This document shows positions 1 through 45,493 of a stretch of DNA of 45,493 bases, piece by piece; position 1 is the first letter of the stretch; each line of letters opens with the position of its first letter. The stretch lies in IMG/VR virus record IMGVR_UViG_3300050821_003887, positions 1-45,493 of that record. One strand, written 5' to 3'. Made by a program: the position numbers and the translations under genes. The notes under the pieces are model-generated. The model was given only the letters and a program-made list of their open reading frames with translations. It was not told where the DNA came from and ran no database searches. The stretch is from a virus.

Positions 1-394
1 ATCGTCGCAGAGTCGCTCACGTAATTGATCGTCGCAGAGTCGCTCACGTAATTGATCGTCGCAGAGCCGCGCACGGAATTGATCGTCGCAGAGCCGCGAA
101 CTTCTTTGATCGTCGCAGAGCCGCGCACGGAATTGATCGTCGCAGAGTCGCTCACGTAATTGATCGTCGCAGAGCCGCGCACGTAATTGATCGTCGCAGA
201 GTCGCTCACGTAATTGATCGTCGCAGAGTCGCTCACGTAATTGATCGTCGCAGAGTCGCGAACTTCTTTGATCGTCGCAGAGTCGCGAACTTCTTTGATC
301 GTCGCAGAGCCGCGCACGGAATTGATCGTCGCAGAGCCGCGCACGGAATTGATCGTCGCAGAGTCGCGAACTTCTTTGATCGTCGCAGAGTCGC
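1..394. repeat. 27-bp tandem repeat array, left part (14 full units plus a partial unit)
   Basis: Units start every 27 bases from base 1 (ATCGTCGCAGAG followed by a variable half) up to 378, with a degenerate unit at 379-394. The constant half encodes SATI on the minus strand with identical codons in every unit. The variable half comes in a few forms encoding NYVS-D, NSVR-G, KEVR-D, KEVR-G and once NYVR-G (163-189). Since 27 is a multiple of three, changes in unit number keep the protein in frame. Confidence 0.95.
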
Positions 395-764
395 CAATCG
401 AGATCACGCGACCGCCTCTCACTGACTCTACGGCCGTTTTTCCGCCAAAGATGTGACAACCATCCACGATCAAGTCAAGAGTCTCATCGACGTGAATGAT
501 ATTCTTGGCGATTGCCCGCAACGTTTTTTCGGCCATTCTCTCTATATCATCTAGCCAAGTTGGTCGTGTTTCTTCGTCAATGTGCCACATCCATTTGTCC
601 ACATCTAAAAGATGATCGCCAGGAAGGAGTTCTACTTTTGCAAATCGCCCCTTTTTGTCGTCATTGAGCTTGAAGATTCGAACTAAGTCACTGTGCGAGT
701 CAACCATCGGATGCCACAAAACATCCCCTGTCGGAGTGATTATAGCGCTCAAAAAATTACACAT
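1..764 (-). CDS. Repeat protein spanning the window ends, 5' part (N-terminal domain plus repeats)
   Basis: The gene starts at ATG 764 (minus) after AAAAGGAGCAAAAGCA, a good Shine-Dalgarno site. A unique N-terminal domain of about 120 residues begins MCNFLSAIITPTGDVLWHPM and is rich in Trp, Asp and His. It is followed by 9-residue repeats of the type SATI-xx-V-x-(D/G). The frame stays open to base 1. After removing the 57-bp terminal overlap it continues in frame at 45436 and stops at 45217, giving about 327 residues. I recall similar proteins (an MCNF-type head followed by short SA(T/Q/R)I repeats) from bacterial and phage genomes, function unknown. A short beta-helix-like stack is a reasonable inference for the repeats. 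It is the only large gene cut by the window ends, which supports a circular molecule. Confidence 0.85.
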   Translation of the reverse strand, partial: MCNFLSAIITPTGDVLWHPMVDSHSDLVRIFKLNDDKKGRFAKVELLPGDHLLDVDKWMWHIDEETRPTWLDDIERMAEKTLRAIAKNIIHVDETLDLIVDGCHIFGGKTAVESVRGGRVISIGDSATIKEVRDSATINSVRGSATINSVRGSATIKEVRDSATIKEVRDSATINYVSDSATINYVSDSATINYVRGSATINYVSDSATINSVRGSATIKEVRGSATINSVRGSATINYVSDSATINYVSDSAT

Positions 765-810
765 TGCTTTTGCTCCTTTTGATAAGGTTCTCCGTTCACT
801 CGCCTTATAT

Positions 811-840
811 GCGCCCGACATTGTCAAGTATACCGGGCGC
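811..840. promoter_or_regulatory. Inverted repeat upstream of the repeat-protein gene
   Basis: GCGCCCG (811-817) and CGGGCGC (834-840) form a perfect 7-bp inverted repeat around 16 bases that contain TTGACA on the minus strand (827-822). The nearest -10-like box, TATAAG (809-804), is only 12 bases away, too close for a standard promoter. There is no T-run, so it is not a clear terminator. It may be an operator or a hairpin in the leader of the repeat-protein gene. Confidence 0.35.
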
Positions 841-881
841 ACGAAAGGGGAGGGAAAGTGCAAACTCATCATACACCGCAA

Positions 882-968
882 TCACCGATCATGCAAATCA
901 CTCCCCTTAATGAACGCCAGACAGAATCCCAAAACAATCACGTACAAACATGCGAGAATCCACATCAT
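882..968 (-). CDS. Small membrane peptide (28 aa)
   Basis: A 28-residue frame, MMWILACLYVIVLGFCLAFI and eight more residues, follows the Shine-Dalgarno sequence AGGAG with good spacing. Residues 2-20 are a single hydrophobic helix; the tail is short and polar. It lies between the 110-residue gene upstream and the repeat-protein gene downstream, on the same strand. I do not recognise a family. Tiny single-span proteins like this are common in early phage operons and often act on the host membrane, but nothing here shows a function. Confidence 0.5.
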   Translation of the reverse strand: MMWILACLYVIVLGFCLAFIKGSDLHDR

Positions 969-1004
969 ACCGTACACTCCTGTAAATATTACGGGGTACG
1001 ATAG

Positions 1005-1028
1005 TGTGGCACTCTTACGAATGCCACA
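1005..1028. promoter_or_regulatory. Hairpin between leftward genes
   Basis: TGTGGCA (1005-1011) and TGCCACA (1022-1028) form a perfect 7-bp stem with a 10-base loop, just after the end of the 110-residue gene and before the small membrane peptide. No T-run follows on either strand. It could stabilise or separate mRNA segments; operator function is also possible. Confidence 0.35.
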
Positions 1029-1034
1029 TAAGCG

Positions 1035-1367
1035 CTATTTCATCACTTCGACAATCTCATCAGCAAGATTGTAACGTATGCTCAGATAGTAATAATGATC
1101 GTCCGAATACTTGCGAGTGACAGCGGGCCGCACGGGAAATTTGCGCTTGCCGATATCCTTCAGCACTCGCTCATCAAACCCGTCGAAATTGATGCTATCC
1201 GGCCCGCACGCGATTTGTTCACACGCATCGTCATATGCTTCGGCGAGATTGCTCCCGCAACCTGTATCGCAGTAATCAAAGCTCGTGAATGCCGTACCGC
1301 ATCCTTGGAAATACTGGTTATGCTCGATGCCGTGATCCACAATCTCAAAATCAGTAATGACTTTCAT
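1035..1367 (-). CDS. Conserved phage hypothetical protein (110 aa)
   Basis: I place the start at ATG 1367, preceded by AAAGGATGAGTGCGGC, rather than at the far upstream ATG of the longer open frame, which would overlap most of the upstream gene. The protein begins MKVITDFEIVDHGIEHNQYF and has QGCGTAFTSFDYCDTGCG near residues 21-38, an AEAYDDACEQI helix and a YYYLSIRYN motif near the end. I recall a family with this pattern (IDHG-x-x-H-x-QYFQG ... YYxSIRYN) in phages and metagenomes, function unknown. It belongs to a leftward operon of small proteins with overlapping or nearly touching genes. Confidence 0.75.
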   Translation of the reverse strand: MKVITDFEIVDHGIEHNQYFQGCGTAFTSFDYCDTGCGSNLAEAYDDACEQIACGPDSINFDGFDERVLKDIGKRKFPVRPAVTRKYSDDHYYYLSIRYNLADEIVEVMK

Positions 1368-1374
1368 GCCGCAC

Positions 1375-1704
1375 TCATCCTTTCTTTCGAGTAATGATAT
1401 ACGTCCCTTGGTCATCTGACACTGCATTATCGCTGATGGCGTCAATCGCGTCAACTGGATTCGCCCATTCGGGGGTCTCATCCCCCCGATTGTCTGTCGT
1501 GTAATATGAGCCAAACCCAATGGCACTTTCCGCCATTTGGTCGTATGCTTCGGGTGAATCGCTTGCGAATGGGAAACCACAAAGGGGCGCTTTCAGCCCA
1601 TCAAAATGCCATGTCTTCCCATCTGCGGTCACACTCCCGCGATAATCTCCTGCGTCATGACACTTGATACGAATCACACATCCACCACAGTATCGGATAG
1701 CCAT
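1375..1704 (-). CDS. Conserved phage hypothetical protein (109 aa)
   Basis: ATG 1704 follows AAGAGGTG at good spacing and overlaps the TAA of the upstream gene (TAATG), so the two are translationally coupled. The protein contains GKTWHFDGLKAP near residues 29-40, DSPEAYDQMAESAI near 49-62 and an FGSYYTT segment. This resembles a family of small phage proteins with a W-x-F-x-x-L-x-x-P and DSPEAYD signature whose function is unknown. Length is normal for that family. The two cysteines at residues 6 and 9 could bind metal, but that is speculation. Confidence 0.75.
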   Translation of the reverse strand: MAIRYCGGCVIRIKCHDAGDYRGSVTADGKTWHFDGLKAPLCGFPFASDSPEAYDQMAESAIGFGSYYTTDNRGDETPEWANPVDAIDAISDNAVSDDQGTYIITRKKG

Positions 1705-1895
1705 TATGCACCTCTTACTTCCGAAGTCTGCACAACCACCGGGGACTTCCCGCTCGCTTGCAATCGCCGGGCAAGGCCATTAGCACTTTCGAGCGTATGA
1801 CCACCCGACACCACACGGCGTTTGCCGTCATACCACGTGACTTTGTGGTAATAGTGAGATTTTGACGCGGGCAATGTGAAAGATTCAACATGCAT
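1704..1895 (-). CDS. Small hypothetical protein (63 aa)
   Basis: Begins MHVESFTLPASKSHYYHKVT after TAAGGAG at good spacing. It contains YDGKRRVVSGGHTLESANGL and ends VVVQTSEVRGA, with its stop overlapping the start of the next gene (TAATG). It is soluble and basic. It sits in the middle of the leftward operon of small early-type proteins. I do not recognise a family. Confidence 0.7.
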   Translation of the reverse strand: MHVESFTLPASKSHYYHKVTWYDGKRRVVSGGHTLESANGLARRLQASGKSPVVVQTSEVRGA

Positions 1896-1905
1896 ATTGC
1901 ACTCC

Positions 1906-2055
1906 TTAAGATAAAATGCAAGACCCGATAAAGTACAATGCGCCTACGACGCACAATGTGGGGGTGGGATAACTCACAAGACCAGCAAACAGGCCAAGCG
2001 CTGCGAGCATCCCGCTGATAATCCAGAGACAGGCTTTATCGTCATTGCTCATCAT
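1906..2055 (-). CDS. Small two-helix membrane protein (49 aa)
   Basis: A 49-residue frame opens with ATGATG at 2055/2052 after GGTGAGATC and ends at a TAA directly before the Shine-Dalgarno site of the next gene. After a polar start (MMSNDDKACL) it has two hydrophobic segments, at about residues 9-27 and 31-48, joined by a short SYPTP turn. It is spaced like the other genes of the leftward operon. Function unknown; a membrane-acting early protein is possible. Confidence 0.55.
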   Translation of the reverse strand: MMSNDDKACLWIISGMLAALGLFAGLVSYPTPTLCVVGALYFIGSCILS

Positions 2056-2101
2056 GATCTCACCTTACAATTGACGCGGGGGAAATGCAAGTGTTAATTC
2101 G

Positions 2102-2476
2102 CTAGATTTCTTTGTAAAATTGTTCCAGTTCGATCATAGCAAGAGCGAAACATGATCTAAGATCACGCAACATGCGCTCTTGTACTCCCGCGTCTGCATT
2201 CGTCGCGGTCAAAGTGGGCTTGGGGGCAAATCTCCCGCGTACAGGCGTTGAATCAATGTGGATGGACAGAATAGCGGGATCATAGTGTTTTGCCTCAAGT
2301 AATGGACGCAGGAACATAGCTAACAGGCTGGCGGGACCGCTTCCCCGATTAAAGCAATATTCTCTATTTTCGCGTACTTTGCGAGTTTGGGCGCGTTTAC
2401 CTTCCCATCCATAGACGTGATAGTTTTTGGTGGGTAATCGCCGATATGACATGACAATTTCCATTTGGGTTTTCAT
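2102..2476 (-). CDS. Hypothetical protein, first gene of the leftward arm before the circle junction (124 aa)
   Basis: The protein starts MKTQMEIVMSYRRLPTKNYH and is basic in its first 40 residues, then mixed alpha/beta with a helical C-terminus (LRDLRSCFALAMIELEQFY). I do not recognise a family. ATG 2476 has no Shine-Dalgarno site; instead a promoter, TTGCCG-17-TATAGT, ends 8 bases upstream, so the mRNA is probably leaderless. A later Met (residue 9) is a possible alternative start but also lacks a good ribosome site. A 6-bp palindrome, ATAGTA-TGC-TACTAT (2475-2489), overlaps the start and -10 box and could be an operator. Confidence 0.7.
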   Translation of the reverse strand: MKTQMEIVMSYRRLPTKNYHVYGWEGKRAQTRKVRENREYCFNRGSGPASLLAMFLRPLLEAKHYDPAILSIHIDSTPVRGRFAPKPTLTATNADAGVQERMLRDLRSCFALAMIELEQFYKEI

Positions 2477-2484
2477 AGTATGCT

Positions 2485-2513
2485 ACTATACGCTCTAAAT
2501 AGGTAACCGGCAA
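2485..2513 (-). promoter_or_regulatory. Leftward promoter TTGCCG-17-TATAGT with overlapping palindrome
   Basis: On the minus strand the -35 is TTGCCG (2513-2508), the spacer is 17 bases and the -10 is TATAGT (2490-2485). The ATG of the 124-residue gene lies 8 bases after the -10 box. The palindrome ATAGTATGCTACTAT (2475-2489) covers the -10 and the start codon. Confidence 0.6.
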
Positions 2514-2565
2514 GCTAATTAAGGTGATTTTATAAGTACTGGGTATATAAGGAGTTAATATATTA

Positions 2566-2587
2566 ATTAGTTAATTAGTGTAATTAG
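2566..2587 (+). repeat. Left arm of 22-bp inverted repeat
   Basis: ATTAGTTAATTAG-TG-TAATTAG. Its reverse complement is found at 2703-2724 with only the two central bases different. The arms are separated by 115 bases. Confidence 0.8.
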
Positions 2588-2702
2588 CTGGCGGTTTTTA
2601 CTGCTATAAATTAGGGGTGATTATGGAGGATAAATCCATGTTTACCCATTTTAACATTCCCTCCCTCCCTCTATCTCATTCTTATATAAGTTATACCTAT
2701 AT

Positions 2703-2724
2703 CTAATTAAGCTAATTAACTAAT
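2703..2724 (-). repeat. Right arm of 22-bp inverted repeat
   Basis: CTAATTA-AG-CTAATTAACTAAT, matching 2566-2587 in inverted orientation at 20 of 22 positions. Both arms carry the TTAATTAG core that also recurs singly in this region. Confidence 0.8.
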
Positions 2725-3022
2725 AAAGATATAAGTATAGAGAGAAACAACAGTCATAATTCGCTACTGTAAATAGTGATGATATCCGACTTTCCAGTAT
2801 CCCTAATAACTAACTTGTCTATCTTACCCAATATGTTGCTAATTGGTAAAGAAATATGAAGATAGTATGAATAGCAATATTCTGTATCGTTAGCTATTAA
2901 TACCTAATAAGGATATGCCGGGTATTACCTTTTGATTTAATGACGGTCATCGGGGGGAGTCTCAAATGACCATACAACGAACATAAAATCTCTCAATACT
3001 CGCCGGTCGGTTATTCATGAGA

Positions 3023-3028
3023 TATACT
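3023..3028 (+). promoter_or_regulatory. Putative -10 box TATACT, start of rightward arm
   Basis: TATACT lies 8 bases before the ATG of the GIY-YIG gene, which has no Shine-Dalgarno site. No good -35 is seen. The spacing matches the other leaderless-type starts in this genome. Confidence 0.35.
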
Positions 3029-3036
3029 TCTTCACC

Positions 3037-3375
3037 ATGATTACCATCTACACTCTGTCCGATCCACGGTGTCCTGATAAAATTCGCTATGTCGGCTTGA
3101 CTAAAAGCCCGCGCTACCTTCGATTGAGCGAGCATATACTTGAAGCATTTCGCGCACCTAAACTCACAGGGGTTAACAAAGAGAAGGCCGCATGGATTCG
3201 CAGTTTGGTATGTGCGGGTATCATGCCTTGCATCGTCGGCATTGACGTGGTGAGTGCGCCCGGTGGTCCCGCCGAACAGGCCGCAATCAAGGCATACCGT
3301 GCAGCAGGTCACGATCTTTTCAACAAGCAAGCCGGTAGACCCCTTGGCACAAAGCGGCCTTATTCATACTGTTGA
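3037..3375 (+). CDS. GIY-YIG domain protein (112 aa)
   Basis: The N-terminus has the GIY-YIG pattern in the form TIYTLSDP (residues 3-10) followed by IRYVGLT (16-22). Downstream are the helix with RLSEHI, WIRSL-x-x-AGIMPCI, a conserved Glu in PAEQAAIKAYRAAG (about 78-91) and Asn in LFNKQAGRPLG. This order is typical of small single-domain phage GIY-YIG proteins, possible nucleases. No separate DNA-binding domain is present. The gene lacks a Shine-Dalgarno site and follows a TATACT box by 8 bases, so it is probably leaderless. It is the first gene of the rightward arm. Confidence 0.75.
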   Translation: MITIYTLSDPRCPDKIRYVGLTKSPRYLRLSEHILEAFRAPKLTGVNKEKAAWIRSLVCAGIMPCIVGIDVVSAPGGPAEQAAIKAYRAAGHDLFNKQAGRPLGTKRPYSYC

Positions 3376-3428
3376 GTCACTTATCGACAAAATTTCGACG
3401 ACTGACTTTTCCCTAACAGAATATTAGT

Positions 3429-3456
3429 TTGCTTTTCCTTTTTTCCGTGTTATACT
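3429..3456 (+). promoter_or_regulatory. Rightward promoter TTGCTT-16-TATACT
   Basis: The -35 is TTGCTT (3429-3434), the spacer 16 bases and the -10 TATACT (3451-3456). Transcription would begin at or next to ATG 3463, so the downstream gene is predicted to be leaderless. Confidence 0.65.
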
Positions 3457-3462
3457 CCCCAC

Positions 3463-3708
3463 ATGCATGTGAGAATGAATATCCCGTCCGTCGCATACAA
3501 GAAGTTAGCGATGCAGACAATCGCAACCGCTATGTTGGCTCATCCCGAACCGTGGCTCAAAGAGATGCCGCTCTATCCCATGCTCTGTGCGGCCCGTAAG
3601 CGCGGCTACCACATTTTCAGCGACCGTATCACAGGCGGGACGATCCGGCGTATCCTCTACCAGCTTTGTCTTTGGGGGGCGTCTGTCTTGTCGTCTCCTC
3701 GCGAATAG
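3463..3708 (+). CDS. Hypothetical protein (81 aa)
   Basis: A small basic protein, MHVRMNIPSVAYKKLAMQTI and onward, with a helical first half and a GTIRRIL motif near the end that looks like a DNA-binding turn, though no family is recognised. ATG 3463 is 6 bases after the -10 box and has no Shine-Dalgarno, so the start is probably leaderless; the next Met (residue 5) is an alternative. The stop lies inside the ribosome-binding region of the following gene (GAATAGGAG), which suggests coupling. Confidence 0.6.
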   Translation: MHVRMNIPSVAYKKLAMQTIATAMLAHPEPWLKEMPLYPMLCAARKRGYHIFSDRITGGTIRRILYQLCLWGASVLSSPRE

Positions 3709-3717
3709 GAGCAACGT

Positions 3718-4158
3718 ATGTCCGCAAACCCTGATGATCCTCTGCGTGATGATGGCAAAGAAGCCCTCAACTCCAAACTGAATGTCCAGTATGATCTCTC
3801 GGCCGATCCCCGCATTACCGGGACCGCCGTCGTGGATTACTCGAAGTGTCAAATTGTCTGTATGGGCGGGAGAACCACCGGACTTCTCGGCCACAAGCAG
3901 CAACGGCGTGGCGTGGCATCGAACTTATACTTCGTCAAGCTTCGTCACAAAGACCCGTCTTTTGGATGCCTTCTGCGGGAAATGCACGTCATAGGGCGAG
4001 ATGCCTATGCAGCGATCATATCCGCCACGTCATATGCGGCAGATGTGCTTAACAAGGAAAACCCCAATTCGCTGACGAAGGAACCGACTGATCTCTACAA
4101 GTGGGAGGATTTCATTGTGACTTCCGTGGTATTGGAGTATGAAGGAGTCGTTATCTAG
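3718..4158 (+). CDS. Hypothetical protein (146 aa)
   Basis: Starts at ATG 3718 after AGGAG at good spacing. The protein begins MSANPDDPLRDDGKEALNSK. Mid-section features are VVDYSKCQIVCMGGRTTGLL and a helix HVIGRDAYAAIISATSYAAD, and it ends VVLEYEGVVI. No transmembrane segment or known motif is seen. The C-terminal 20 bases overlap a frame that carries an endonuclease remnant, so the natural end may have been altered by that insertion. Function unknown. Confidence 0.65.
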   Translation: MSANPDDPLRDDGKEALNSKLNVQYDLSADPRITGTAVVDYSKCQIVCMGGRTTGLLGHKQQRRGVASNLYFVKLRHKDPSFGCLLREMHVIGRDAYAAIISATSYAADVLNKENPNSLTKEPTDLYKWEDFIVTSVVLEYEGVVI

Positions 4159-4339
4159 TGCCGCGCAAGACCCGACTGGCCCATCGGTTGATCGGATTAT
4201 ACCCGCTTTGGGGTATGTGCCCGGCAATGTAGTTATTATGTCTTACCGGGCAAATACGCTTAAACGTGACGCAACTCGCGAAGAACTTTTGGCCCTCGCC
4301 AAATGGATTGCAAGAGCGGTTCCACCTTCAGGAGTTTGA
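4139..4339 (+). pseudogene. C-terminal remnant of an HNH-type phage endonuclease
   Basis: Residues 13-60 of this frame (GPSVDRIIPALGYVPGNV, MSYRANTLKRDATREELL) match the C-terminal third of the intact endonuclease at 16550-17065 (GPSVDRRVPEKGYVRGNV, LSYRANRLKCDATPSELL). The N-terminal zinc-binding cysteines and middle region are missing; in their place is the end of the preceding gene. The only ATG has a ribosome site too close to it. The nucleotide match to the 16.5-kb copy is weak, so this is a remnant of a different relative and not a recent copy. A short functional fragment cannot be excluded. Confidence 0.65.
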
Positions 4340-4340
4340 G

Positions 4341-5213
4341 ATGAACGAAGAATTATCGATTATCATTCCAAGTAAGAATCCCCCGAAGATGCAACTTGCG
4401 GCCCAACTTTGGGGAAGGGGTCTTTCAGATAGCGGGACGAACGAGTTTAACTTGTTCCCCGTAGTTGGCGCTCCTGATATCGCAACTGGCTATAACGCCG
4501 CAATCGATCGCGTGACTACACCCTATGTCTTGCTCGCGCACGACGATGCCTATCCGCTCTCGTACCCGCGCTACTTTTGCTATCAGCGTTTGATAGAGCG
4601 AATGCGAGATGTGGATATACTCGGCTTCTGTGGGAGTGATCGATTCTGTGGGGCGAGTTGGCAAGCTAGTGGCTCGCTCTACGGTCAAGTTATCAACCAC
4701 CCGGCACTTCCAGAGCCGATTGACCCCGCGTCGATGGGGCTTGTGCAGACCGGAATGCGGCCATGTTCTGTAGCTATATGGCATCGTCCAGCGCGATTGA
4801 TTCGGGGTATTCGTGTGGCCGATGGGTACGCCGTCGTTTGTCGGGTAGATGCTTTGAAGAAGATCGGGGGCTTTTGGACCCCGGAATCCGCCAAGGGTTT
4901 TCATCATTACGACCTTGCGTTATTCTTGACCGCATGGGAAGCGGGTCTACGGACAGCCGTCGCTTCGGACATTTACATCAGTCATTCCAGCCACGGAAGC
5001 TATCACGATCCAACATGGGCGGCGGGCGTTCCTGAATTTTTCGGGAAGTTCGACGGAAAGGCCGATCCTTCTTACGGCGTCGGCATGGTGCATACGACGA
5101 TCCAAACAGGAGATAGCCGGATGGCGTTGCACATGCTCCAAGACCAAGAGCGTTTCATGGCCGATGAAGTAACTGTGCGGGAAAACCCGAACGCTCCGAA
5201 AGGATCACTATGA
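4341..5213 (+). CDS. Glycosyltransferase, family 2-like (GT-A)
   Basis: Starts at ATG 4341 after CAGGAG with 8-base spacing; a longer frame exists but begins inside the remnant upstream. The 290-residue protein begins MNEELSIIIPSKNPPK, has the acidic metal/sugar-nucleotide motif as LLAHDDAYPL (about 64-73), a GGFW turn, and a late HHYDLALFLTAWEAG segment with ISHSSHGSYHD, as in GT2 enzymes. It would transfer a sugar from a nucleotide donor in the host cytoplasm; the acceptor is unknown. It opens a run with the structural genes, so decoration of a virion protein or of DNA is possible. Its 3' end overlaps the next gene by ATGA. Confidence 0.8.
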   Translation: MNEELSIIIPSKNPPKMQLAAQLWGRGLSDSGTNEFNLFPVVGAPDIATGYNAAIDRVTTPYVLLAHDDAYPLSYPRYFCYQRLIERMRDVDILGFCGSDRFCGASWQASGSLYGQVINHPALPEPIDPASMGLVQTGMRPCSVAIWHRPARLIRGIRVADGYAVVCRVDALKKIGGFWTPESAKGFHHYDLALFLTAWEAGLRTAVASDIYISHSSHGSYHDPTWAAGVPEFFGKFDGKADPSYGVGMVHTTIQTGDSRMALHMLQDQERFMADEVTVRENPNAPKGSL

Positions 5214-5461
5214 CCTACACCAGTCTTTTTTCTCTGGTTCTTGATATCATTCGCGATGCGCCTGATTTCCAGAAGGGCGATGAAGACCTTGTGGATTCCA
5301 TCGTCTGCGAAAATCCTCACGAGTCCGAGATGGTCCGCCCGGCTCTCACGCGTCGGCAAGGGACGCCCCTCGATTTTGCCAGCGTCGTCATTAAGCTGCG
5401 GGACAATGCGAGAAAGGTTCGAAATGGCAAAGCACCCAAAAAAGCGATGCCCGCGAAGTAA
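5210..5461 (+). CDS. Hypothetical protein (83 aa)
   Basis: ATG 5210 overlaps the previous stop (ATGA) and follows AAGGA at good spacing. The protein begins MTYTSLFSLVLDIIRDAPDF, is acidic in the middle and ends in a Lys-rich tail (ARKVRNGKAPKKAMPAK). No known domain is recognised. Its end overlaps the start of the next small gene out of frame. Confidence 0.65.
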   Translation: MTYTSLFSLVLDIIRDAPDFQKGDEDLVDSIVCENPHESEMVRPALTRRQGTPLDFASVVIKLRDNARKVRNGKAPKKAMPAK

Positions 5462-5669
5462 GGGCGGTGCGCATCTCCGTGCGCGCCCGAAAACGCTGGT
5501 GGCAATTGCGAAGGTGGGAACGTCTCGCAACCACGACGAGTTATGGCATTTGCAAGGCGATACCCTTAACGACTGTCCCTCCCGCTCTTTCCGCAAATTC
5601 GAGGAAATGGCCGAAATTGCGGAAATGCCCGCTGTGCCCAAACAGCTACAGCGGGAAAATGCCTTTTAG
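5424..5669 (+). CDS. Hypothetical basic protein (81 aa)
   Basis: The frame is open from further upstream, but ATG 5424 has AAAGG at good spacing and the text upstream of it is a shadow of the preceding gene. It begins MAKHPKKRCPRSKGGAHLRA, is strongly basic in the first 35 residues and carries SRNHDELWHLQGDTL and PSRSFRKFEEMAEI in the second half. It overlaps the preceding gene by 38 bases in another frame. No family is recognised. The last bases of the gene run into an extended -10 promoter. Confidence 0.5.
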   Translation: MAKHPKKRCPRSKGGAHLRARPKTLVAIAKVGTSRNHDELWHLQGDTLNDCPSRSFRKFEEMAEIAEMPAVPKQLQRENAF

Positions 5670-5672
5670 GAT

Positions 5673-5681
5673 TGCTATAAT
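5673..5681 (+). promoter_or_regulatory. Extended -10 promoter TGC-TATAAT
   Basis: TGCTATAAT at 5673-5681 is a perfect extended -10. No -35 is visible 16-18 bases upstream. It precedes the gene at 5710, which has its own Shine-Dalgarno site, and may drive the head-gene operon. Confidence 0.55.
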
Positions 5682-5709
5682 GGGAAGTCATTGACAAGAG
5701 GCTTTTAAG

Positions 5710-6171
5710 ATGAATCATCATGGCATTCCCGTCCGTCTCGGCTTTGTTGGCAGCACCGGCTCAACGTCTGTTGCTATCTCGCTGATTATTCCCGGCTCTG
5801 CGAATACGCCGTACAACTTCCTGCCTACCGATACTTTGTATATTACATCATTGGTCGGTGGTACAGCTACATCGACGGGTGGGGCAGTTACAAACTCAGT
5901 AAACGGACAATTACTGGCAGCGGCGGCAGGTGCAAGTACGGCGTTTTCGAGTACGCTCCTTTTTTCGTGGGGACTTGTGGGATCATTTACGGATGTTGGA
6001 AGCGAAGCCCTAGCGTGTCCGCAAGGCGTGATTCCAAGCATCCTACAAAATCAAATTGTGTCTACGTCCGGTTTAGGCAATACCCTTTTTCTCAGTGGAT
6101 GCGGTTTTGTGGTCAATGCTCCCGCTGTTACTCGTCCCGCGTTCATGAACGCACAGGTTCCAACAGGATGA
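5710..6171 (+). CDS. Putative small virion protein (153 aa)
   Basis: Starts at ATG 5710 after AAGAGG. The protein is rich in Ser, Thr, Gly and Ala (SLVGGTATSTGGAVTNSVNG, SSTLLFSWGLVGSFTDVGSE), has almost no charged residues and looks all-beta, like phage decoration or fibre-base proteins. No specific family is recognised. It follows a strong extended -10 promoter, as an abundant structural protein might. Other possibility: a small tail or head-completion protein. Confidence 0.6.
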   Translation: MNHHGIPVRLGFVGSTGSTSVAISLIIPGSANTPYNFLPTDTLYITSLVGGTATSTGGAVTNSVNGQLLAAAAGASTAFSSTLLFSWGLVGSFTDVGSEALACPQGVIPSILQNQIVSTSGLGNTLFLSGCGFVVNAPAVTRPAFMNAQVPTG

Positions 6172-6174
6172 TCT

Positions 6175-6378
6175 ATGACCGAAGACATTCACACCCCAAT
6201 CGCCCCGGCGTGGACCCTCTGGCTCTACGCCGATCTCATAGACGGAGAGCCTTATGTCCGCAAACAAAATGCCCGGCGAAACAGCCCGCAAAGCCATAGC
6301 CGACAAAACAGGATGGTCGATCGAGTCGGTAAACAAGTTCTTCACCCGTCACGAATACTTCGCAGCCGAAGGCGTTGA
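6175..6378 (+). CDS. Possible small protein overlapping the next gene (67 aa)
   Basis: ATG 6175 has a plausible site (AGGATGATCT) and codes for MTEDIHTPIAPAWTLWLYAD followed by a stretch that becomes Arg-rich once it overlaps the next gene by 125 bases. The first 27 residues look coding, the rest looks like out-of-frame reading. A short gene that lost its stop is one explanation. It could also be chance. Confidence 0.3.
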   Translation: MTEDIHTPIAPAWTLWLYADLIDGEPYVRKQNARRNSPQSHSRQNRMVDRVGKQVLHPSRILRSRRR

Positions 6379-6634
6379 TGCGCGGGAGATAGACGGCCCC
6401 AACGGGACCACGGTGAAGACTTTCGCCAACTGGCCCTTGTTCAATGCGCTCTTGGCTCACGGCGTCGGTAAGCCCGCTACGTCCGAAGTCGCGGCTGAAG
6501 GTGTCGATCCTTTCGCAGATATTTCAGCAAATGTTGAAAGTGTTCCTTCCGCTGAAGATTTGAATGCCGCCGTGGAGAAAATGACAGGCCATAAGATCAT
6601 CCCGCCCCCGCCAGAGGTAGACGATGGCAATTAG
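6254..6634 (+). CDS. Hypothetical protein upstream of terminase; small-terminase candidate (126 aa)
   Basis: Starts ATG 6254 after GGAGA. The N-terminal half, MSANKMPGETARKAIADKTG followed by WSIESVNKFFTRHEYF, reads like a helix-turn-helix; the middle is hydrophilic and the C-terminus is acidic and Pro-rich (HKIIPPPPEVDDGN). The position directly before the large terminase makes a small terminase/DNA-recognition role possible, but this rests on position and a weak helix-turn-helix impression. It overlaps the following 32-residue gene by 11 bases. Confidence 0.65.
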   Translation: MSANKMPGETARKAIADKTGWSIESVNKFFTRHEYFAAEGVDAREIDGPNGTTVKTFANWPLFNALLAHGVGKPATSEVAAEGVDPFADISANVESVPSAEDLNAAVEKMTGHKIIPPPPEVDDGN

Positions 6635-6722
6635 CTTTGATTGGTCGTGGTCTAAGTTCGCCGTGGGAATTTACATCAATTGGCATAAGCCCGTGCTGTA
6701 TATCATGTGCGGCTGGTTTTGA
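6624..6722 (+). CDS. Tiny Trp-rich protein (32 aa)
   Basis: ATG 6624 (after AGAGG) opens a 32-residue frame with MAISFDWSWSKFAVGIYINW as its first part and five Trp in total, ending CGWF just before the terminase gene. It is amphipathic to hydrophobic and might attach to a membrane. It overlaps the end of the preceding gene. No family is recognised; it could be a translational bridge to the terminase gene. Confidence 0.4.
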   Translation: MAISFDWSWSKFAVGIYINWHKPVLYIMCGWF

Positions 6723-6738
6723 ATTACGGTGAAACGAC

Positions 6739-8754
6739 GTGGGTAACTCCTTCCAGTCCATGCCGAGCCTCATTGAGCCGCAACCGAAAGTTGTGGTCTA
6801 TGGCGGCATCAAAATCCCCAAAGAGAAAAACGCAAACTTGAAAGTCCGCGCATCATTCCGCGATCTCTGTGAGCGGGACGAAGCCGCACGAAAAGAAATA
6901 TGGCGGCTCTGCAAAGAAAACCCGCTCCTGTGGCTCAACCTATTCGGTTTCTCCTTCAGCGTCTTCCAGACGATCGGGGGAGAGGCCGTACAGTCCACAA
7001 CTGTCGTAGACCCCTTCATCACATGGCGGAAGCAAGATGAGTGGATGACCTTAGCGTTCGGTTCGCTAATGACCGGCAAATCGCTCCTGACGGAGAAATC
7101 CCGCGATCTCGGCATGACATGGCTACACCTGTTTCTTTTCGTCCACCAATTCCTTTTTTACAAACAGAGACAACTCTTGACCCTGAGCTATCGCGAAGAA
7201 GAAATCGATCAATTGGTAGGAAGCGTGAGCAAGAGCTACCCCCGCCAAATATCGTCGGATAAAGGTACGCTTTTTGGTAAGATCGATCACTGTCTACACT
7301 ACTTGCCAACGTGGATGATTCCACGCATGGAGCGTAAGTATCTGCATCTTGTAAACATTGATAATGGGAGTCGAATCGATGGTGAATCTACTACAGAACA
7401 AGCGGGTCGATCTGACCGCCGTCACGCACTTTATTTGGATGAATTTGGCATGGTGGAAGCCAAAAAAGCCGCAGGTATTCGCACTTCGTCTGCGAATGTT
7501 GCCCTCTCTCGTTTTGTATGTTCGACACCACAAGGCGTGGGGTCTGAGTTTGCCCGTTGGCGTCACTCTGGTTCTATACCGCTATTCACGGCGGGATGGT
7601 GGGACCAACCCGGCAAGAATGATGGGTTGGAAGTCATTGCGATCGAAGACGGTAAGAAATTCAAATACACTTCTCCTTGGTATCGTAACGAATGCGAGAA
7701 ACTAAAAGACCCGCAAGCCATCGCGACAGAATTGGATATCGACTACATTGCTTCAGGTGCGCCGTTCTTCGATACTGCGATGATCGACTTCTATAAATCA
7801 AAGAACGTGCGGCCCGTCGCCCTTCGGCTACGAATCGAATTTCGGGATAACGTACCGGAAGCACAGATACCCGACACGATACGCCGTCGCGATCTGTCGA
7901 AAGTGAAAGTTACGATCGACCCCAAAGGCCCGTGGTCGCTGTGGGTGCTTCCGGGGATCAAGAACGACTTCGCAGAAGCGGGAGATTATCCCATGCGATT
8001 TTCGTCCGACGCGCGGCTGTTTTTCGGCCAAGACATTTCGATGGGGATGGGAGCAAGCAACAGCGTATGCAGCGTCATGAGAACGCGGGATAGGAACAAG
8101 ATAGCGGAATACACAAGCTCTATCCGCCCGCCCTATGCCTTTGCGAAGGATATGGTTGCAGCCGCGATCTGGTTTGGCGGGGGCATGTTAAGGCCACTTA
8201 TGATTCCAGAAGGCAACGGACAGCCGGGAATCGACTATCTGCGCCAACTGTCTCAGGTGTATCGTTATCCTGAGATTTACCGTGCGCGGACATTGGGGCA
8301 TGTTGTAGAGAAACAAACAGATACTTTAGGCTTTCATTCTTCGCGGACTCGTAAGGCCGCATTACTCGGAAATCTTAGGAGGCAATATGCCGTTGGCCGG
8401 TTTACCAATCACTCTGAGCGATCCCTTGACGAAGCGAAGGATTACATTACTTATCCGAACGGATCGATCGGCCCAGCCTCTTTATTTGCAGAATCGGAAG
8501 ATGTTCGACTTGCGCATGGTGATAGAGTTATTGCGGACGCACTCTGTTGCTGGCCGGGCAACGAGTTTGACCCGGAAGCCAAGCCGGAAGACAAAGAAAA
8601 AGGCTCACCCCTAGACACGATCCATCTCTGTCCACCCGGCTCTCAGGGCTATCGGATGCACAACAAAGAGATGTTCTACGACAAATTCAAGAGGGGGAAG
8701 CCTCTGGATAAGTTGAAGGTGGGAGAGAAATTTCGGATTAGGGATTATATATGA
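6739..8754 (+). CDS. terL: Terminase large subunit
   Basis: The packaging motor ATPase and headful/end nuclease. At 671 residues it has the variant P-loop EKSRDLGMTW (about 119-128), the Walker B LYLDEF (231-236), the coupling motif CSTPQG (261-266), and a C-terminal RNase H-like nuclease with Asp in FFGQDISMGMG (about 428-438) and a late Asp in HGDRVIADAL. The start is GTG 6739 behind GGTGA; the first ATG is 7 codons later. The stop overlaps the next start (ATGA), where an endonuclease gene separates it from the portal gene. Confidence 0.93.
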   Translation: MGNSFQSMPSLIEPQPKVVVYGGIKIPKEKNANLKVRASFRDLCERDEAARKEIWRLCKENPLLWLNLFGFSFSVFQTIGGEAVQSTTVVDPFITWRKQDEWMTLAFGSLMTGKSLLTEKSRDLGMTWLHLFLFVHQFLFYKQRQLLTLSYREEEIDQLVGSVSKSYPRQISSDKGTLFGKIDHCLHYLPTWMIPRMERKYLHLVNIDNGSRIDGESTTEQAGRSDRRHALYLDEFGMVEAKKAAGIRTSSANVALSRFVCSTPQGVGSEFARWRHSGSIPLFTAGWWDQPGKNDGLEVIAIEDGKKFKYTSPWYRNECEKLKDPQAIATELDIDYIASGAPFFDTAMIDFYKSKNVRPVALRLRIEFRDNVPEAQIPDTIRRRDLSKVKVTIDPKGPWSLWVLPGIKNDFAEAGDYPMRFSSDARLFFGQDISMGMGASNSVCSVMRTRDRNKIAEYTSSIRPPYAFAKDMVAAAIWFGGGMLRPLMIPEGNGQPGIDYLRQLSQVYRYPEIYRARTLGHVVEKQTDTLGFHSSRTRKAALLGNLRRQYAVGRFTNHSERSLDEAKDYITYPNGSIGPASLFAESEDVRLAHGDRVIADALCCWPGNEFDPEAKPEDKEKGSPLDTIHLCPPGSQGYRMHNKEMFYDKFKRGKPLDKLKVGEKFRIRDYI

Positions 8755-9233
8755 AAACTTCGACTCCCTATCGGTCTGAATATTATCAGAAAAACCGCGA
8801 ACGTATTCGAGCGGCACAACGGCGATATGAATCTACGCCTATTGCACACGCCAAGCGGAGAGAGCGGGAATCTCGACGTTATCAGGCTAATAAAATTAAT
8901 ATAAACGCATATCATCGTGATTGGCGAAAATCGCAAAATCGTTGCGGTCTTTACTCTCGCTTGCGAGCCATGCGTGACAGGTACGGTGTAACGGAAACGG
9001 CCTTTTGGCAGATGTGGACGGCTCAGAATGGGTGCTGTGCGATTTGTGGCTGTGCGTTATCGTTGGGCCATCCTCGGCAAGATACGGCGGTCACGATCGA
9101 TCACGATCATGATAGCGGGAAAGTGCGTGGATTATTGTGTCGCCGCCACAATTTGCTATTAGGTCATGCTGACGATAAAATTGACATGCTACAGCGTGCG
9201 ATTAAGTACCTTCAGAACGAAGGCGTAGAGTGA
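8751..9233 (+). CDS. Endonuclease VII/HNH-type homing endonuclease
   Basis: A 160-residue protein with a long basic N-terminal helix region and the endonuclease VII signature: C-x2-C in CCAICG (about 95-100), the catalytic/metal segment IDHDHDSGKVRG (116-127) and LLCRRHN (128-134), where the usual last Cys of C-x2-C is His. It ends with a short helix (DKIDMLQRAIKYLQNEG). It begins with an ATGA overlap onto terL and stops four bases before the portal start, so it looks inserted neatly between two conserved genes. Free-standing relatives commonly act as homing endonucleases. Confidence 0.85.
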   Translation: MKTSTPYRSEYYQKNRERIRAAQRRYESTPIAHAKRRERESRRYQANKININAYHRDWRKSQNRCGLYSRLRAMRDRYGVTETAFWQMWTAQNGCCAICGCALSLGHPRQDTAVTIDHDHDSGKVRGLLCRRHNLLLGHADDKIDMLQRAIKYLQNEGVE

Positions 9234-9237
9234 TATT

Positions 9238-11190
9238 ATGCCCGTTGATTTGCTGAACAGCGTTAGACCGGGGGACTTTCTTGCCGAAGCGCACAGGGGA
9301 TGGAAGCGCTTTGCCCCCCAACGTGAACAGATGAAATTCTTGTGTAAGCTCCTGATGAGTAGTTCAAGCGGGCTGGATGATGGTCAAGGCACGTTTGATA
9401 ATCCTCTCCCATTGATGTTCAATGCGGTGCGCGTATTAGTGCCTCAACTAGTGATGAGTTTTCCGAGACACGTCATCGATACTCCTTATTTGCCTGCTAG
9501 ACAATATGCGGAGAATCTTTCGCTTGCACTAAGTCTTGCGGATAAAAAACAACGAATCACAGACGTATACCGTACCATTATCGTGGACGCCTTAGTGTCG
9601 TTGGGGATCATGAAGACCGGCCTAGCAGCGGGCGGGGATGTGATGGAGATTATAGGAGAAGACGGTGGAACACAAACGATTGACAATGGTTCTGTTTATA
9701 CTGAGCGTGTCTCTTTTGACCGGTTTATCGCTGATCCTGATAGTCGTGAATACCTGTTTTCCGACGCCCGGTTTTTGGGTAATATTCTCCGTGTTCCTCG
9801 GCAAATCTTGTTGGACGATAATAGATACGATCACGACATGGTAATGCGACTCGCTAAAGCTGATGATGAGTCGAGCGAGACAAATCGTGTCTCTAACTTG
9901 TCGATGGAGAATATTAACTCCACGGAAAATTCGGAGCTAGAAGATATCGTGGAGATTGCGGAAATTTGGATTCCCTCGGCTAATGCCGTCGTCACTGTGC
10001 CGGGCGATACAGAGCAAGAAATCACTGATTTCATTGCGGTGGCGACGTACAATGGTGTGACTGAAGGCCCCTTCACTTTTTTGACGCTCTGCCCACCGAT
10101 CCCCGATAATCCTATTCCCGTCCCGCTCATGGCCGTGCTTTATAAGCTGGAATTAGCGGCGAATCGATCGTGCAATAAGATCATGGAACAAGCCGATCGG
10201 CAGAAAGACATTATCTTCTATCGCTCCGGCGAAGTTGAAGCCGCGAAGATGGTCAAGGATGCCGAAGACGGGATGATGGTTTCCTGTGACGATCCGAGCG
10301 CGATTGTCGTGACTAAACTCGGCGGACAAGAAGCGACGAATGAAGAACACCTGTCGATGTTGATGCAAGAGTTTAACATGCTGGCGGGAAACACCGACAC
10401 TCTTGGCGGATACCAGACCGCCGCGAAGTCGGCTACTGCCGCGAACATCTTGCAACAAAATACGGGGATCAATCTGGCCGATATGCAGAATGCGATCTAC
10501 AAAGCAGCGGGAGATGAGGCACGCAAGCGGGCGTTCTACATCCACACGAATCCGCTCTTGAATACGCTCATCAGCAAGAAACAAATGTCACCCGGCCAAC
10601 TGGCCGTGGGGCCGAATGGTGCGCCTACGTGGGTGCAGCCACCTATGGTGCAAGAAGTTCAACAACTTTTGACCCCGGAACAGCGGAGCGGAGATTTTCT
10701 TGATTTGGTCTTTACCATTGAACCTGAGAGTTTAGGTCGGATGGATTCTAAACAACGGCTTCAGCAGGAGCTTCAATTCTGCCAAGTCGTGATGCCCGGC
10801 ATCATGGCAGCGGCACAAGCAGCTATGGCTCTCGGTATGGGCTTCGACGCGGCTACGATGCTCTGGCGTGTATCGAAAGACATGGGCATTCAATTCATGG
10901 ATCAAGTGCTATTCTCCCCGCAAATTCAAATGAAAGGGGCGATGGAGTACAATCGTATCCAGCAAGCGACAGGTGAAGGTGTGCCGCCTAATCAGCAAGA
11001 GGGGCAGTTAGGGCCAGCGATGCAGCAGAACGGAGCGCCCGGTCAGGTGCAAGCGCCCCCGCCCACTCCACAGCTTCAACAGAACCGTGGGGCGCAGGCG
11101 GGGGCAGAGGATACACAACGTCTTCTCCGACAGGCGTTTCTCTCTAAGGGGCCGGGGCCAGCGGGACCAGCTAACTTAAATGCGACATAA
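9238..11190 (+). CDS. Portal protein
   Basis: A 650-residue protein in the position of the portal, directly downstream of terL. It has the early region with FDNPLPLMFNAVRVLVPQ, a central mixed domain (RVSFDRFIADPDSREYLFSD), a helical stem with NRSCNKIMEQADRQKD, and ADTLGGYQTA-like loops followed by AAKSATAANILQQNTG, which is typical of podovirus-type portals. The C-terminus is Gln/Pro/Gly-rich (from about residue 575). The portal forms the dodecameric DNA channel at one capsid vertex and nucleates head assembly. Confidence 0.85.
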   Translation: MPVDLLNSVRPGDFLAEAHRGWKRFAPQREQMKFLCKLLMSSSSGLDDGQGTFDNPLPLMFNAVRVLVPQLVMSFPRHVIDTPYLPARQYAENLSLALSLADKKQRITDVYRTIIVDALVSLGIMKTGLAAGGDVMEIIGEDGGTQTIDNGSVYTERVSFDRFIADPDSREYLFSDARFLGNILRVPRQILLDDNRYDHDMVMRLAKADDESSETNRVSNLSMENINSTENSELEDIVEIAEIWIPSANAVVTVPGDTEQEITDFIAVATYNGVTEGPFTFLTLCPPIPDNPIPVPLMAVLYKLELAANRSCNKIMEQADRQKDIIFYRSGEVEAAKMVKDAEDGMMVSCDDPSAIVVTKLGGQEATNEEHLSMLMQEFNMLAGNTDTLGGYQTAAKSATAANILQQNTGINLADMQNAIYKAAGDEARKRAFYIHTNPLLNTLISKKQMSPGQLAVGPNGAPTWVQPPMVQEVQQLLTPEQRSGDFLDLVFTIEPESLGRMDSKQRLQQELQFCQVVMPGIMAAAQAAMALGMGFDAATMLWRVSKDMGIQFMDQVLFSPQIQMKGAMEYNRIQQATGEGVPPNQQEGQLGPAMQQNGAPGQVQAPPPTPQLQQNRGAQAGAEDTQRLLRQAFLSKGPGPAGPANLNAT

Positions 11191-11194
11191 GAAT

Positions 11195-11223
11195 TTGCAT
11201 CAGCGGGAAACGTAGTGTAGAAT
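11195..11223 (+). promoter_or_regulatory. Promoter TTGCAT-17-TAGAAT
   Basis: The -35 TTGCAT (11195-11200) and -10 TAGAAT (11218-11223) are 17 bases apart, in the gap after the portal gene and before the gene at 11238, which has GAGGAAATT before its ATG. Confidence 0.55.
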
Positions 11224-11237
11224 GATCTGAGGAAATT

Positions 11238-11582
11238 ATGGCCAAACCGAACCCGAAAAGCCCGGACCCTAAAAACGTCAAATATCGAACATCACCGAAT
11301 GGCTTCCATCAAGGGGAGTCCGATTATGATCTCCCTGATGCCGAAACCGAGAATGACGCCAAGATTCTAGCCGAAGCCGCAAAGATCAAGAGCGAGCCGA
11401 ATCGGCATCAGAAAGCCGTCGCTCATCTAAAAAAGAAGAAAGACGCAGAGAAGGCGGAAAGTGACCCACGGGCAGGATTTATTGCAAAGACTGGCGAACG
11501 CCTGAAGCGGGTCTTCGGGGAGGATGCCGGGGAAGCTGATGGCGGGCCGTCTTACGGGCGCGGGAGGCCGATGCACTCATGA
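11238..11582 (+). CDS. Small charged head-region protein with C-terminal KTGxRLK motif (114 aa)
   Basis: Lys/Asp/Glu-rich and likely flexible or helical (DAKILAEAAKIKSEPNRHQK, VAHLKKKKDAEKAE). Near its end (residues 84-95) is KTGERLKRVFGE, a motif also present at the C-terminus of the next protein and, in shorter form, of the scaffold. Position between portal and scaffold suggests a minor head, internal or assembly protein. No family is recognised. Its stop overlaps the next start (ATGA). Confidence 0.65.
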   Translation: MAKPNPKSPDPKNVKYRTSPNGFHQGESDYDLPDAETENDAKILAEAAKIKSEPNRHQKAVAHLKKKKDAEKAESDPRAGFIAKTGERLKRVFGEDAGEADGGPSYGRGRPMHS

Positions 11583-11914
11583 AAGACTACACCAAAGATT
11601 CCGTCCCCGATTTTACTGGTAGTGGGGAAAATGCGGGCAAAATTGTAAGCGGGCTACACGCCGGAAAGAACTACAGCGATCTCGAGGACGAGCAAAAAGC
11701 TGATCTTGCGTCCAGCGATGCGGATACGCTGAAGAAACACGCGGAAATTCATCAACATCCACCTCGGTTGAAGGCCGCGATGCAGAACCTTCACGGACAG
11801 AAGCAAGCGATCAATACGGCCCATAGCCATGCGCGTCGCTCCCTCTACAACAAGACGGGACAGCGATTGAAAGAAGTGTATGGGGAGTTTGGGGATGAGA
11901 GTGAGAGTGAGTGA
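11579..11914 (+). CDS. Small helical head-region protein with C-terminal KTGxRLK motif (111 aa)
   Basis: Overlaps its neighbour by ATGA. It is hydrophilic and His/Lys/Asp-rich, with helices around KADLASSDADTLKKHAEIHQ and RLKAAMQNLHGQKQAINTAH. Residues 92-103 read KTGQRLKEVYGE, close to KTGERLKRVFGE in the preceding protein, followed by an acidic tail. The two genes may be diverged tandem paralogues, or carry a shared docking peptide. Role in the head is inferred from position only. Confidence 0.65.
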   Translation: MKDYTKDSVPDFTGSGENAGKIVSGLHAGKNYSDLEDEQKADLASSDADTLKKHAEIHQHPPRLKAAMQNLHGQKQAINTAHSHARRSLYNKTGQRLKEVYGEFGDESESE

Positions 11915-12150
11915 TGGCGATTCACATCAAGAAATCTCATCAAGGGCTACTCCACAAGAATTTGGGGGTAGCACAGGGTAAACCGATCCCTGCTGGTAAA
12001 CTTGCGAAGGCCGAGAAATCACCTTCTCCCGCTGTGAGAAAGCGGGCTGTATTCGCCGCCAACGCAAAGAAATGGCATCACGGCGGGAGCAAAGCAAAAG
12101 GAATGTCCAAGAGCTTCCACAGTAACTTCAAGAAAGCCTTTCCTTCATAA
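11914..12150 (+). CDS. Small basic protein (78 aa)
   Basis: The frame can start at GTG 11911 or ATG 11914; the ATG overlaps the previous stop (TGATG) and is preferred. It is very basic (HIKKSHQGLLHKNLGVAQGK, AVRKRAVFAANAKKWHHGGS, KAKGMSKSFHSNFKKAFPS). Small Lys-rich proteins with RKRAxFAxNAKKW are seen near head genes of podoviruses and may bind DNA or be packaged, but their role is not established. Confidence 0.7.
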   Translation: MAIHIKKSHQGLLHKNLGVAQGKPIPAGKLAKAEKSPSPAVRKRAVFAANAKKWHHGGSKAKGMSKSFHSNFKKAFPS

Positions 12151-12163
12151 TAGGAGCATCCGC

Positions 12164-12583
12164 ATGTCCGCAGTCAAAGACTTTCGTGAATCGTTGTCTT
12201 CCCCTCTGCCGCCCGATCGGCCCATGATTCCCGTGTCATTGGGGGAATTGCTTGATAAGATTTCGATCTTGCGGATTAAACTAAGGCGGCTTTCTGATGA
12301 ACAGAAAAAGCTCTACGTCCTAAGTGAGTTAGATTGTCTACAAGCGGTGTTGGGGGACACAAAATACTGTGACACGTATCTCAAAGAATTTGAGTACTTA
12401 AATAGCATCATTTGGGATGCGGTGGATGATTACGACAAGAACTATGGGAAGTGTGGCGGCTACGATCATGCTGAGCAAGCGGCGCAAGTCGCCCACGAAA
12501 CAAACTTGAAACGCTTCGCTCTCAAAGACAAAGTGAACCGAGAATTTAACTCTGTGATTCGGGAACAAAAGGGGTTTGCATGA
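12164..12583 (+). CDS. DUF6165-like protein
   Basis: Begins after TAGGAG. The segment MIPVSLGELLDKISILRIKL (about 21-40) and the later helices (KEFEYLNSIIWDAVDD; KDKVNREFNSVIREQKG) match the pattern of DUF6165 proteins: an IPVSxGELxDKISIL signature, then LxxLNxxLW and a final IN-x-x-x-S helix. In bacteria such proteins are found near glycosyltransferases. Here it is followed, with overlap, by a GT9-like glycosyltransferase. The biochemical role is unknown. Confidence 0.75.
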   Translation: MSAVKDFRESLSSPLPPDRPMIPVSLGELLDKISILRIKLRRLSDEQKKLYVLSELDCLQAVLGDTKYCDTYLKEFEYLNSIIWDAVDDYDKNYGKCGGYDHAEQAAQVAHETNLKRFALKDKVNREFNSVIREQKGFA

Positions 12584-13242
12584 TAGCGAAGTCGAGCGGG
12601 AAGACGGGCGATCTCTTGTATGGCCTTCCGTGCGCAATCGCGAAAGGCTGCGATAGTCTCGTCCTGTTCAGAGGCGAGTGGGGCGATCCTCGTGAAGTGC
12701 GGGACCGTCTACAGCCGCTTATCCCCGATTGGAAAATCTGTTGTGAGCCGAACCGCTGGCCTCCTGAGTGCGTCGATCTTGACGCCTTCCGTAAATGCCC
12801 ACGACTTTTCCAGCAGCATTTCACACTCTCCCACGCGGAAATGACAGGCGTCGATCCCGCCGTATATGATAAGCCGTGGATCGAAGTCGATCCCTACATC
12901 GCGCACCATATCATCGTGAGTCGGAGCTTCAACACGCGGGGATCGTTCCCTTACGAACGGATGTGCCGAGACTTAGGGGGTGACGTGGGATTTGTCGGTA
13001 CACGGCGGGAGTGGGACGACTTCTGCCGTTTGTTTCCTGCGTGTAGAGCCGCGTTTGTCGATGCGTTGAATCTACGGGAACTTGCACAAGTAATAGCGGG
13101 AGCGGATACATTCATCGGTAATCCATCTGCGCCTTTAGCAATCGCAGAGGCGATGAAACACCCACGTATTTACATCGAGCGTAATACAGCGGCGGATCAA
13201 ATTTTCGCAGATCGAGGCTTGAGCATAGGAATAGCAGTATGA
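12580..13242 (+). CDS. GT9/heptosyltransferase-like glycosyltransferase
   Basis: A 220-residue protein, short for the family, with KTGDLLYGLPCAIAKG at its start (like the GDhhhxxP start of GT-B enzymes), FVGTRREWDDFCRLF (about 145-159), and the acceptor/donor-site run LNLRELAQVIAGADTFIGNP (about 168-187) followed by SAPLAIAEAMKHP. That order is typical of GT9-type GT-B folds. It is coupled to the DUF6165-like gene (ATGA) and to the next small gene (ATGA). The N-terminal domain appears compact. The acceptor is unknown. Confidence 0.7.
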   Translation: MIAKSSGKTGDLLYGLPCAIAKGCDSLVLFRGEWGDPREVRDRLQPLIPDWKICCEPNRWPPECVDLDAFRKCPRLFQQHFTLSHAEMTGVDPAVYDKPWIEVDPYIAHHIIVSRSFNTRGSFPYERMCRDLGGDVGFVGTRREWDDFCRLFPACRAAFVDALNLRELAQVIAGADTFIGNPSAPLAIAEAMKHPRIYIERNTAADQIFADRGLSIGIAV

Positions 13243-13430
13243 AATCCACGAAAGAAATTGAATCGGCGGTGGCGGCTTTGACTAACGCCGTTAAGGAGAT
13301 GGACGCAGCGGAACAAGATATGCGGTATCACCGTAATAGTCTGTCTTCCGCTGAATTGCGGGTCGAGAACGCGAAGAAAAGCTTAGTGACGGCAAAGGCC
13401 ACATTGGATACCGCTACACAAATCACGTAG
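13239..13430 (+). CDS. Small coiled-coil protein (63 aa)
   Basis: Starts with an ATGA overlap. Almost the whole protein is one predicted helix with heptad-like spacing (ESAVAALTNAVKEMDAAEQD, SAELRVENAKKSLVTAKATL). No family is recognised. It lies between a glycosyltransferase and a methyltransferase in a coupled run. Confidence 0.65.
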   Translation: MKSTKEIESAVAALTNAVKEMDAAEQDMRYHRNSLSSAELRVENAKKSLVTAKATLDTATQIT

Positions 13431-13438
13431 AGGCTTAA

Positions 13439-14140
13439 ATGGAAATGGATTACTCGCAAGCTGGCGAAGTGAGTTGGATTCTCAAGAACGTCCGCCTACC
13501 GGAGATGGGATACTTCGTAGACGTAGGCGCTCACGACGGACGCACGGATTCTAATACCTATTGGTTCGAGAAAATGATGGGGTGGAAGGGTCTGTGTATC
13601 GAGCCTCACCCTCAGATGGGCCAGCTTCTCCACGCGCATCGGAAATGTAAGATCGCTCAATGTGCGGTCGGTACACAAGCTTGCGCTCGGTTCTTTATCT
13701 CCGAGATTTCCTCATGGAGCGGGACAACTCCGCCGAAAGGCAACTATCATGAGATGGTCGTACCCATGCTCAGGCTCGATATGGTATTGAGGCAAGCGAG
13801 CCTCCCGCGTGTTGACGTATTGAGCATCGATACGGAAGGGACGGAACTTGATGTACTATCTACGATCGGCCTTGATTCATGGGCCGTGAAGGCTTTGATT
13901 GTGGAATGGGATTCTCAGAGTCGAGAGGATGGGAATCATGAAAATGAAATACGCGAGTACATGGCGGCGTATCATTACTATGATTTTGGGGCGAAGATTG
14001 GCGCGAACTTAATTTATGTGAGAAAAGGATATCAAAATGCCGTTCAAGTCGGAAAGTCAGAGGAAATTTCTGTGGGCGAAACATCCGGCTATTGCGAAGC
14101 GGTGGGCCAAGGAATTTCCGAACCAAAAGAAGTTGCCTAA
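13439..14140 (+). CDS. FkbM-family methyltransferase
   Basis: A SAM-dependent methyltransferase with motif I as FVDVGAHDGRTDSN (26-39), the acidic loop CIEPHPQM (53-60) and the FkbM hallmark SIDTEGTELDVL (129-140), followed by VEWDSQ. FkbM enzymes methylate sugar or small-molecule hydroxyls. Start ATG 13439 has AGAGG; a second ATG (13445) is possible. The last 35 residues (after YVRKG) overlap another real gene out of frame and probably arose by loss of an original stop. It continues the sugar-modification run. Confidence 0.8.
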   Translation: MEMDYSQAGEVSWILKNVRLPEMGYFVDVGAHDGRTDSNTYWFEKMMGWKGLCIEPHPQMGQLLHAHRKCKIAQCAVGTQACARFFISEISSWSGTTPPKGNYHEMVVPMLRLDMVLRQASLPRVDVLSIDTEGTELDVLSTIGLDSWAVKALIVEWDSQSREDGNHENEIREYMAAYHYYDFGAKIGANLIYVRKGYQNAVQVGKSEEISVGETSGYCEAVGQGISEPKEVA

Positions 14141-14180
14141 GCGGGTGAAGAAGAAAAAGAAAGTGCATAGGTTAGCATGA
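14037..14180 (+). CDS. Small basic phage protein of the MPFKSxxQRxF type (47 aa)
   Basis: A 47-residue frame, MPFKSESQRKFLWAKHP followed by IAKRWAKEFPNQKKLP and a Lys-rich tail, matches a family often seen in phage head regions (MPFKS-x-x-QR-x-F-x-x-AKHP-x-IA-x-RWAKE). ATG 14037 follows AAAGGATATCAAA. It lies within the 3' part of the FkbM-type gene in another frame, overlapping by 104 bases, and overlaps the next gene by ATGA. Function unknown; the charge suggests nucleic-acid binding. Confidence 0.75.
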   Translation: MPFKSESQRKFLWAKHPAIAKRWAKEFPNQKKLPKRVKKKKKVHRLA

Positions 14181-14368
14181 TTCCGAATTCTAATAAACTG
14201 TTGTGGTTCTCCTGTCGATGGCTGGATTTAACTCTACATTGGTATCCTGACGCAGATTGTTGCCTGCATTTTGTGCATGACATGAAGTGGTGTACTGCGG
14301 GACTGCGAGTTAAGCCTTTTTGTATTATGCTGTCGTGGAATCCACTACCGATGCGAGTGAGGTTCTAA
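14177..14368 (+). CDS. Small Trp/Cys-rich protein (63 aa)
   Basis: Coupled upstream by ATGA and downstream by TAATG. It starts MIPNSNKLLWFSCRWLDLTL and has five Trp and five Cys, with a HWYPDADCCLHFVHDMKWC stretch. No family is recognised. The tight overlap on both sides is the best evidence that it is expressed. Confidence 0.5.
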   Translation: MIPNSNKLLWFSCRWLDLTLHWYPDADCCLHFVHDMKWCTAGLRVKPFCIMLSWNPLPMRVRF

Positions 14369-14721
14369 TGCCAATCCACGAATATGAGTGCGGTAATTGT
14401 TCGCACCACTGGTGCGAGTATTACAAGATGTCTTCGCTCGTGGCAGAGCGATTGATATGCCCGAAGTGTAATCTTAATTCGGGCGTCAAACAATTCTCTG
14501 CGTCACACACTTATCGCGACTTTGCGAAGCCGATACAGCATTACTCATGCGCGGTTATGACTAGGGCTGAAGCGGAAGCTATCGCCCGTGCTTGCCCCGA
14601 TGTGGAAATCTGCATGGACGAAGCGAGCGAAATGTTTGGTGTGCCTATCAGTCGCAATCAGACAGCGAAAGAGCAGTTGATGAAATTTACTGGCTACATT
14701 GACAAACAGGCCCCAAAGTAG
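14368..14721 (+). CDS. FmdB-like zinc-ribbon protein (117 aa)
   Basis: Start ATG 14368 overlaps the previous stop (TAATG) after GTGAGG; a longer upstream frame is a shadow. MPIHEYECGNCSHHW and LICPKCNLNSG give two C-x2-C pairs (C8, C11 and a second pair about 22 residues later), a single zinc ribbon as in FmdB/putative regulatory proteins. The rest is helical (RAEAEAIARACPDVEICMDE). It may contact DNA, RNA or another head protein. The gene end holds the -35 box of a promoter for the scaffold gene. Confidence 0.75.
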   Translation: MPIHEYECGNCSHHWCEYYKMSSLVAERLICPKCNLNSGVKQFSASHTYRDFAKPIQHYSCAVMTRAEAEAIARACPDVEICMDEASEMFGVPISRNQTAKEQLMKFTGYIDKQAPK

Positions 14722-14728
14722 CTAGTAT
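14699..14728 (+). promoter_or_regulatory. Promoter TTGACA-18-TAGTAT upstream of scaffold
   Basis: A consensus -35 (14699-14704), 18-base spacer and TAGTAT -10 (14723-14728). It is followed by a small hairpin, CCGTCA-TAA-TGACGG (14748-14762), then the Shine-Dalgarno site GAAAGGAT of the scaffold gene at 14779. The hairpin would sit in the 5' leader and may protect or regulate the mRNA. Confidence 0.65.
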
Positions 14729-14778
14729 GTTCCGTCTCACGTTTTTCCCGTCATAATGACGGCTAACGAAAGGATCAC

Positions 14779-15999
14779 ATGCCCGAAGTCGTCCCAGCCC
14801 CAAAAGTTGTCCCTCCTCCCCCGCCCCCGGAAACTACCGCTGCCTCTGCCCTGGCTCAAGAGCGCCCATCTGCCATTCGTCCCAAACATCAGCGGGAGGT
14901 AAAGCACGGCCCGAAACCGGGCACAGATCGGGCGACGAAAGAAGCGATCGGTGCAAAGATCGAAGATCGTCTCAAGCAAGTTGCCGATGAGGGCGTGACA
15001 GACACGCAGAAGAAACGCCTTAGTTCGCATTTCAGTCCCGGCAAGAAGCGCGTTGCGCCTGATCCTGTCGCGGAAGCTGACGATACGGCGGGAGGTACTA
15101 CGACCGAACAGCCCTTGGTTGCTCAGACGGATGCGACTGAAAAAAAGCCGTCTGAGGCTCCCACTTCTGATACCCCGCAAACCGAAGCCGCTCCTGCTGA
15201 ATCAACGCTCGTACTCCCCGATGCCCACCGTCGATCCCTGAAGAATTTTGGGTGGGAAGACGCAGATATCGACGCGAGCATGAAAGGTGCGGGCGCTGCC
15301 GCGTTCTTAACTACGGCCGCGAAAATTCACGCACAGCGATCGAAGGAAATCCAAGCCTACGCAAGAGCGGGACAGGCGTTGCAAGGGACGACACAGCCCG
15401 TTCCGACTCCTGCTCCCGCTCCTACGGCCCCGCCACAGGGGAGTATGGTCGATCGGGTGATGCAGAAGAATGCGGCCCTGAAGAAAGCCTATCCCGGTAA
15501 TGACGCCCTTTTTGATTCGATGATAACGAGCGAATTGGATATGGCGAAGCTGTTGGATTCCCAACGGGAAGCCCAACAGGCCGCACAGCTAGATTTGCAG
15601 ACTAAACAAGTCGATGCGTTCTTTAGTGCGGAACATCTGAAAGTCTATAAGGCGCATTATGGCGAGTCATTCGCAGCCGCCGATGCCGAACAATCCAAGC
15701 GACGAGACCAAGTTATCAACACCGCTGCTTACATTGTCAGGGGCGCACGAGCGCAAGGTGTCGAACTTGATCTCAACACCGCCCTCCAGATGGCCCACGA
15801 CGCTACCGCTGCCCCTATTGCAAAACAAGCCGCGAGGCAGGAAATCATAAATGAAGTCCAAGCCCGTGCGAATGGCTTGACGCAGAAGAATCAAGCGGGG
15901 CCATCGACTAAGCGCGAAGGCGCAGGCAAAGGTCCGCCCTCCCGCTCTGAGTTGCTGAGAAAGACGGGGGATCGGTTGAAGGCGGCAGGATTACGGTAA
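14779..15999 (+). CDS. Capsid scaffolding protein (putative)
   Basis: A 406-residue, highly charged, Ala/Pro/Gln-rich protein lying between portal and capsid genes, the usual place for the scaffold. Pro-rich at the start (MPEVVPAPKVVPPPPPPETT), low complexity to about residue 145, then long helices (AARQ, EIINEVQARANGL). It ends in LLRKTGDRLKAAGLR, echoing the KTGxRLK motif of two upstream head-region proteins; scaffold C-termini typically bind coat protein. A double hairpin terminator follows. Identification is by composition and position. Confidence 0.75.
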   Translation: MPEVVPAPKVVPPPPPPETTAASALAQERPSAIRPKHQREVKHGPKPGTDRATKEAIGAKIEDRLKQVADEGVTDTQKKRLSSHFSPGKKRVAPDPVAEADDTAGGTTTEQPLVAQTDATEKKPSEAPTSDTPQTEAAPAESTLVLPDAHRRSLKNFGWEDADIDASMKGAGAAAFLTTAAKIHAQRSKEIQAYARAGQALQGTTQPVPTPAPAPTAPPQGSMVDRVMQKNAALKKAYPGNDALFDSMITSELDMAKLLDSQREAQQAAQLDLQTKQVDAFFSAEHLKVYKAHYGESFAAADAEQSKRRDQVINTAAYIVRGARAQGVELDLNTALQMAHDATAAPIAKQAARQEIINEVQARANGLTQKNQAGPSTKREGAGKGPPSRSELLRKTGDRLKAAGLR

Positions 16000-16022
16000 A
16001 AGCCCACATCGGCATAGAGTGG

Positions 16023-16051
16023 CGCAGATGGCTCAACATGCCGCATCTGCG
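16023..16051 (+). terminator. First hairpin of a tandem pair after the scaffold gene
   Basis: CGCAGATG (16023-16030) pairs perfectly with CATCTGCG (16044-16051), loop 13 bases. It has no T-run of its own and is followed directly by the terminator hairpin at 16052. It may be an RNA-processing or stabilising element. Confidence 0.5.
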
Positions 16052-16091
16052 AAATGCCCCATGGTTGCGATCATGGGGCATTTGCTTTTTT
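16052..16091 (+). terminator. Rho-independent terminator between scaffold and capsid regions
   Basis: AAATGCCCCATG (16052-16063) and CATGGGGCATTT (16072-16083) form a perfect 12-bp stem with an 8-base loop, followed by GC and six T (16086-16091). Confidence 0.92.
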
Positions 16092-16118
16092 CTCAGGATG
16101 TGATAGGGTGAGGGGAAT

Positions 16119-16553
16119 ATGGCTCAGCGCGGTGACCCAAAACTTGAGTATATCATCGATGCCGTATGCAAGAAGGTCCACGAAACCTTCCCGCGTCATG
16201 GAATACAAAAGCTCTGTCTTCGTCCTGAAATCTGTCCCTCCAATATTATCGACATTGTGATGGACCCTAAGCCGTGGTCTACTTACAAATTAGAAGTGAA
16301 GAAGGGGGATGTGAATCGATGCCATTGGAATTGTGTCGATCTGTTTCAGGAATATCCCCGTGGCGAGGTGCAAATCTGCGTGGGCTTCTACGCCTTTCGT
16401 CCTGAGCTATTAGGTCGTATTCATACGTGGCTCGTCCACAAAGACGGCCATATTATTGAGACTATTCGGCGGGCGGATATTTACGTGGGGAGTTTGCTTT
16501 CTCTCGAACAGTGTGATATGTTCGTCAAGGAAAGCGAAAAGACGCGGCCATGA
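16119..16553 (+). CDS. Hypothetical protein (144 aa)
   Basis: First gene after the terminator; ATG 16119 follows GAGGGG. It is a soluble mixed protein with RHGIQKLCLRPEICPSNIID, CHWNCVDLFQEYPRGEVQIC and a C-terminal half containing WLVHKDGHIIETIRRADIYV. Seven Cys are present but no clear zinc pattern. I do not recognise a family. Its stop overlaps the start of the endonuclease gene (ATGA). Position next to the capsid gene might suggest a head role. Confidence 0.65.
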   Translation: MAQRGDPKLEYIIDAVCKKVHETFPRHGIQKLCLRPEICPSNIIDIVMDPKPWSTYKLEVKKGDVNRCHWNCVDLFQEYPRGEVQICVGFYAFRPELLGRIHTWLVHKDGHIIETIRRADIYVGSLLSLEQCDMFVKESEKTRP

Positions 16554-17065
16554 AGCGATGTACGAAATGTAATCTTGAAAAGCCAGAGACGGAATTTCAT
16601 CGTCGTGGTAAGAGCGGCCTACATGCCGAATGCAAGACGTGCCGATGTGCAAGGGAACGAGAGGGAGGTAAACGGCGGTACTATGCGGACCTCGATCGTT
16701 CGCGAGAAACGAATCGCGAGAAGCGGCGTAAAGAACGGCAGACGATGGAGACGTGGTGTGCGCAGATTATTTCCCCTATTCGTCGTCGTGCGGCGGAACA
16801 AAATCTTCCCTTCGATTTGGATGCCGGTTACTTACGGTCAATTTGGCCCGCTAACAATCTCTGTCCTGTGTTGTATACGGAATTTCTTTTTGGCCGCGAG
16901 AAAGGAAATAATGCGGGACCGTCTGTTGATCGACGTGTGCCAGAAAAAGGATATGTGCGTGGGAATGTGACGATACTTTCGTATCGTGCGAACCGTTTGA
17001 AGTGTGATGCAACTCCTTCCGAACTACTCGCGGTGATTGACTATGTAAAACAATGCGGCCTATGA
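16550..17065 (+). CDS. HNH-type phage endonuclease with zinc finger
   Basis: The 171-residue protein starts with a zinc finger, C4-x2-C7 and C28-x2-C31 (MKRCTKCNLEKPETEF; AECKTCRC), followed by a basic helix. The C-terminal third has GPSVDRRVPEKGYVRGNV (123-140) and SYRANRLKCDATPSELL, a signature seen in many free-standing phage endonucleases. A remnant of a relative is at 4139-4339. The gene lies between ATGA and the capsid gene. It is flanked by GCGGCCATGA (16545-16554 region) and GCGGCCTATGA (17056-17065 region), which hints at insertion. Confidence 0.75.
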   Translation: MKRCTKCNLEKPETEFHRRGKSGLHAECKTCRCAREREGGKRRYYADLDRSRETNREKRRKERQTMETWCAQIISPIRRRAAEQNLPFDLDAGYLRSIWPANNLCPVLYTEFLFGREKGNNAGPSVDRRVPEKGYVRGNVTILSYRANRLKCDATPSELLAVIDYVKQCGL

Positions 17066-17084
17066 TATCCCGACGCCCCGAAGT

Positions 17085-18227
17085 TTGGGCGGTTTCAAAG
17101 AGGTAACTACGGCTGACATCAGTGTGCTCACCGATCTCGTGCAAAATACCCTGAACAACCTACCGTGGGACGGTTCCTGGGAACTCTGTCTTAACCAGCC
17201 CGACTATCCCGTCGCGGCTATCCTCAATGACGACCATATCAAGTCTGAGGGCGGAAAGTCGATTCAGAAGCAAATCGTTCTGAATTACAACTTTAACCAA
17301 GCCGCGAACCGTACCCTCTATCAGACCGACGTGCCTGCCGCCCCGCAGATGATGAACACGATCATCGTGCCGTGGTGCTTCACGGGCGTCAACTGGTCCT
17401 ACGACAAAAACGAACTTGCGATGAACAGCGGGAGCAAGGCGGGCTTCATCGATCTCATCGAACAGAAGCGCGTCGATGCCATGATCCAACTTGCGGAGCT
17501 TTACGAAACTAACGGATGGGTTGCACCAATTTCAGCGGCCGATACCACGACCCCGTACGGTATCCCCTACTACCTCCCATTTGCGGCCAATGGATTTGTT
17601 GGTAACGGTTTCTCCGGTCAGACAGTACGATACCAGAACGGAACTATCGGCACTCTTGTGGCAGGTATCGATGCCTCAGTCCAGACCAAATGGAATAGTT
17701 TCGTCGGAACTTATGCCAAGGTCGATAATGCTCTCATTCGTTTGATTCGCTCTGCGACTCGTAAGACAAACTTCAAATTCCCGAAGATGGTGAAGAATCC
17801 CGGTGAGGATTATTCGCGCGTCGATAGTGATGAAGGGTTGTATGCCTCTGAAGCAATCGTGACGGAATTGGAAGACTACGCCTACAAGAATGGGGACAAT
17901 ATGGCCCCGGCGCGGGAGTTGACTGGCCGTATCGGCTTCACTGAAGATGGTGTGACGTTCTCTGGCGTCCCGCTCCGTTACGCTCCTACGCTGGATACCG
18001 AAACGGTTGTCAACACGGCGGGAACGACTGTCAATCCCGCCTCAATTTACATGGTTCGGTGGGGCGCGATTCAGCCCACGGTTTTGACTGACATGTGGAA
18101 TGTGGAATCGGTATCTGCGATTACGCCGTTCCAGCACACGGTTATCTCGTGCTTCTTGGACTCGACTTACAATCTGGTCATTCGTAACCGGCGTAGTGCA
18201 GGCTTCCATCTTCACTTGGCACTTTAA
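17085..18227 (+). CDS. Major capsid protein
   Basis: A 380-residue protein in the position and size range of the coat protein, with an early helix (ISVLTDLVQNTLNNLPWDG), an extended beta region, and a long central domain (RLIRSATRKTNFKFPKMVKN). It has high Asn/Thr/Gly content and a balanced charge as in HK97-fold coats. The first usable start is TTG 17085 without a clear Shine-Dalgarno. The 12 codons before it read in frame as AYDIPTPRS plus flanks and look coding, so the real N-terminus is probably longer and the ATG was disturbed by the endonuclease gene just upstream. Confidence 0.85.
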   Translation: MGGFKEVTTADISVLTDLVQNTLNNLPWDGSWELCLNQPDYPVAAILNDDHIKSEGGKSIQKQIVLNYNFNQAANRTLYQTDVPAAPQMMNTIIVPWCFTGVNWSYDKNELAMNSGSKAGFIDLIEQKRVDAMIQLAELYETNGWVAPISAADTTTPYGIPYYLPFAANGFVGNGFSGQTVRYQNGTIGTLVAGIDASVQTKWNSFVGTYAKVDNALIRLIRSATRKTNFKFPKMVKNPGEDYSRVDSDEGLYASEAIVTELEDYAYKNGDNMAPARELTGRIGFTEDGVTFSGVPLRYAPTLDTETVVNTAGTTVNPASIYMVRWGAIQPTVLTDMWNVESVSAITPFQHTVISCFLDSTYNLVIRNRRSAGFHLHLAL

Positions 18228-18274
18228 GGTGGAATCCACGGATCGGGTTTGACAAACACGCAAAATGGCGTGGT

Positions 18275-18586
18275 ATGCGGCCCGGAGCGAAAATTGAAGC
18301 TCAGCGGCGAGCCGGACGAAAGTATATAGCTCTCCGCGAGTACGGATTGAGTGAGGCGGAATTTGAAGCTGTTGAAGCTCGACGCCACACAGGTAACTGT
18401 GAAATATGCGGTATTCATGCCAGTGAGGCATTACGCGGCATATTATTCATAGACCACGATCACGATAATAAACAATATCGTGGTCTGTTGTGCGACGATT
18501 GTAATCAAGCAATCTCGCGATTGAAGAACAGTGTTCCTATCGTGCTAAATGCCGCGCGATACTTAGAAAGAACAGGTGTCTCTTGA
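18275..18586 (+). CDS. Endonuclease VII-type homing endonuclease (103 aa)
   Basis: Short form with C42-x2-C45 (NCEICGIH), the catalytic IDHDHDNKQYRG (59-70) and CDDCN (73-77), plus a final helix. It has no long N-terminal extension. It lies between the capsid gene and its downstream partner, whose TTG start overlaps its stop (TTGA). The start ATG 18275 lacks a good ribosome site; a TTGACA is present at 18249-18254. Confidence 0.8.
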   Translation: MRPGAKIEAQRRAGRKYIALREYGLSEAEFEAVEARRHTGNCEICGIHASEALRGILFIDHDHDNKQYRGLLCDDCNQAISRLKNSVPIVLNAARYLERTGVS

Positions 18587-19557
18587 GGACAGGGCTTGTA
18601 AAACCGAACGGCTACTCTGCGACGTATCTCACGAATCAGCTTTCTCCCGGCGTGTGGGATACCTGCCCCGGCTCTGACCTTAACCAGTTGGCGACCGGCT
18701 ACTTCGCCTATTTCCACTATGAGAATGGTTTCCATCCCGCCTCTTTGCTGTTCACGGATGCGGGCAGCACGACCACGAGCGGACAGGCATGGGACAATTC
18801 CAGCACTCTCACTACGAACGTCGGCACGACTGCCGTTAGCTCAACGGCAGGTATCGGCCACGTCATTACCCTGACGGGCGGTTCGACTTCGACTTCGGCT
18901 CTCGCGGGCCGCGTTGGTATCGTCACTCGCCCGATTGGATCGATTACTCCGGGTGGCCTCGGCTATTGGTTCGAGGCGTGTGTGACTGTCACCAACTCCA
19001 CGACTCAGGGTGCATTCGTCGGTATCGCGACCCTTCCCGCGCTCTCCACAGGCGGGAGTACGGGTGGCGGGATCATCAGCACTGTCACGGCGACTCGCTC
19101 CACGAATACCCTCATTGGCTCGACTGGCGCGATCGGCTTCTGGATGCATGGTGCTTCGACCCTTAACTTCGATGCCATCTATCAGAATCAGACTAGTGGT
19201 GGCAGCACTAACTCCGGTATCTCCACGGTGCTTCAGGGTGTATTGACTTCTTCGACTGGTGCGATTGTGCCTGTCTCGATCTATACGGGCGCTATTGGGC
19301 CTGTCACCCCGCCCGGCCTGTTGACCAGCACGCAATGCGTGAAGCTCGGCCTCAAGTATCTGCCGCAAGGGCCGGGTGGCCCGCAGATGCAGTGGTATGT
19401 GAACGGCGCGCAGGTTGCGGCTGTTCAGGTCACGACTGCCGGATTTGATGTGGCGAATCAATATGGTGCGATTGTCGAGTTTGCTGGTCCGTCCACAGGT
19501 ACTGCGAGTCAGATGAAAGTTGATTTCTTGGCCGTGGCCGCGCAGCAGACGTATTGA
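18583..19557 (+). CDS. Putative head decoration or other abundant virion protein (324 aa)
   Basis: All-beta, rich in Thr, Ser and Gly (SAGIGHVITLTGGST-like stretches) and almost without Lys, typical of virion surface proteins. The second half includes VKLGLKYLPQGPGGPQMQWY and VNGAQVAAVQVTTAGFD, reminiscent of concanavalin/LamG-like jelly rolls. It comes right after the capsid gene and an inserted endonuclease, and before a terminator, so it probably belongs to the same transcript as the capsid. It starts with TTG overlapping the endonuclease stop; no ATG is in frame near by. Confidence 0.65.
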   Translation: MRTGLVKPNGYSATYLTNQLSPGVWDTCPGSDLNQLATGYFAYFHYENGFHPASLLFTDAGSTTTSGQAWDNSSTLTTNVGTTAVSSTAGIGHVITLTGGSTSTSALAGRVGIVTRPIGSITPGGLGYWFEACVTVTNSTTQGAFVGIATLPALSTGGSTGGGIISTVTATRSTNTLIGSTGAIGFWMHGASTLNFDAIYQNQTSGGSTNSGISTVLQGVLTSSTGAIVPVSIYTGAIGPVTPPGLLTSTQCVKLGLKYLPQGPGGPQMQWYVNGAQVAAVQVTTAGFDVANQYGAIVEFAGPSTGTASQMKVDFLAVAAQQTY

Positions 19558-19571
19558 TCTTGCGTTGGGTA

Positions 19572-19593
19572 GGGCCATCACTTTTTCTGGCCC
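19572..19593 (+). terminator. Hairpin after the decoration-protein gene
   Basis: GGGCCA (19572-19577) pairs with TGGCCC (19588-19593), loop TCACTTTTTC. No T-run follows, so this is probably a helper hairpin to the terminator just downstream. Confidence 0.45.
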
Positions 19594-19604
19594 ATTTGCT
19601 CCTG

Positions 19605-19641
19605 AGCCGGTGAAGGTTGCGGACCCTTCCCGGCTTCTTTT
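19605..19641 (+). terminator. Rho-independent terminator before the adaptor gene
   Basis: AGCCGG (19605-19610) pairs with CCGGCT (19630-19635); inside it GAAGG pairs with CCTTC. A T-rich stretch (TCTTTTGT) follows. It ends the capsid/decoration transcript 20 bases before the next gene. Confidence 0.75.
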
Positions 19642-19657
19642 GTAGGTGGAATGAGCT

Positions 19658-20872
19658 ATGGCGCAAATTTTTCCCACGGGAGAAAATACTTCCGCTCTTA
19701 ACTTCGGCCAACTCGTAACCAACGTGGCTTATAAATTGGGGGTAGCGTCTTACGGCTCGACAGGAACAGGCGCACCTGCCCTTCCTACTGACCCCTTCAA
19801 TCTCTCTATTTGTCAAACCATCGTCAACGATTCGATCCGTATGCTTATCGCAGATGGTGCGGGAAAGTGGTATTGGCAGGATCAAACAATTCAGCTTGAT
19901 ACATTCCCGAATATTGGGCCAGATTCAACGGGCAGCACGTATGTGAAATCCACGGCGTATGACGCAGTCAACAATCTCACTACGCTTACCCTCACATCGC
20001 CCGCGACTCCCCCGGCTAACTCTACAGCGTTTCCTACGACGTTCGTTCCCTCTTTCTTGCAGTCGATGGAACTTCGGATTATCTGGCTCAATGGCGTGCC
20101 GTCCACAGGATTTCCCGGCAGTCTGTCTTTCCAAGGCACGGTCTTCGGCTCGACGGTGGGCGTGCCGTTCACGATCGTCAATTACCTTAGCCCCACAACT
20201 GTCCAAATAAGCGGGACACTCTCGACCGGCTCAGTCTCTACCTTCGTGGGATCGACTCACATTCCCTTCTCGATCGCGACGTTGGGTGACTTCACTCTAC
20301 CCGCCGATTTCGGTGGAGCATACACGTCAGAGATTACGTGGATAGCGGGAACGAATCGTGCGGTCTACATCGATTGGGTCGATGAGGCTACAATTCGTGC
20401 GCAACGTCAGCTTTACGCCTTCCAATTCGGTATTCCCTCTGTGGCGTCCGTGCGGCCTATCCCGCTCCCTACAGTTGCACAGATGGCGATCACTCCTACG
20501 CGGCCCCGGTGGGAGTTGAATATGTGGGTTTCGCCGTCCGAGTATTTGTCGGTGAACTTTAGCCACATGTTATCGTTCAATAACCTTGTCAATAGTACCG
20601 ATCTTCCCCCGACTCCCCTTTCGTTCGATGAGGTACTTCTTGCGGCTGTTCGCGCTCAGACTGAGCGTTATCAGATGGATTCGATCGGGGGACATGATTG
20701 GGAGTATTACCGCACGATTGCCCTCCCGAACGCTCAGAAGCTCAATACGATGGCCGCACCGAAGAAGCTCGGTGTAATGAGCAACGGCGGGATGAAGGCA
20801 GGCCCACGGGGGCTTACAGACTGGCGAAGACGGTGGTATCTCAGAAGTAACATAACTCAATTTCCCCGTTGA
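19658..20872 (+). CDS. Head-tail adaptor / tail protein (putative)
   Basis: A 404-residue protein after the capsid group. The N-terminal part, FGQLVTNVAYKLGVASYG (about 16-33) followed by ICQTIVNDSIRMLIADGAGK, looks like the helical core of podovirus head-tail connectors; a beta-rich insertion follows, then a C-terminal region with PPTPLSFDEVLLAAVRAQTE. GGTGGA precedes the ATG. It would bind beneath the portal ring. The exact type (gp4- or gp11-like) cannot be set from sequence alone. Confidence 0.65.
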   Translation: MAQIFPTGENTSALNFGQLVTNVAYKLGVASYGSTGTGAPALPTDPFNLSICQTIVNDSIRMLIADGAGKWYWQDQTIQLDTFPNIGPDSTGSTYVKSTAYDAVNNLTTLTLTSPATPPANSTAFPTTFVPSFLQSMELRIIWLNGVPSTGFPGSLSFQGTVFGSTVGVPFTIVNYLSPTTVQISGTLSTGSVSTFVGSTHIPFSIATLGDFTLPADFGGAYTSEITWIAGTNRAVYIDWVDEATIRAQRQLYAFQFGIPSVASVRPIPLPTVAQMAITPTRPRWELNMWVSPSEYLSVNFSHMLSFNNLVNSTDLPPTPLSFDEVLLAAVRAQTERYQMDSIGGHDWEYYRTIALPNAQKLNTMAAPKKLGVMSNGGMKAGPRGLTDWRRRWYLRSNITQFPR

Positions 20873-20907
20873 ACTTATGATCGACTGGAAATAGAAGATT
20901 TGTGTGG

Positions 20908-20913
20908 TATAAT
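20908..20913 (+). promoter_or_regulatory. -10 box TATAAT for a leaderless endonuclease gene
   Basis: TGTGTGG-TATAAT lies 5 bases before ATG 20919 with no Shine-Dalgarno in between. No good -35 is seen. Confidence 0.5.
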
Positions 20914-20918
20914 GGTGC

Positions 20919-21392
20919 ATGACGCACAAAACCTGTACGAATCGCGAATGCTCACACAAGGGGGCTTTACAATCCATAGATCGTTTTACTCGAAATTATG
21001 CCCACAAAGACGGGTATAACAATGAGTGTAAAGACTGTATCAACCGAAGACGACGCGGCTGGTACGCTCGCAACGGCGGCGAATATGATCGTGTTCGCCA
21101 CCAGAAGCGCCGTGCCGATCCTGTACTGAATAACTTAGATGCTGCACGTACTGCCGCGATTCGCTACGGCATTCCAGTCGAAGAAGTGTTGCGATTACGC
21201 GAAATCAAGATATGCCATTTGTGTGCGGGAGAGGCAGATCGCACAAAAAGCAAGTGGAATCATCATATCGACCATAACCATGAGACGGGAAAAGTGCGAG
21301 GTGTGCTGTGTGGACAATGCAACAAATTTCTGTCTTTGGTCGATAAGCTCGGTTTAGACCACATTGCTAAATACCTGCAACGTGGCCTATAA
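20919..21392 (+). CDS. Endonuclease VII-type homing endonuclease with extra zinc finger
   Basis: 157 residues. An N-terminal zinc finger (C6, C11, C37, C40, in KTCTNRECSHKG and NECKDCINRR) precedes the endonuclease VII core: C99-x2-C102, HHIDHNHETGKVRG (115-128) and CGQCN (131-135). It has its own TATAAT box 5 bases upstream and no Shine-Dalgarno, so it is likely expressed independently as a leaderless message. It is placed between adaptor and the next structural gene. Confidence 0.87.
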   Translation: MTHKTCTNRECSHKGALQSIDRFTRNYAHKDGYNNECKDCINRRRRGWYARNGGEYDRVRHQKRRADPVLNNLDAARTAAIRYGIPVEEVLRLREIKICHLCAGEADRTKSKWNHHIDHNHETGKVRGVLCGQCNKFLSLVDKLGLDHIAKYLQRGL

Positions 21393-21424
21393 TCTCACGG
21401 CCCTTTTTCTGGATAAGGATACGT

Positions 21425-22069
21425 ATGGCAAATTTCGATCCGATCAATTTTCTTCAAGAAGTGAAACAGATTGTAACGGGTAACAACAACATCCAAGGTA
21501 GCACGTCGAACGGCATCCCCTTCCCCAATGTGTCGGATGACGGCGGCTTTCTCGTCGATGTGGATATCTCATCTCGTATCCCCTCCACCCTCACCAGCAC
21601 GGCGACTTCGACCATCAGCACGCTATTTATCACTCGAGACTACGATCAGGCATCAGACAACGCCATGTTGCGTTTGATTTGTTCGACTTCCACGGCGGGA
21701 AATCCCACGATCTCTACCAGCGTGGCCCTTACGATTTGGAATCCGAATATCAGCACGACTTCAACCTCCACGACTGTTGCTCAGATTTCTTCCACGGCGT
21801 TTGTGTCCAGCACGATCACGAACTATGGTGTTGACTTCTCCGGTAACGGCCTTCAGTATGGCGACGTGATTTCGCTCGCGCTCTCGACGACGGGCGGGAA
21901 TCTTGGTCTCATTGGTGCGGCATTCACCTACTCTTCGGACTTGGTTGCATATCAGGATTACGGCAGCCCGCAGACTACCGTCTCTATTACAACGGGCTTG
22001 GCGACTGCGCCGAACAGTGTACTCACCGAAACCGTGAATGGCTCGACCTACGAAATTCGGACGCGGTAA
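21425..22069 (+). CDS. Putative virion protein, Ser/Thr-rich (214 aa)
   Basis: Starts after AAGGATACGT. It is all-beta and Ser/Thr-rich (STLTSTATSTISTLFITRDY, NISTTSTSTTVAQISST) with few charges, similar in character to the proteins at 5710 and 18583. It may be a head fibre or tail accessory protein. No family is recognised. It is followed with TAATG overlap by a small membrane protein. Confidence 0.55.
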   Translation: MANFDPINFLQEVKQIVTGNNNIQGSTSNGIPFPNVSDDGGFLVDVDISSRIPSTLTSTATSTISTLFITRDYDQASDNAMLRLICSTSTAGNPTISTSVALTIWNPNISTTSTSTTVAQISSTAFVSSTITNYGVDFSGNGLQYGDVISLALSTTGGNLGLIGAAFTYSSDLVAYQDYGSPQTTVSITTGLATAPNSVLTETVNGSTYEIRTR

Positions 22070-22257
22070 TGATTAGCCGTATCATTTGTTGGGTCGCTTT
22101 GGTCGCGATCATTGGATACGATATCCCGGTCGCAATTCTCGGCTATCCGACGATCTCAGACGAAGTGCGAGTAATCGACGGAGAAATGGGTGGATTGATT
22201 CGGTTTGGGATGTTGGCCTTATGGTGTCACTGGTTTTTACCGGCTAAATTGCGATGA
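22069..22257 (+). CDS. Small membrane protein (62 aa)
   Basis: TAATG overlap with the preceding gene. Hydrophobic segment IICWVALVAIIGYDIPVAIL (about 5-24), a polar loop (SDEVRVIDGEMGG), then a second hydrophobic segment GLIRFGMLALWCHWFLP (about 43-59). Small phage proteins with an N-terminal helix and a final GHxFxP-like stretch are frequent next to structural genes. A holin-like role is possible, but the stronger holin candidate lies at 31453. Confidence 0.6.
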   Translation: MISRIICWVALVAIIGYDIPVAILGYPTISDEVRVIDGEMGGLIRFGMLALWCHWFLPAKLR

Positions 22258-22314
22258 CATGCACCAATCCCAAAGCCAAGTTTTTGACGCTCATGGGCTG
22301 GATGGAGAAGCATA

Positions 22315-23193
22315 ATGCCGCCGCGCAATTCTCAACCCCTTCAGATCGTGACGACCGCGATTCAGAATCCGGTCGGCGGGGTAATTCGATCGAAGGCATG
22401 GGAGGAACCGAGTCAAGTTCCCTCTCTGACAAGTTCGCTAAATGTTCTGCCATACGATCTCCTTGGCCGTAAGCGTATTGGCCAACGGCCCGGCGTAATC
22501 GGCCTTTACAACCTAAACGATTTCGGCGCACATAGCACCTTCATTCAAGGGATGCTTCAGATTGGTTCGATCGTCCAGCCCGGCGCTGTGATCTTTCCCG
22601 CTTCTACCCTGTTTTGGTCTACGTGGACACAAATGCCGTGGTCTACGGGGTCGGGTAATCGCGTTCTACTGGGTTCGACAAGCACAGCCAGCACGTCTTT
22701 TTCTTTTCCTTCCACACAAACTTTGACCGTAAGTTTTACCGCAAACTGGCACGTCGATAACACGGGCGGGGGAAGCGGCCTAGTCGGCACAAATTTCGGT
22801 GTGGGAGTTACTTCGCCCGTTGATGAAGTACATAATCGTGGTATCCTAGACTGGGGTGCGGGAATGTTCGTCGGCACATCCGGGTCTTCTACTTTTGTGG
22901 GAGGTGAAGCCGGATTGTTTACGCTCAATGCCGATCCATCTACAACGTATCTTTTTAACTCTGGCACTTATACTGCAACGGGTAGTTATACTTTTACGGG
23001 TCAGTATACTTACAACGCGGTCACAAATAAGATACACGCAGTCGAAAAGATTGTGGGGTCACAAACGCAACAGAGTACGGGAGATTTCACGCTCGTTGCT
23101 GCGACGGGTAGCACAGTATTTCATGGGTGGCAGAATCTATACGTGTGGAATCAACAGGGCATTGACGGCTCGGATACTTTGCAATTAACATGA
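22315..23193 (+). CDS. Tail protein, N-terminal half of a gp10-like pair (292 aa)
   Basis: ATG 22315 follows GGAG with 8-base spacing. It begins MPPRNSQPLQIVTTAIQNPV and contains VLPYDLLGRKRIGQRPGVIG near residues 45-64, a pattern from the N-terminus of podovirus tail proteins related to P22 gp10. The rest is Gly/Ser/Thr-rich and beta. Its stop overlaps the start of the next gene (ATGA), which looks like the propeller part of the same functional unit. Confidence 0.6.
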   Translation: MPPRNSQPLQIVTTAIQNPVGGVIRSKAWEEPSQVPSLTSSLNVLPYDLLGRKRIGQRPGVIGLYNLNDFGAHSTFIQGMLQIGSIVQPGAVIFPASTLFWSTWTQMPWSTGSGNRVLLGSTSTASTSFSFPSTQTLTVSFTANWHVDNTGGGSGLVGTNFGVGVTSPVDEVHNRGILDWGAGMFVGTSGSSTFVGGEAGLFTLNADPSTTYLFNSGTYTATGSYTFTGQYTYNAVTNKIHAVEKIVGSQTQQSTGDFTLVAATGSTVFHGWQNLYVWNQQGIDGSDTLQLT

Positions 23194-24644
23194 ACATCGG
23201 CGTTCAAACAACTCAGTCGCAGTTTGGTGTTGGGTACATCAATTCTCTTGTCATGGTGACAAACGGAGATGTGTATATCGGCGCAGCGGATAATGTTTCT
23301 ACGGCGGGAAACAATGCGACTTCGCTGATTTCTTCGACGGCATTAGTATCACTAAGCTATCTTAGTCCTAATGTGTTTTTTGCATCGGGTCAAAGCACAA
23401 CCACGTATATGCCAGTCAGCACGCAACTTCTGAGTACTCTTGTGGCGAGTACTGGAATTGCGCCGACGTTCTGTAATCTCACGGCCAATTGGCGCGGGCG
23501 TCTTATCCTCACACAAGACACAAATAATCCGCAGAATGTGTATGCTTCCCGCCTCGGTGTATTCAATGATTTCAATTACGCCGCACTCAACGATCCCGCT
23601 GCTGCGTGGGCCGCGAACTTCTCTGAGAGTGGACAGATTGGCGAGCCGATTACCGCCTTCATACCGTTCAACGATGATCTTGCGGTGGTGTCTTGCATTA
23701 ACTCTGTGTGGCTCATCGAGGGCGACCCGAGCGACGGCGGCAGCTTCGTGAAACTTAGTGATGCGATGGGAATTGTCGGTCCGCGAGCATGGGTGACGGA
23801 TGCAGCCCACACTCTCTATTTTGTAGGAACATCCGGTCTGTATTCTTTACGGCCGTTTTGGGCGCAGTATCAAGCCCCGCAAAATCTCACGGATAAAAGC
23901 TGGCAACAGTTTTTCCAGTCGATTGACCGCAATCAAAATTCGATAACATTGGTTTACGATGAATTAAATCAGTACATTAACATCTTCGTAACGCCGTACA
24001 ATTCCGTCACGGGCGGCGTCCATTTGATTTTCGATATTCGTAACGGTGGGCTGTGGCCCGTTCAGTATGGGGGCGATATTGGTCCTGCCACGGCTGTTTC
24101 ATTCGTGCCGGGATATGCGTTACCCTCTGTCGATTCGACAGGCTTTCCAATCGGTCCTACAGTCCCACAGCAGACGATCGCGTTAGGAGGTTTTAGCAGT
24201 TGCGTTTATCAGATCGATCCGAATACGGTTTTCGATTACGCGGTTGCCGGTAATTTTGCGATTTCATCCTTCGCTAACTTCCAAGCCGTTAATCCTCTAC
24301 CGGGCCGTATGGGGATTGCCCACGCTATCGAAATGGATATGGGAGAGTTGCCGCCCCCCTACGCTGCTTGGAACGCTGTGATTACACTTAAGTCGGGAGC
24401 AGTTGCGGCGGATGTGTCGGATGATATCAGCTATCCCACACGGGACACAACTGTTAACTCAACAGCCTATTTGCAGTGGAGCGCGAGTACGGGTCTAGAT
24501 CGGCGTCAAGTTGTTTTTCGCCCCCGGCTTGGTGGGGCATGGTTTGGTCTTCAGATCGGCAATTCGACAGCTTCTACGACGTGGAGTTTTGAACAAGCCG
24601 CGATAACCTTTGCAGAATCGGGCTATAATAGATACAGAAGGTAG
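23190..24644 (+). CDS. P22 gp10-like tail stabilisation/tubular protein (484 aa)
   Basis: The segment from about residue 95 reads like a beta-propeller tail protein: NWRGRLILTQDTNNPQNVYA, FNDFNYAALND, VSCINSVWLIEGDPSDGG, IVGPRAWVTDAAHTLYFVG, then GLYSLRPFW. This order (tool value, deviation from a date/time-like list, then VGPRAW and FVGTSGLY) is typical of gp10/tail-tube-B-like podovirus proteins that seal the portal-tail channel. It follows the 292-residue gene by ATGA overlap, so the pair may act together. Confidence 0.75.
   Translation: MNIGVQTTQSQFGVGYINSLVMVTNGDVYIGAADNVSTAGNNATSLISSTALVSLSYLSPNVFFASGQSTTTYMPVSTQLLSTLVASTGIAPTFCNLTANWRGRLILTQDTNNPQNVYASRLGVFNDFNYAALNDPAAAWAANFSESGQIGEPITAFIPFNDDLAVVSCINSVWLIEGDPSDGGSFVKLSDAMGIVGPRAWVTDAAHTLYFVGTSGLYSLRPFWAQYQAPQNLTDKSWQQFFQSIDRNQNSITLVYDELNQYINIFVTPYNSVTGGVHLIFDIRNGGLWPVQYGGDIGPATAVSFVPGYALPSVDSTGFPIGPTVPQQTIALGGFSSCVYQIDPNTVFDYAVAGNFAISSFANFQAVNPLPGRMGIAHAIEMDMGELPPPYAAWNAVITLKSGAVAADVSDDISYPTRDTTVNSTAYLQWSASTGLDRRQVVFRPRLGGAWFGLQIGNSTASTTWSFEQAAITFAESGYNRYRR
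24624..24629 (+). promoter_or_regulatory. Possible -10 box TATAAT
   Basis: GGGC-TATAAT inside the end of the gp10-like gene, 22 bases before the next ATG, which has AAGGTAGG. No -35 is seen. Confidence 0.3.
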
Positions 24645-24650
24645 GTTCCT

Positions 24651-25115
24651 ATGGCCGGTGGATTAGCTGGACCGAAAATGTCGCCCGCGAACAACCCTCT
24701 CACTTACTCAGCGGGAGGGAGCAATCAGGCCATTAGCGCGTTGAACAACGCCCTTAATTCCAATGCACAAGCGTATCAGGGATTAGAGAATCAGGCCCAA
24801 CAACAGTATCAAACAAATGCGGGAGGGGTACAAGCCAATCTCGCAAATCGAGGGCTAGGTAACACAACCGTTGCCGAGACCATGGCGCAAGCGCCGCTTC
24901 AAACACTCAATAATTCATTGCTGAACATCACTGGACAACAACAGGGGCAGGCCGCGAACATCTATGGGCAACAGGCCAACACGTTTAACCAGAGCGGCAA
25001 TTCGCTCGCCAACTTGATGATGGCTCTGAATCAACAGGGCTTACAGCAACAGCAAATCGGGAATCAGTATGCGGAAGCCACAGCGGCCCCGCAAGTTCGT
25101 ATGAACGGAATTTAA
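24651..25115 (+). CDS. Gln/Asn-rich internal or tail protein (154 aa)
   Basis: Starts after AAGGTAGG. It is rich in Gln, Asn and Ala (NQAQQQYQ-like stretches, MMALNQQGLQQQQIGNQYAE) and has no charged clusters. Gln-rich low-complexity proteins in this position are often ejection or internal-core proteins in podoviruses. No family is recognised. Confidence 0.6.
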   Translation: MAGGLAGPKMSPANNPLTYSAGGSNQAISALNNALNSNAQAYQGLENQAQQQYQTNAGGVQANLANRGLGNTTVAETMAQAPLQTLNNSLLNITGQQQGQAANIYGQQANTFNQSGNSLANLMMALNQQGLQQQQIGNQYAEATAAPQVRMNGI

Positions 25116-25116
25116 C

Positions 25117-25968
25117 ATGAGTCAAATACCCAGTCCGTCACAATTGATGCTCATGCAAGCGTTGTCGCAGCCACAGCCCGCGCCTAACCCCCCGCTATCT
25201 ACTGATCCCGACGTAGAAGCTCGCGGCGGGGGATCACGTACTCCTGCGCATACTGACGTACCTAATCGCACTATGACTTCCGCCACAGCGGGACGGGGTG
25301 CGGGACCGAGGGCAGCAGTTGAACAAGCCGCGCCCGGTACTATGACCGGCACATACGATACCGGCGCAACTCCTGACGTACAGAACATTCCGCCCGGTTG
25401 GACAGAAGCAGCGGGAACGTTGAAAAATAACCAACCCGCTGTGCCGTGGAATGTTCAGATTGGCCGGGGCGTGGGGCCGAATGAGCAGCTAGAGAATGTC
25501 CAATTCCAGAAGGGACAAGCCCCGCAGATCACGGAGCAAGGGACGCCAGAACAACAGCGCGTGCAGCAAGAGAGTTTGCAGACAGAACAAGCAAAGCATC
25601 CCAACCCGACTGCGAGTCGCGATCGGGCGACAGATGAACGAATGCTTGCCAATCTTCACAAGATGGCGACCGAGTTAAGCGCGCCCTATGCAAAGCCTTT
25701 TGCGCCGCCAATGCCGCCCGAAGTAAAAGATCGGATCGATAAATTCAACACGCAAGCTGACACTCTGATGAATAGTTTAGTGAGCGGGACGGGCTATCAG
25801 GCGGGACAGAGCATACAAGGTCCGGCTGGGCAAGGGGCGACTACTCAGCCGACTGCTAATCGAGGGGCTTTGACGGACCCACAAGTAGCTCAACAGTACC
25901 TACAACAGGCGGGAGGCGATCCCGCCAAGGCTCGACAACTTGCCCAACAAGACGGATGGTCACTCTAG
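25117..25968 (+). CDS. Gln/Pro-rich internal virion protein (283 aa)
   Basis: Disordered, Pro/Gln/Thr-rich (PQPAPNPPLSTDPDVEARGG, QQRVQQESLQTEQAKHPNPT) and without recognisable domains. One ordered stretch, about residues 165-225, is helical (ATDERMLANLHKMATELSAP; PPEVKDRIDKFNTQADTLMN). Ends in QYLQQAGGDPAKARQLAQQD. By position it may be an ejection protein or a minor tail protein. Confidence 0.55.
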   Translation: MSQIPSPSQLMLMQALSQPQPAPNPPLSTDPDVEARGGGSRTPAHTDVPNRTMTSATAGRGAGPRAAVEQAAPGTMTGTYDTGATPDVQNIPPGWTEAAGTLKNNQPAVPWNVQIGRGVGPNEQLENVQFQKGQAPQITEQGTPEQQRVQQESLQTEQAKHPNPTASRDRATDERMLANLHKMATELSAPYAKPFAPPMPPEVKDRIDKFNTQADTLMNSLVSGTGYQAGQSIQGPAGQGATTQPTANRGALTDPQVAQQYLQQAGGDPAKARQLAQQDGWSL

Positions 25969-25983
25969 GAGAGGGGTGACTTC

Positions 25984-27411
25984 ATGCCTCGCATCGATCG
26001 TAATGCTCAAGTCAATAATCGGACACGGCGTAATTGGCAGCGCCTAGAGTTTGGGTCCGCCACTACAAATATTGCACTAAATCCGGGCGCAAACAATGCC
26101 CTTATTTCAACTACGACCGGGTATGGAGTTTTTGTAGATGGGTCCACAATTACGATTATCGGATCAACGATTGGTGCTTTCGCCTTTATGTCTACAGAAG
26201 GCGATCTTTTAACAGTCAATTCTACGGGGGCCAAAACCCGTCTTCCGCGCGGCTCACCGAGTTACATACTCACTACCACCATTAATGGCGCAACGTCCAC
26301 AGACTTACAATGGCAGAGCACGTTACAATATGCGGGGTCTGCGCAAGTCGCAGTGGCGTGGATGCAGGCACGTCTTGTTGATACCTCCAATATTATTGCC
26401 CTCGATTGGAGTCCTCTACAGCGTCGTCTAAACGATATCACGGGTACGGCATCTATCTTTTGGGATGCCCGACTCTTGAAGGACTCTGTAAGTGTAACAT
26501 CCGTTGATTGGGATTTAGCGCGATCCCTGTACGATGGGGCAGGGCATCAATCTCTCGATTGGGATAATTGGCTCTTGGTGGATTACAATGGTGTCACATC
26601 CCTCGGATGGTCAACTCGCGTTCTGAATAATTCTAGCGGCTCGACTGTCTTAAACTGGCAAAGCACTACCCTCTTTTCTTCATCGGGCAGTACGATCTGG
26701 AATTGGTCGTCTACATATCCCTCTACTTATGTATTGGCCGCTCCCGCTACTACAATCGGCTTAATGCAGCCGCGAGGACTCTCAACAGGGGATATTGCAA
26801 ATCTTTCTACGGCTGTCTTTCCAGTCACCTCAGCTGATCCTGCTTCCCCGGCGGCTGGACAAGCGTGGTATAATTCCACCCTTTTCCGGCCAAAGACAAA
26901 TTATGGGGGCGGCTCGACAGGGACGATCCCTGTTTGCGTGTTTGCAAGTTCTGTGACGGCGTCCGTCCAAGCCAGCACTTCTGCTCTTACGATCACTCCA
27001 TATTCATACACCTTTCCGGCCAGCACACTCAACCATCTCGGTTCGATGATTAAAATTCGGGCAGATATGTCATTCACGACGACACTGACAAATACTTACA
27101 CGGTGATTTTGTACATCAACAATGCCCCTTTCGAGGCTATATTCATCAACACGATTACGACTGGACAATCGGCAGTCATTGAAATCGACATAGCGATCGG
27201 CACATCTACCACTGGGACAACCGGGCATTTGATCGGCGTAGGCAAATATGTGGGAACAGTGGCGGGGGCTGGCGCACAAGGTAGCCTAGGAGTCAATAAC
27301 GCTGCCTATGATCTAACGAGTACGATAACGCTGGCGTGGACGGTTTCGGCCGCTTCAAATAATGCAAATGATACGGCTAACATGATTAGTGCAGATTATC
27401 TTTTAATGTGA
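25984..27411 (+). CDS. Tail fibre protein with Trp-marked repeats (475 aa)
   Basis: Starts after AGAGGGGTGA. Residues about 122-242 hold seven to eight repeats of 16-18 residues marked by Trp (W126, 142, 160, 176, 193, 209, 225, 239), of the form SLDW-xx-R-x-L-xD-xxG (for example VTSVDWDLARSLYDGAGHQS). Repeats like L-x-D-x-x-G-x-x-S-x-D-W are a known feature of phage tail fibres. The C-terminal 150 residues (from about 300) are all-beta and would be the receptor-binding tip. It binds the host surface. Confidence 0.75.
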   Translation: MPRIDRNAQVNNRTRRNWQRLEFGSATTNIALNPGANNALISTTTGYGVFVDGSTITIIGSTIGAFAFMSTEGDLLTVNSTGAKTRLPRGSPSYILTTTINGATSTDLQWQSTLQYAGSAQVAVAWMQARLVDTSNIIALDWSPLQRRLNDITGTASIFWDARLLKDSVSVTSVDWDLARSLYDGAGHQSLDWDNWLLVDYNGVTSLGWSTRVLNNSSGSTVLNWQSTTLFSSSGSTIWNWSSTYPSTYVLAAPATTIGLMQPRGLSTGDIANLSTAVFPVTSADPASPAAGQAWYNSTLFRPKTNYGGGSTGTIPVCVFASSVTASVQASTSALTITPYSYTFPASTLNHLGSMIKIRADMSFTTTLTNTYTVILYINNAPFEAIFINTITTGQSAVIEIDIAIGTSTTGTTGHLIGVGKYVGTVAGAGAQGSLGVNNAAYDLTSTITLAWTVSAASNNANDTANMISADYLLM

Positions 27412-27421
27412 GGATTTCGGT

Positions 27422-27784
27422 ATGTCTTTCCCACTACCTAGCACATCAACTTCTCCCTTGCAACAAGAAGTTAACGATATTTATAGTTCTATCGCCTTCG
27501 AATTTGCGCGGATCAATGCCTCATATAACCAGATCAACAACACTATTTACAACAACGATCTTGGCGCTTCGCCCGCCCAAGTTTTCACGCTCCTAGGTGT
27601 GAATGGTTTAGGGGCAATCCAGTGGTTGTCTACGCTTGCAACTTTCATCAGCACCGTGGGGGGTAGCATCCCCGCCGCAGTTATTCCGTCCACCATATAT
27701 CTTACATATGACTCCACTGGCGTCATTACCTTCCACCCCAACATCACATTGCCCGGTACGGGCGGGACAATTACCCCCGGCTAA
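27422..27784 (+). CDS. Conserved hypothetical tail-region protein (120 aa)
   Basis: Starts after GAGGATTTCGGT. Contains LQQEVNDIYSSIAFEFARIN (about 13-32), a helical segment, then NNDLGASPAQVFTLLGVNGLG and ends in a Gly/Thr-rich beta part. Residue patterns (helix, then TLLGVNGLGAIQWL) suggest a small tail-fibre or chaperone-like protein. The next gene follows after 4 bases. Confidence 0.6.
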   Translation: MSFPLPSTSTSPLQQEVNDIYSSIAFEFARINASYNQINNTIYNNDLGASPAQVFTLLGVNGLGAIQWLSTLATFISTVGGSIPAAVIPSTIYLTYDSTGVITFHPNITLPGTGGTITPG

Positions 27785-27787
27785 TCT

Positions 27788-30700
27788 ATGGCGGATATCT
27801 TTGACCAAATCTCTGCGCCCCCTAAAGGCGATATCTTTGATCGTCTTGCTTCTGCGCCATCCGGTTCACCCAACCAGAATGCGGATATGCTGCGCCATCT
27901 TCAACTATCTGCCGCTTTTCGCGCACAAAATCCTAATGCACAAACCGTGGAACCGACTGTTCCTGAATCCGCCTATAACACGATGGTACAGCCGTTTCGG
28001 AATGTGGGCGCGATGGGGGAGAGAGTAGGTGGGTGGGTGAAAGCGATCCAAGGAGAAGAAACAGAAGAAGGCTTAGGGCGGGAGAATGTGGAAGCAACAC
28101 CGCAAGCTGCACAAGCACAGATACAGAAAGCTGCCAACCTCGAACAGCCATTACCGGGAGCAATAGGCGGGACAATGGGCCAACTCCTGCAAGTCCCCGG
28201 TAACATGGCGATCGGTGCGATTCCTGGCGTTGGTCCCGCTCTCTTAGCAGGACAGCAAACCCAGCAAGGCGGGGAGATTACTCCCGGTAATATTGCGAGC
28301 GGGTTACTGACCGCAGCTACCCCAATCGCGGCGAGCAAACTAGCAGCCCCTCTGGCAAAGGTAATTCCCGGCGCTCTCGCTACCCGTGCAGTCGGGGCGG
28401 GACTAGGTGCGGGCGAACAAGTGGCGATTAATGCCATGAGCGGACAACCCCTTAGTCAAGGCGTCGGGGTGAACGTCGCGTTAGGCGGATTGTTTGGCGG
28501 ACACCTCGAAGGTGGCGGGGATATATTTGACCGTCTCACACAGCCGACAGGCGAACAAGGTCAGTTATTTCCTGGAGGTCCGGCCGAGAATCCCAATACT
28601 GGACAGATAAAACTCATGCGGCCCACCGAACCTACGGGGCGATCGGCTGAACCGTTATCGCCCACGATTCCATTAGCGGGAGAGGGTCGTACCCCCGATA
28701 TTTCATCGCTACGGGGGATCGGAGATGTAATCGCACAGAATCTTCGGCAGCAAGCGGGAACGGAGAATATTGCGACATTGAAAGACAAGATTCAAGACTT
28801 GTCTGATAAGATGGAGAACAATGCAGCACAACGTCAGAATCCGCCTACGCCGCAAAATGCCACGTCAAAAGAGCAACCCTCCCCGTACCCTCTGAGAGAG
28901 GCAAACGCCCCGCCTAGCCCCCCGCCACAGCCCGAAATTCCCGCTAAGCACATCTTTGATTATCCCCTTCGCGGAGTAGGGCGGCATACCCCGCAAGAAG
29001 CGGCCAACGAGTCTGTCCAAGCTGAACCGTTCCCATTAGCCGAAGGCCATACCCCCCAAATTAACAGACCCGAATCGCCAGTGTCGGGGATAGCCGAATT
29101 GCCTCTCCAACCCCCTGAAACTGAGCCGGTCAAAGGTACGACCGGACAAACTCACCCGCTATTCAGAGAAGGTCCGGGCGAGAAAGGCACAGGGATCATC
29201 CCTACGAACGAAGCGGAATGGCAAGAGTCACAGCGGCAAGCACAGAATCAAACCGCGATCGCGAAGCACGATCGACCGTTGGATTTCTTACGTAGCTGGT
29301 GGGAAGGCCGACGTGGGGCACAAGAAGCGACTGCCACCGCAAAGGCTAAGATCGGTCCTGCTGTTGCCCAACTGGAAGATATTCGCAATCAAGCCCCGAG
29401 TACCGGCACGACAGAAGGCCGTCAGATGATGGGACAGTTTGAGGCAACTGGTAGAGCCTTCGGGGGCGAAGCCGACAAAACCCTCATCGATCTCACGAAA
29501 GAGGCGAAGGATAATGCTACAAAGGCCGGGACCGAGACAAGTGCTTACAACCCATTTTGGTTAAAGCGTCTCGCCGTTCCCGCTGAAGGTACATCGCGAG
29601 CGGCCTACAAGCGCGGTCTGATCGGGATGGAAAACTATCTCAAAGAGCGCACACAGCCTACCCCGGAAGACTGGTATCAGGCTCTTGAGAAGCATGGTTT
29701 AAAGCCCGCGTATGACAATGCCTTTGACGCACAGATGGCAGGTATCGGTGAAGTGCATCGTTCGGCAGAGATGGGCAACAAACTCAATGACATGCTGAAG
29801 ACCGGCGATGCGATCAAGATGAAGCCGGGGGATCGTCCACCTACAGGGTGGGATACCGTGCAGGACTTGACCGGATCGCACGGGCAAAACATCGCGGTCC
29901 CGCGTGGGGTCGCGACAGCTTGGCGTAACATCATCGATAGTTCCGTGGGTGACATGGGGCAAGTGTGGAATAGTGTGAAGCGCTTGCGCTACGCAGGCGA
30001 CACCATGACAGCTAAGCGAGCCATTGCAGGCTATGGTGGAGAGCTACTTACTAGTCCAAGCAAGAATAAAATCGCGAATCTTGTCAAAGGGTACAAGACT
30101 GCGATGCATCCCGAAATTTTGAATGACCCCGAATACGCGGGAATCAAAGCAGAGTATGAAAAGGCCGCAAAGAATGGCGGATTCGAGAATGGCGAGTGGG
30201 CAACAGGTCCGCAGGAGAAGCGGGGCTTCTTGGATACACTCGGTCATATCGTGACGACTGTCCCGCGTCTCAGCGCAAAGTACGTGGTCGAGCCGCTACG
30301 TGCGGCGTCGATGCTCAATCTGGCGGACGAAATTAACTCACACCCGGAATGGCCCCCCGAGAAAGCGCGGGCCTATCAACAAGCGGGGATCGACAGTATC
30401 AATCGAATGATGGGCGGTGAGAATGGTCCCACAGGTCTGCCGCCTACGATCGATAAAGCTATTCGTACCATTGCGCCTTATTTTCGGTGGAAGACAGCGG
30501 GAATACGACAGGGCGGTGCGGCTGTCGGAGAGTTAGCACAAGGGAAGTTTGGCCCCAATACGAAGAAGTTTATCGGCGCAGTTATCATGCACGGACTGAG
30601 CAACGCCGTCGCACAGACGGTCTCAACCAAATGGAACACCGGCAAGGTCATAGCTCCTGACCTAAAGGATATGATGCTCGGGTATCGTACGGGTGAAAAG

Positions 30701-31456
30701 AATCCCGATGGATCAGATAAACGCGCCGCGCCTGTTAGCTCCTTGTTCCCACTCTTGTCTGCCGGGATGCAGATCGCTAAGGGTGAGACGAATAAAGCGA
30801 TACAAAGTTTCCTCGATCCTGAAATTGAACGAATTGCAGAGTTCTATACCGGACGGAACTATGAGGGTAAAGAAATGTCCCCCACGGAGCGAGTGACGAA
30901 TCTGTTGGGCGGGCTGACCTTCACACAAGGTGTGACAGACGACGCGGGAAAGTTCTCGCCGGGACAAGTGGTCAAGAATCTTATAAGTCCTACCCGTGAA
31001 TTGCCGAAGACGGCAGAGCGATCATCTGCACAGAACTATTTCAATGATGTGCTCGGGCAAAGTACCCCACGTAATGAGACGCCCGAACAAGCCGATAAGT
31101 GGGAGGCGTGGTCCCGCTTGGCACAGACCCCGGAAGACTTCGATAAGAACAAGGCACAGATTTACGACGAAATGTCGAACGACCCCAATGTCAGCCCTAA
31201 CGATCTAAAGCTCGCGTTCAAGCGTTGGTCTTCTCCGAACGGTATCGAGCGGCAGACTGCGAACCGGGATATCGGGCCGGAAGATTTATTGCATGGATGG
31301 GACTTGGCGACTGACGAAGAAAAGGCAAAGATGCGACCCATCTTACAGCAACGCCTTTCTGATATTTCAGATCGTGCGGAGTCGGAATCGCGACAGTCGA
31401 TGGAGAGTTGGACGAAAGTATACAAGGCTTTGCAAGCTCCCTATACTAAGTCATGA
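27788..31456 (+). CDS. Large internal/ejection protein (1222 aa)
   Basis: The largest gene. N-terminal DIFDQIS and DIFDRLA (about 3-21) are repeated as DIFDRLT near residue 246. Residues about 130-245 are Ala/Gly-rich and hydrophobic, as in membrane-crossing ejection proteins; 250-450 is Pro-rich and disordered; from about 500 it is helical. Large size, late position before a holin-like gene and helix-rich C-terminal half fit the inner core or DNA-ejection proteins of podoviruses. No lysozyme motif was recognised. Its stop overlaps the next start (ATGA). Confidence 0.65.
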   Translation: MADIFDQISAPPKGDIFDRLASAPSGSPNQNADMLRHLQLSAAFRAQNPNAQTVEPTVPESAYNTMVQPFRNVGAMGERVGGWVKAIQGEETEEGLGRENVEATPQAAQAQIQKAANLEQPLPGAIGGTMGQLLQVPGNMAIGAIPGVGPALLAGQQTQQGGEITPGNIASGLLTAATPIAASKLAAPLAKVIPGALATRAVGAGLGAGEQVAINAMSGQPLSQGVGVNVALGGLFGGHLEGGGDIFDRLTQPTGEQGQLFPGGPAENPNTGQIKLMRPTEPTGRSAEPLSPTIPLAGEGRTPDISSLRGIGDVIAQNLRQQAGTENIATLKDKIQDLSDKMENNAAQRQNPPTPQNATSKEQPSPYPLREANAPPSPPPQPEIPAKHIFDYPLRGVGRHTPQEAANESVQAEPFPLAEGHTPQINRPESPVSGIAELPLQPPETEPVKGTTGQTHPLFREGPGEKGTGIIPTNEAEWQESQRQAQNQTAIAKHDRPLDFLRSWWEGRRGAQEATATAKAKIGPAVAQLEDIRNQAPSTGTTEGRQMMGQFEATGRAFGGEADKTLIDLTKEAKDNATKAGTETSAYNPFWLKRLAVPAEGTSRAAYKRGLIGMENYLKERTQPTPEDWYQALEKHGLKPAYDNAFDAQMAGIGEVHRSAEMGNKLNDMLKTGDAIKMKPGDRPPTGWDTVQDLTGSHGQNIAVPRGVATAWRNIIDSSVGDMGQVWNSVKRLRYAGDTMTAKRAIAGYGGELLTSPSKNKIANLVKGYKTAMHPEILNDPEYAGIKAEYEKAAKNGGFENGEWATGPQEKRGFLDTLGHIVTTVPRLSAKYVVEPLRAASMLNLADEINSHPEWPPEKARAYQQAGIDSINRMMGGENGPTGLPPTIDKAIRTIAPYFRWKTAGIRQGGAAVGELAQGKFGPNTKKFIGAVIMHGLSNAVAQTVSTKWNTGKVIAPDLKDMMLGYRTGEKNPDGSDKRAAPVSSLFPLLSAGMQIAKGETNKAIQSFLDPEIERIAEFYTGRNYEGKEMSPTERVTNLLGGLTFTQGVTDDAGKFSPGQVVKNLISPTRELPKTAERSSAQNYFNDVLGQSTPRNETPEQADKWEAWSRLAQTPEDFDKNKAQIYDEMSNDPNVSPNDLKLAFKRWSSPNGIERQTANRDIGPEDLLHGWDLATDEEKAKMRPILQQRLSDISDRAESESRQSMESWTKVYKALQAPYTKS

Positions 31457-31725
31457 CCCCCGAAGAATTATTGCAGCTTAAAGAGCTTCTAGTCACCGAT
31501 GCTGTGGATGCGATCAAGGCGCAGAATGACGCGCACCAAAAACAGATCATGGACTTGGTTACTCCCGCTATAGCTAAGGTCGATGGATTTGAGAAGCGAA
31601 TCCACACGCTAGAAACACAAAAGCTACTGGTAATTAAAGGCGCGTTGGTATACGCCAGCGTGGTAGGAGCGATAATCGGTTCGGTGTGGGGACTTATCAA
31701 GCAACACTTCAAGCTCAACCTTTAG
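31453..31725 (+). CDS. Holin-like protein with coiled coil and one membrane helix (90 aa)
   Basis: ATGA overlap with the large internal-protein gene. An N-terminal helical region (MTPEELLQLKELLVTDAVDA), a short coiled-coil (DGFEKRIHTLETQKL, about 44-58) and one membrane helix (about 58-82, LVYASVVGAIIGSVWGLI), ending in a positively charged tail. This layout is like XhlA/haemolysin-type or other single-span holins. Last gene of the rightward arm, the usual place for lysis genes. No endolysin is recognised next to it. Confidence 0.6.
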   Translation: MTPEELLQLKELLVTDAVDAIKAQNDAHQKQIMDLVTPAIAKVDGFEKRIHTLETQKLLVIKGALVYASVVGAIIGSVWGLIKQHFKLNL

Positions 31726-31726
31726 A

Positions 31727-31810
31727 CGGGACATGCTTTCATGTAGGCCGCGTGTGCGGCTTCTGCTGTCTCAATTGTCCCTTTGTAAGCGGAATGAGTT
31801 TCATAGGCCC
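31727..31810 (-). pseudogene. Possible AP2-type endonuclease remnant between the arms
   Basis: On the minus strand the last codons before a stop at 31722 read YKGTIETAEAAHAAYMKAC, resembling the end of AP2 DNA-binding domains of HNH homing endonucleases (GTFxTxEEAxxAYxxA). A second frame just upstream reads MKLIPLTKGQ, like the first residues of such endonucleases, but the frames do not join and no central domain is present. It could be a decayed insertion or coincidence. Low confidence. Confidence 0.3.
31747..31760. terminator. Small hairpins at the convergence point
   Basis: GCCGC-GTGT-GCGGC (31747-31760), preceded by ACATG-CTTT-CATGT just upstream. T-content after it is moderate (TTCTGCTGTCT). 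It lies where the rightward and leftward arms meet and might end transcription from either side. Confidence 0.4.
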
Positions 31811-31822
31811 AACATACCCTAA

Positions 31823-32056
31823 CTACACCATATTGGCGAAGATCACCCCGATTTGCCCCTTCGTGGTCTTCATCAACGCTTCCAACTCCCAAAACTGTGT
31901 CATCTCCCCGTAGACAAAGATCGTATATTCCAGAGGCTTTACCGCTAAATCTTGGAAGCATTTCATCTGACAGCCGGGAGGCAATCGATCGTGGACATAC
32001 TTGGCAATTGGGATTTCGGCGTGTTCAACGACCGTGATTTGCGCCATCGCGCGCAT
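31823..32056 (-). CDS. Hypothetical protein (77 aa)
   Basis: Start ATG 32056 follows GGGGTAAGACC; a longer frame starting further upstream overlaps the lipoprotein gene out of frame. The protein reads MRAMAQITVVEHAEIPIAKY, then VHDRLPPGCQMKCFQDLAVK and a C-terminal half with TIFVYGEMTQFWELEALMKT. No family is recognised. It is the last gene of the leftward arm and follows the lipoprotein gene directly. Confidence 0.55.
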   Translation of the reverse strand: MRAMAQITVVEHAEIPIAKYVHDRLPPGCQMKCFQDLAVKPLEYTIFVYGEMTQFWELEALMKTTKGQIGVIFANMV

Positions 32057-32060
32057 GGTC

Positions 32061-32594
32061 TTACCCCGCATTGATAAACTGGTCAATATCGCCAACGATG
32101 TCAGGATATCCAAGTCGTCGTTTAATCTGTTCTGCCGGACTTGTGAACCGCGTTGGTGTGATGAAGTTGTCGGTATGTGAATACCATACGCGGGGATGTC
32201 CGTGCAACGTGACATGATCGCTGTTACAACAGAGTAGCACAATCATACCAGTCGGATGAGCCGCTTCTTCATACGCGATAAGCGTCTCGACCGGCCACGG
32301 CCGATCAGGCGTATCCGTCGAGTTGAGCGTTGTGGGAAAAACAAGCCAGTCACCTTTTACCGCATACCACCCATGCGCTCCCACAATCACGACGCCCGGA
32401 CCAAATCGTTCTACCGCCTCAGTCCCCCACGCCATCATCGCGATATCATCAAAGGAAGGACTATACGATTCTAGGATGATATCGGCGGGCTGTATGGTGG
32501 GACCAATGAATCCCGCGTGAGGGATCGGTGTGGATGTGCATGCCCACAGGCACAGGTCGAGAGCCGCGAGTAAAAAGCAGAAGCGCCATGACAT
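32061..32594 (-). CDS. Lipoprotein with a caspase-like His/Cys pair (177 aa)
   Basis: A signal peptide with lipobox LWAC (C19 as lipid site) is followed by a soluble domain with VVIVGAHGWYAV (about 68-79) and MIVLLCCNSDHV (117-128). Hydrophobic residues followed by His-Gly, and later hydrophobic residues followed by Cys, is the pattern of clan CD (caspase-like) peptidases, but the rest of the fold is not verified. It would sit in the envelope. A TATAAT box lies 8 bases before ATG 32594 and no Shine-Dalgarno is present, so it is probably leaderless. Alternatives: spanin or superinfection-exclusion lipoprotein. Confidence 0.6.
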   Translation of the reverse strand: MSWRFCFLLAALDLCLWACTSTPIPHAGFIGPTIQPADIILESYSPSFDDIAMMAWGTEAVERFGPGVVIVGAHGWYAVKGDWLVFPTTLNSTDTPDRPWPVETLIAYEEAAHPTGMIVLLCCNSDHVTLHGHPRVWYSHTDNFITPTRFTSPAEQIKRRLGYPDIVGDIDQFINAG

Positions 32595-32602
32595 AACAAT
32601 CT

Positions 32603-32608
32603 ATTATA
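32603..32608 (-). promoter_or_regulatory. -10 box TATAAT for the lipoprotein gene
   Basis: TATAAT (minus, 32608-32603) is 8 bases from ATG 32594. It lies just after the terminator-like RNA element, so the lipoprotein gene appears to have its own transcript. No good -35 is seen. Confidence 0.5.
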
Positions 32609-32615
32609 GGCAAAG

Positions 32616-32677
32616 AAAAAGCGGGGCCGGAATCCTTTTAGTCCCTTGATAGGGCATTCAGGAGCTAGACACCCCGC
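32616..32677 (-). terminator. Structured 57-base terminator-like RNA element
   Basis: On the minus strand GCGGGG (32677-32672) pairs with CCCCGC (32626-32621), with inner stems TCCT/AGGA and CCCT/AGGG, followed by TTTTT (32620-32616). It would end transcription of the leftward GroES-like/methyltransferase operon before the lipoprotein gene. Confidence 0.65.
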
Positions 32678-32682
32678 CTCCA

Positions 32683-32700
32683 CTGTGGGACTAACCACAG
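32683..32700. other. 6-bp hairpin upstream of the structured terminator
   Basis: CTGTGG-GACTAA-CCACAG, a perfect stem-loop directly after the stop of the GroES-like gene on the leftward transcript. Confidence 0.5.
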
Positions 32701-32718
32701 TCGCGCCATCATGATGTA

Positions 32719-33084
32719 CTAAACATCAGCGGGAATAGCCACAGCCTTGTCCACGATGGCGATGATCTGGCTCTGATCGACGATCGATAAAGTCTCGTCA
32801 TCGACCACGATAGCCACGCGTTTCTCTCCCACTTGCTCCTGTCCTTGCGGCCCCTTGCGAATCTGGCGCATGTGGGCCATGACGTAATCCCCTTCTCTGA
32901 TATCGAAGGTATCCGCACGTCCACCCGCCGCCCCAATCAAGCCGGGACCGACGCCACGCACAAGAGCATGGTCAATCTCGCGGTCAAGGTGTCCCGCTAG
33001 TTCGATCCCCTTCACCCGTTGGGGCTTGCGTTGGATGATCTGAAGTAGAACGTTGTTCCCGCGCATTTTGAGCTTCGTATCCAT
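32719..33084 (-). CDS. GroES/Cpn10-like co-chaperonin (121 aa)
   Basis: ATG 33084 follows GGAGAAAAC. It has the family pattern: an N-terminal strand (RGNNVLLQIIQRKPQRVKGI), then VRGVGPGLIG (about 42-51, like the AVGPG of Cpn10), DIREGDYVMAHM (about 61-72, like DVKVGDxVLF) and a final IVDQSQIIAIVD. At 121 residues it is longer than GroES (about 97); the extra length is mainly the insertion after the GPG turn and the C-terminus. Phage GroES-like proteins (T4 gp31) let the host GroEL fold large phage proteins. Likely here for capsid folding. Confidence 0.75.
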   Translation of the reverse strand: MDTKLKMRGNNVLLQIIQRKPQRVKGIELAGHLDREIDHALVRGVGPGLIGAAGGRADTFDIREGDYVMAHMRQIRKGPQGQEQVGEKRVAIVVDDETLSIVDQSQIIAIVDKAVAIPADV

Positions 33085-33113
33085 GTTTTCTCCAATTCTG
33101 GATTATGGGATCG

Positions 33114-33139
33114 ATCACTCTCGCACAAGCCAGAGTGAT
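33114..33139. promoter_or_regulatory. 8-bp inverted repeat upstream of the GroES-like gene
   Basis: ATCACTCT (33114-33121) and AGAGTGAT (33132-33139), loop 10. No T-run, so more likely an operator or mRNA leader hairpin than a terminator. Confidence 0.5.
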
Positions 33140-33162
33140 TTGATAGCGACCGAAAGGGGTAA

Positions 33163-33885
33163 TCACAATAACTCCTGTTTCATCTTCTCGAGGTAGGTGG
33201 GCGACTGATCCACAAGGATGCAGTTACGGCCCGTTGCCTTGCAGACCTTGCCCATCGAACCGCTACCGGCGAACAAGTCTATCACAGTATCGCCTACATT
33301 AGTCCATCCGTCAACTATCCTTTTCAAAAATTCTGGCGGTAGTTGGGCAGGATGCCAGTCTACCCTATCCCTACTCGTACCTTGTAGTCGTCTGAACTTC
33401 CAAATCTGACCCGGTACTCTCCCGTGAGGGTTAGCGCGTTTGTCACCCATCTCTTGCCGCACAGATTGGACTCGGATCGCATCGGGATTGAACGTGAGTT
33501 TGCCCCCGTCTTTCTGTCCCACGAACAGCATCCGATAGTCGCACGTTAAGGATCGGTCTTGGTATTGAGAAAAGGTTTCCTCTTTCACAATACGATAAAG
33601 CGGTATGAAATTCTGTTCTTCGCTCATTTCATACGGTATCCAATCCATATGATGTGCGGGACAGAGCCACCACAGCGTACCACCCGGCCTCAGCAAACGG
33701 GCGGCATTCTGTAAGGCATCAGCACACATACCGTTGTAGGGGATTTGTTTGTCCCCCGTAGGATCGTCCGCGTAGACAATGCCCTGATTGTATGGCGGGT
33801 CTGCAAACACTAGATCGCAACTCTCAGGCGGGAGAGGGAGCGTCGTGCTGGTGTAGTGAAAGCTGTGTTCGATGAATTTTAACAT
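33163..33885 (-). CDS. DNA methyltransferase (N6-adenine/N4-cytosine type)
   Basis: A SAM-dependent amino-methyltransferase of 240 residues with the catalytic DPPYN motif (29-33) near the N-terminus and the SAM-binding motif DLFAGSGSMG (203-212) near the C-terminus, the order of beta-class enzymes; FADPPYNQ favours adenine. WHPAQLPP at about 177-184 is typical of such enzymes. It has no restriction enzyme partner here. It may protect the phage DNA from host restriction or mark it. It follows the membrane protein gene with a 1-base overlap. Confidence 0.85.
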   Translation of the reverse strand: MLKFIEHSFHYTSTTLPLPPESCDLVFADPPYNQGIVYADDPTGDKQIPYNGMCADALQNAARLLRPGGTLWWLCPAHHMDWIPYEMSEEQNFIPLYRIVKEETFSQYQDRSLTCDYRMLFVGQKDGGKLTFNPDAIRVQSVRQEMGDKRANPHGRVPGQIWKFRRLQGTSRDRVDWHPAQLPPEFLKRIVDGWTNVGDTVIDLFAGSGSMGKVCKATGRNCILVDQSPTYLEKMKQELL

Positions 33886-34382
33886 CAGACTTTCGGCGTA
33901 GGGGGCACAGTGACAAGCTTCCCTTTATGGAACTTCTCGATAAAGAGATTAGCCCCATATGCCGTACCCCCACAGATCGCCGCAAGAAGAACCCAAGGGG
34001 CAAGCGGGAGAAGAATGATCCCGGCTAGGGATAGACCCGCGACCACTCCCGCTATGACAGCCACGACGAGACCGATGTGCTCAAGGAGATGGTCAGCCTC
34101 GAACAGACCCAACATGGCAATACCTGCGCCGATCGCCGTCGCTACGAACGCGAGGATATTGATTGGCTCAAGAGTTTGCTGTGAGTGATAGACGACGGTT
34201 TGGATGTTGGTCAGGACGTGAGTGACGGGGCGCGTTGTTGCTATCTGAGCGGGAGTGAGAGAGTGATTGACAGTACAACCGCAGAGTGCCCATAGTAGCA
34301 GCATGAAGACACTGCCTATCAAGAAGCCGAATAACATGTCGGCGATTGAAAATTCGGTATATGGATCATATTCCTCACTCAT
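33885..34382 (-). CDS. Multi-span membrane protein (165 aa)
   Basis: Hydrophobic segments at about residues 13-35 (ADMLFGFLIGSVFMLLLWAL), 74-92 (INILAFVATAIGAGIAMLGL), 100-120 (HIGLVVAVIAGVVAGLSLAG) and 121-140, separated by polar loops. No family is recognised. It overlaps the preceding gene (ATGA). It may be a lysis, superinfection-exclusion or transport-related protein. Confidence 0.6.
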   Translation of the reverse strand: MSEEYDPYTEFSIADMLFGFLIGSVFMLLLWALCGCTVNHSLTPAQIATTRPVTHVLTNIQTVVYHSQQTLEPINILAFVATAIGAGIAMLGLFEADHLLEHIGLVVAVIAGVVAGLSLAGIILLPLAPWVLLAAICGGTAYGANLFIEKFHKGKLVTVPPTPKV

Positions 34383-34618
34383 GATTTCTTCTCTCTTTCT
34401 TGTTTGGTTTTGAGGCGGTATACGGCTCGAACGCCAATGGTTCCCACACGGACGGCGTTACGTATTGCCCAATCCCGCGCTGTCCGACGAACCATTCCTT
34501 TTGCAACCAAGTCTATGATCGTAAAGCAATCAGGCGGGATCGCATCAAGAATCCCCCTGAGCTTCTTGTCTTCGGCTATGGCTTTATCGAGCGCAGATTG
34601 TGGAACTAAAATTGCCAT
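34379..34618 (-). CDS. Hypothetical protein (79 aa)
   Basis: The frame is open from 34696, but ATG 34618 follows CGGAGTAAGA, and the upstream part of the frame is a shadow of a duplicated phosphoesterase tail. The protein begins MAILVPQSALDKAIAEDKKL and includes CFTIIDLVAKGMVRRTARDW, where the second half looks like a small helix-turn-helix. No family is recognised. Ends in a Lys/Glu-rich tail. Confidence 0.55.
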   Translation of the reverse strand: MAILVPQSALDKAIAEDKKLRGILDAIPPDCFTIIDLVAKGMVRRTARDWAIRNAVRVGTIGVRAVYRLKTKQEREKKS

Positions 34619-34620
34619 TC

Positions 34621-34692
34621 TTACTCCGGTTGTACTGAGATGATATCCTTCACGAAATGTCGCGTGTGAAGTTCCTCTTTTCCGAGGCGGAT
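34621..34692 (-). pseudogene. Duplicated 3' end of the phosphoesterase gene (24 codons)
   Basis: Directly after the TGA of the phosphoesterase gene, in the same frame, the next 23 codons read IRLGKEELHTRHFVKDIISV plus QPE, then TAA. They match the phosphoesterase's own last 23 residues (IRLGDEELHTRHFVRDVLSV plus EAE) at 17 of 23 positions. It has no start codon and would not be translated by itself. It is a relic of an older or related gene version. Confidence 0.85.
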
Positions 34693-35529
34693 TCATTCTG
34701 CCTCTACACTGAGAACATCCCGAACAAAGTGCCGAGTGTGAAGTTCCTCATCCCCTAATCGAATCAAACTCCCGCCTATTTGGGTAGAGCCAGTACGACC
34801 GCCCGGCAAGCGATATACATAGGGAGTCTTACCTTGCCAAGCAGCGGTAACAAATGCAACTTTATATCCGCCCTCACTTGGAAGGCGAATTTCCGAACAA
34901 CGATGGCGATGGCTACGCACGATAATATCGGGCGGCTTTCGGCCTGATCGTCCCGCATTTGTAAAGAACGCGGAAAGTTCTGCGTTGACCGCGCTCGTCT
35001 CATGCGCGGAACTTGAGGTTGTCCCTATGTGATGGCTCGCATGGATCAAATACGGGCCTAGTTTCTTCATCAACTCCCATCGGGCGTGGCGACCTTGACG
35101 ATCAGGAATTGCCCCTAAGCTCTTAGCAAGTGTTTCTTCGTATTCGCCGCTCTGACCTACGTGGGCCTCTGTGCCCCTCACATGGTAATATCGCCCCTCG
35201 CACATATCAACAACCGGCTTTAGGATAACTTCGGTATGCCGTCGCTGATCGTGTATGTTGTGACTCCATTGCGTCGTAGCGTGATGGTGTGATCCATCCA
35301 CAGAATCTCCATTGTGAATTACAATGAATGGCTCGCCATGAGTCGCACGGGGAATCCAATCACCCCAAAATTCCTCCCACACTTTCCAAATTTGTTTCTG
35401 GATTGGGGAAGGTTTCGCGATCCCCCCGCCATCTAACTCCGCACCATCGGGCGACATAAGAGCAAGTTGGCATCCAACATGTGTATCCGAAATCACAACG
35501 ATATTGCGAATCTCTTTCGGCTTCTTCAT
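34693..35529 (-). CDS. Calcineurin-like metallophosphoesterase (278 aa)
   Basis: The metal-binding motifs are in order: ISDTHVG (13-19), HNGDSVDGS (72-80), RGTEAHVG (118-125, variant of GNHD/E), ASHHIG (about 164-169) and a final RSHRHR (about 206-211). This is a binuclear metallophosphoesterase that might hydrolyse nucleic acid or nucleotide phosphates; phage relatives act with recombination proteins. Its stop is followed at once by a second copy of its own tail. ATG 35529 overlaps the previous stop. Confidence 0.8.
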   Translation of the reverse strand: MKKPKEIRNIVVISDTHVGCQLALMSPDGAELDGGGIAKPSPIQKQIWKVWEEFWGDWIPRATHGEPFIVIHNGDSVDGSHHHATTQWSHNIHDQRRHTEVILKPVVDMCEGRYYHVRGTEAHVGQSGEYEETLAKSLGAIPDRQGRHARWELMKKLGPYLIHASHHIGTTSSSAHETSAVNAELSAFFTNAGRSGRKPPDIIVRSHRHRCSEIRLPSEGGYKVAFVTAAWQGKTPYVYRLPGGRTGSTQIGGSLIRLGDEELHTRHFVRDVLSVEAE

Positions 35530-36341
35530 TCAGCCTCCCGCTTCGGTACGAACGTCCGTGAGATTATATTATCCGAACAGTAATCCCACAAGGGGTCGGC
35601 CGAATTATTCTCGCACTCAATTTCCAAGCCGATCCATCGGGCAAGGAAAAACTCCGCAGCGGCCCCCACGCTTTTTGTCCAGCCACGCAAGAGATAGAGC
35701 TTGTTGCAGGTCAGGATCGCGGCCACATCCCGCTGTGCATAGCCTTTGTCGTCTGTGAAACCCTTCTCTCGATCGATATCAGCTGGGGAGATTACTTCAT
35801 AGTCCCTTGCCTTGAGCCTGTCACGAGCGGCATCGAAGGCGGGAAAGTTGAAGTCTTTGATCCCGCGCATGGGACCGGCACAATACACCCGCACTTTCTT
35901 TTTGTGGACATGAGGACACGATGCTCTTACTCTTAGAAATGCGTTATAATTTGGATCATCGCGTCGATCGAGGGTTTCGTTTGTCAAAGGATCGGTATCA
36001 GGAACCGGGTGAAAATTGGTTTGTAGTAATCCAGAACGTACGCAATCTGCCGATCTCTTTTCTTCTGCTAGCTGAAGATATGCAAGAGCGCGCCAAGCGA
36101 TATGGGCCGCATGAAGCTCCCCACTATCCGGGGCGATTTGATCCCGCTCTGCTAAGTGACGCCCGATGCAGTCTGCATGATCGGTACTTTTATCGCGGGA
36201 CCAGTGTAGTGGCTCGCCGGGATTATGTTTAGCGTTTCCCTTGTGGCTGACTCTTGCCACAGCAGCAATTGCCAGTGGGAAATAATCGAGTACTCCCGTC
36301 ACTACCGGCGTTTCCTTCCGTTCCTTGCTGTTGCTTGTCAT
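35526..36341 (-). CDS. dATP/dGTP diphosphohydrolase-like (DUF5664) fused to DUF4406
   Basis: I use ATG 36341 (AGGAG, 8-base spacing); a longer frame starts inside the preceding small gene. Residues 15-90 match the DUF5664 pattern of phage dATP/dGTP diphosphohydrolases: GVLDYFPLAIAAVARVSHKG, HNPGEPLHWSRDKSTDHADC and AHIAWRALAYLQLAEE. Residues about 148-250 match DUF4406 (2-deoxyribosyltransferase-like): RVYCAGPMRGIKDFNFPAFD and TKSVGAAAEFFLA. Both activities concern purine deoxynucleotides, so the fusion may alter dATP/dGTP pools. The PurZ/HD-type partners of 2-aminoadenine phages were not seen. Confidence 0.75.
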   Translation of the reverse strand: MTSNSKERKETPVVTGVLDYFPLAIAAVARVSHKGNAKHNPGEPLHWSRDKSTDHADCIGRHLAERDQIAPDSGELHAAHIAWRALAYLQLAEEKRSADCVRSGLLQTNFHPVPDTDPLTNETLDRRDDPNYNAFLRVRASCPHVHKKKVRVYCAGPMRGIKDFNFPAFDAARDRLKARDYEVISPADIDREKGFTDDKGYAQRDVAAILTCNKLYLLRGWTKSVGAAAEFFLARWIGLEIECENNSADPLWDYCSDNIISRTFVPKREAE

Positions 36342-36423
36342 TGTCTTTTCTCCTGAAAATACGCTCCCATCCTTCATCCCATTTCTTTTGATCGAAGGGG
36401 CGTGTTTTACTGCCTTTACCCAT
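36229..36423 (-). CDS. Small basic phage protein of the MGKGSxxRPF type (64 aa)
   Basis: MGKGSKTRPFDQKKWDEGW followed by ERIFRRKDND matches a family of small phage proteins (MGKGS-x-x-RPF ... W-x-x-IF-x-KK) of unknown function. ATG 36423 has no good Shine-Dalgarno; a GTG at 36465 adds 14 residues. The C-terminal half overlaps the DUF5664-DUF4406 gene for 113 bases out of frame, so the native stop may have been lost. Confidence 0.55.
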   Translation of the reverse strand: MGKGSKTRPFDQKKWDEGWERIFRRKDNDKQQQGTEGNAGSDGSTRLFPTGNCCCGKSQPQGKR

Positions 36424-36486
36424 AAGAGGCCCGGCACGAATCGATCGTGGACTTATTGTCGCCACGATCGTTCCCGATCTTAATCA

Positions 36487-37323
36487 TCAGTACGGAATCA
36501 AATTTCCACGCGCCTTATCCCGAACGGACGCCCACTGAGCGGAAGTGTACGCCTTCTGATCCCCGCCGATCTCCTTGATGGCCTTCAGCCACGCCGCCGA
36601 AATCGCATCATCGTCGGGATTGGGGGTTAGCCCGTACAGATATTCCCACGCTTCCTGTTTGGAACATTCGGCCGGGAGTTGATCGACAAGCAAATCCACG
36701 GGAGTGGGAGGGGCCATAGTCACCGGCACAGTGGTAGTTACCACAGTAGCAGGTACAGCGGTAGTAGGGTCCGGTTTCTTCTCCTCGACGGGGGGCTTTG
36801 CAGGACGCCCACGCTTAGCGGCTGTCGTGGGAGCCGACGTGGGCGTGAACTTCACGAGAGCGTCTAACGCGGACAACTCCGCGTCACTCGCGGGCTTCAA
36901 AGTCGTGGTCCCGTCAGAGTCGTATTCATCGACCCACGCAACTTGCATCGCGGTCTTATCGACTCCCGCCTTAGTTTTGTAGGTATTCAGCGCCGTGCGG
37001 AAGAAGCACTTCTTGCCGTTGAGCTTTGGGATTTCCCGGAAAGAGAACTTGCCATCTTCCCACTTGCCGATCTTTTGCAACTGCACGTAGTTCAGATTCG
37101 CGGTCTGCTCATTGAAGACTTCTAGGTTGTTAAACAGCACGAAGTAGGCAGTAATCTGCGTCTGTGCGCCAAGCGCTTCAAACTCGCCCATCTCGTTCGC
37201 GCCTTCCTCGGCCCGGAAGCGAAGGATCGCTTGCGGGTATCCGTTCGTCGTCTTGCCCACAGTGGCGTCGAGGACCGTGCCCCGATATGCGCCTTCAACT
37301 TCGATTTTGGAAAAAGCAGACAT
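36487..37323 (-). CDS. Putative single-stranded DNA-binding protein (278 aa)
   Basis: ATG 37323 follows AAGGAG. The first 130 residues (VEGAYRGTVLDATVGKTTNG, ILRFRAEEGANEMGEFEALG, KKCFFRTALNTYKTKAG) look like the OB-fold DUF669-like proteins that serve as phage ssDNA-binding or recombination helpers. AKRGRPAKPP (about 168-177) is an AT-hook-like motif within a Pro/Thr linker, and a helical C-terminal domain follows (ECSKQEAWEYLYGLTPNPDD). It sits between the ATPase/nuclease genes and the DUF5664 gene. A strong promoter precedes it. Confidence 0.6.
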   Translation of the reverse strand: MSAFSKIEVEGAYRGTVLDATVGKTTNGYPQAILRFRAEEGANEMGEFEALGAQTQITAYFVLFNNLEVFNEQTANLNYVQLQKIGKWEDGKFSFREIPKLNGKKCFFRTALNTYKTKAGVDKTAMQVAWVDEYDSDGTTTLKPASDAELSALDALVKFTPTSAPTTAAKRGRPAKPPVEEKKPDPTTAVPATVVTTTVPVTMAPPTPVDLLVDQLPAECSKQEAWEYLYGLTPNPDDDAISAAWLKAIKEIGGDQKAYTSAQWASVRDKARGNLIPY

Positions 37324-37351
37324 GCGTAGCTCCTTTGTGTTTATGTAATGA

Positions 37352-37379
37352 AATATAGCTCAAGATTGAGGAATGTCAA
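37352..37379 (-). promoter_or_regulatory. Promoter TTGACA-16-TATATT upstream of the ssDNA-binding gene
   Basis: On the minus strand the -35 is TTGACA (37379-37374), spacer 16, -10 TATATT (37357-37352). It overlaps the end of the ATPase gene and leaves a 28-base leader with AAGGAG before ATG 37323. Confidence 0.7.
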
Positions 37380-38274
37380 ATACCGATGATGGGTCTTTCA
37401 AAGCCCGCCAAAGGGAATCATCATCAGGCGATTCCATTTCAAACGAAGGTGGAAGGCGCAAAGATTTCCCATTGACCGGGATGCGCCGACTTCCTGCTAT
37501 CACGCTCTGCGTGCCGTCCGCCGTAATGATTCGAGCGCTCGACGCGCCCACAACTTTACGGCTCGCGATCTTGCCCATCGCATTAAGCTCTACTTTCACC
37601 GTCGGCTCACTCAAAGCGATGCGCACCACATGATCGCACCACGCAACCAATTGTCCTTGACAAGAGCCGGTCGCAGCGTGGGACATTGCCGGACCCAAAA
37701 TTCGATAGTCGTCACCAAGGGCGTTTTTGAAATTGCTCGATACTTCATGTGCGAGCAAAAGAACATTCCGCTTGGACCGCACAACAGCGTCAAGGTCAGA
37801 CAGCAAAAGCCGGAAAGCTTCGACTGAACAGGGGAAACGATCAAACCCCAACTCTTTGACCGACTTCTTATCATACTTCACGGTCAAGTGGTCAAGAATC
37901 ATCGTGTCCACTTCGGTCATGCTATCGATTACGAGCGTACCATTGACGGGTACATACGATGCAAATTGCTGTACGAGCTTGCGAAGCACATCAAAGGTAG
38001 GAACCGGCTGATCGACTACGGCTATATTCAAGCCACTCAATCCCGCGTTCAAGTCGATGAAGACGGGATTAGGGGCAAGGGATGCGAGCGTGGACTTACC
38101 GGCCTTCGGCGGACCATATACACAGACCTTAAATCCGACTTCTCCGGGGGCAATGCGTCGAACCGCAATAGGACTCCCCGCCGCTGCGTTGGGCACAATA
38201 ACGCGAGCGGCAAGGGAGTCGGGGGCAGCGGATGGTAGGGGGGGTGGAGGGGCTTTTTTTGTTGTACTAACCAT
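37360..38274 (-). CDS. RecA/Sak4-like ATPase (AAA, single-strand annealing type)
   Basis: Walker A VYGPPKAGKSTLA (52-64) and Walker B GTLVIDSMTEV (112-122) are as in the Sak4/RecA-like phage proteins of the AAA_24 type. Next to a Cas4-like nuclease and a putative ssDNA-binding protein, it likely loads onto ssDNA to promote annealing and recombination. The N-terminal 30 residues are Pro/Ala-rich. Start ATG 38274 follows AGGAACATTCTA with its own promoter upstream. Confidence 0.75.
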   Translation of the reverse strand: MVSTTKKAPPPPLPSAAPDSLAARVIVPNAAAGSPIAVRRIAPGEVGFKVCVYGPPKAGKSTLASLAPNPVFIDLNAGLSGLNIAVVDQPVPTFDVLRKLVQQFASYVPVNGTLVIDSMTEVDTMILDHLTVKYDKKSVKELGFDRFPCSVEAFRLLLSDLDAVVRSKRNVLLLAHEVSSNFKNALGDDYRILGPAMSHAATGSCQGQLVAWCDHVVRIALSEPTVKVELNAMGKIASRKVVGASSARIITADGTQSVIAGSRRIPVNGKSLRLPPSFEMESPDDDSLWRALKDPSSVFDIPQS

Positions 38275-38294
38275 TAGAATGTTCCTGTGTTGTA

Positions 38295-39254
38295 TTACAC
38301 CATACTATCGCAAACCGCTGCTGTCAAGTCTTTCTTCTTCCGAAATCCCAACGGCACAAGCCCCTCTTTGATCGTCCGTGTCGCTCCTTCGCGGAAGCAA
38401 ATGTTTTTGTAGGGACATGACCCCATAAAGCTAATACACTGCGATTCGTTCCCGTACCACCCATCCCGCGCCTGCATCGCCTTGATGGTCTGATAGATAT
38501 TCCATAGCTCCAACTCGAATTGCGCCAAGTCTGCGTCTGTGCGAGCAATCTCATGCCGCTGGAAATGCTCGGCTGGATTCTCCCGCAATTTGGCTTCGAC
38601 GCGATCTGCGTACTCAAGTACGCTTTCATCCTTCTTGAGCCTGAGCAACGGACGCCTCCATACGTCGAAGAGCGTGGGACTAATCTCCCCATAGACCATA
38701 TTAGCCCAAAAAGAGTAGAAACTCACCTGCCGGTCGAGGCGAAGGGATTGCCAATAATCAGACCCCGGCGCGATCTCGCGGCTCGTAGACTTCATCTCGA
38801 AGACAGCGGGACCGGCTACCACTTCGTCTACCTTTACGACGCACACCACATCTTTCTCAGGCATGGGCATACCTGTGTGAGGGTTGTAGAGCGGGAAGAC
38901 ATGCCGGGCTTCGACTGCGAGTGACTTCAATTCTTTTCCCGCATACACATCTTGATAGACGACGAACGAACGCCAAATCATCTCTCTTTCCGCCTCCCAT
39001 AGGGGGGCGGGAGTACCGGGCGGGATGTTGCAGTAGAGCTTGTCGAGAGTGGCTCGGGCGGCTGATTCGGGATCGCCCCTATCATGATCAGCTGTAGCGA
39101 GCTTGTACGTCTCATGGCACTTATGCCACGCCCCACCAATCCTTAAAGCCTCTACATCAGTGTCAGGCTCAAGATTAGCGTGATACCTCAGCGCGTACTT
39201 GAAGGGGCAAGTAAGAAAGTCGCGGACTGAAGTTGGGCTGAGACGTATTTGCAT
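38295..39254 (-). CDS. PD-(D/E)XK nuclease, Cas4/RecB-like with iron-sulfur cysteines
   Basis: 319 residues. The catalytic core has G-x-x-x-H (about 40-44, GGAWHKCHE), VDEV (Asp143), EMKST with E153 and K155, and QVSFY (Q176...Y180). Four cysteines, C16 and C273, C280, C286 (QCISFMGSCPYKNICF), match the 4Fe-4S cluster of Cas4/AddB-type nucleases. It would resect DNA ends, working with the annealing ATPase next to it. Start ATG 39254; the previous stop is at 39256. Confidence 0.85.
   Translation of the reverse strand: MQIRLSPTSVRDFLTCPFKYALRYHANLEPDTDVEALRIGGAWHKCHETYKLATADHDRGDPESAARATLDKLYCNIPPGTPAPLWEAEREMIWRSFVVYQDVYAGKELKSLAVEARHVFPLYNPHTGMPMPEKDVVCVVKVDEVVAGPAVFEMKSTSREIAPGSDYWQSLRLDRQVSFYSFWANMVYGEISPTLFDVWRRPLLRLKKDESVLEYADRVEAKLRENPAEHFQRHEIARTDADLAQFELELWNIYQTIKAMQARDGWYGNESQCISFMGSCPYKNICFREGATRTIKEGLVPLGFRKKKDLTAAVCDSMV
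38299..38327 (-). promoter_or_regulatory. Promoter TTGACA-17-TATGGT upstream of the ATPase gene
   Basis: On the minus strand the -35 TTGACA (38327-38322) and -10 TATGGT (38304-38299) are 17 bases apart inside the 3' end of the nuclease gene, 25 bases before ATG 38274. TAGTAT at 15-base spacing is an alternative -10. Confidence 0.55.
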
Positions 39255-39255
39255 G

Positions 39256-39597
39256 TTACTTTCCGTTCAAAACAGCAACAGCCTTTTCAATGTGCTCCCG
39301 AAAGTGGGAACTAACTTTCTGGGCGTCGAGAATATCGATCGACACTTTGCGCCTGTTGTTCCCCGTATATATCGGTGGTGAGATGCGGTGACGGTAGGCA
39401 TCCTGAAATAGCCGTGGCGTAATCAACGCACCACGAATACGACACGTTGTTCTCTTTTTTACATTGTCCACCTCAATATCGGGACCACGCAGAGCGGTAA
39501 GCAAATCCCACACTTGCCGTCCTACCTTTGCTTTGGCCGCATCGACAAGCAACTTCCGCACCATTCTAACTGCGAGAACATTCTGTGATCGTGCCAT
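39256..39597 (-). CDS. Hypothetical protein (113 aa)
   Basis: Starts ATG 39597 after GGAGTAATT. Basic (MARSQNVLAVRMVRKLLVDA, HRISPPIYTGNNRRKVSIDI), with a helical N-terminal part and a LRGPDIEVDNVKKRTTCRIR middle. I do not recognise a family. It lies within the recombination gene run and stops two bases before the nuclease gene. Confidence 0.65.
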   Translation of the reverse strand: MARSQNVLAVRMVRKLLVDAAKAKVGRQVWDLLTALRGPDIEVDNVKKRTTCRIRGALITPRLFQDAYRHRISPPIYTGNNRRKVSIDILDAQKVSSHFREHIEKAVAVLNGK

Positions 39598-39599
39598 AA

Positions 39600-40166
39600 T
39601 TACTCCGAGGGAAGAAGACCTTTGAATTTGGGCGAGTGGGGTCCACCCTTATGCCCGACAGGTAATATATACTCCTGAATTAAGAAAGAGCAAATTAAAA
39701 ACGCATCTAACACGCCATCTTGTATCCCGCCTCTTGACCCACGAATTAAGCGGGAGTGCTGTGGGAAATGCCCATCGAAATATCGTGTGGCTTCATGACT
39801 CAAAGGATCATCAATTTTGCCGGGTATTCCAAGCCGCCCTTTCCAAAGATTCGGCGCAATCAATACATACGGAATAGATGCCATTTCAAAAGCCATCTCA
39901 ATATTGCCGATGCCCCGGCCAAATCGAAAGCATCGCTCTGCACCCTCTCCCGGTCGTGTGGTGGGATTTTCTAGTCCCACTTTCACGACGGGAAGGGCGG
40001 CGATCTCAGAGACGATTTCTGTCAGGCCAACCAGATCGAGTGATCGGAAATTTTGATGCTTCACAGGCATGTGCCATACACGCGCAAATCTCCCATCTAC
40101 CGAAAGAGCGCAGAGCGCCCCGCTAAATCCGGGGTCCACACCACAAAATAAGCTACTCTGCTGCAT
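39600..40166 (-). CDS. RuvC-like Holliday junction resolvase
   Basis: Start ATG 40166, after AAGGATACTT, is preferred over an upstream ATG that runs inside the polymerase gene. Residues show the RNase H-fold acidic motifs: CGVDPGFSGAL (8-18, Asp11), VGLENPTT (63-70, Glu66) and DGVLDAFLI (150-158, Asp150 and Asp154). This pattern is of RuvC-type resolvases, here 188 residues. It resolves recombination or replication branches before packaging. It overlaps the polymerase stop by 14 bases. Confidence 0.8.
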   Translation of the reverse strand: MQQSSLFCGVDPGFSGALCALSVDGRFARVWHMPVKHQNFRSLDLVGLTEIVSEIAALPVVKVGLENPTTRPGEGAERCFRFGRGIGNIEMAFEMASIPYVLIAPNLWKGRLGIPGKIDDPLSHEATRYFDGHFPQHSRLIRGSRGGIQDGVLDAFLICSFLIQEYILPVGHKGGPHSPKFKGLLPSE

Positions 40167-42051
40167 AAGTATCCTTAATCGTTGCTTCTGCCCCCAATGG
40201 CAAGTCGCTTGCCCATGTAGGGCACCTACAAAGTTCTTCAATAGCGACATTCACGGCTTCTTGCGCCCGATCTTCCCGCGTGTGTATTAAAACTTCGTCG
40301 TGAATCCAGTGGCATGTTGGAAATCCTCGCGATTCAATGCGCAAGATAGCTTCTCCAAGAATGTCCCGCGCTGTGGCTTGGACTACATTTTCGACAAGTG
40401 TTCCACCCCACACATCCTCATGATTTCTCCCATTCTGCCAGTCTATTGACATGCAATCCCGATCTCCACAGAGTTTCGGATATCGCAGACAGCGGCCAGA
40501 AGGCAATCGGATAAGGCGGGAGTCAGGGCCATTCCACCCCGATTCGACAGTAAAGTGCTTGCCCTTCACATCGCCCGCCCAAAAGGCATCCTGCAAATCA
40601 TACCAGAATTGCGGGATGGCCGGATACTTATGTCGGTAGAAATGGACAGCTTTCTCGGCTGTTTGATAGTCACATTCTGCAAAGTCAGAGAAGTGAGTAG
40701 CGCCCATCCCATATCCCATACCAAGTATACAGACCTTACCAAAACCGCGTAGCTTCTTGAGCTTCTTCACAAGCGGGAGAGGGTCGTCATTAGTTGGATT
40801 CCACACTTTTATATGGTAGAAGTCACTTGCGAAGTCAGAATAGATATCGACTTTGTTAGCAAAAGCTGCCGTTAGATCGTCCTGTCCCGCTAGCCAACTT
40901 AACACCCTTGCTTCAATTGCGTTTAAGTCCGCAGAAATTAGTTTATATCCTGCTTGAGCTGCCAACATCTCCCTCATTTGTAGCAAAAGATCGTGCCCAC
41001 GCTTCGGGAGATTTTGTAGGTTAATGCGATAGCTGCCGGACCATCGCCCGGTTGTAGCTCCCGCATAATTTAGAGGGACAGGCAATAAGCCGTCCGCACA
41101 TTTGGCGAGTGATGTGATACGCTCTATCCGTTTCAGGTGTAGCGGCCATGACTTCTTCGCTACGCGAGCTTCCATCAACAATTGCACCCGCTCATTCTTG
41201 TGTTTCAATAACTGATACCGTTCTGCGTCGTCTTTCGCAAGGGCAAGAGCTTCGCCCGTCTTTACTGGCTTAAAGTATTGCTTCGGATCATCTCCCGCCT
41301 CTGTTAGCGCCTCAACCATCAACTTCTCAAACAAGATATTCCCGCTGATTTGCCTCTCTGTACATCCCGTCTTCTCGACCGCATGGGCTGTATCCGCTAG
41401 CATTCCTGCCGTGATTGCCTTAGCCTTCTCAAAATCGAATCGAATGCAAGGCTTGGTCATTAGTTCAACAGTCCGTTGCATGAGCGGAAGCTCGATTGCA
41501 GGATTATCGATAAGCGGGAGTAGCTTCATCCCGATCTTGTACTGCAATCTCACATCGTTTGCCGTGTAGTTGATGTATGCGTTTTGCTCTTGTTCGATCA
41601 TTGTCTCATATCGCTTGCCCATGAAATTCATCGGATCGCCCTTAGTGGGCAAACCCAATTGTTTCGCCACATCCTTCAAGGAATGCGAAGCGGCAGGCCA
41701 GAGATGCGCGGCCAAGAGTTTCGTGTCGATGAAGTATTTCGGATAGATGCTGTGGATAATCGCGAGGATTGAAGCATCGAATGCGGCGTTTTGGAAACTC
41801 CACGTAACGTCTTCGGCGTTCAATCGCTTTAGCTCGACATAATTCCATCCCGGTACAACGCGCTCATCGCCCGGCATGTCGCAATAGCCCACGCATTGCG
41901 TCTCAAATCGCGGATCGCAGATGTATTCCCACGTTCCCGTGTGGGAGAGGGAATAAGAACGGTCAAAGAAAGTTTCGTAGTCAACTACGCATATCCGGCG
42001 AGGAAAGCCAGCTTCATCTAATGCGTCCATCCAAGTTCGTTTAGCGACCAT
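40153..42051 (-). CDS. polA: DNA polymerase, family A (with 3'-5' exonuclease)
   Basis: 632 residues. The exonuclease domain has VVDYETF (22-28, DxE), FQNAAFD (86-92) and YTANDVRLQY (162-171). The polymerase domain has motif A DLNAIEARVLSWLAGQ, motif B as KVCILGMGYGMG (in place of the usual RxxxKxxNFGxxYG) and motif C WIHDEVLIHT. This is the replicative phage polymerase. ATG 42051 follows GGTGAAAC and overlaps the endonuclease gene before it by 11 bases. Confidence 0.9.
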   Translation of the reverse strand: MVAKRTWMDALDEAGFPRRICVVDYETFFDRSYSLSHTGTWEYICDPRFETQCVGYCDMPGDERVVPGWNYVELKRLNAEDVTWSFQNAAFDASILAIIHSIYPKYFIDTKLLAAHLWPAASHSLKDVAKQLGLPTKGDPMNFMGKRYETMIEQEQNAYINYTANDVRLQYKIGMKLLPLIDNPAIELPLMQRTVELMTKPCIRFDFEKAKAITAGMLADTAHAVEKTGCTERQISGNILFEKLMVEALTEAGDDPKQYFKPVKTGEALALAKDDAERYQLLKHKNERVQLLMEARVAKKSWPLHLKRIERITSLAKCADGLLPVPLNYAGATTGRWSGSYRINLQNLPKRGHDLLLQMREMLAAQAGYKLISADLNAIEARVLSWLAGQDDLTAAFANKVDIYSDFASDFYHIKVWNPTNDDPLPLVKKLKKLRGFGKVCILGMGYGMGATHFSDFAECDYQTAEKAVHFYRHKYPAIPQFWYDLQDAFWAGDVKGKHFTVESGWNGPDSRLIRLPSGRCLRYPKLCGDRDCMSIDWQNGRNHEDVWGGTLVENVVQATARDILGEAILRIESRGFPTCHWIHDEVLIHTREDRAQEAVNVAIEELCRCPTWASDLPLGAEATIKDTYAAE

Positions 42052-42523
42052 GTTTCACCAAGTAATCCGCAAGACGATGAAGCAAATCCACGCTGTCTTC
42101 TACTTTTCCTAGCGTGAGATTACATCGACTGCACAAAAGCCCCCGAATAAACCCCGATTCACCTTTCTGTTTATTGTGGTTATGGTCAACATGCAAGCGC
42201 ACATCTGTCGGCGGTTCACCGCAGATCGCACAAACGCCCCTCTGAGCCGCTAAAAGCTGTGAATATTCTACCAACGTAATCCCATACGCACATTTTAACT
42301 TTTGCGAGCGAACCGTGGTTGAATCTTCTTGATATCTGCGTCGTTTTTCCGTATTGATATGGTCACGATTCTTTTGCGTCCATGCTTTATGCTTAGCAGC
42401 ATGGGCGGCTCTCTCATCGGGCGTCATATTAGCATATCGTTGACGCGCAATTGCTCGGACATGTTCGCGATTGCGAACGACCCATCGCCGGGTAGCGGCG
42501 CGCTGTTCGGGGGTTTTCTTCAT
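42041..42523 (-). CDS. Endonuclease VII-type homing endonuclease (160 aa)
   Basis: ATG 42523 follows GGAGGGAGAATA and overlaps the primase-helicase stop (TAATG); an upstream Met would run inside that gene. A basic N-terminal region (residues 1-75) is followed by C98-x2-C101 (VCAICGEPP), the catalytic HVDHNHNKQKGESG (111-124), RGLLCSRCN (127-135) and a C-terminal helix (EDSVDLLHRLADYLV). It lies between primase and polymerase genes, a common place for homing endonucleases. Confidence 0.87.
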   Translation of the reverse strand: MKKTPEQRAATRRWVVRNREHVRAIARQRYANMTPDERAAHAAKHKAWTQKNRDHINTEKRRRYQEDSTTVRSQKLKCAYGITLVEYSQLLAAQRGVCAICGEPPTDVRLHVDHNHNKQKGESGFIRGLLCSRCNLTLGKVEDSVDLLHRLADYLVKHGR

Positions 42524-44706
42524 TATTCTCCCTCCAAAGCTACTCCGACGATCTTGAGCCACGCGGCCCTAATCTCATCGACAGGGGGCATTGTCACTGT
42601 ACCCGCCCCTAACCTAATCTGCAAATCCCGGCATAGGCTGTCGATCTCATGCGCGTCTGCTTTGTATCGCTCGGTCATTTTCATAAAGCTGACGGGGGAT
42701 GGGTCGGCACTTTCTAGCCACATCTTGAGTGCGAGCTTCCCGCGCGACAGCGTATCGAGCTTATGCCGCGCCATCGATACCGTTTCCGGCTTGGCTTCAG
42801 GATTCCAGCTTGTCACATCCCGCTCTAACAAGTCGTGCAGCATCGCTTCATCGCCCCCGTGAGTCATCTCATCAACTAATTCCCGCCAAAATCGAGAGTG
42901 ATCGCAATGCGGTGTGGTCTGATAAGTCGTCAAAGGCTTAAAGATCACAAAGCGCCGATTGCTTGGATCGACCGGCACAACTTTATCCTCATTCGACGTG
43001 ATAATGAAATGACAATAATTCGGTGCTTCGACAATTTGGCTCCCCTTCCGCTCAACCGGCATGATAGGATCGGTGACAAGGCTTTTGAGCTTGCCGATAT
43101 TCGTGTCGTTGAATTTGCACTCATCAGCTTGTATGAAAATCTTGCCCCATAGATGCCCACTGAACCGCCCCGTCAATTGCTCCGGTAAGGTGATCTTCAT
43201 TGCGTGCGTGCCAAGAATGCGAGTGAGGGCATCCGCAAATAGAGATTTGCCCGTGCCTTGCCCGCCGTGGAAGACGATCGCAGTACGCGGGAGGATAGTG
43301 GGGTGTTGGATCATCGACGCAATCCAATTCATCACATAATCTACGTACGCTTGCTTGCCCTCACACAGACAGCGCAAATTCTCCTGCATCTTCGCCCACG
43401 ATCCCTTTTGCGATGAGACTGCATAACCTTTCCACAAGTTGTAGTAACCGTCTGCGTGGGAGCGGGTAGGGTCTATGACATAGCCTTTAGGGTAAAATCG
43501 ACGGCGCTTTTCGTCTTCGATCCACTTGCGGAATACATCCACTTTTATTTCTTTGCCGTCCGCGCCCGTGTACGTTTCCTTGATATACGCCGTCTCGAAT
43601 TTGAAGTCTTGCACCGACATAATCTCACGGGGCATTTCCGCCTTTTGGTTCACATTATCGTCATGACCATAGACGATCTTCCCGCCAAGACAGACCATGA
43701 AGTAATTGGCATTCAGGCGAGCGGTCGAGTCATTTGCATCCACTTCGGATTGTGCCGCGTCCAGCGCCCAATTCAATGTCCGTCGAGCTTCCCGCAATGG
43801 CTCGCGCACATCCCATACATGACCCGCGTGATGAAAACGGGGGTCCATGAGGATCGACAGCGTTTCTTCTTGCTTGACTCCCGCCTTGATTAGCTCGACC
43901 GCGATATGATTCATTAGCTGCGAGCGGTCTGACCATTTCAGTCCGGTTTTCGTGTCTATGCCTGTTTCGATTTTGTTTCGCAAGTCAGGGGAAATGTGCA
44001 AGCTGCCCAAATCGACCGCAGGCGCGGGATTAATTTCCGCCACCGCCGTCGGCGTGCGGGAGATAAAGGAATTGTCTTTAGGGAAGTCAGAGATTTGGTA
44101 TTTGTTTTCATTATGTTGCTCTACAGTATGACACAAAAGTGGGAGTGCGGGCAGCTTGCAATTCCACGTCCCCGGCAGTCTTAACAAGCGAGAGGGATTG
44201 CGGCACTTCCCATCGCCCCCCATCCACTTAGCGATGCCATTCAGGACAATCGATAAGTCTAGCCGCGTGAAGTCTTGCCCGATCTTCACGGGCGCTTGCA
44301 AGAACCAATATAAATGATACCCATTGCCGGAATCATTGATGATCGTAGGCAAGAGCTTGCCCGCTACCTTGTGAATGCGCGCTAGCTCTCCCGCCTTTAT
44401 TCGAGACCGCTCTTGCATGTCCGTGATGCCCTTGAGCGCGGGGATGTCCACATCGCACCAAAGACAAGTGACGGCGGTCACATCCTCGTCTTGCATGGCC
44501 CCATCTGCGCCCGTGCATTTACGCGCAAGGCCGCATCGGAAATACACGTCAGCATTAGTGTGGGATCTGAGAAAGGTGGACAGGTCGTCTATCTCAGGCG
44601 GGAGAAAACGGGTATGGACAGCGGGGAGTACCGCCAATGACCAAGTGCCGCAAGGCTGGATCGCCCGCAGGAACTTGATCGCTTGTTCGGGGTAGGGTGC
44701 GGACAT
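42523..44706 (-). CDS. PrimPol-type primase fused to SF3 helicase
   Basis: 727 residues. The N-terminal primase/polymerase has TCLWCDVDIPA (80-90, metal-binding DxD), NDSGNGYHLYWFL (124-136) and RLLRLPGTWN (173-182), as in archaeo-eukaryotic PrimPols. The C-terminal half is an SF3 helicase: Walker A FHGGQGTGKS (479-488), Walker B IFIQADE (523-529), motif C FIITSNED (567-574), then SNRRFVIFK. The layout resembles the NrS-1-type phage PrimPol-helicase. It primes and unwinds for the family A polymerase. A promoter ends about 10 bases before its ATG and no Shine-Dalgarno is seen. Confidence 0.88.
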   Translation of the reverse strand: MSAPYPEQAIKFLRAIQPCGTWSLAVLPAVHTRFLPPEIDDLSTFLRSHTNADVYFRCGLARKCTGADGAMQDEDVTAVTCLWCDVDIPALKGITDMQERSRIKAGELARIHKVAGKLLPTIINDSGNGYHLYWFLQAPVKIGQDFTRLDLSIVLNGIAKWMGGDGKCRNPSRLLRLPGTWNCKLPALPLLCHTVEQHNENKYQISDFPKDNSFISRTPTAVAEINPAPAVDLGSLHISPDLRNKIETGIDTKTGLKWSDRSQLMNHIAVELIKAGVKQEETLSILMDPRFHHAGHVWDVREPLREARRTLNWALDAAQSEVDANDSTARLNANYFMVCLGGKIVYGHDDNVNQKAEMPREIMSVQDFKFETAYIKETYTGADGKEIKVDVFRKWIEDEKRRRFYPKGYVIDPTRSHADGYYNLWKGYAVSSQKGSWAKMQENLRCLCEGKQAYVDYVMNWIASMIQHPTILPRTAIVFHGGQGTGKSLFADALTRILGTHAMKITLPEQLTGRFSGHLWGKIFIQADECKFNDTNIGKLKSLVTDPIMPVERKGSQIVEAPNYCHFIITSNEDKVVPVDPSNRRFVIFKPLTTYQTTPHCDHSRFWRELVDEMTHGGDEAMLHDLLERDVTSWNPEAKPETVSMARHKLDTLSRGKLALKMWLESADPSPVSFMKMTERYKADAHEIDSLCRDLQIRLGAGTVTMPPVDEIRAAWLKIVGVALEGE

Positions 44707-44716
44707 TGTGCTTGTA

Positions 44717-44745
44717 ACTCTAGCCCGAATTTGCGGGATTGTCTA
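44717..44745 (-). promoter_or_regulatory. Promoter TAGACA-17-TAGAGT for primase-helicase
   Basis: On the minus strand the -35 TAGACA (44745-44740), spacer 17 and -10 TAGAGT (44722-44717) lie inside the 3' end of the preceding small gene. The spacer contains CCCG-CAAATT-CGGG, a small palindrome that may be an operator. The ATG is 10 bases after the -10. Confidence 0.6.
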
Positions 44746-44965
44746 TAGCTTGCTTGTCCCGTCTACGCCATTCCGTGAGGATTATGGCCGCGATTTTCCG
44801 CGTAATTCGATGCTTGTCCGGGGCATGATCGTACCGATGGAAATCTCGTATGATCGCCCGATTAGACCGCCTAGGCACGTCGATGCGAGTCACAAAGGTT
44901 AGAGCGCGTCTTTTATAGACGCGGCCATATTGACCTTTTATGAAGTAGGGAAAGACACAGATCAT
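44720..44965 (-). CDS. Small basic protein (81 aa)
   Basis: ATG 44965 overlaps the previous stop (ATGA). It is strongly basic, with VYKRRALTFVTRIDVPRRSN, ITRKIAAIILTEWRRRDKQA in its second half and no acidic cluster. It might bind nucleic acid. No family is recognised. Its 3' end contains the primase promoter. Confidence 0.5.
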   Translation of the reverse strand: MICVFPYFIKGQYGRVYKRRALTFVTRIDVPRRSNRAIIRDFHRYDHAPDKHRITRKIAAIILTEWRRRDKQAIDNPANSG

Positions 44966-45141
44966 GTCTTAGCGCAACCTTTCCCAACCCACACTCGAGC
45001 TTGCCGCACGACAGATTTTAGCTCGGTCACATCTTTCGCTTGCGGCCATTCCCCTTGCCCACAGGCAGATGGGGGGACAGGCATTAACATACGAAAGGCT
45101 GTCGGCCAGCCGGGAGTTAGTTTGCGCTGGGGATTGTTCAT
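44962..45141 (-). CDS. Small hypothetical protein (59 aa)
   Basis: Starts at ATG 45141 and ends with ATGA overlap on the next gene. Reads MNNPQRKLTPGWPTAFRMLM, then PVPPSACGQGEWPQAKDVTE and a C-terminal helix with KSVVRQARVWVGKG. The ribosome site is weak (AATGGTG upstream). It lies in the 75-base gap downstream of the repeat-protein gene. The overlap with the following gene is the main support. Confidence 0.45.
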   Translation of the reverse strand: MNNPQRKLTPGWPTAFRMLMPVPPSACGQGEWPQAKDVTELKSVVRQARVWVGKGCAKT

Positions 45142-45216
45142 CGGATTAACACCATTCTGTCCGTAAAAGGAATCGTCTTAACTTTGAATGACACGAAACA
45201 TCCTTTCGAGTGGGGG

Positions 45217-45493
45217 TTATTTCTTTGGGGTGCGGTAGTCCGCACGGATCGTCGCAGAGTCGCTCACGTAATTGATCGTCGCAGAGTCGCGAACTTCTTT
45301 GATCGTCGCAGAGCCGCGCACGGAATTGATCGTCGCAGAGTCGCGAACTTCTTTGATCGTCGCAGAGTCGCGAACTTCTTTGATCGTCGCAGAGCCGCGA
45401 ACTTCTTTGATCGTCGCAGAGCCGCGCACGGAATTGATCGTCGCAGAGTCGCTCACGTAATTGATCGTCGCAGAGTCGCTCACGTAATTGATC
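45217..45493 (-). CDS. Repeat protein spanning the window ends, 3' part (repeats and C-terminus)
   Basis: This is the continuation of the gene that starts at 764. From the right edge the minus-strand frame is a series of 9-residue repeats (SDSATINYV, RGSATINSV, RDSATIKEV) ending in SDSATIRADYRTPKK and a TAA at 45217-45219. The last 57 bases repeat bases 1-57, so the true unit joins base 1 to 45436. Removing the overlap leaves seven units here that are not also counted at the left edge. Confidence 0.85.
   Translation of the reverse strand, partial: INYVSDSATINYVSDSATINSVRGSATIKEVRGSATIKEVRDSATIKEVRDSATINSVRGSATIKEVRDSATINYVSDSATIRADYRTPKK
45248..45493. repeat. 27-bp tandem repeat array, right part (9 full units plus 3 bases)
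   Basis: Units start at 45248, 45275, 45302, 45329, 45356, 45383, 45410, 45437 and 45464. The last two units and ATC are identical to bases 1-57. Joined with the left array the circle would hold 21 full units. Confidence 0.95.

Follow-up and report, generated by a model that had tools for sequence, protein, structure and literature searches.

A phage gene that spans both ends of its contig joins a conserved head to a tandem-repeat arm, and relatives carry the same head on a retroelement-mutated C-terminus

What kind of gene begins at one end of a phage contig and finishes at the other, and what would a protein built largely from nine-residue repeats do for the virus? We addressed this question in the window, an IMG/VR virus record analysed over its whole length of 45,493 bases, the first and last 57 of which are exactly identical. 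With the overlap trimmed and the genes re-called, head and array joined in frame as one minus-strand ORF that runs from an ATG at 764 through base 1 to a stop at 45217 and holds 327 amino acids plus the stop (984 bases), as the sequence-only reading had proposed from the two ends; the good ribosome-binding site that it saw (AAAAGGAG) and the head start that it gave (MCNFLSAIITPTG) were confirmed as well (Table 1). The joined protein comprises a 123-residue head, 22 nine-residue SATI units of which the first is degenerate, and the tail RADYRTPKK, so that the earlier estimate of about 21 repeats agrees with the joined ORF, but 22 is only one solution for the window array and the true number is uncertain. 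The plus strand is also open across the array, as had been noticed (ORFs 3-425 and 45184-45492). The minus frame is nevertheless the coding one, because homologues retain it, because an intact homologue (L009) exists, and because the head is under purifying selection, with dN 0.27 and dS 1.9 between the heads of the window and L009. The L009 gene, which encodes 211 aa with a 70% identical head and nine units, lies uninterrupted within one 31.8-kb contig (L003) and has the same architecture, so head and array form one gene.

Table 1. Coordinates of the joined gene, the contig ends and the downstream replication genes in the window.
Feature	Position	Strand	Remarks
Ribosome-binding site AAAAGGAG	773..780	-	8 nt upstream of ATG 764
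Head domain, residues 1-123, MCNFLSAIITPTG...RVISI	396..764	-	conserved residues; head modelled alone by AlphaFold2, pLDDT 90
Array, first part, up to the join at base 1	1..395	-	27-bp/9-residue units; AlphaFold2 beta-solenoid
Array, remainder, at the opposite contig end	45247..45493	-	
C-terminal tail RADYRTPKK + stop	45217..45246	-	comparable short tails end L009 and L059
Terminal direct repeat, copy 1	1..57		two NYVSD units + 3 nt; array repeat at the assembly break
Terminal direct repeat, copy 2	45437..45493		
DNA primase, next large downstream gene, same direction	42523..44706	-	511 bp past the stop
Recombination endonuclease VII + DNA polymerase genes, same direction	40153..42562	-	

Exact repeats of up to 96 nt in the joined window array exceed the 57-nt overlap, and 14 of 36 distinct related repeat-type contigs have an end within their array versus 0.8 expected; both window ends are therefore an assembly break in the array, and the 57-bp terminal repeat is the residue of an assembler stopping there. 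Since the head and tail of a single gene lie at opposite ends, the contig is most sensibly read as circular or permuted, and there is good support for the window gene being a single unit in an assembly of that kind (circular or circularly permuted). The frame is kept whatever whole number of 27-bp units is present. The case also carries a practical warning: in many phage contigs such arrays are where the sequence has been cut or closed wrongly.

Structurally, the array is made of three main unit types (KEVRDSATI, NSVRGSATI and NYVSDSATI) plus hybrids, in which S, A, T, I and V do not vary, the variable positions being those that follow the conserved Ile (N/K, S/E/Y) and the Val (R/S, G/D). AlphaFold2, run with 23 sequences on a 254-residue part of the window protein, predicted a beta-solenoid with one five-residue strand per unit and several degenerate strands bridging head to array (pLDDT 95, pTM 0.88), which supplies the structure prediction that the sequence-only reading had proposed; the variable residues would face outward. 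Fold searches with the models of the 254-residue part and of the head gave no match in the PDB at E <= 0.001, and the best match among viral models was a phage protein fragment from Siphoviridae sp. ctPsO101 (E 2.6e-8). Like pentapeptide and YdcK repeat proteins, the window protein is thus predicted to be a beta-solenoid of short tandem units, but its nine-residue unit matches neither Pfam model; for PF00805 in particular the window units gave no match, being nine residues long rather than A(D/N)LXX five-residue units. DNA mimicry by the arrays was considered and set aside, since the net charge is near zero in most of them (range -9 to +2, with +2 in the window).

The head, which we describe as a small alpha/beta domain, carries a conserved motif (C2, S6, S23-H24, E45, P48, W58, D63, P68, W70). 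A database search, among the checks proposed beforehand, was run for the head and array and returned no match in Pfam, PHROGs or NCBIfam, to which the head family is new, and searches of solved structures by sequence and by fold found no relative of the head. Cys-2 is present in 22 of 25 members, His-24 in 25 of 26 and Glu-45 in 25 of 26, counts that come almost wholly from members fetched without selection on the N-terminus. These members weaken a strict catalytic invariance of Cys-2, an earlier appearance of which had been partly imposed by the search pattern: Cys-2 is replaced in a few, by Ser in L106 and by Gly in L104, a retroelement-bearing locus whose gene starts 16 codons before locus base 3001 and where His-24 has also become Tyr. 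The joint loss in L104 suggests that Cys-2 and His-24 act together, and by their conservation Cys-2, His-24, Glu-45 and Asp-63 could plausibly form a catalytic or ligand-binding site. The head did not qualify as an N-terminal-nucleophile amidotransferase, given the lack of a Pfam or PDB fold match and the members with Cys-2 replaced.

To place the protein among its relatives, we gathered a family by searching phage records, viral contigs and genomes with alignments that were enlarged step by step, membership of this MCxF-head family being defined by the head motif followed by a solenoid or C-lectin C-terminus, both of which (head motif and solenoid) the window protein has. Among the 63 heads placed in a tree after removal of most near-duplicates, 26 carry 9-mer arrays, 11 carry 8-mer arrays, 20 end in C-lectin-like domains, one in a pentapeptide solenoid and five in degenerate or very short solenoids. 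Pfam recognised DUF6273 in L010 and L070, and L063 and L072 match PF00805 (pentapeptide) and PF18836 (YdcK beta-solenoid), PF00805 being the match of L063. Evolutionarily, all 20 C-lectin forms fall together, inside a larger branch that also contains Clostridia repeat forms, a grouping that is not among the nodes with support >= 80; the pentapeptide form clusters with the window's own clade (support 100), and 8- and 9-residue arrays are intermingled. The solenoids of L095 and L116 are strongly diverged and non-homogenised, so some arrays have not expanded recently. Few bacterial genomes carry the family: it is present in one of 398 in the phylum, and in two of 200 in the family, to which a known carrier belongs (carrier counted), and plasmids gave no match to it.

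The C-lectin members show what else this head can bear. In 16 C-lectin records a reverse transcriptase lies close downstream of a target gene with the same head as the window, and in the template/variable pairs of L011, L014, L015, L016 and L020, 70 of 75 mismatches fall at template adenines. L100-L103 are nearly identical genes whose differences are almost confined to the last 110 nt, a stretch that holds all 15 sites differing between L100 and L101. An active diversity-generating retroelement thus acts on the same head in relatives. The window protein is not itself such a target, as its C-terminus is a tandem array rather than a C-lectin with adenine-directed template/variable mismatches, and the window record gave no match to PF00078 (reverse transcriptase); adenine-directed mutagenesis of the array was likewise discarded, the variable unit columns sharing no adenine rule and the record having no reverse transcriptase. 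Three C-lectin members (L010, L105 and L106) also have no detectable reverse transcriptase in their records; in L106 conserved residues are changed too, and this copy may be decaying or served in trans.

The arrays change by other means. Between the near-identical phages L110 and L113 (99.2-99.96% over two aligned pieces) the arrays differ by 162 nt, which is exactly six units, and L053 and L055 have identical heads and different ends; short-read mis-assembly could be partly responsible for array differences between contigs. The window gene shares with early repeat proteins of the bbp36/VR2 type (below) a tandem array of 8-9-residue units of varying copy number in the replication region, with the copy change itself seen in L110/L113 and not in the window. 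Across 21 low-divergence arrays from separate lineages, only 13 of 128 substitution types between units were synonymous, against 27.5 +/- 4.0 expected when the same base changes were placed at random (0 of 5000 permutations as low). Part of this excess of amino-acid changes stems from codon swaps at several bases, each base of which was counted, and the arrays of L107 and L108 do not show it. Between phages the heads vary in the reverse way, with pN far below pS. The suggestion that this is a repeat-built, tunable structure is accordingly supported by the solenoid model, the gain or loss of whole units and the amino-acid bias of unit variation.

By its neighbours, the gene would belong to the early region and not to the tail. 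In the window it precedes primase, endonuclease VII, DNA polymerase and exonuclease genes, all in the same direction, with one weak terminator-like stem, at chance level, before the primase. Exonuclease (recombination nuclease) or RecT genes follow the family gene in L052, L059, L060 and L061, and in Dulem virus 35 it has the repressor region on one side and an AAA/SMC-like ATPase on the other. No conserved gene partner was found common to the window and its relatives. GHKL-type ATPase genes adjoin the family gene in otherwise different contigs (L003 4984-6381, recognised by eye; L012 2030-3532, by Pfam), and the gene that directly precedes the L009 homologue (L003 3168-3944) has no Pfam match and starts MCLAVFQPKGD, a product that we take to resemble a class II glutamine amidotransferase. 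Elsewhere in the window, 35526-36437 encodes a phrog_27780 domain fused to a nucleoside 2-deoxyribosyltransferase-like domain, and for 14000-20000 a comparison with 50,697 phage records gave no relative at the DNA level; the phage appears to come from an unsampled group.

Several known systems resemble parts of this arrangement. Bordetella phage BPP-1, the archetype of retroelement variation, carries bbp36 (L119 32776-33705), which in translation has a DUF7666 head followed by 8-residue GTATAGYR units and sits two genes before a DUF2800/PD-(D/E)XK nuclease gene. Like the window gene, bbp36/VR2 is an early-region phage gene with a non-repetitive head and then tandem units (24-bp in bbp36), but its DUF7666 head is unrelated to the window head, which has no Pfam match, and homology was rejected at an hhalign probability of 0.1; we know of no retroelement version of the DUF7666 head. 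The bbp36 array varies from 9 to 20 copies by isolate and is not essential (PMC2884959). Array copy number also varies between phages in Tweety gp54, Che8 gp57 and PMC gp51, and in Tweety-type arrays third codon positions are invariant while first and second positions vary, from which the authors infer selection for variation (PMC2884959). The window family shares with these a variable-copy tandem array whose variation favours amino-acid change, but theirs are tetrapeptide Ala-rich units with different ends and no Pfam match. DUF6273, for its part, is a known retroelement target (PMC11792537). The Faecalibacterium prophage targets have a C-terminal DUF6273, as do L010 and L070, and an adenine-directed variable region, as do our relatives; unlike them, the window protein lacks DUF6273 and the window record lacks a reverse transcriptase, and the reported targets are not described, in the portion of that article available, as bearing the window-type head (PMC11792537). 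In the literature on phage nonapeptide solenoids only the Tweety/BMP-1 precedent was found, and we found no report, within an incomplete coverage of the literature, of a single head family that is diversified in some members by tandem repeats and in others by a retroelement.

We posit, at even chances, that the gene encodes a non-structural early cytosolic protein in which a conserved head carries a recognition surface that can be exchanged and that varies rapidly. Unequal recombination or slippage between 27-bp units would shuffle a small palette of outward residues and alter the length of the arm, and selection would retain array variants. The arm could in this way offer a diversity-generating recognition surface for a fast-changing intracellular partner, for example a host defence or rival-phage protein, and the head would act on that partner or be delivered to it. 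The same variation might instead alter host or mucus binding if the arm were an adhesin, secreted or exposed on the virion, comparable to tail-fibre C-lectin proteins or tentaclins. Many phage retroelement targets are indeed classed as tail proteins in published surveys (PMC8144416), and the retroelement targets of gut phages include proteins with DUF6273 variable regions, one of which has a tail-fibre-like N-terminal domain (PMC11792537). We consider an adhesin unlikely, however, since the gene lies in the replication/recombination region and away from tail genes in the window, L052, L059, L060, L061 and Dulem virus 35, the sequence shows no signal peptide, and no tail-protein profile matches the window protein.

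Alternatively, the array could serve passively as a scaffold or spacer, or could mimic DNA in the manner of MfpA/Qnr, with a length that drifts by slippage and unit differences that are unselected. Tandem 24/27-bp arrays are prone to slippage, pentapeptide solenoids such as MfpA mimic DNA (PMC10886550), and a pentapeptide member, L063, does exist; the near-neutral charge of most arrays is unlike a DNA mimic, though, and both the skew of unit differences towards amino-acid changes and the dedicated mutagenesis target borne by the same head in relatives make a passive array improbable to us. Because one head bears either an array or a retroelement-mutated domain, we argue that the arrays are diversity devices and not slippage noise. 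That pairing would also go unexplained if the head were simply an enzyme and the arm only a polymerising or localising tail, a view that its N-terminal Cys, His and acidic residues, superficially N-terminal-nucleophile-like, invite through their near-constancy and the joint loss in L104; with no sequence or fold relative of the head among solved structures, we hold this to be very unlikely.

The family thus has a conserved head, exchangeable C-termini and two independent means of rapid variation. Extending the recognition-surface reading more tentatively, to a point that we would place somewhat short of an even chance, these proteins could be a cytosolic effector family whose single conserved head accepts interchangeable devices for hypervariation: in Clostridia phages a C-lectin mutated by a retroelement, and elsewhere a beta-solenoid shuffled by recombination. 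Phages would in this way re-target an intracellular protein as tail fibres re-target receptors. Variable arrays have been on record for years in early genes of phages (bbp36/VR2, Tweety gp54) and were given no role, and the repeat arm has the look of a second and simpler means by which a protein's contacts can go on changing.
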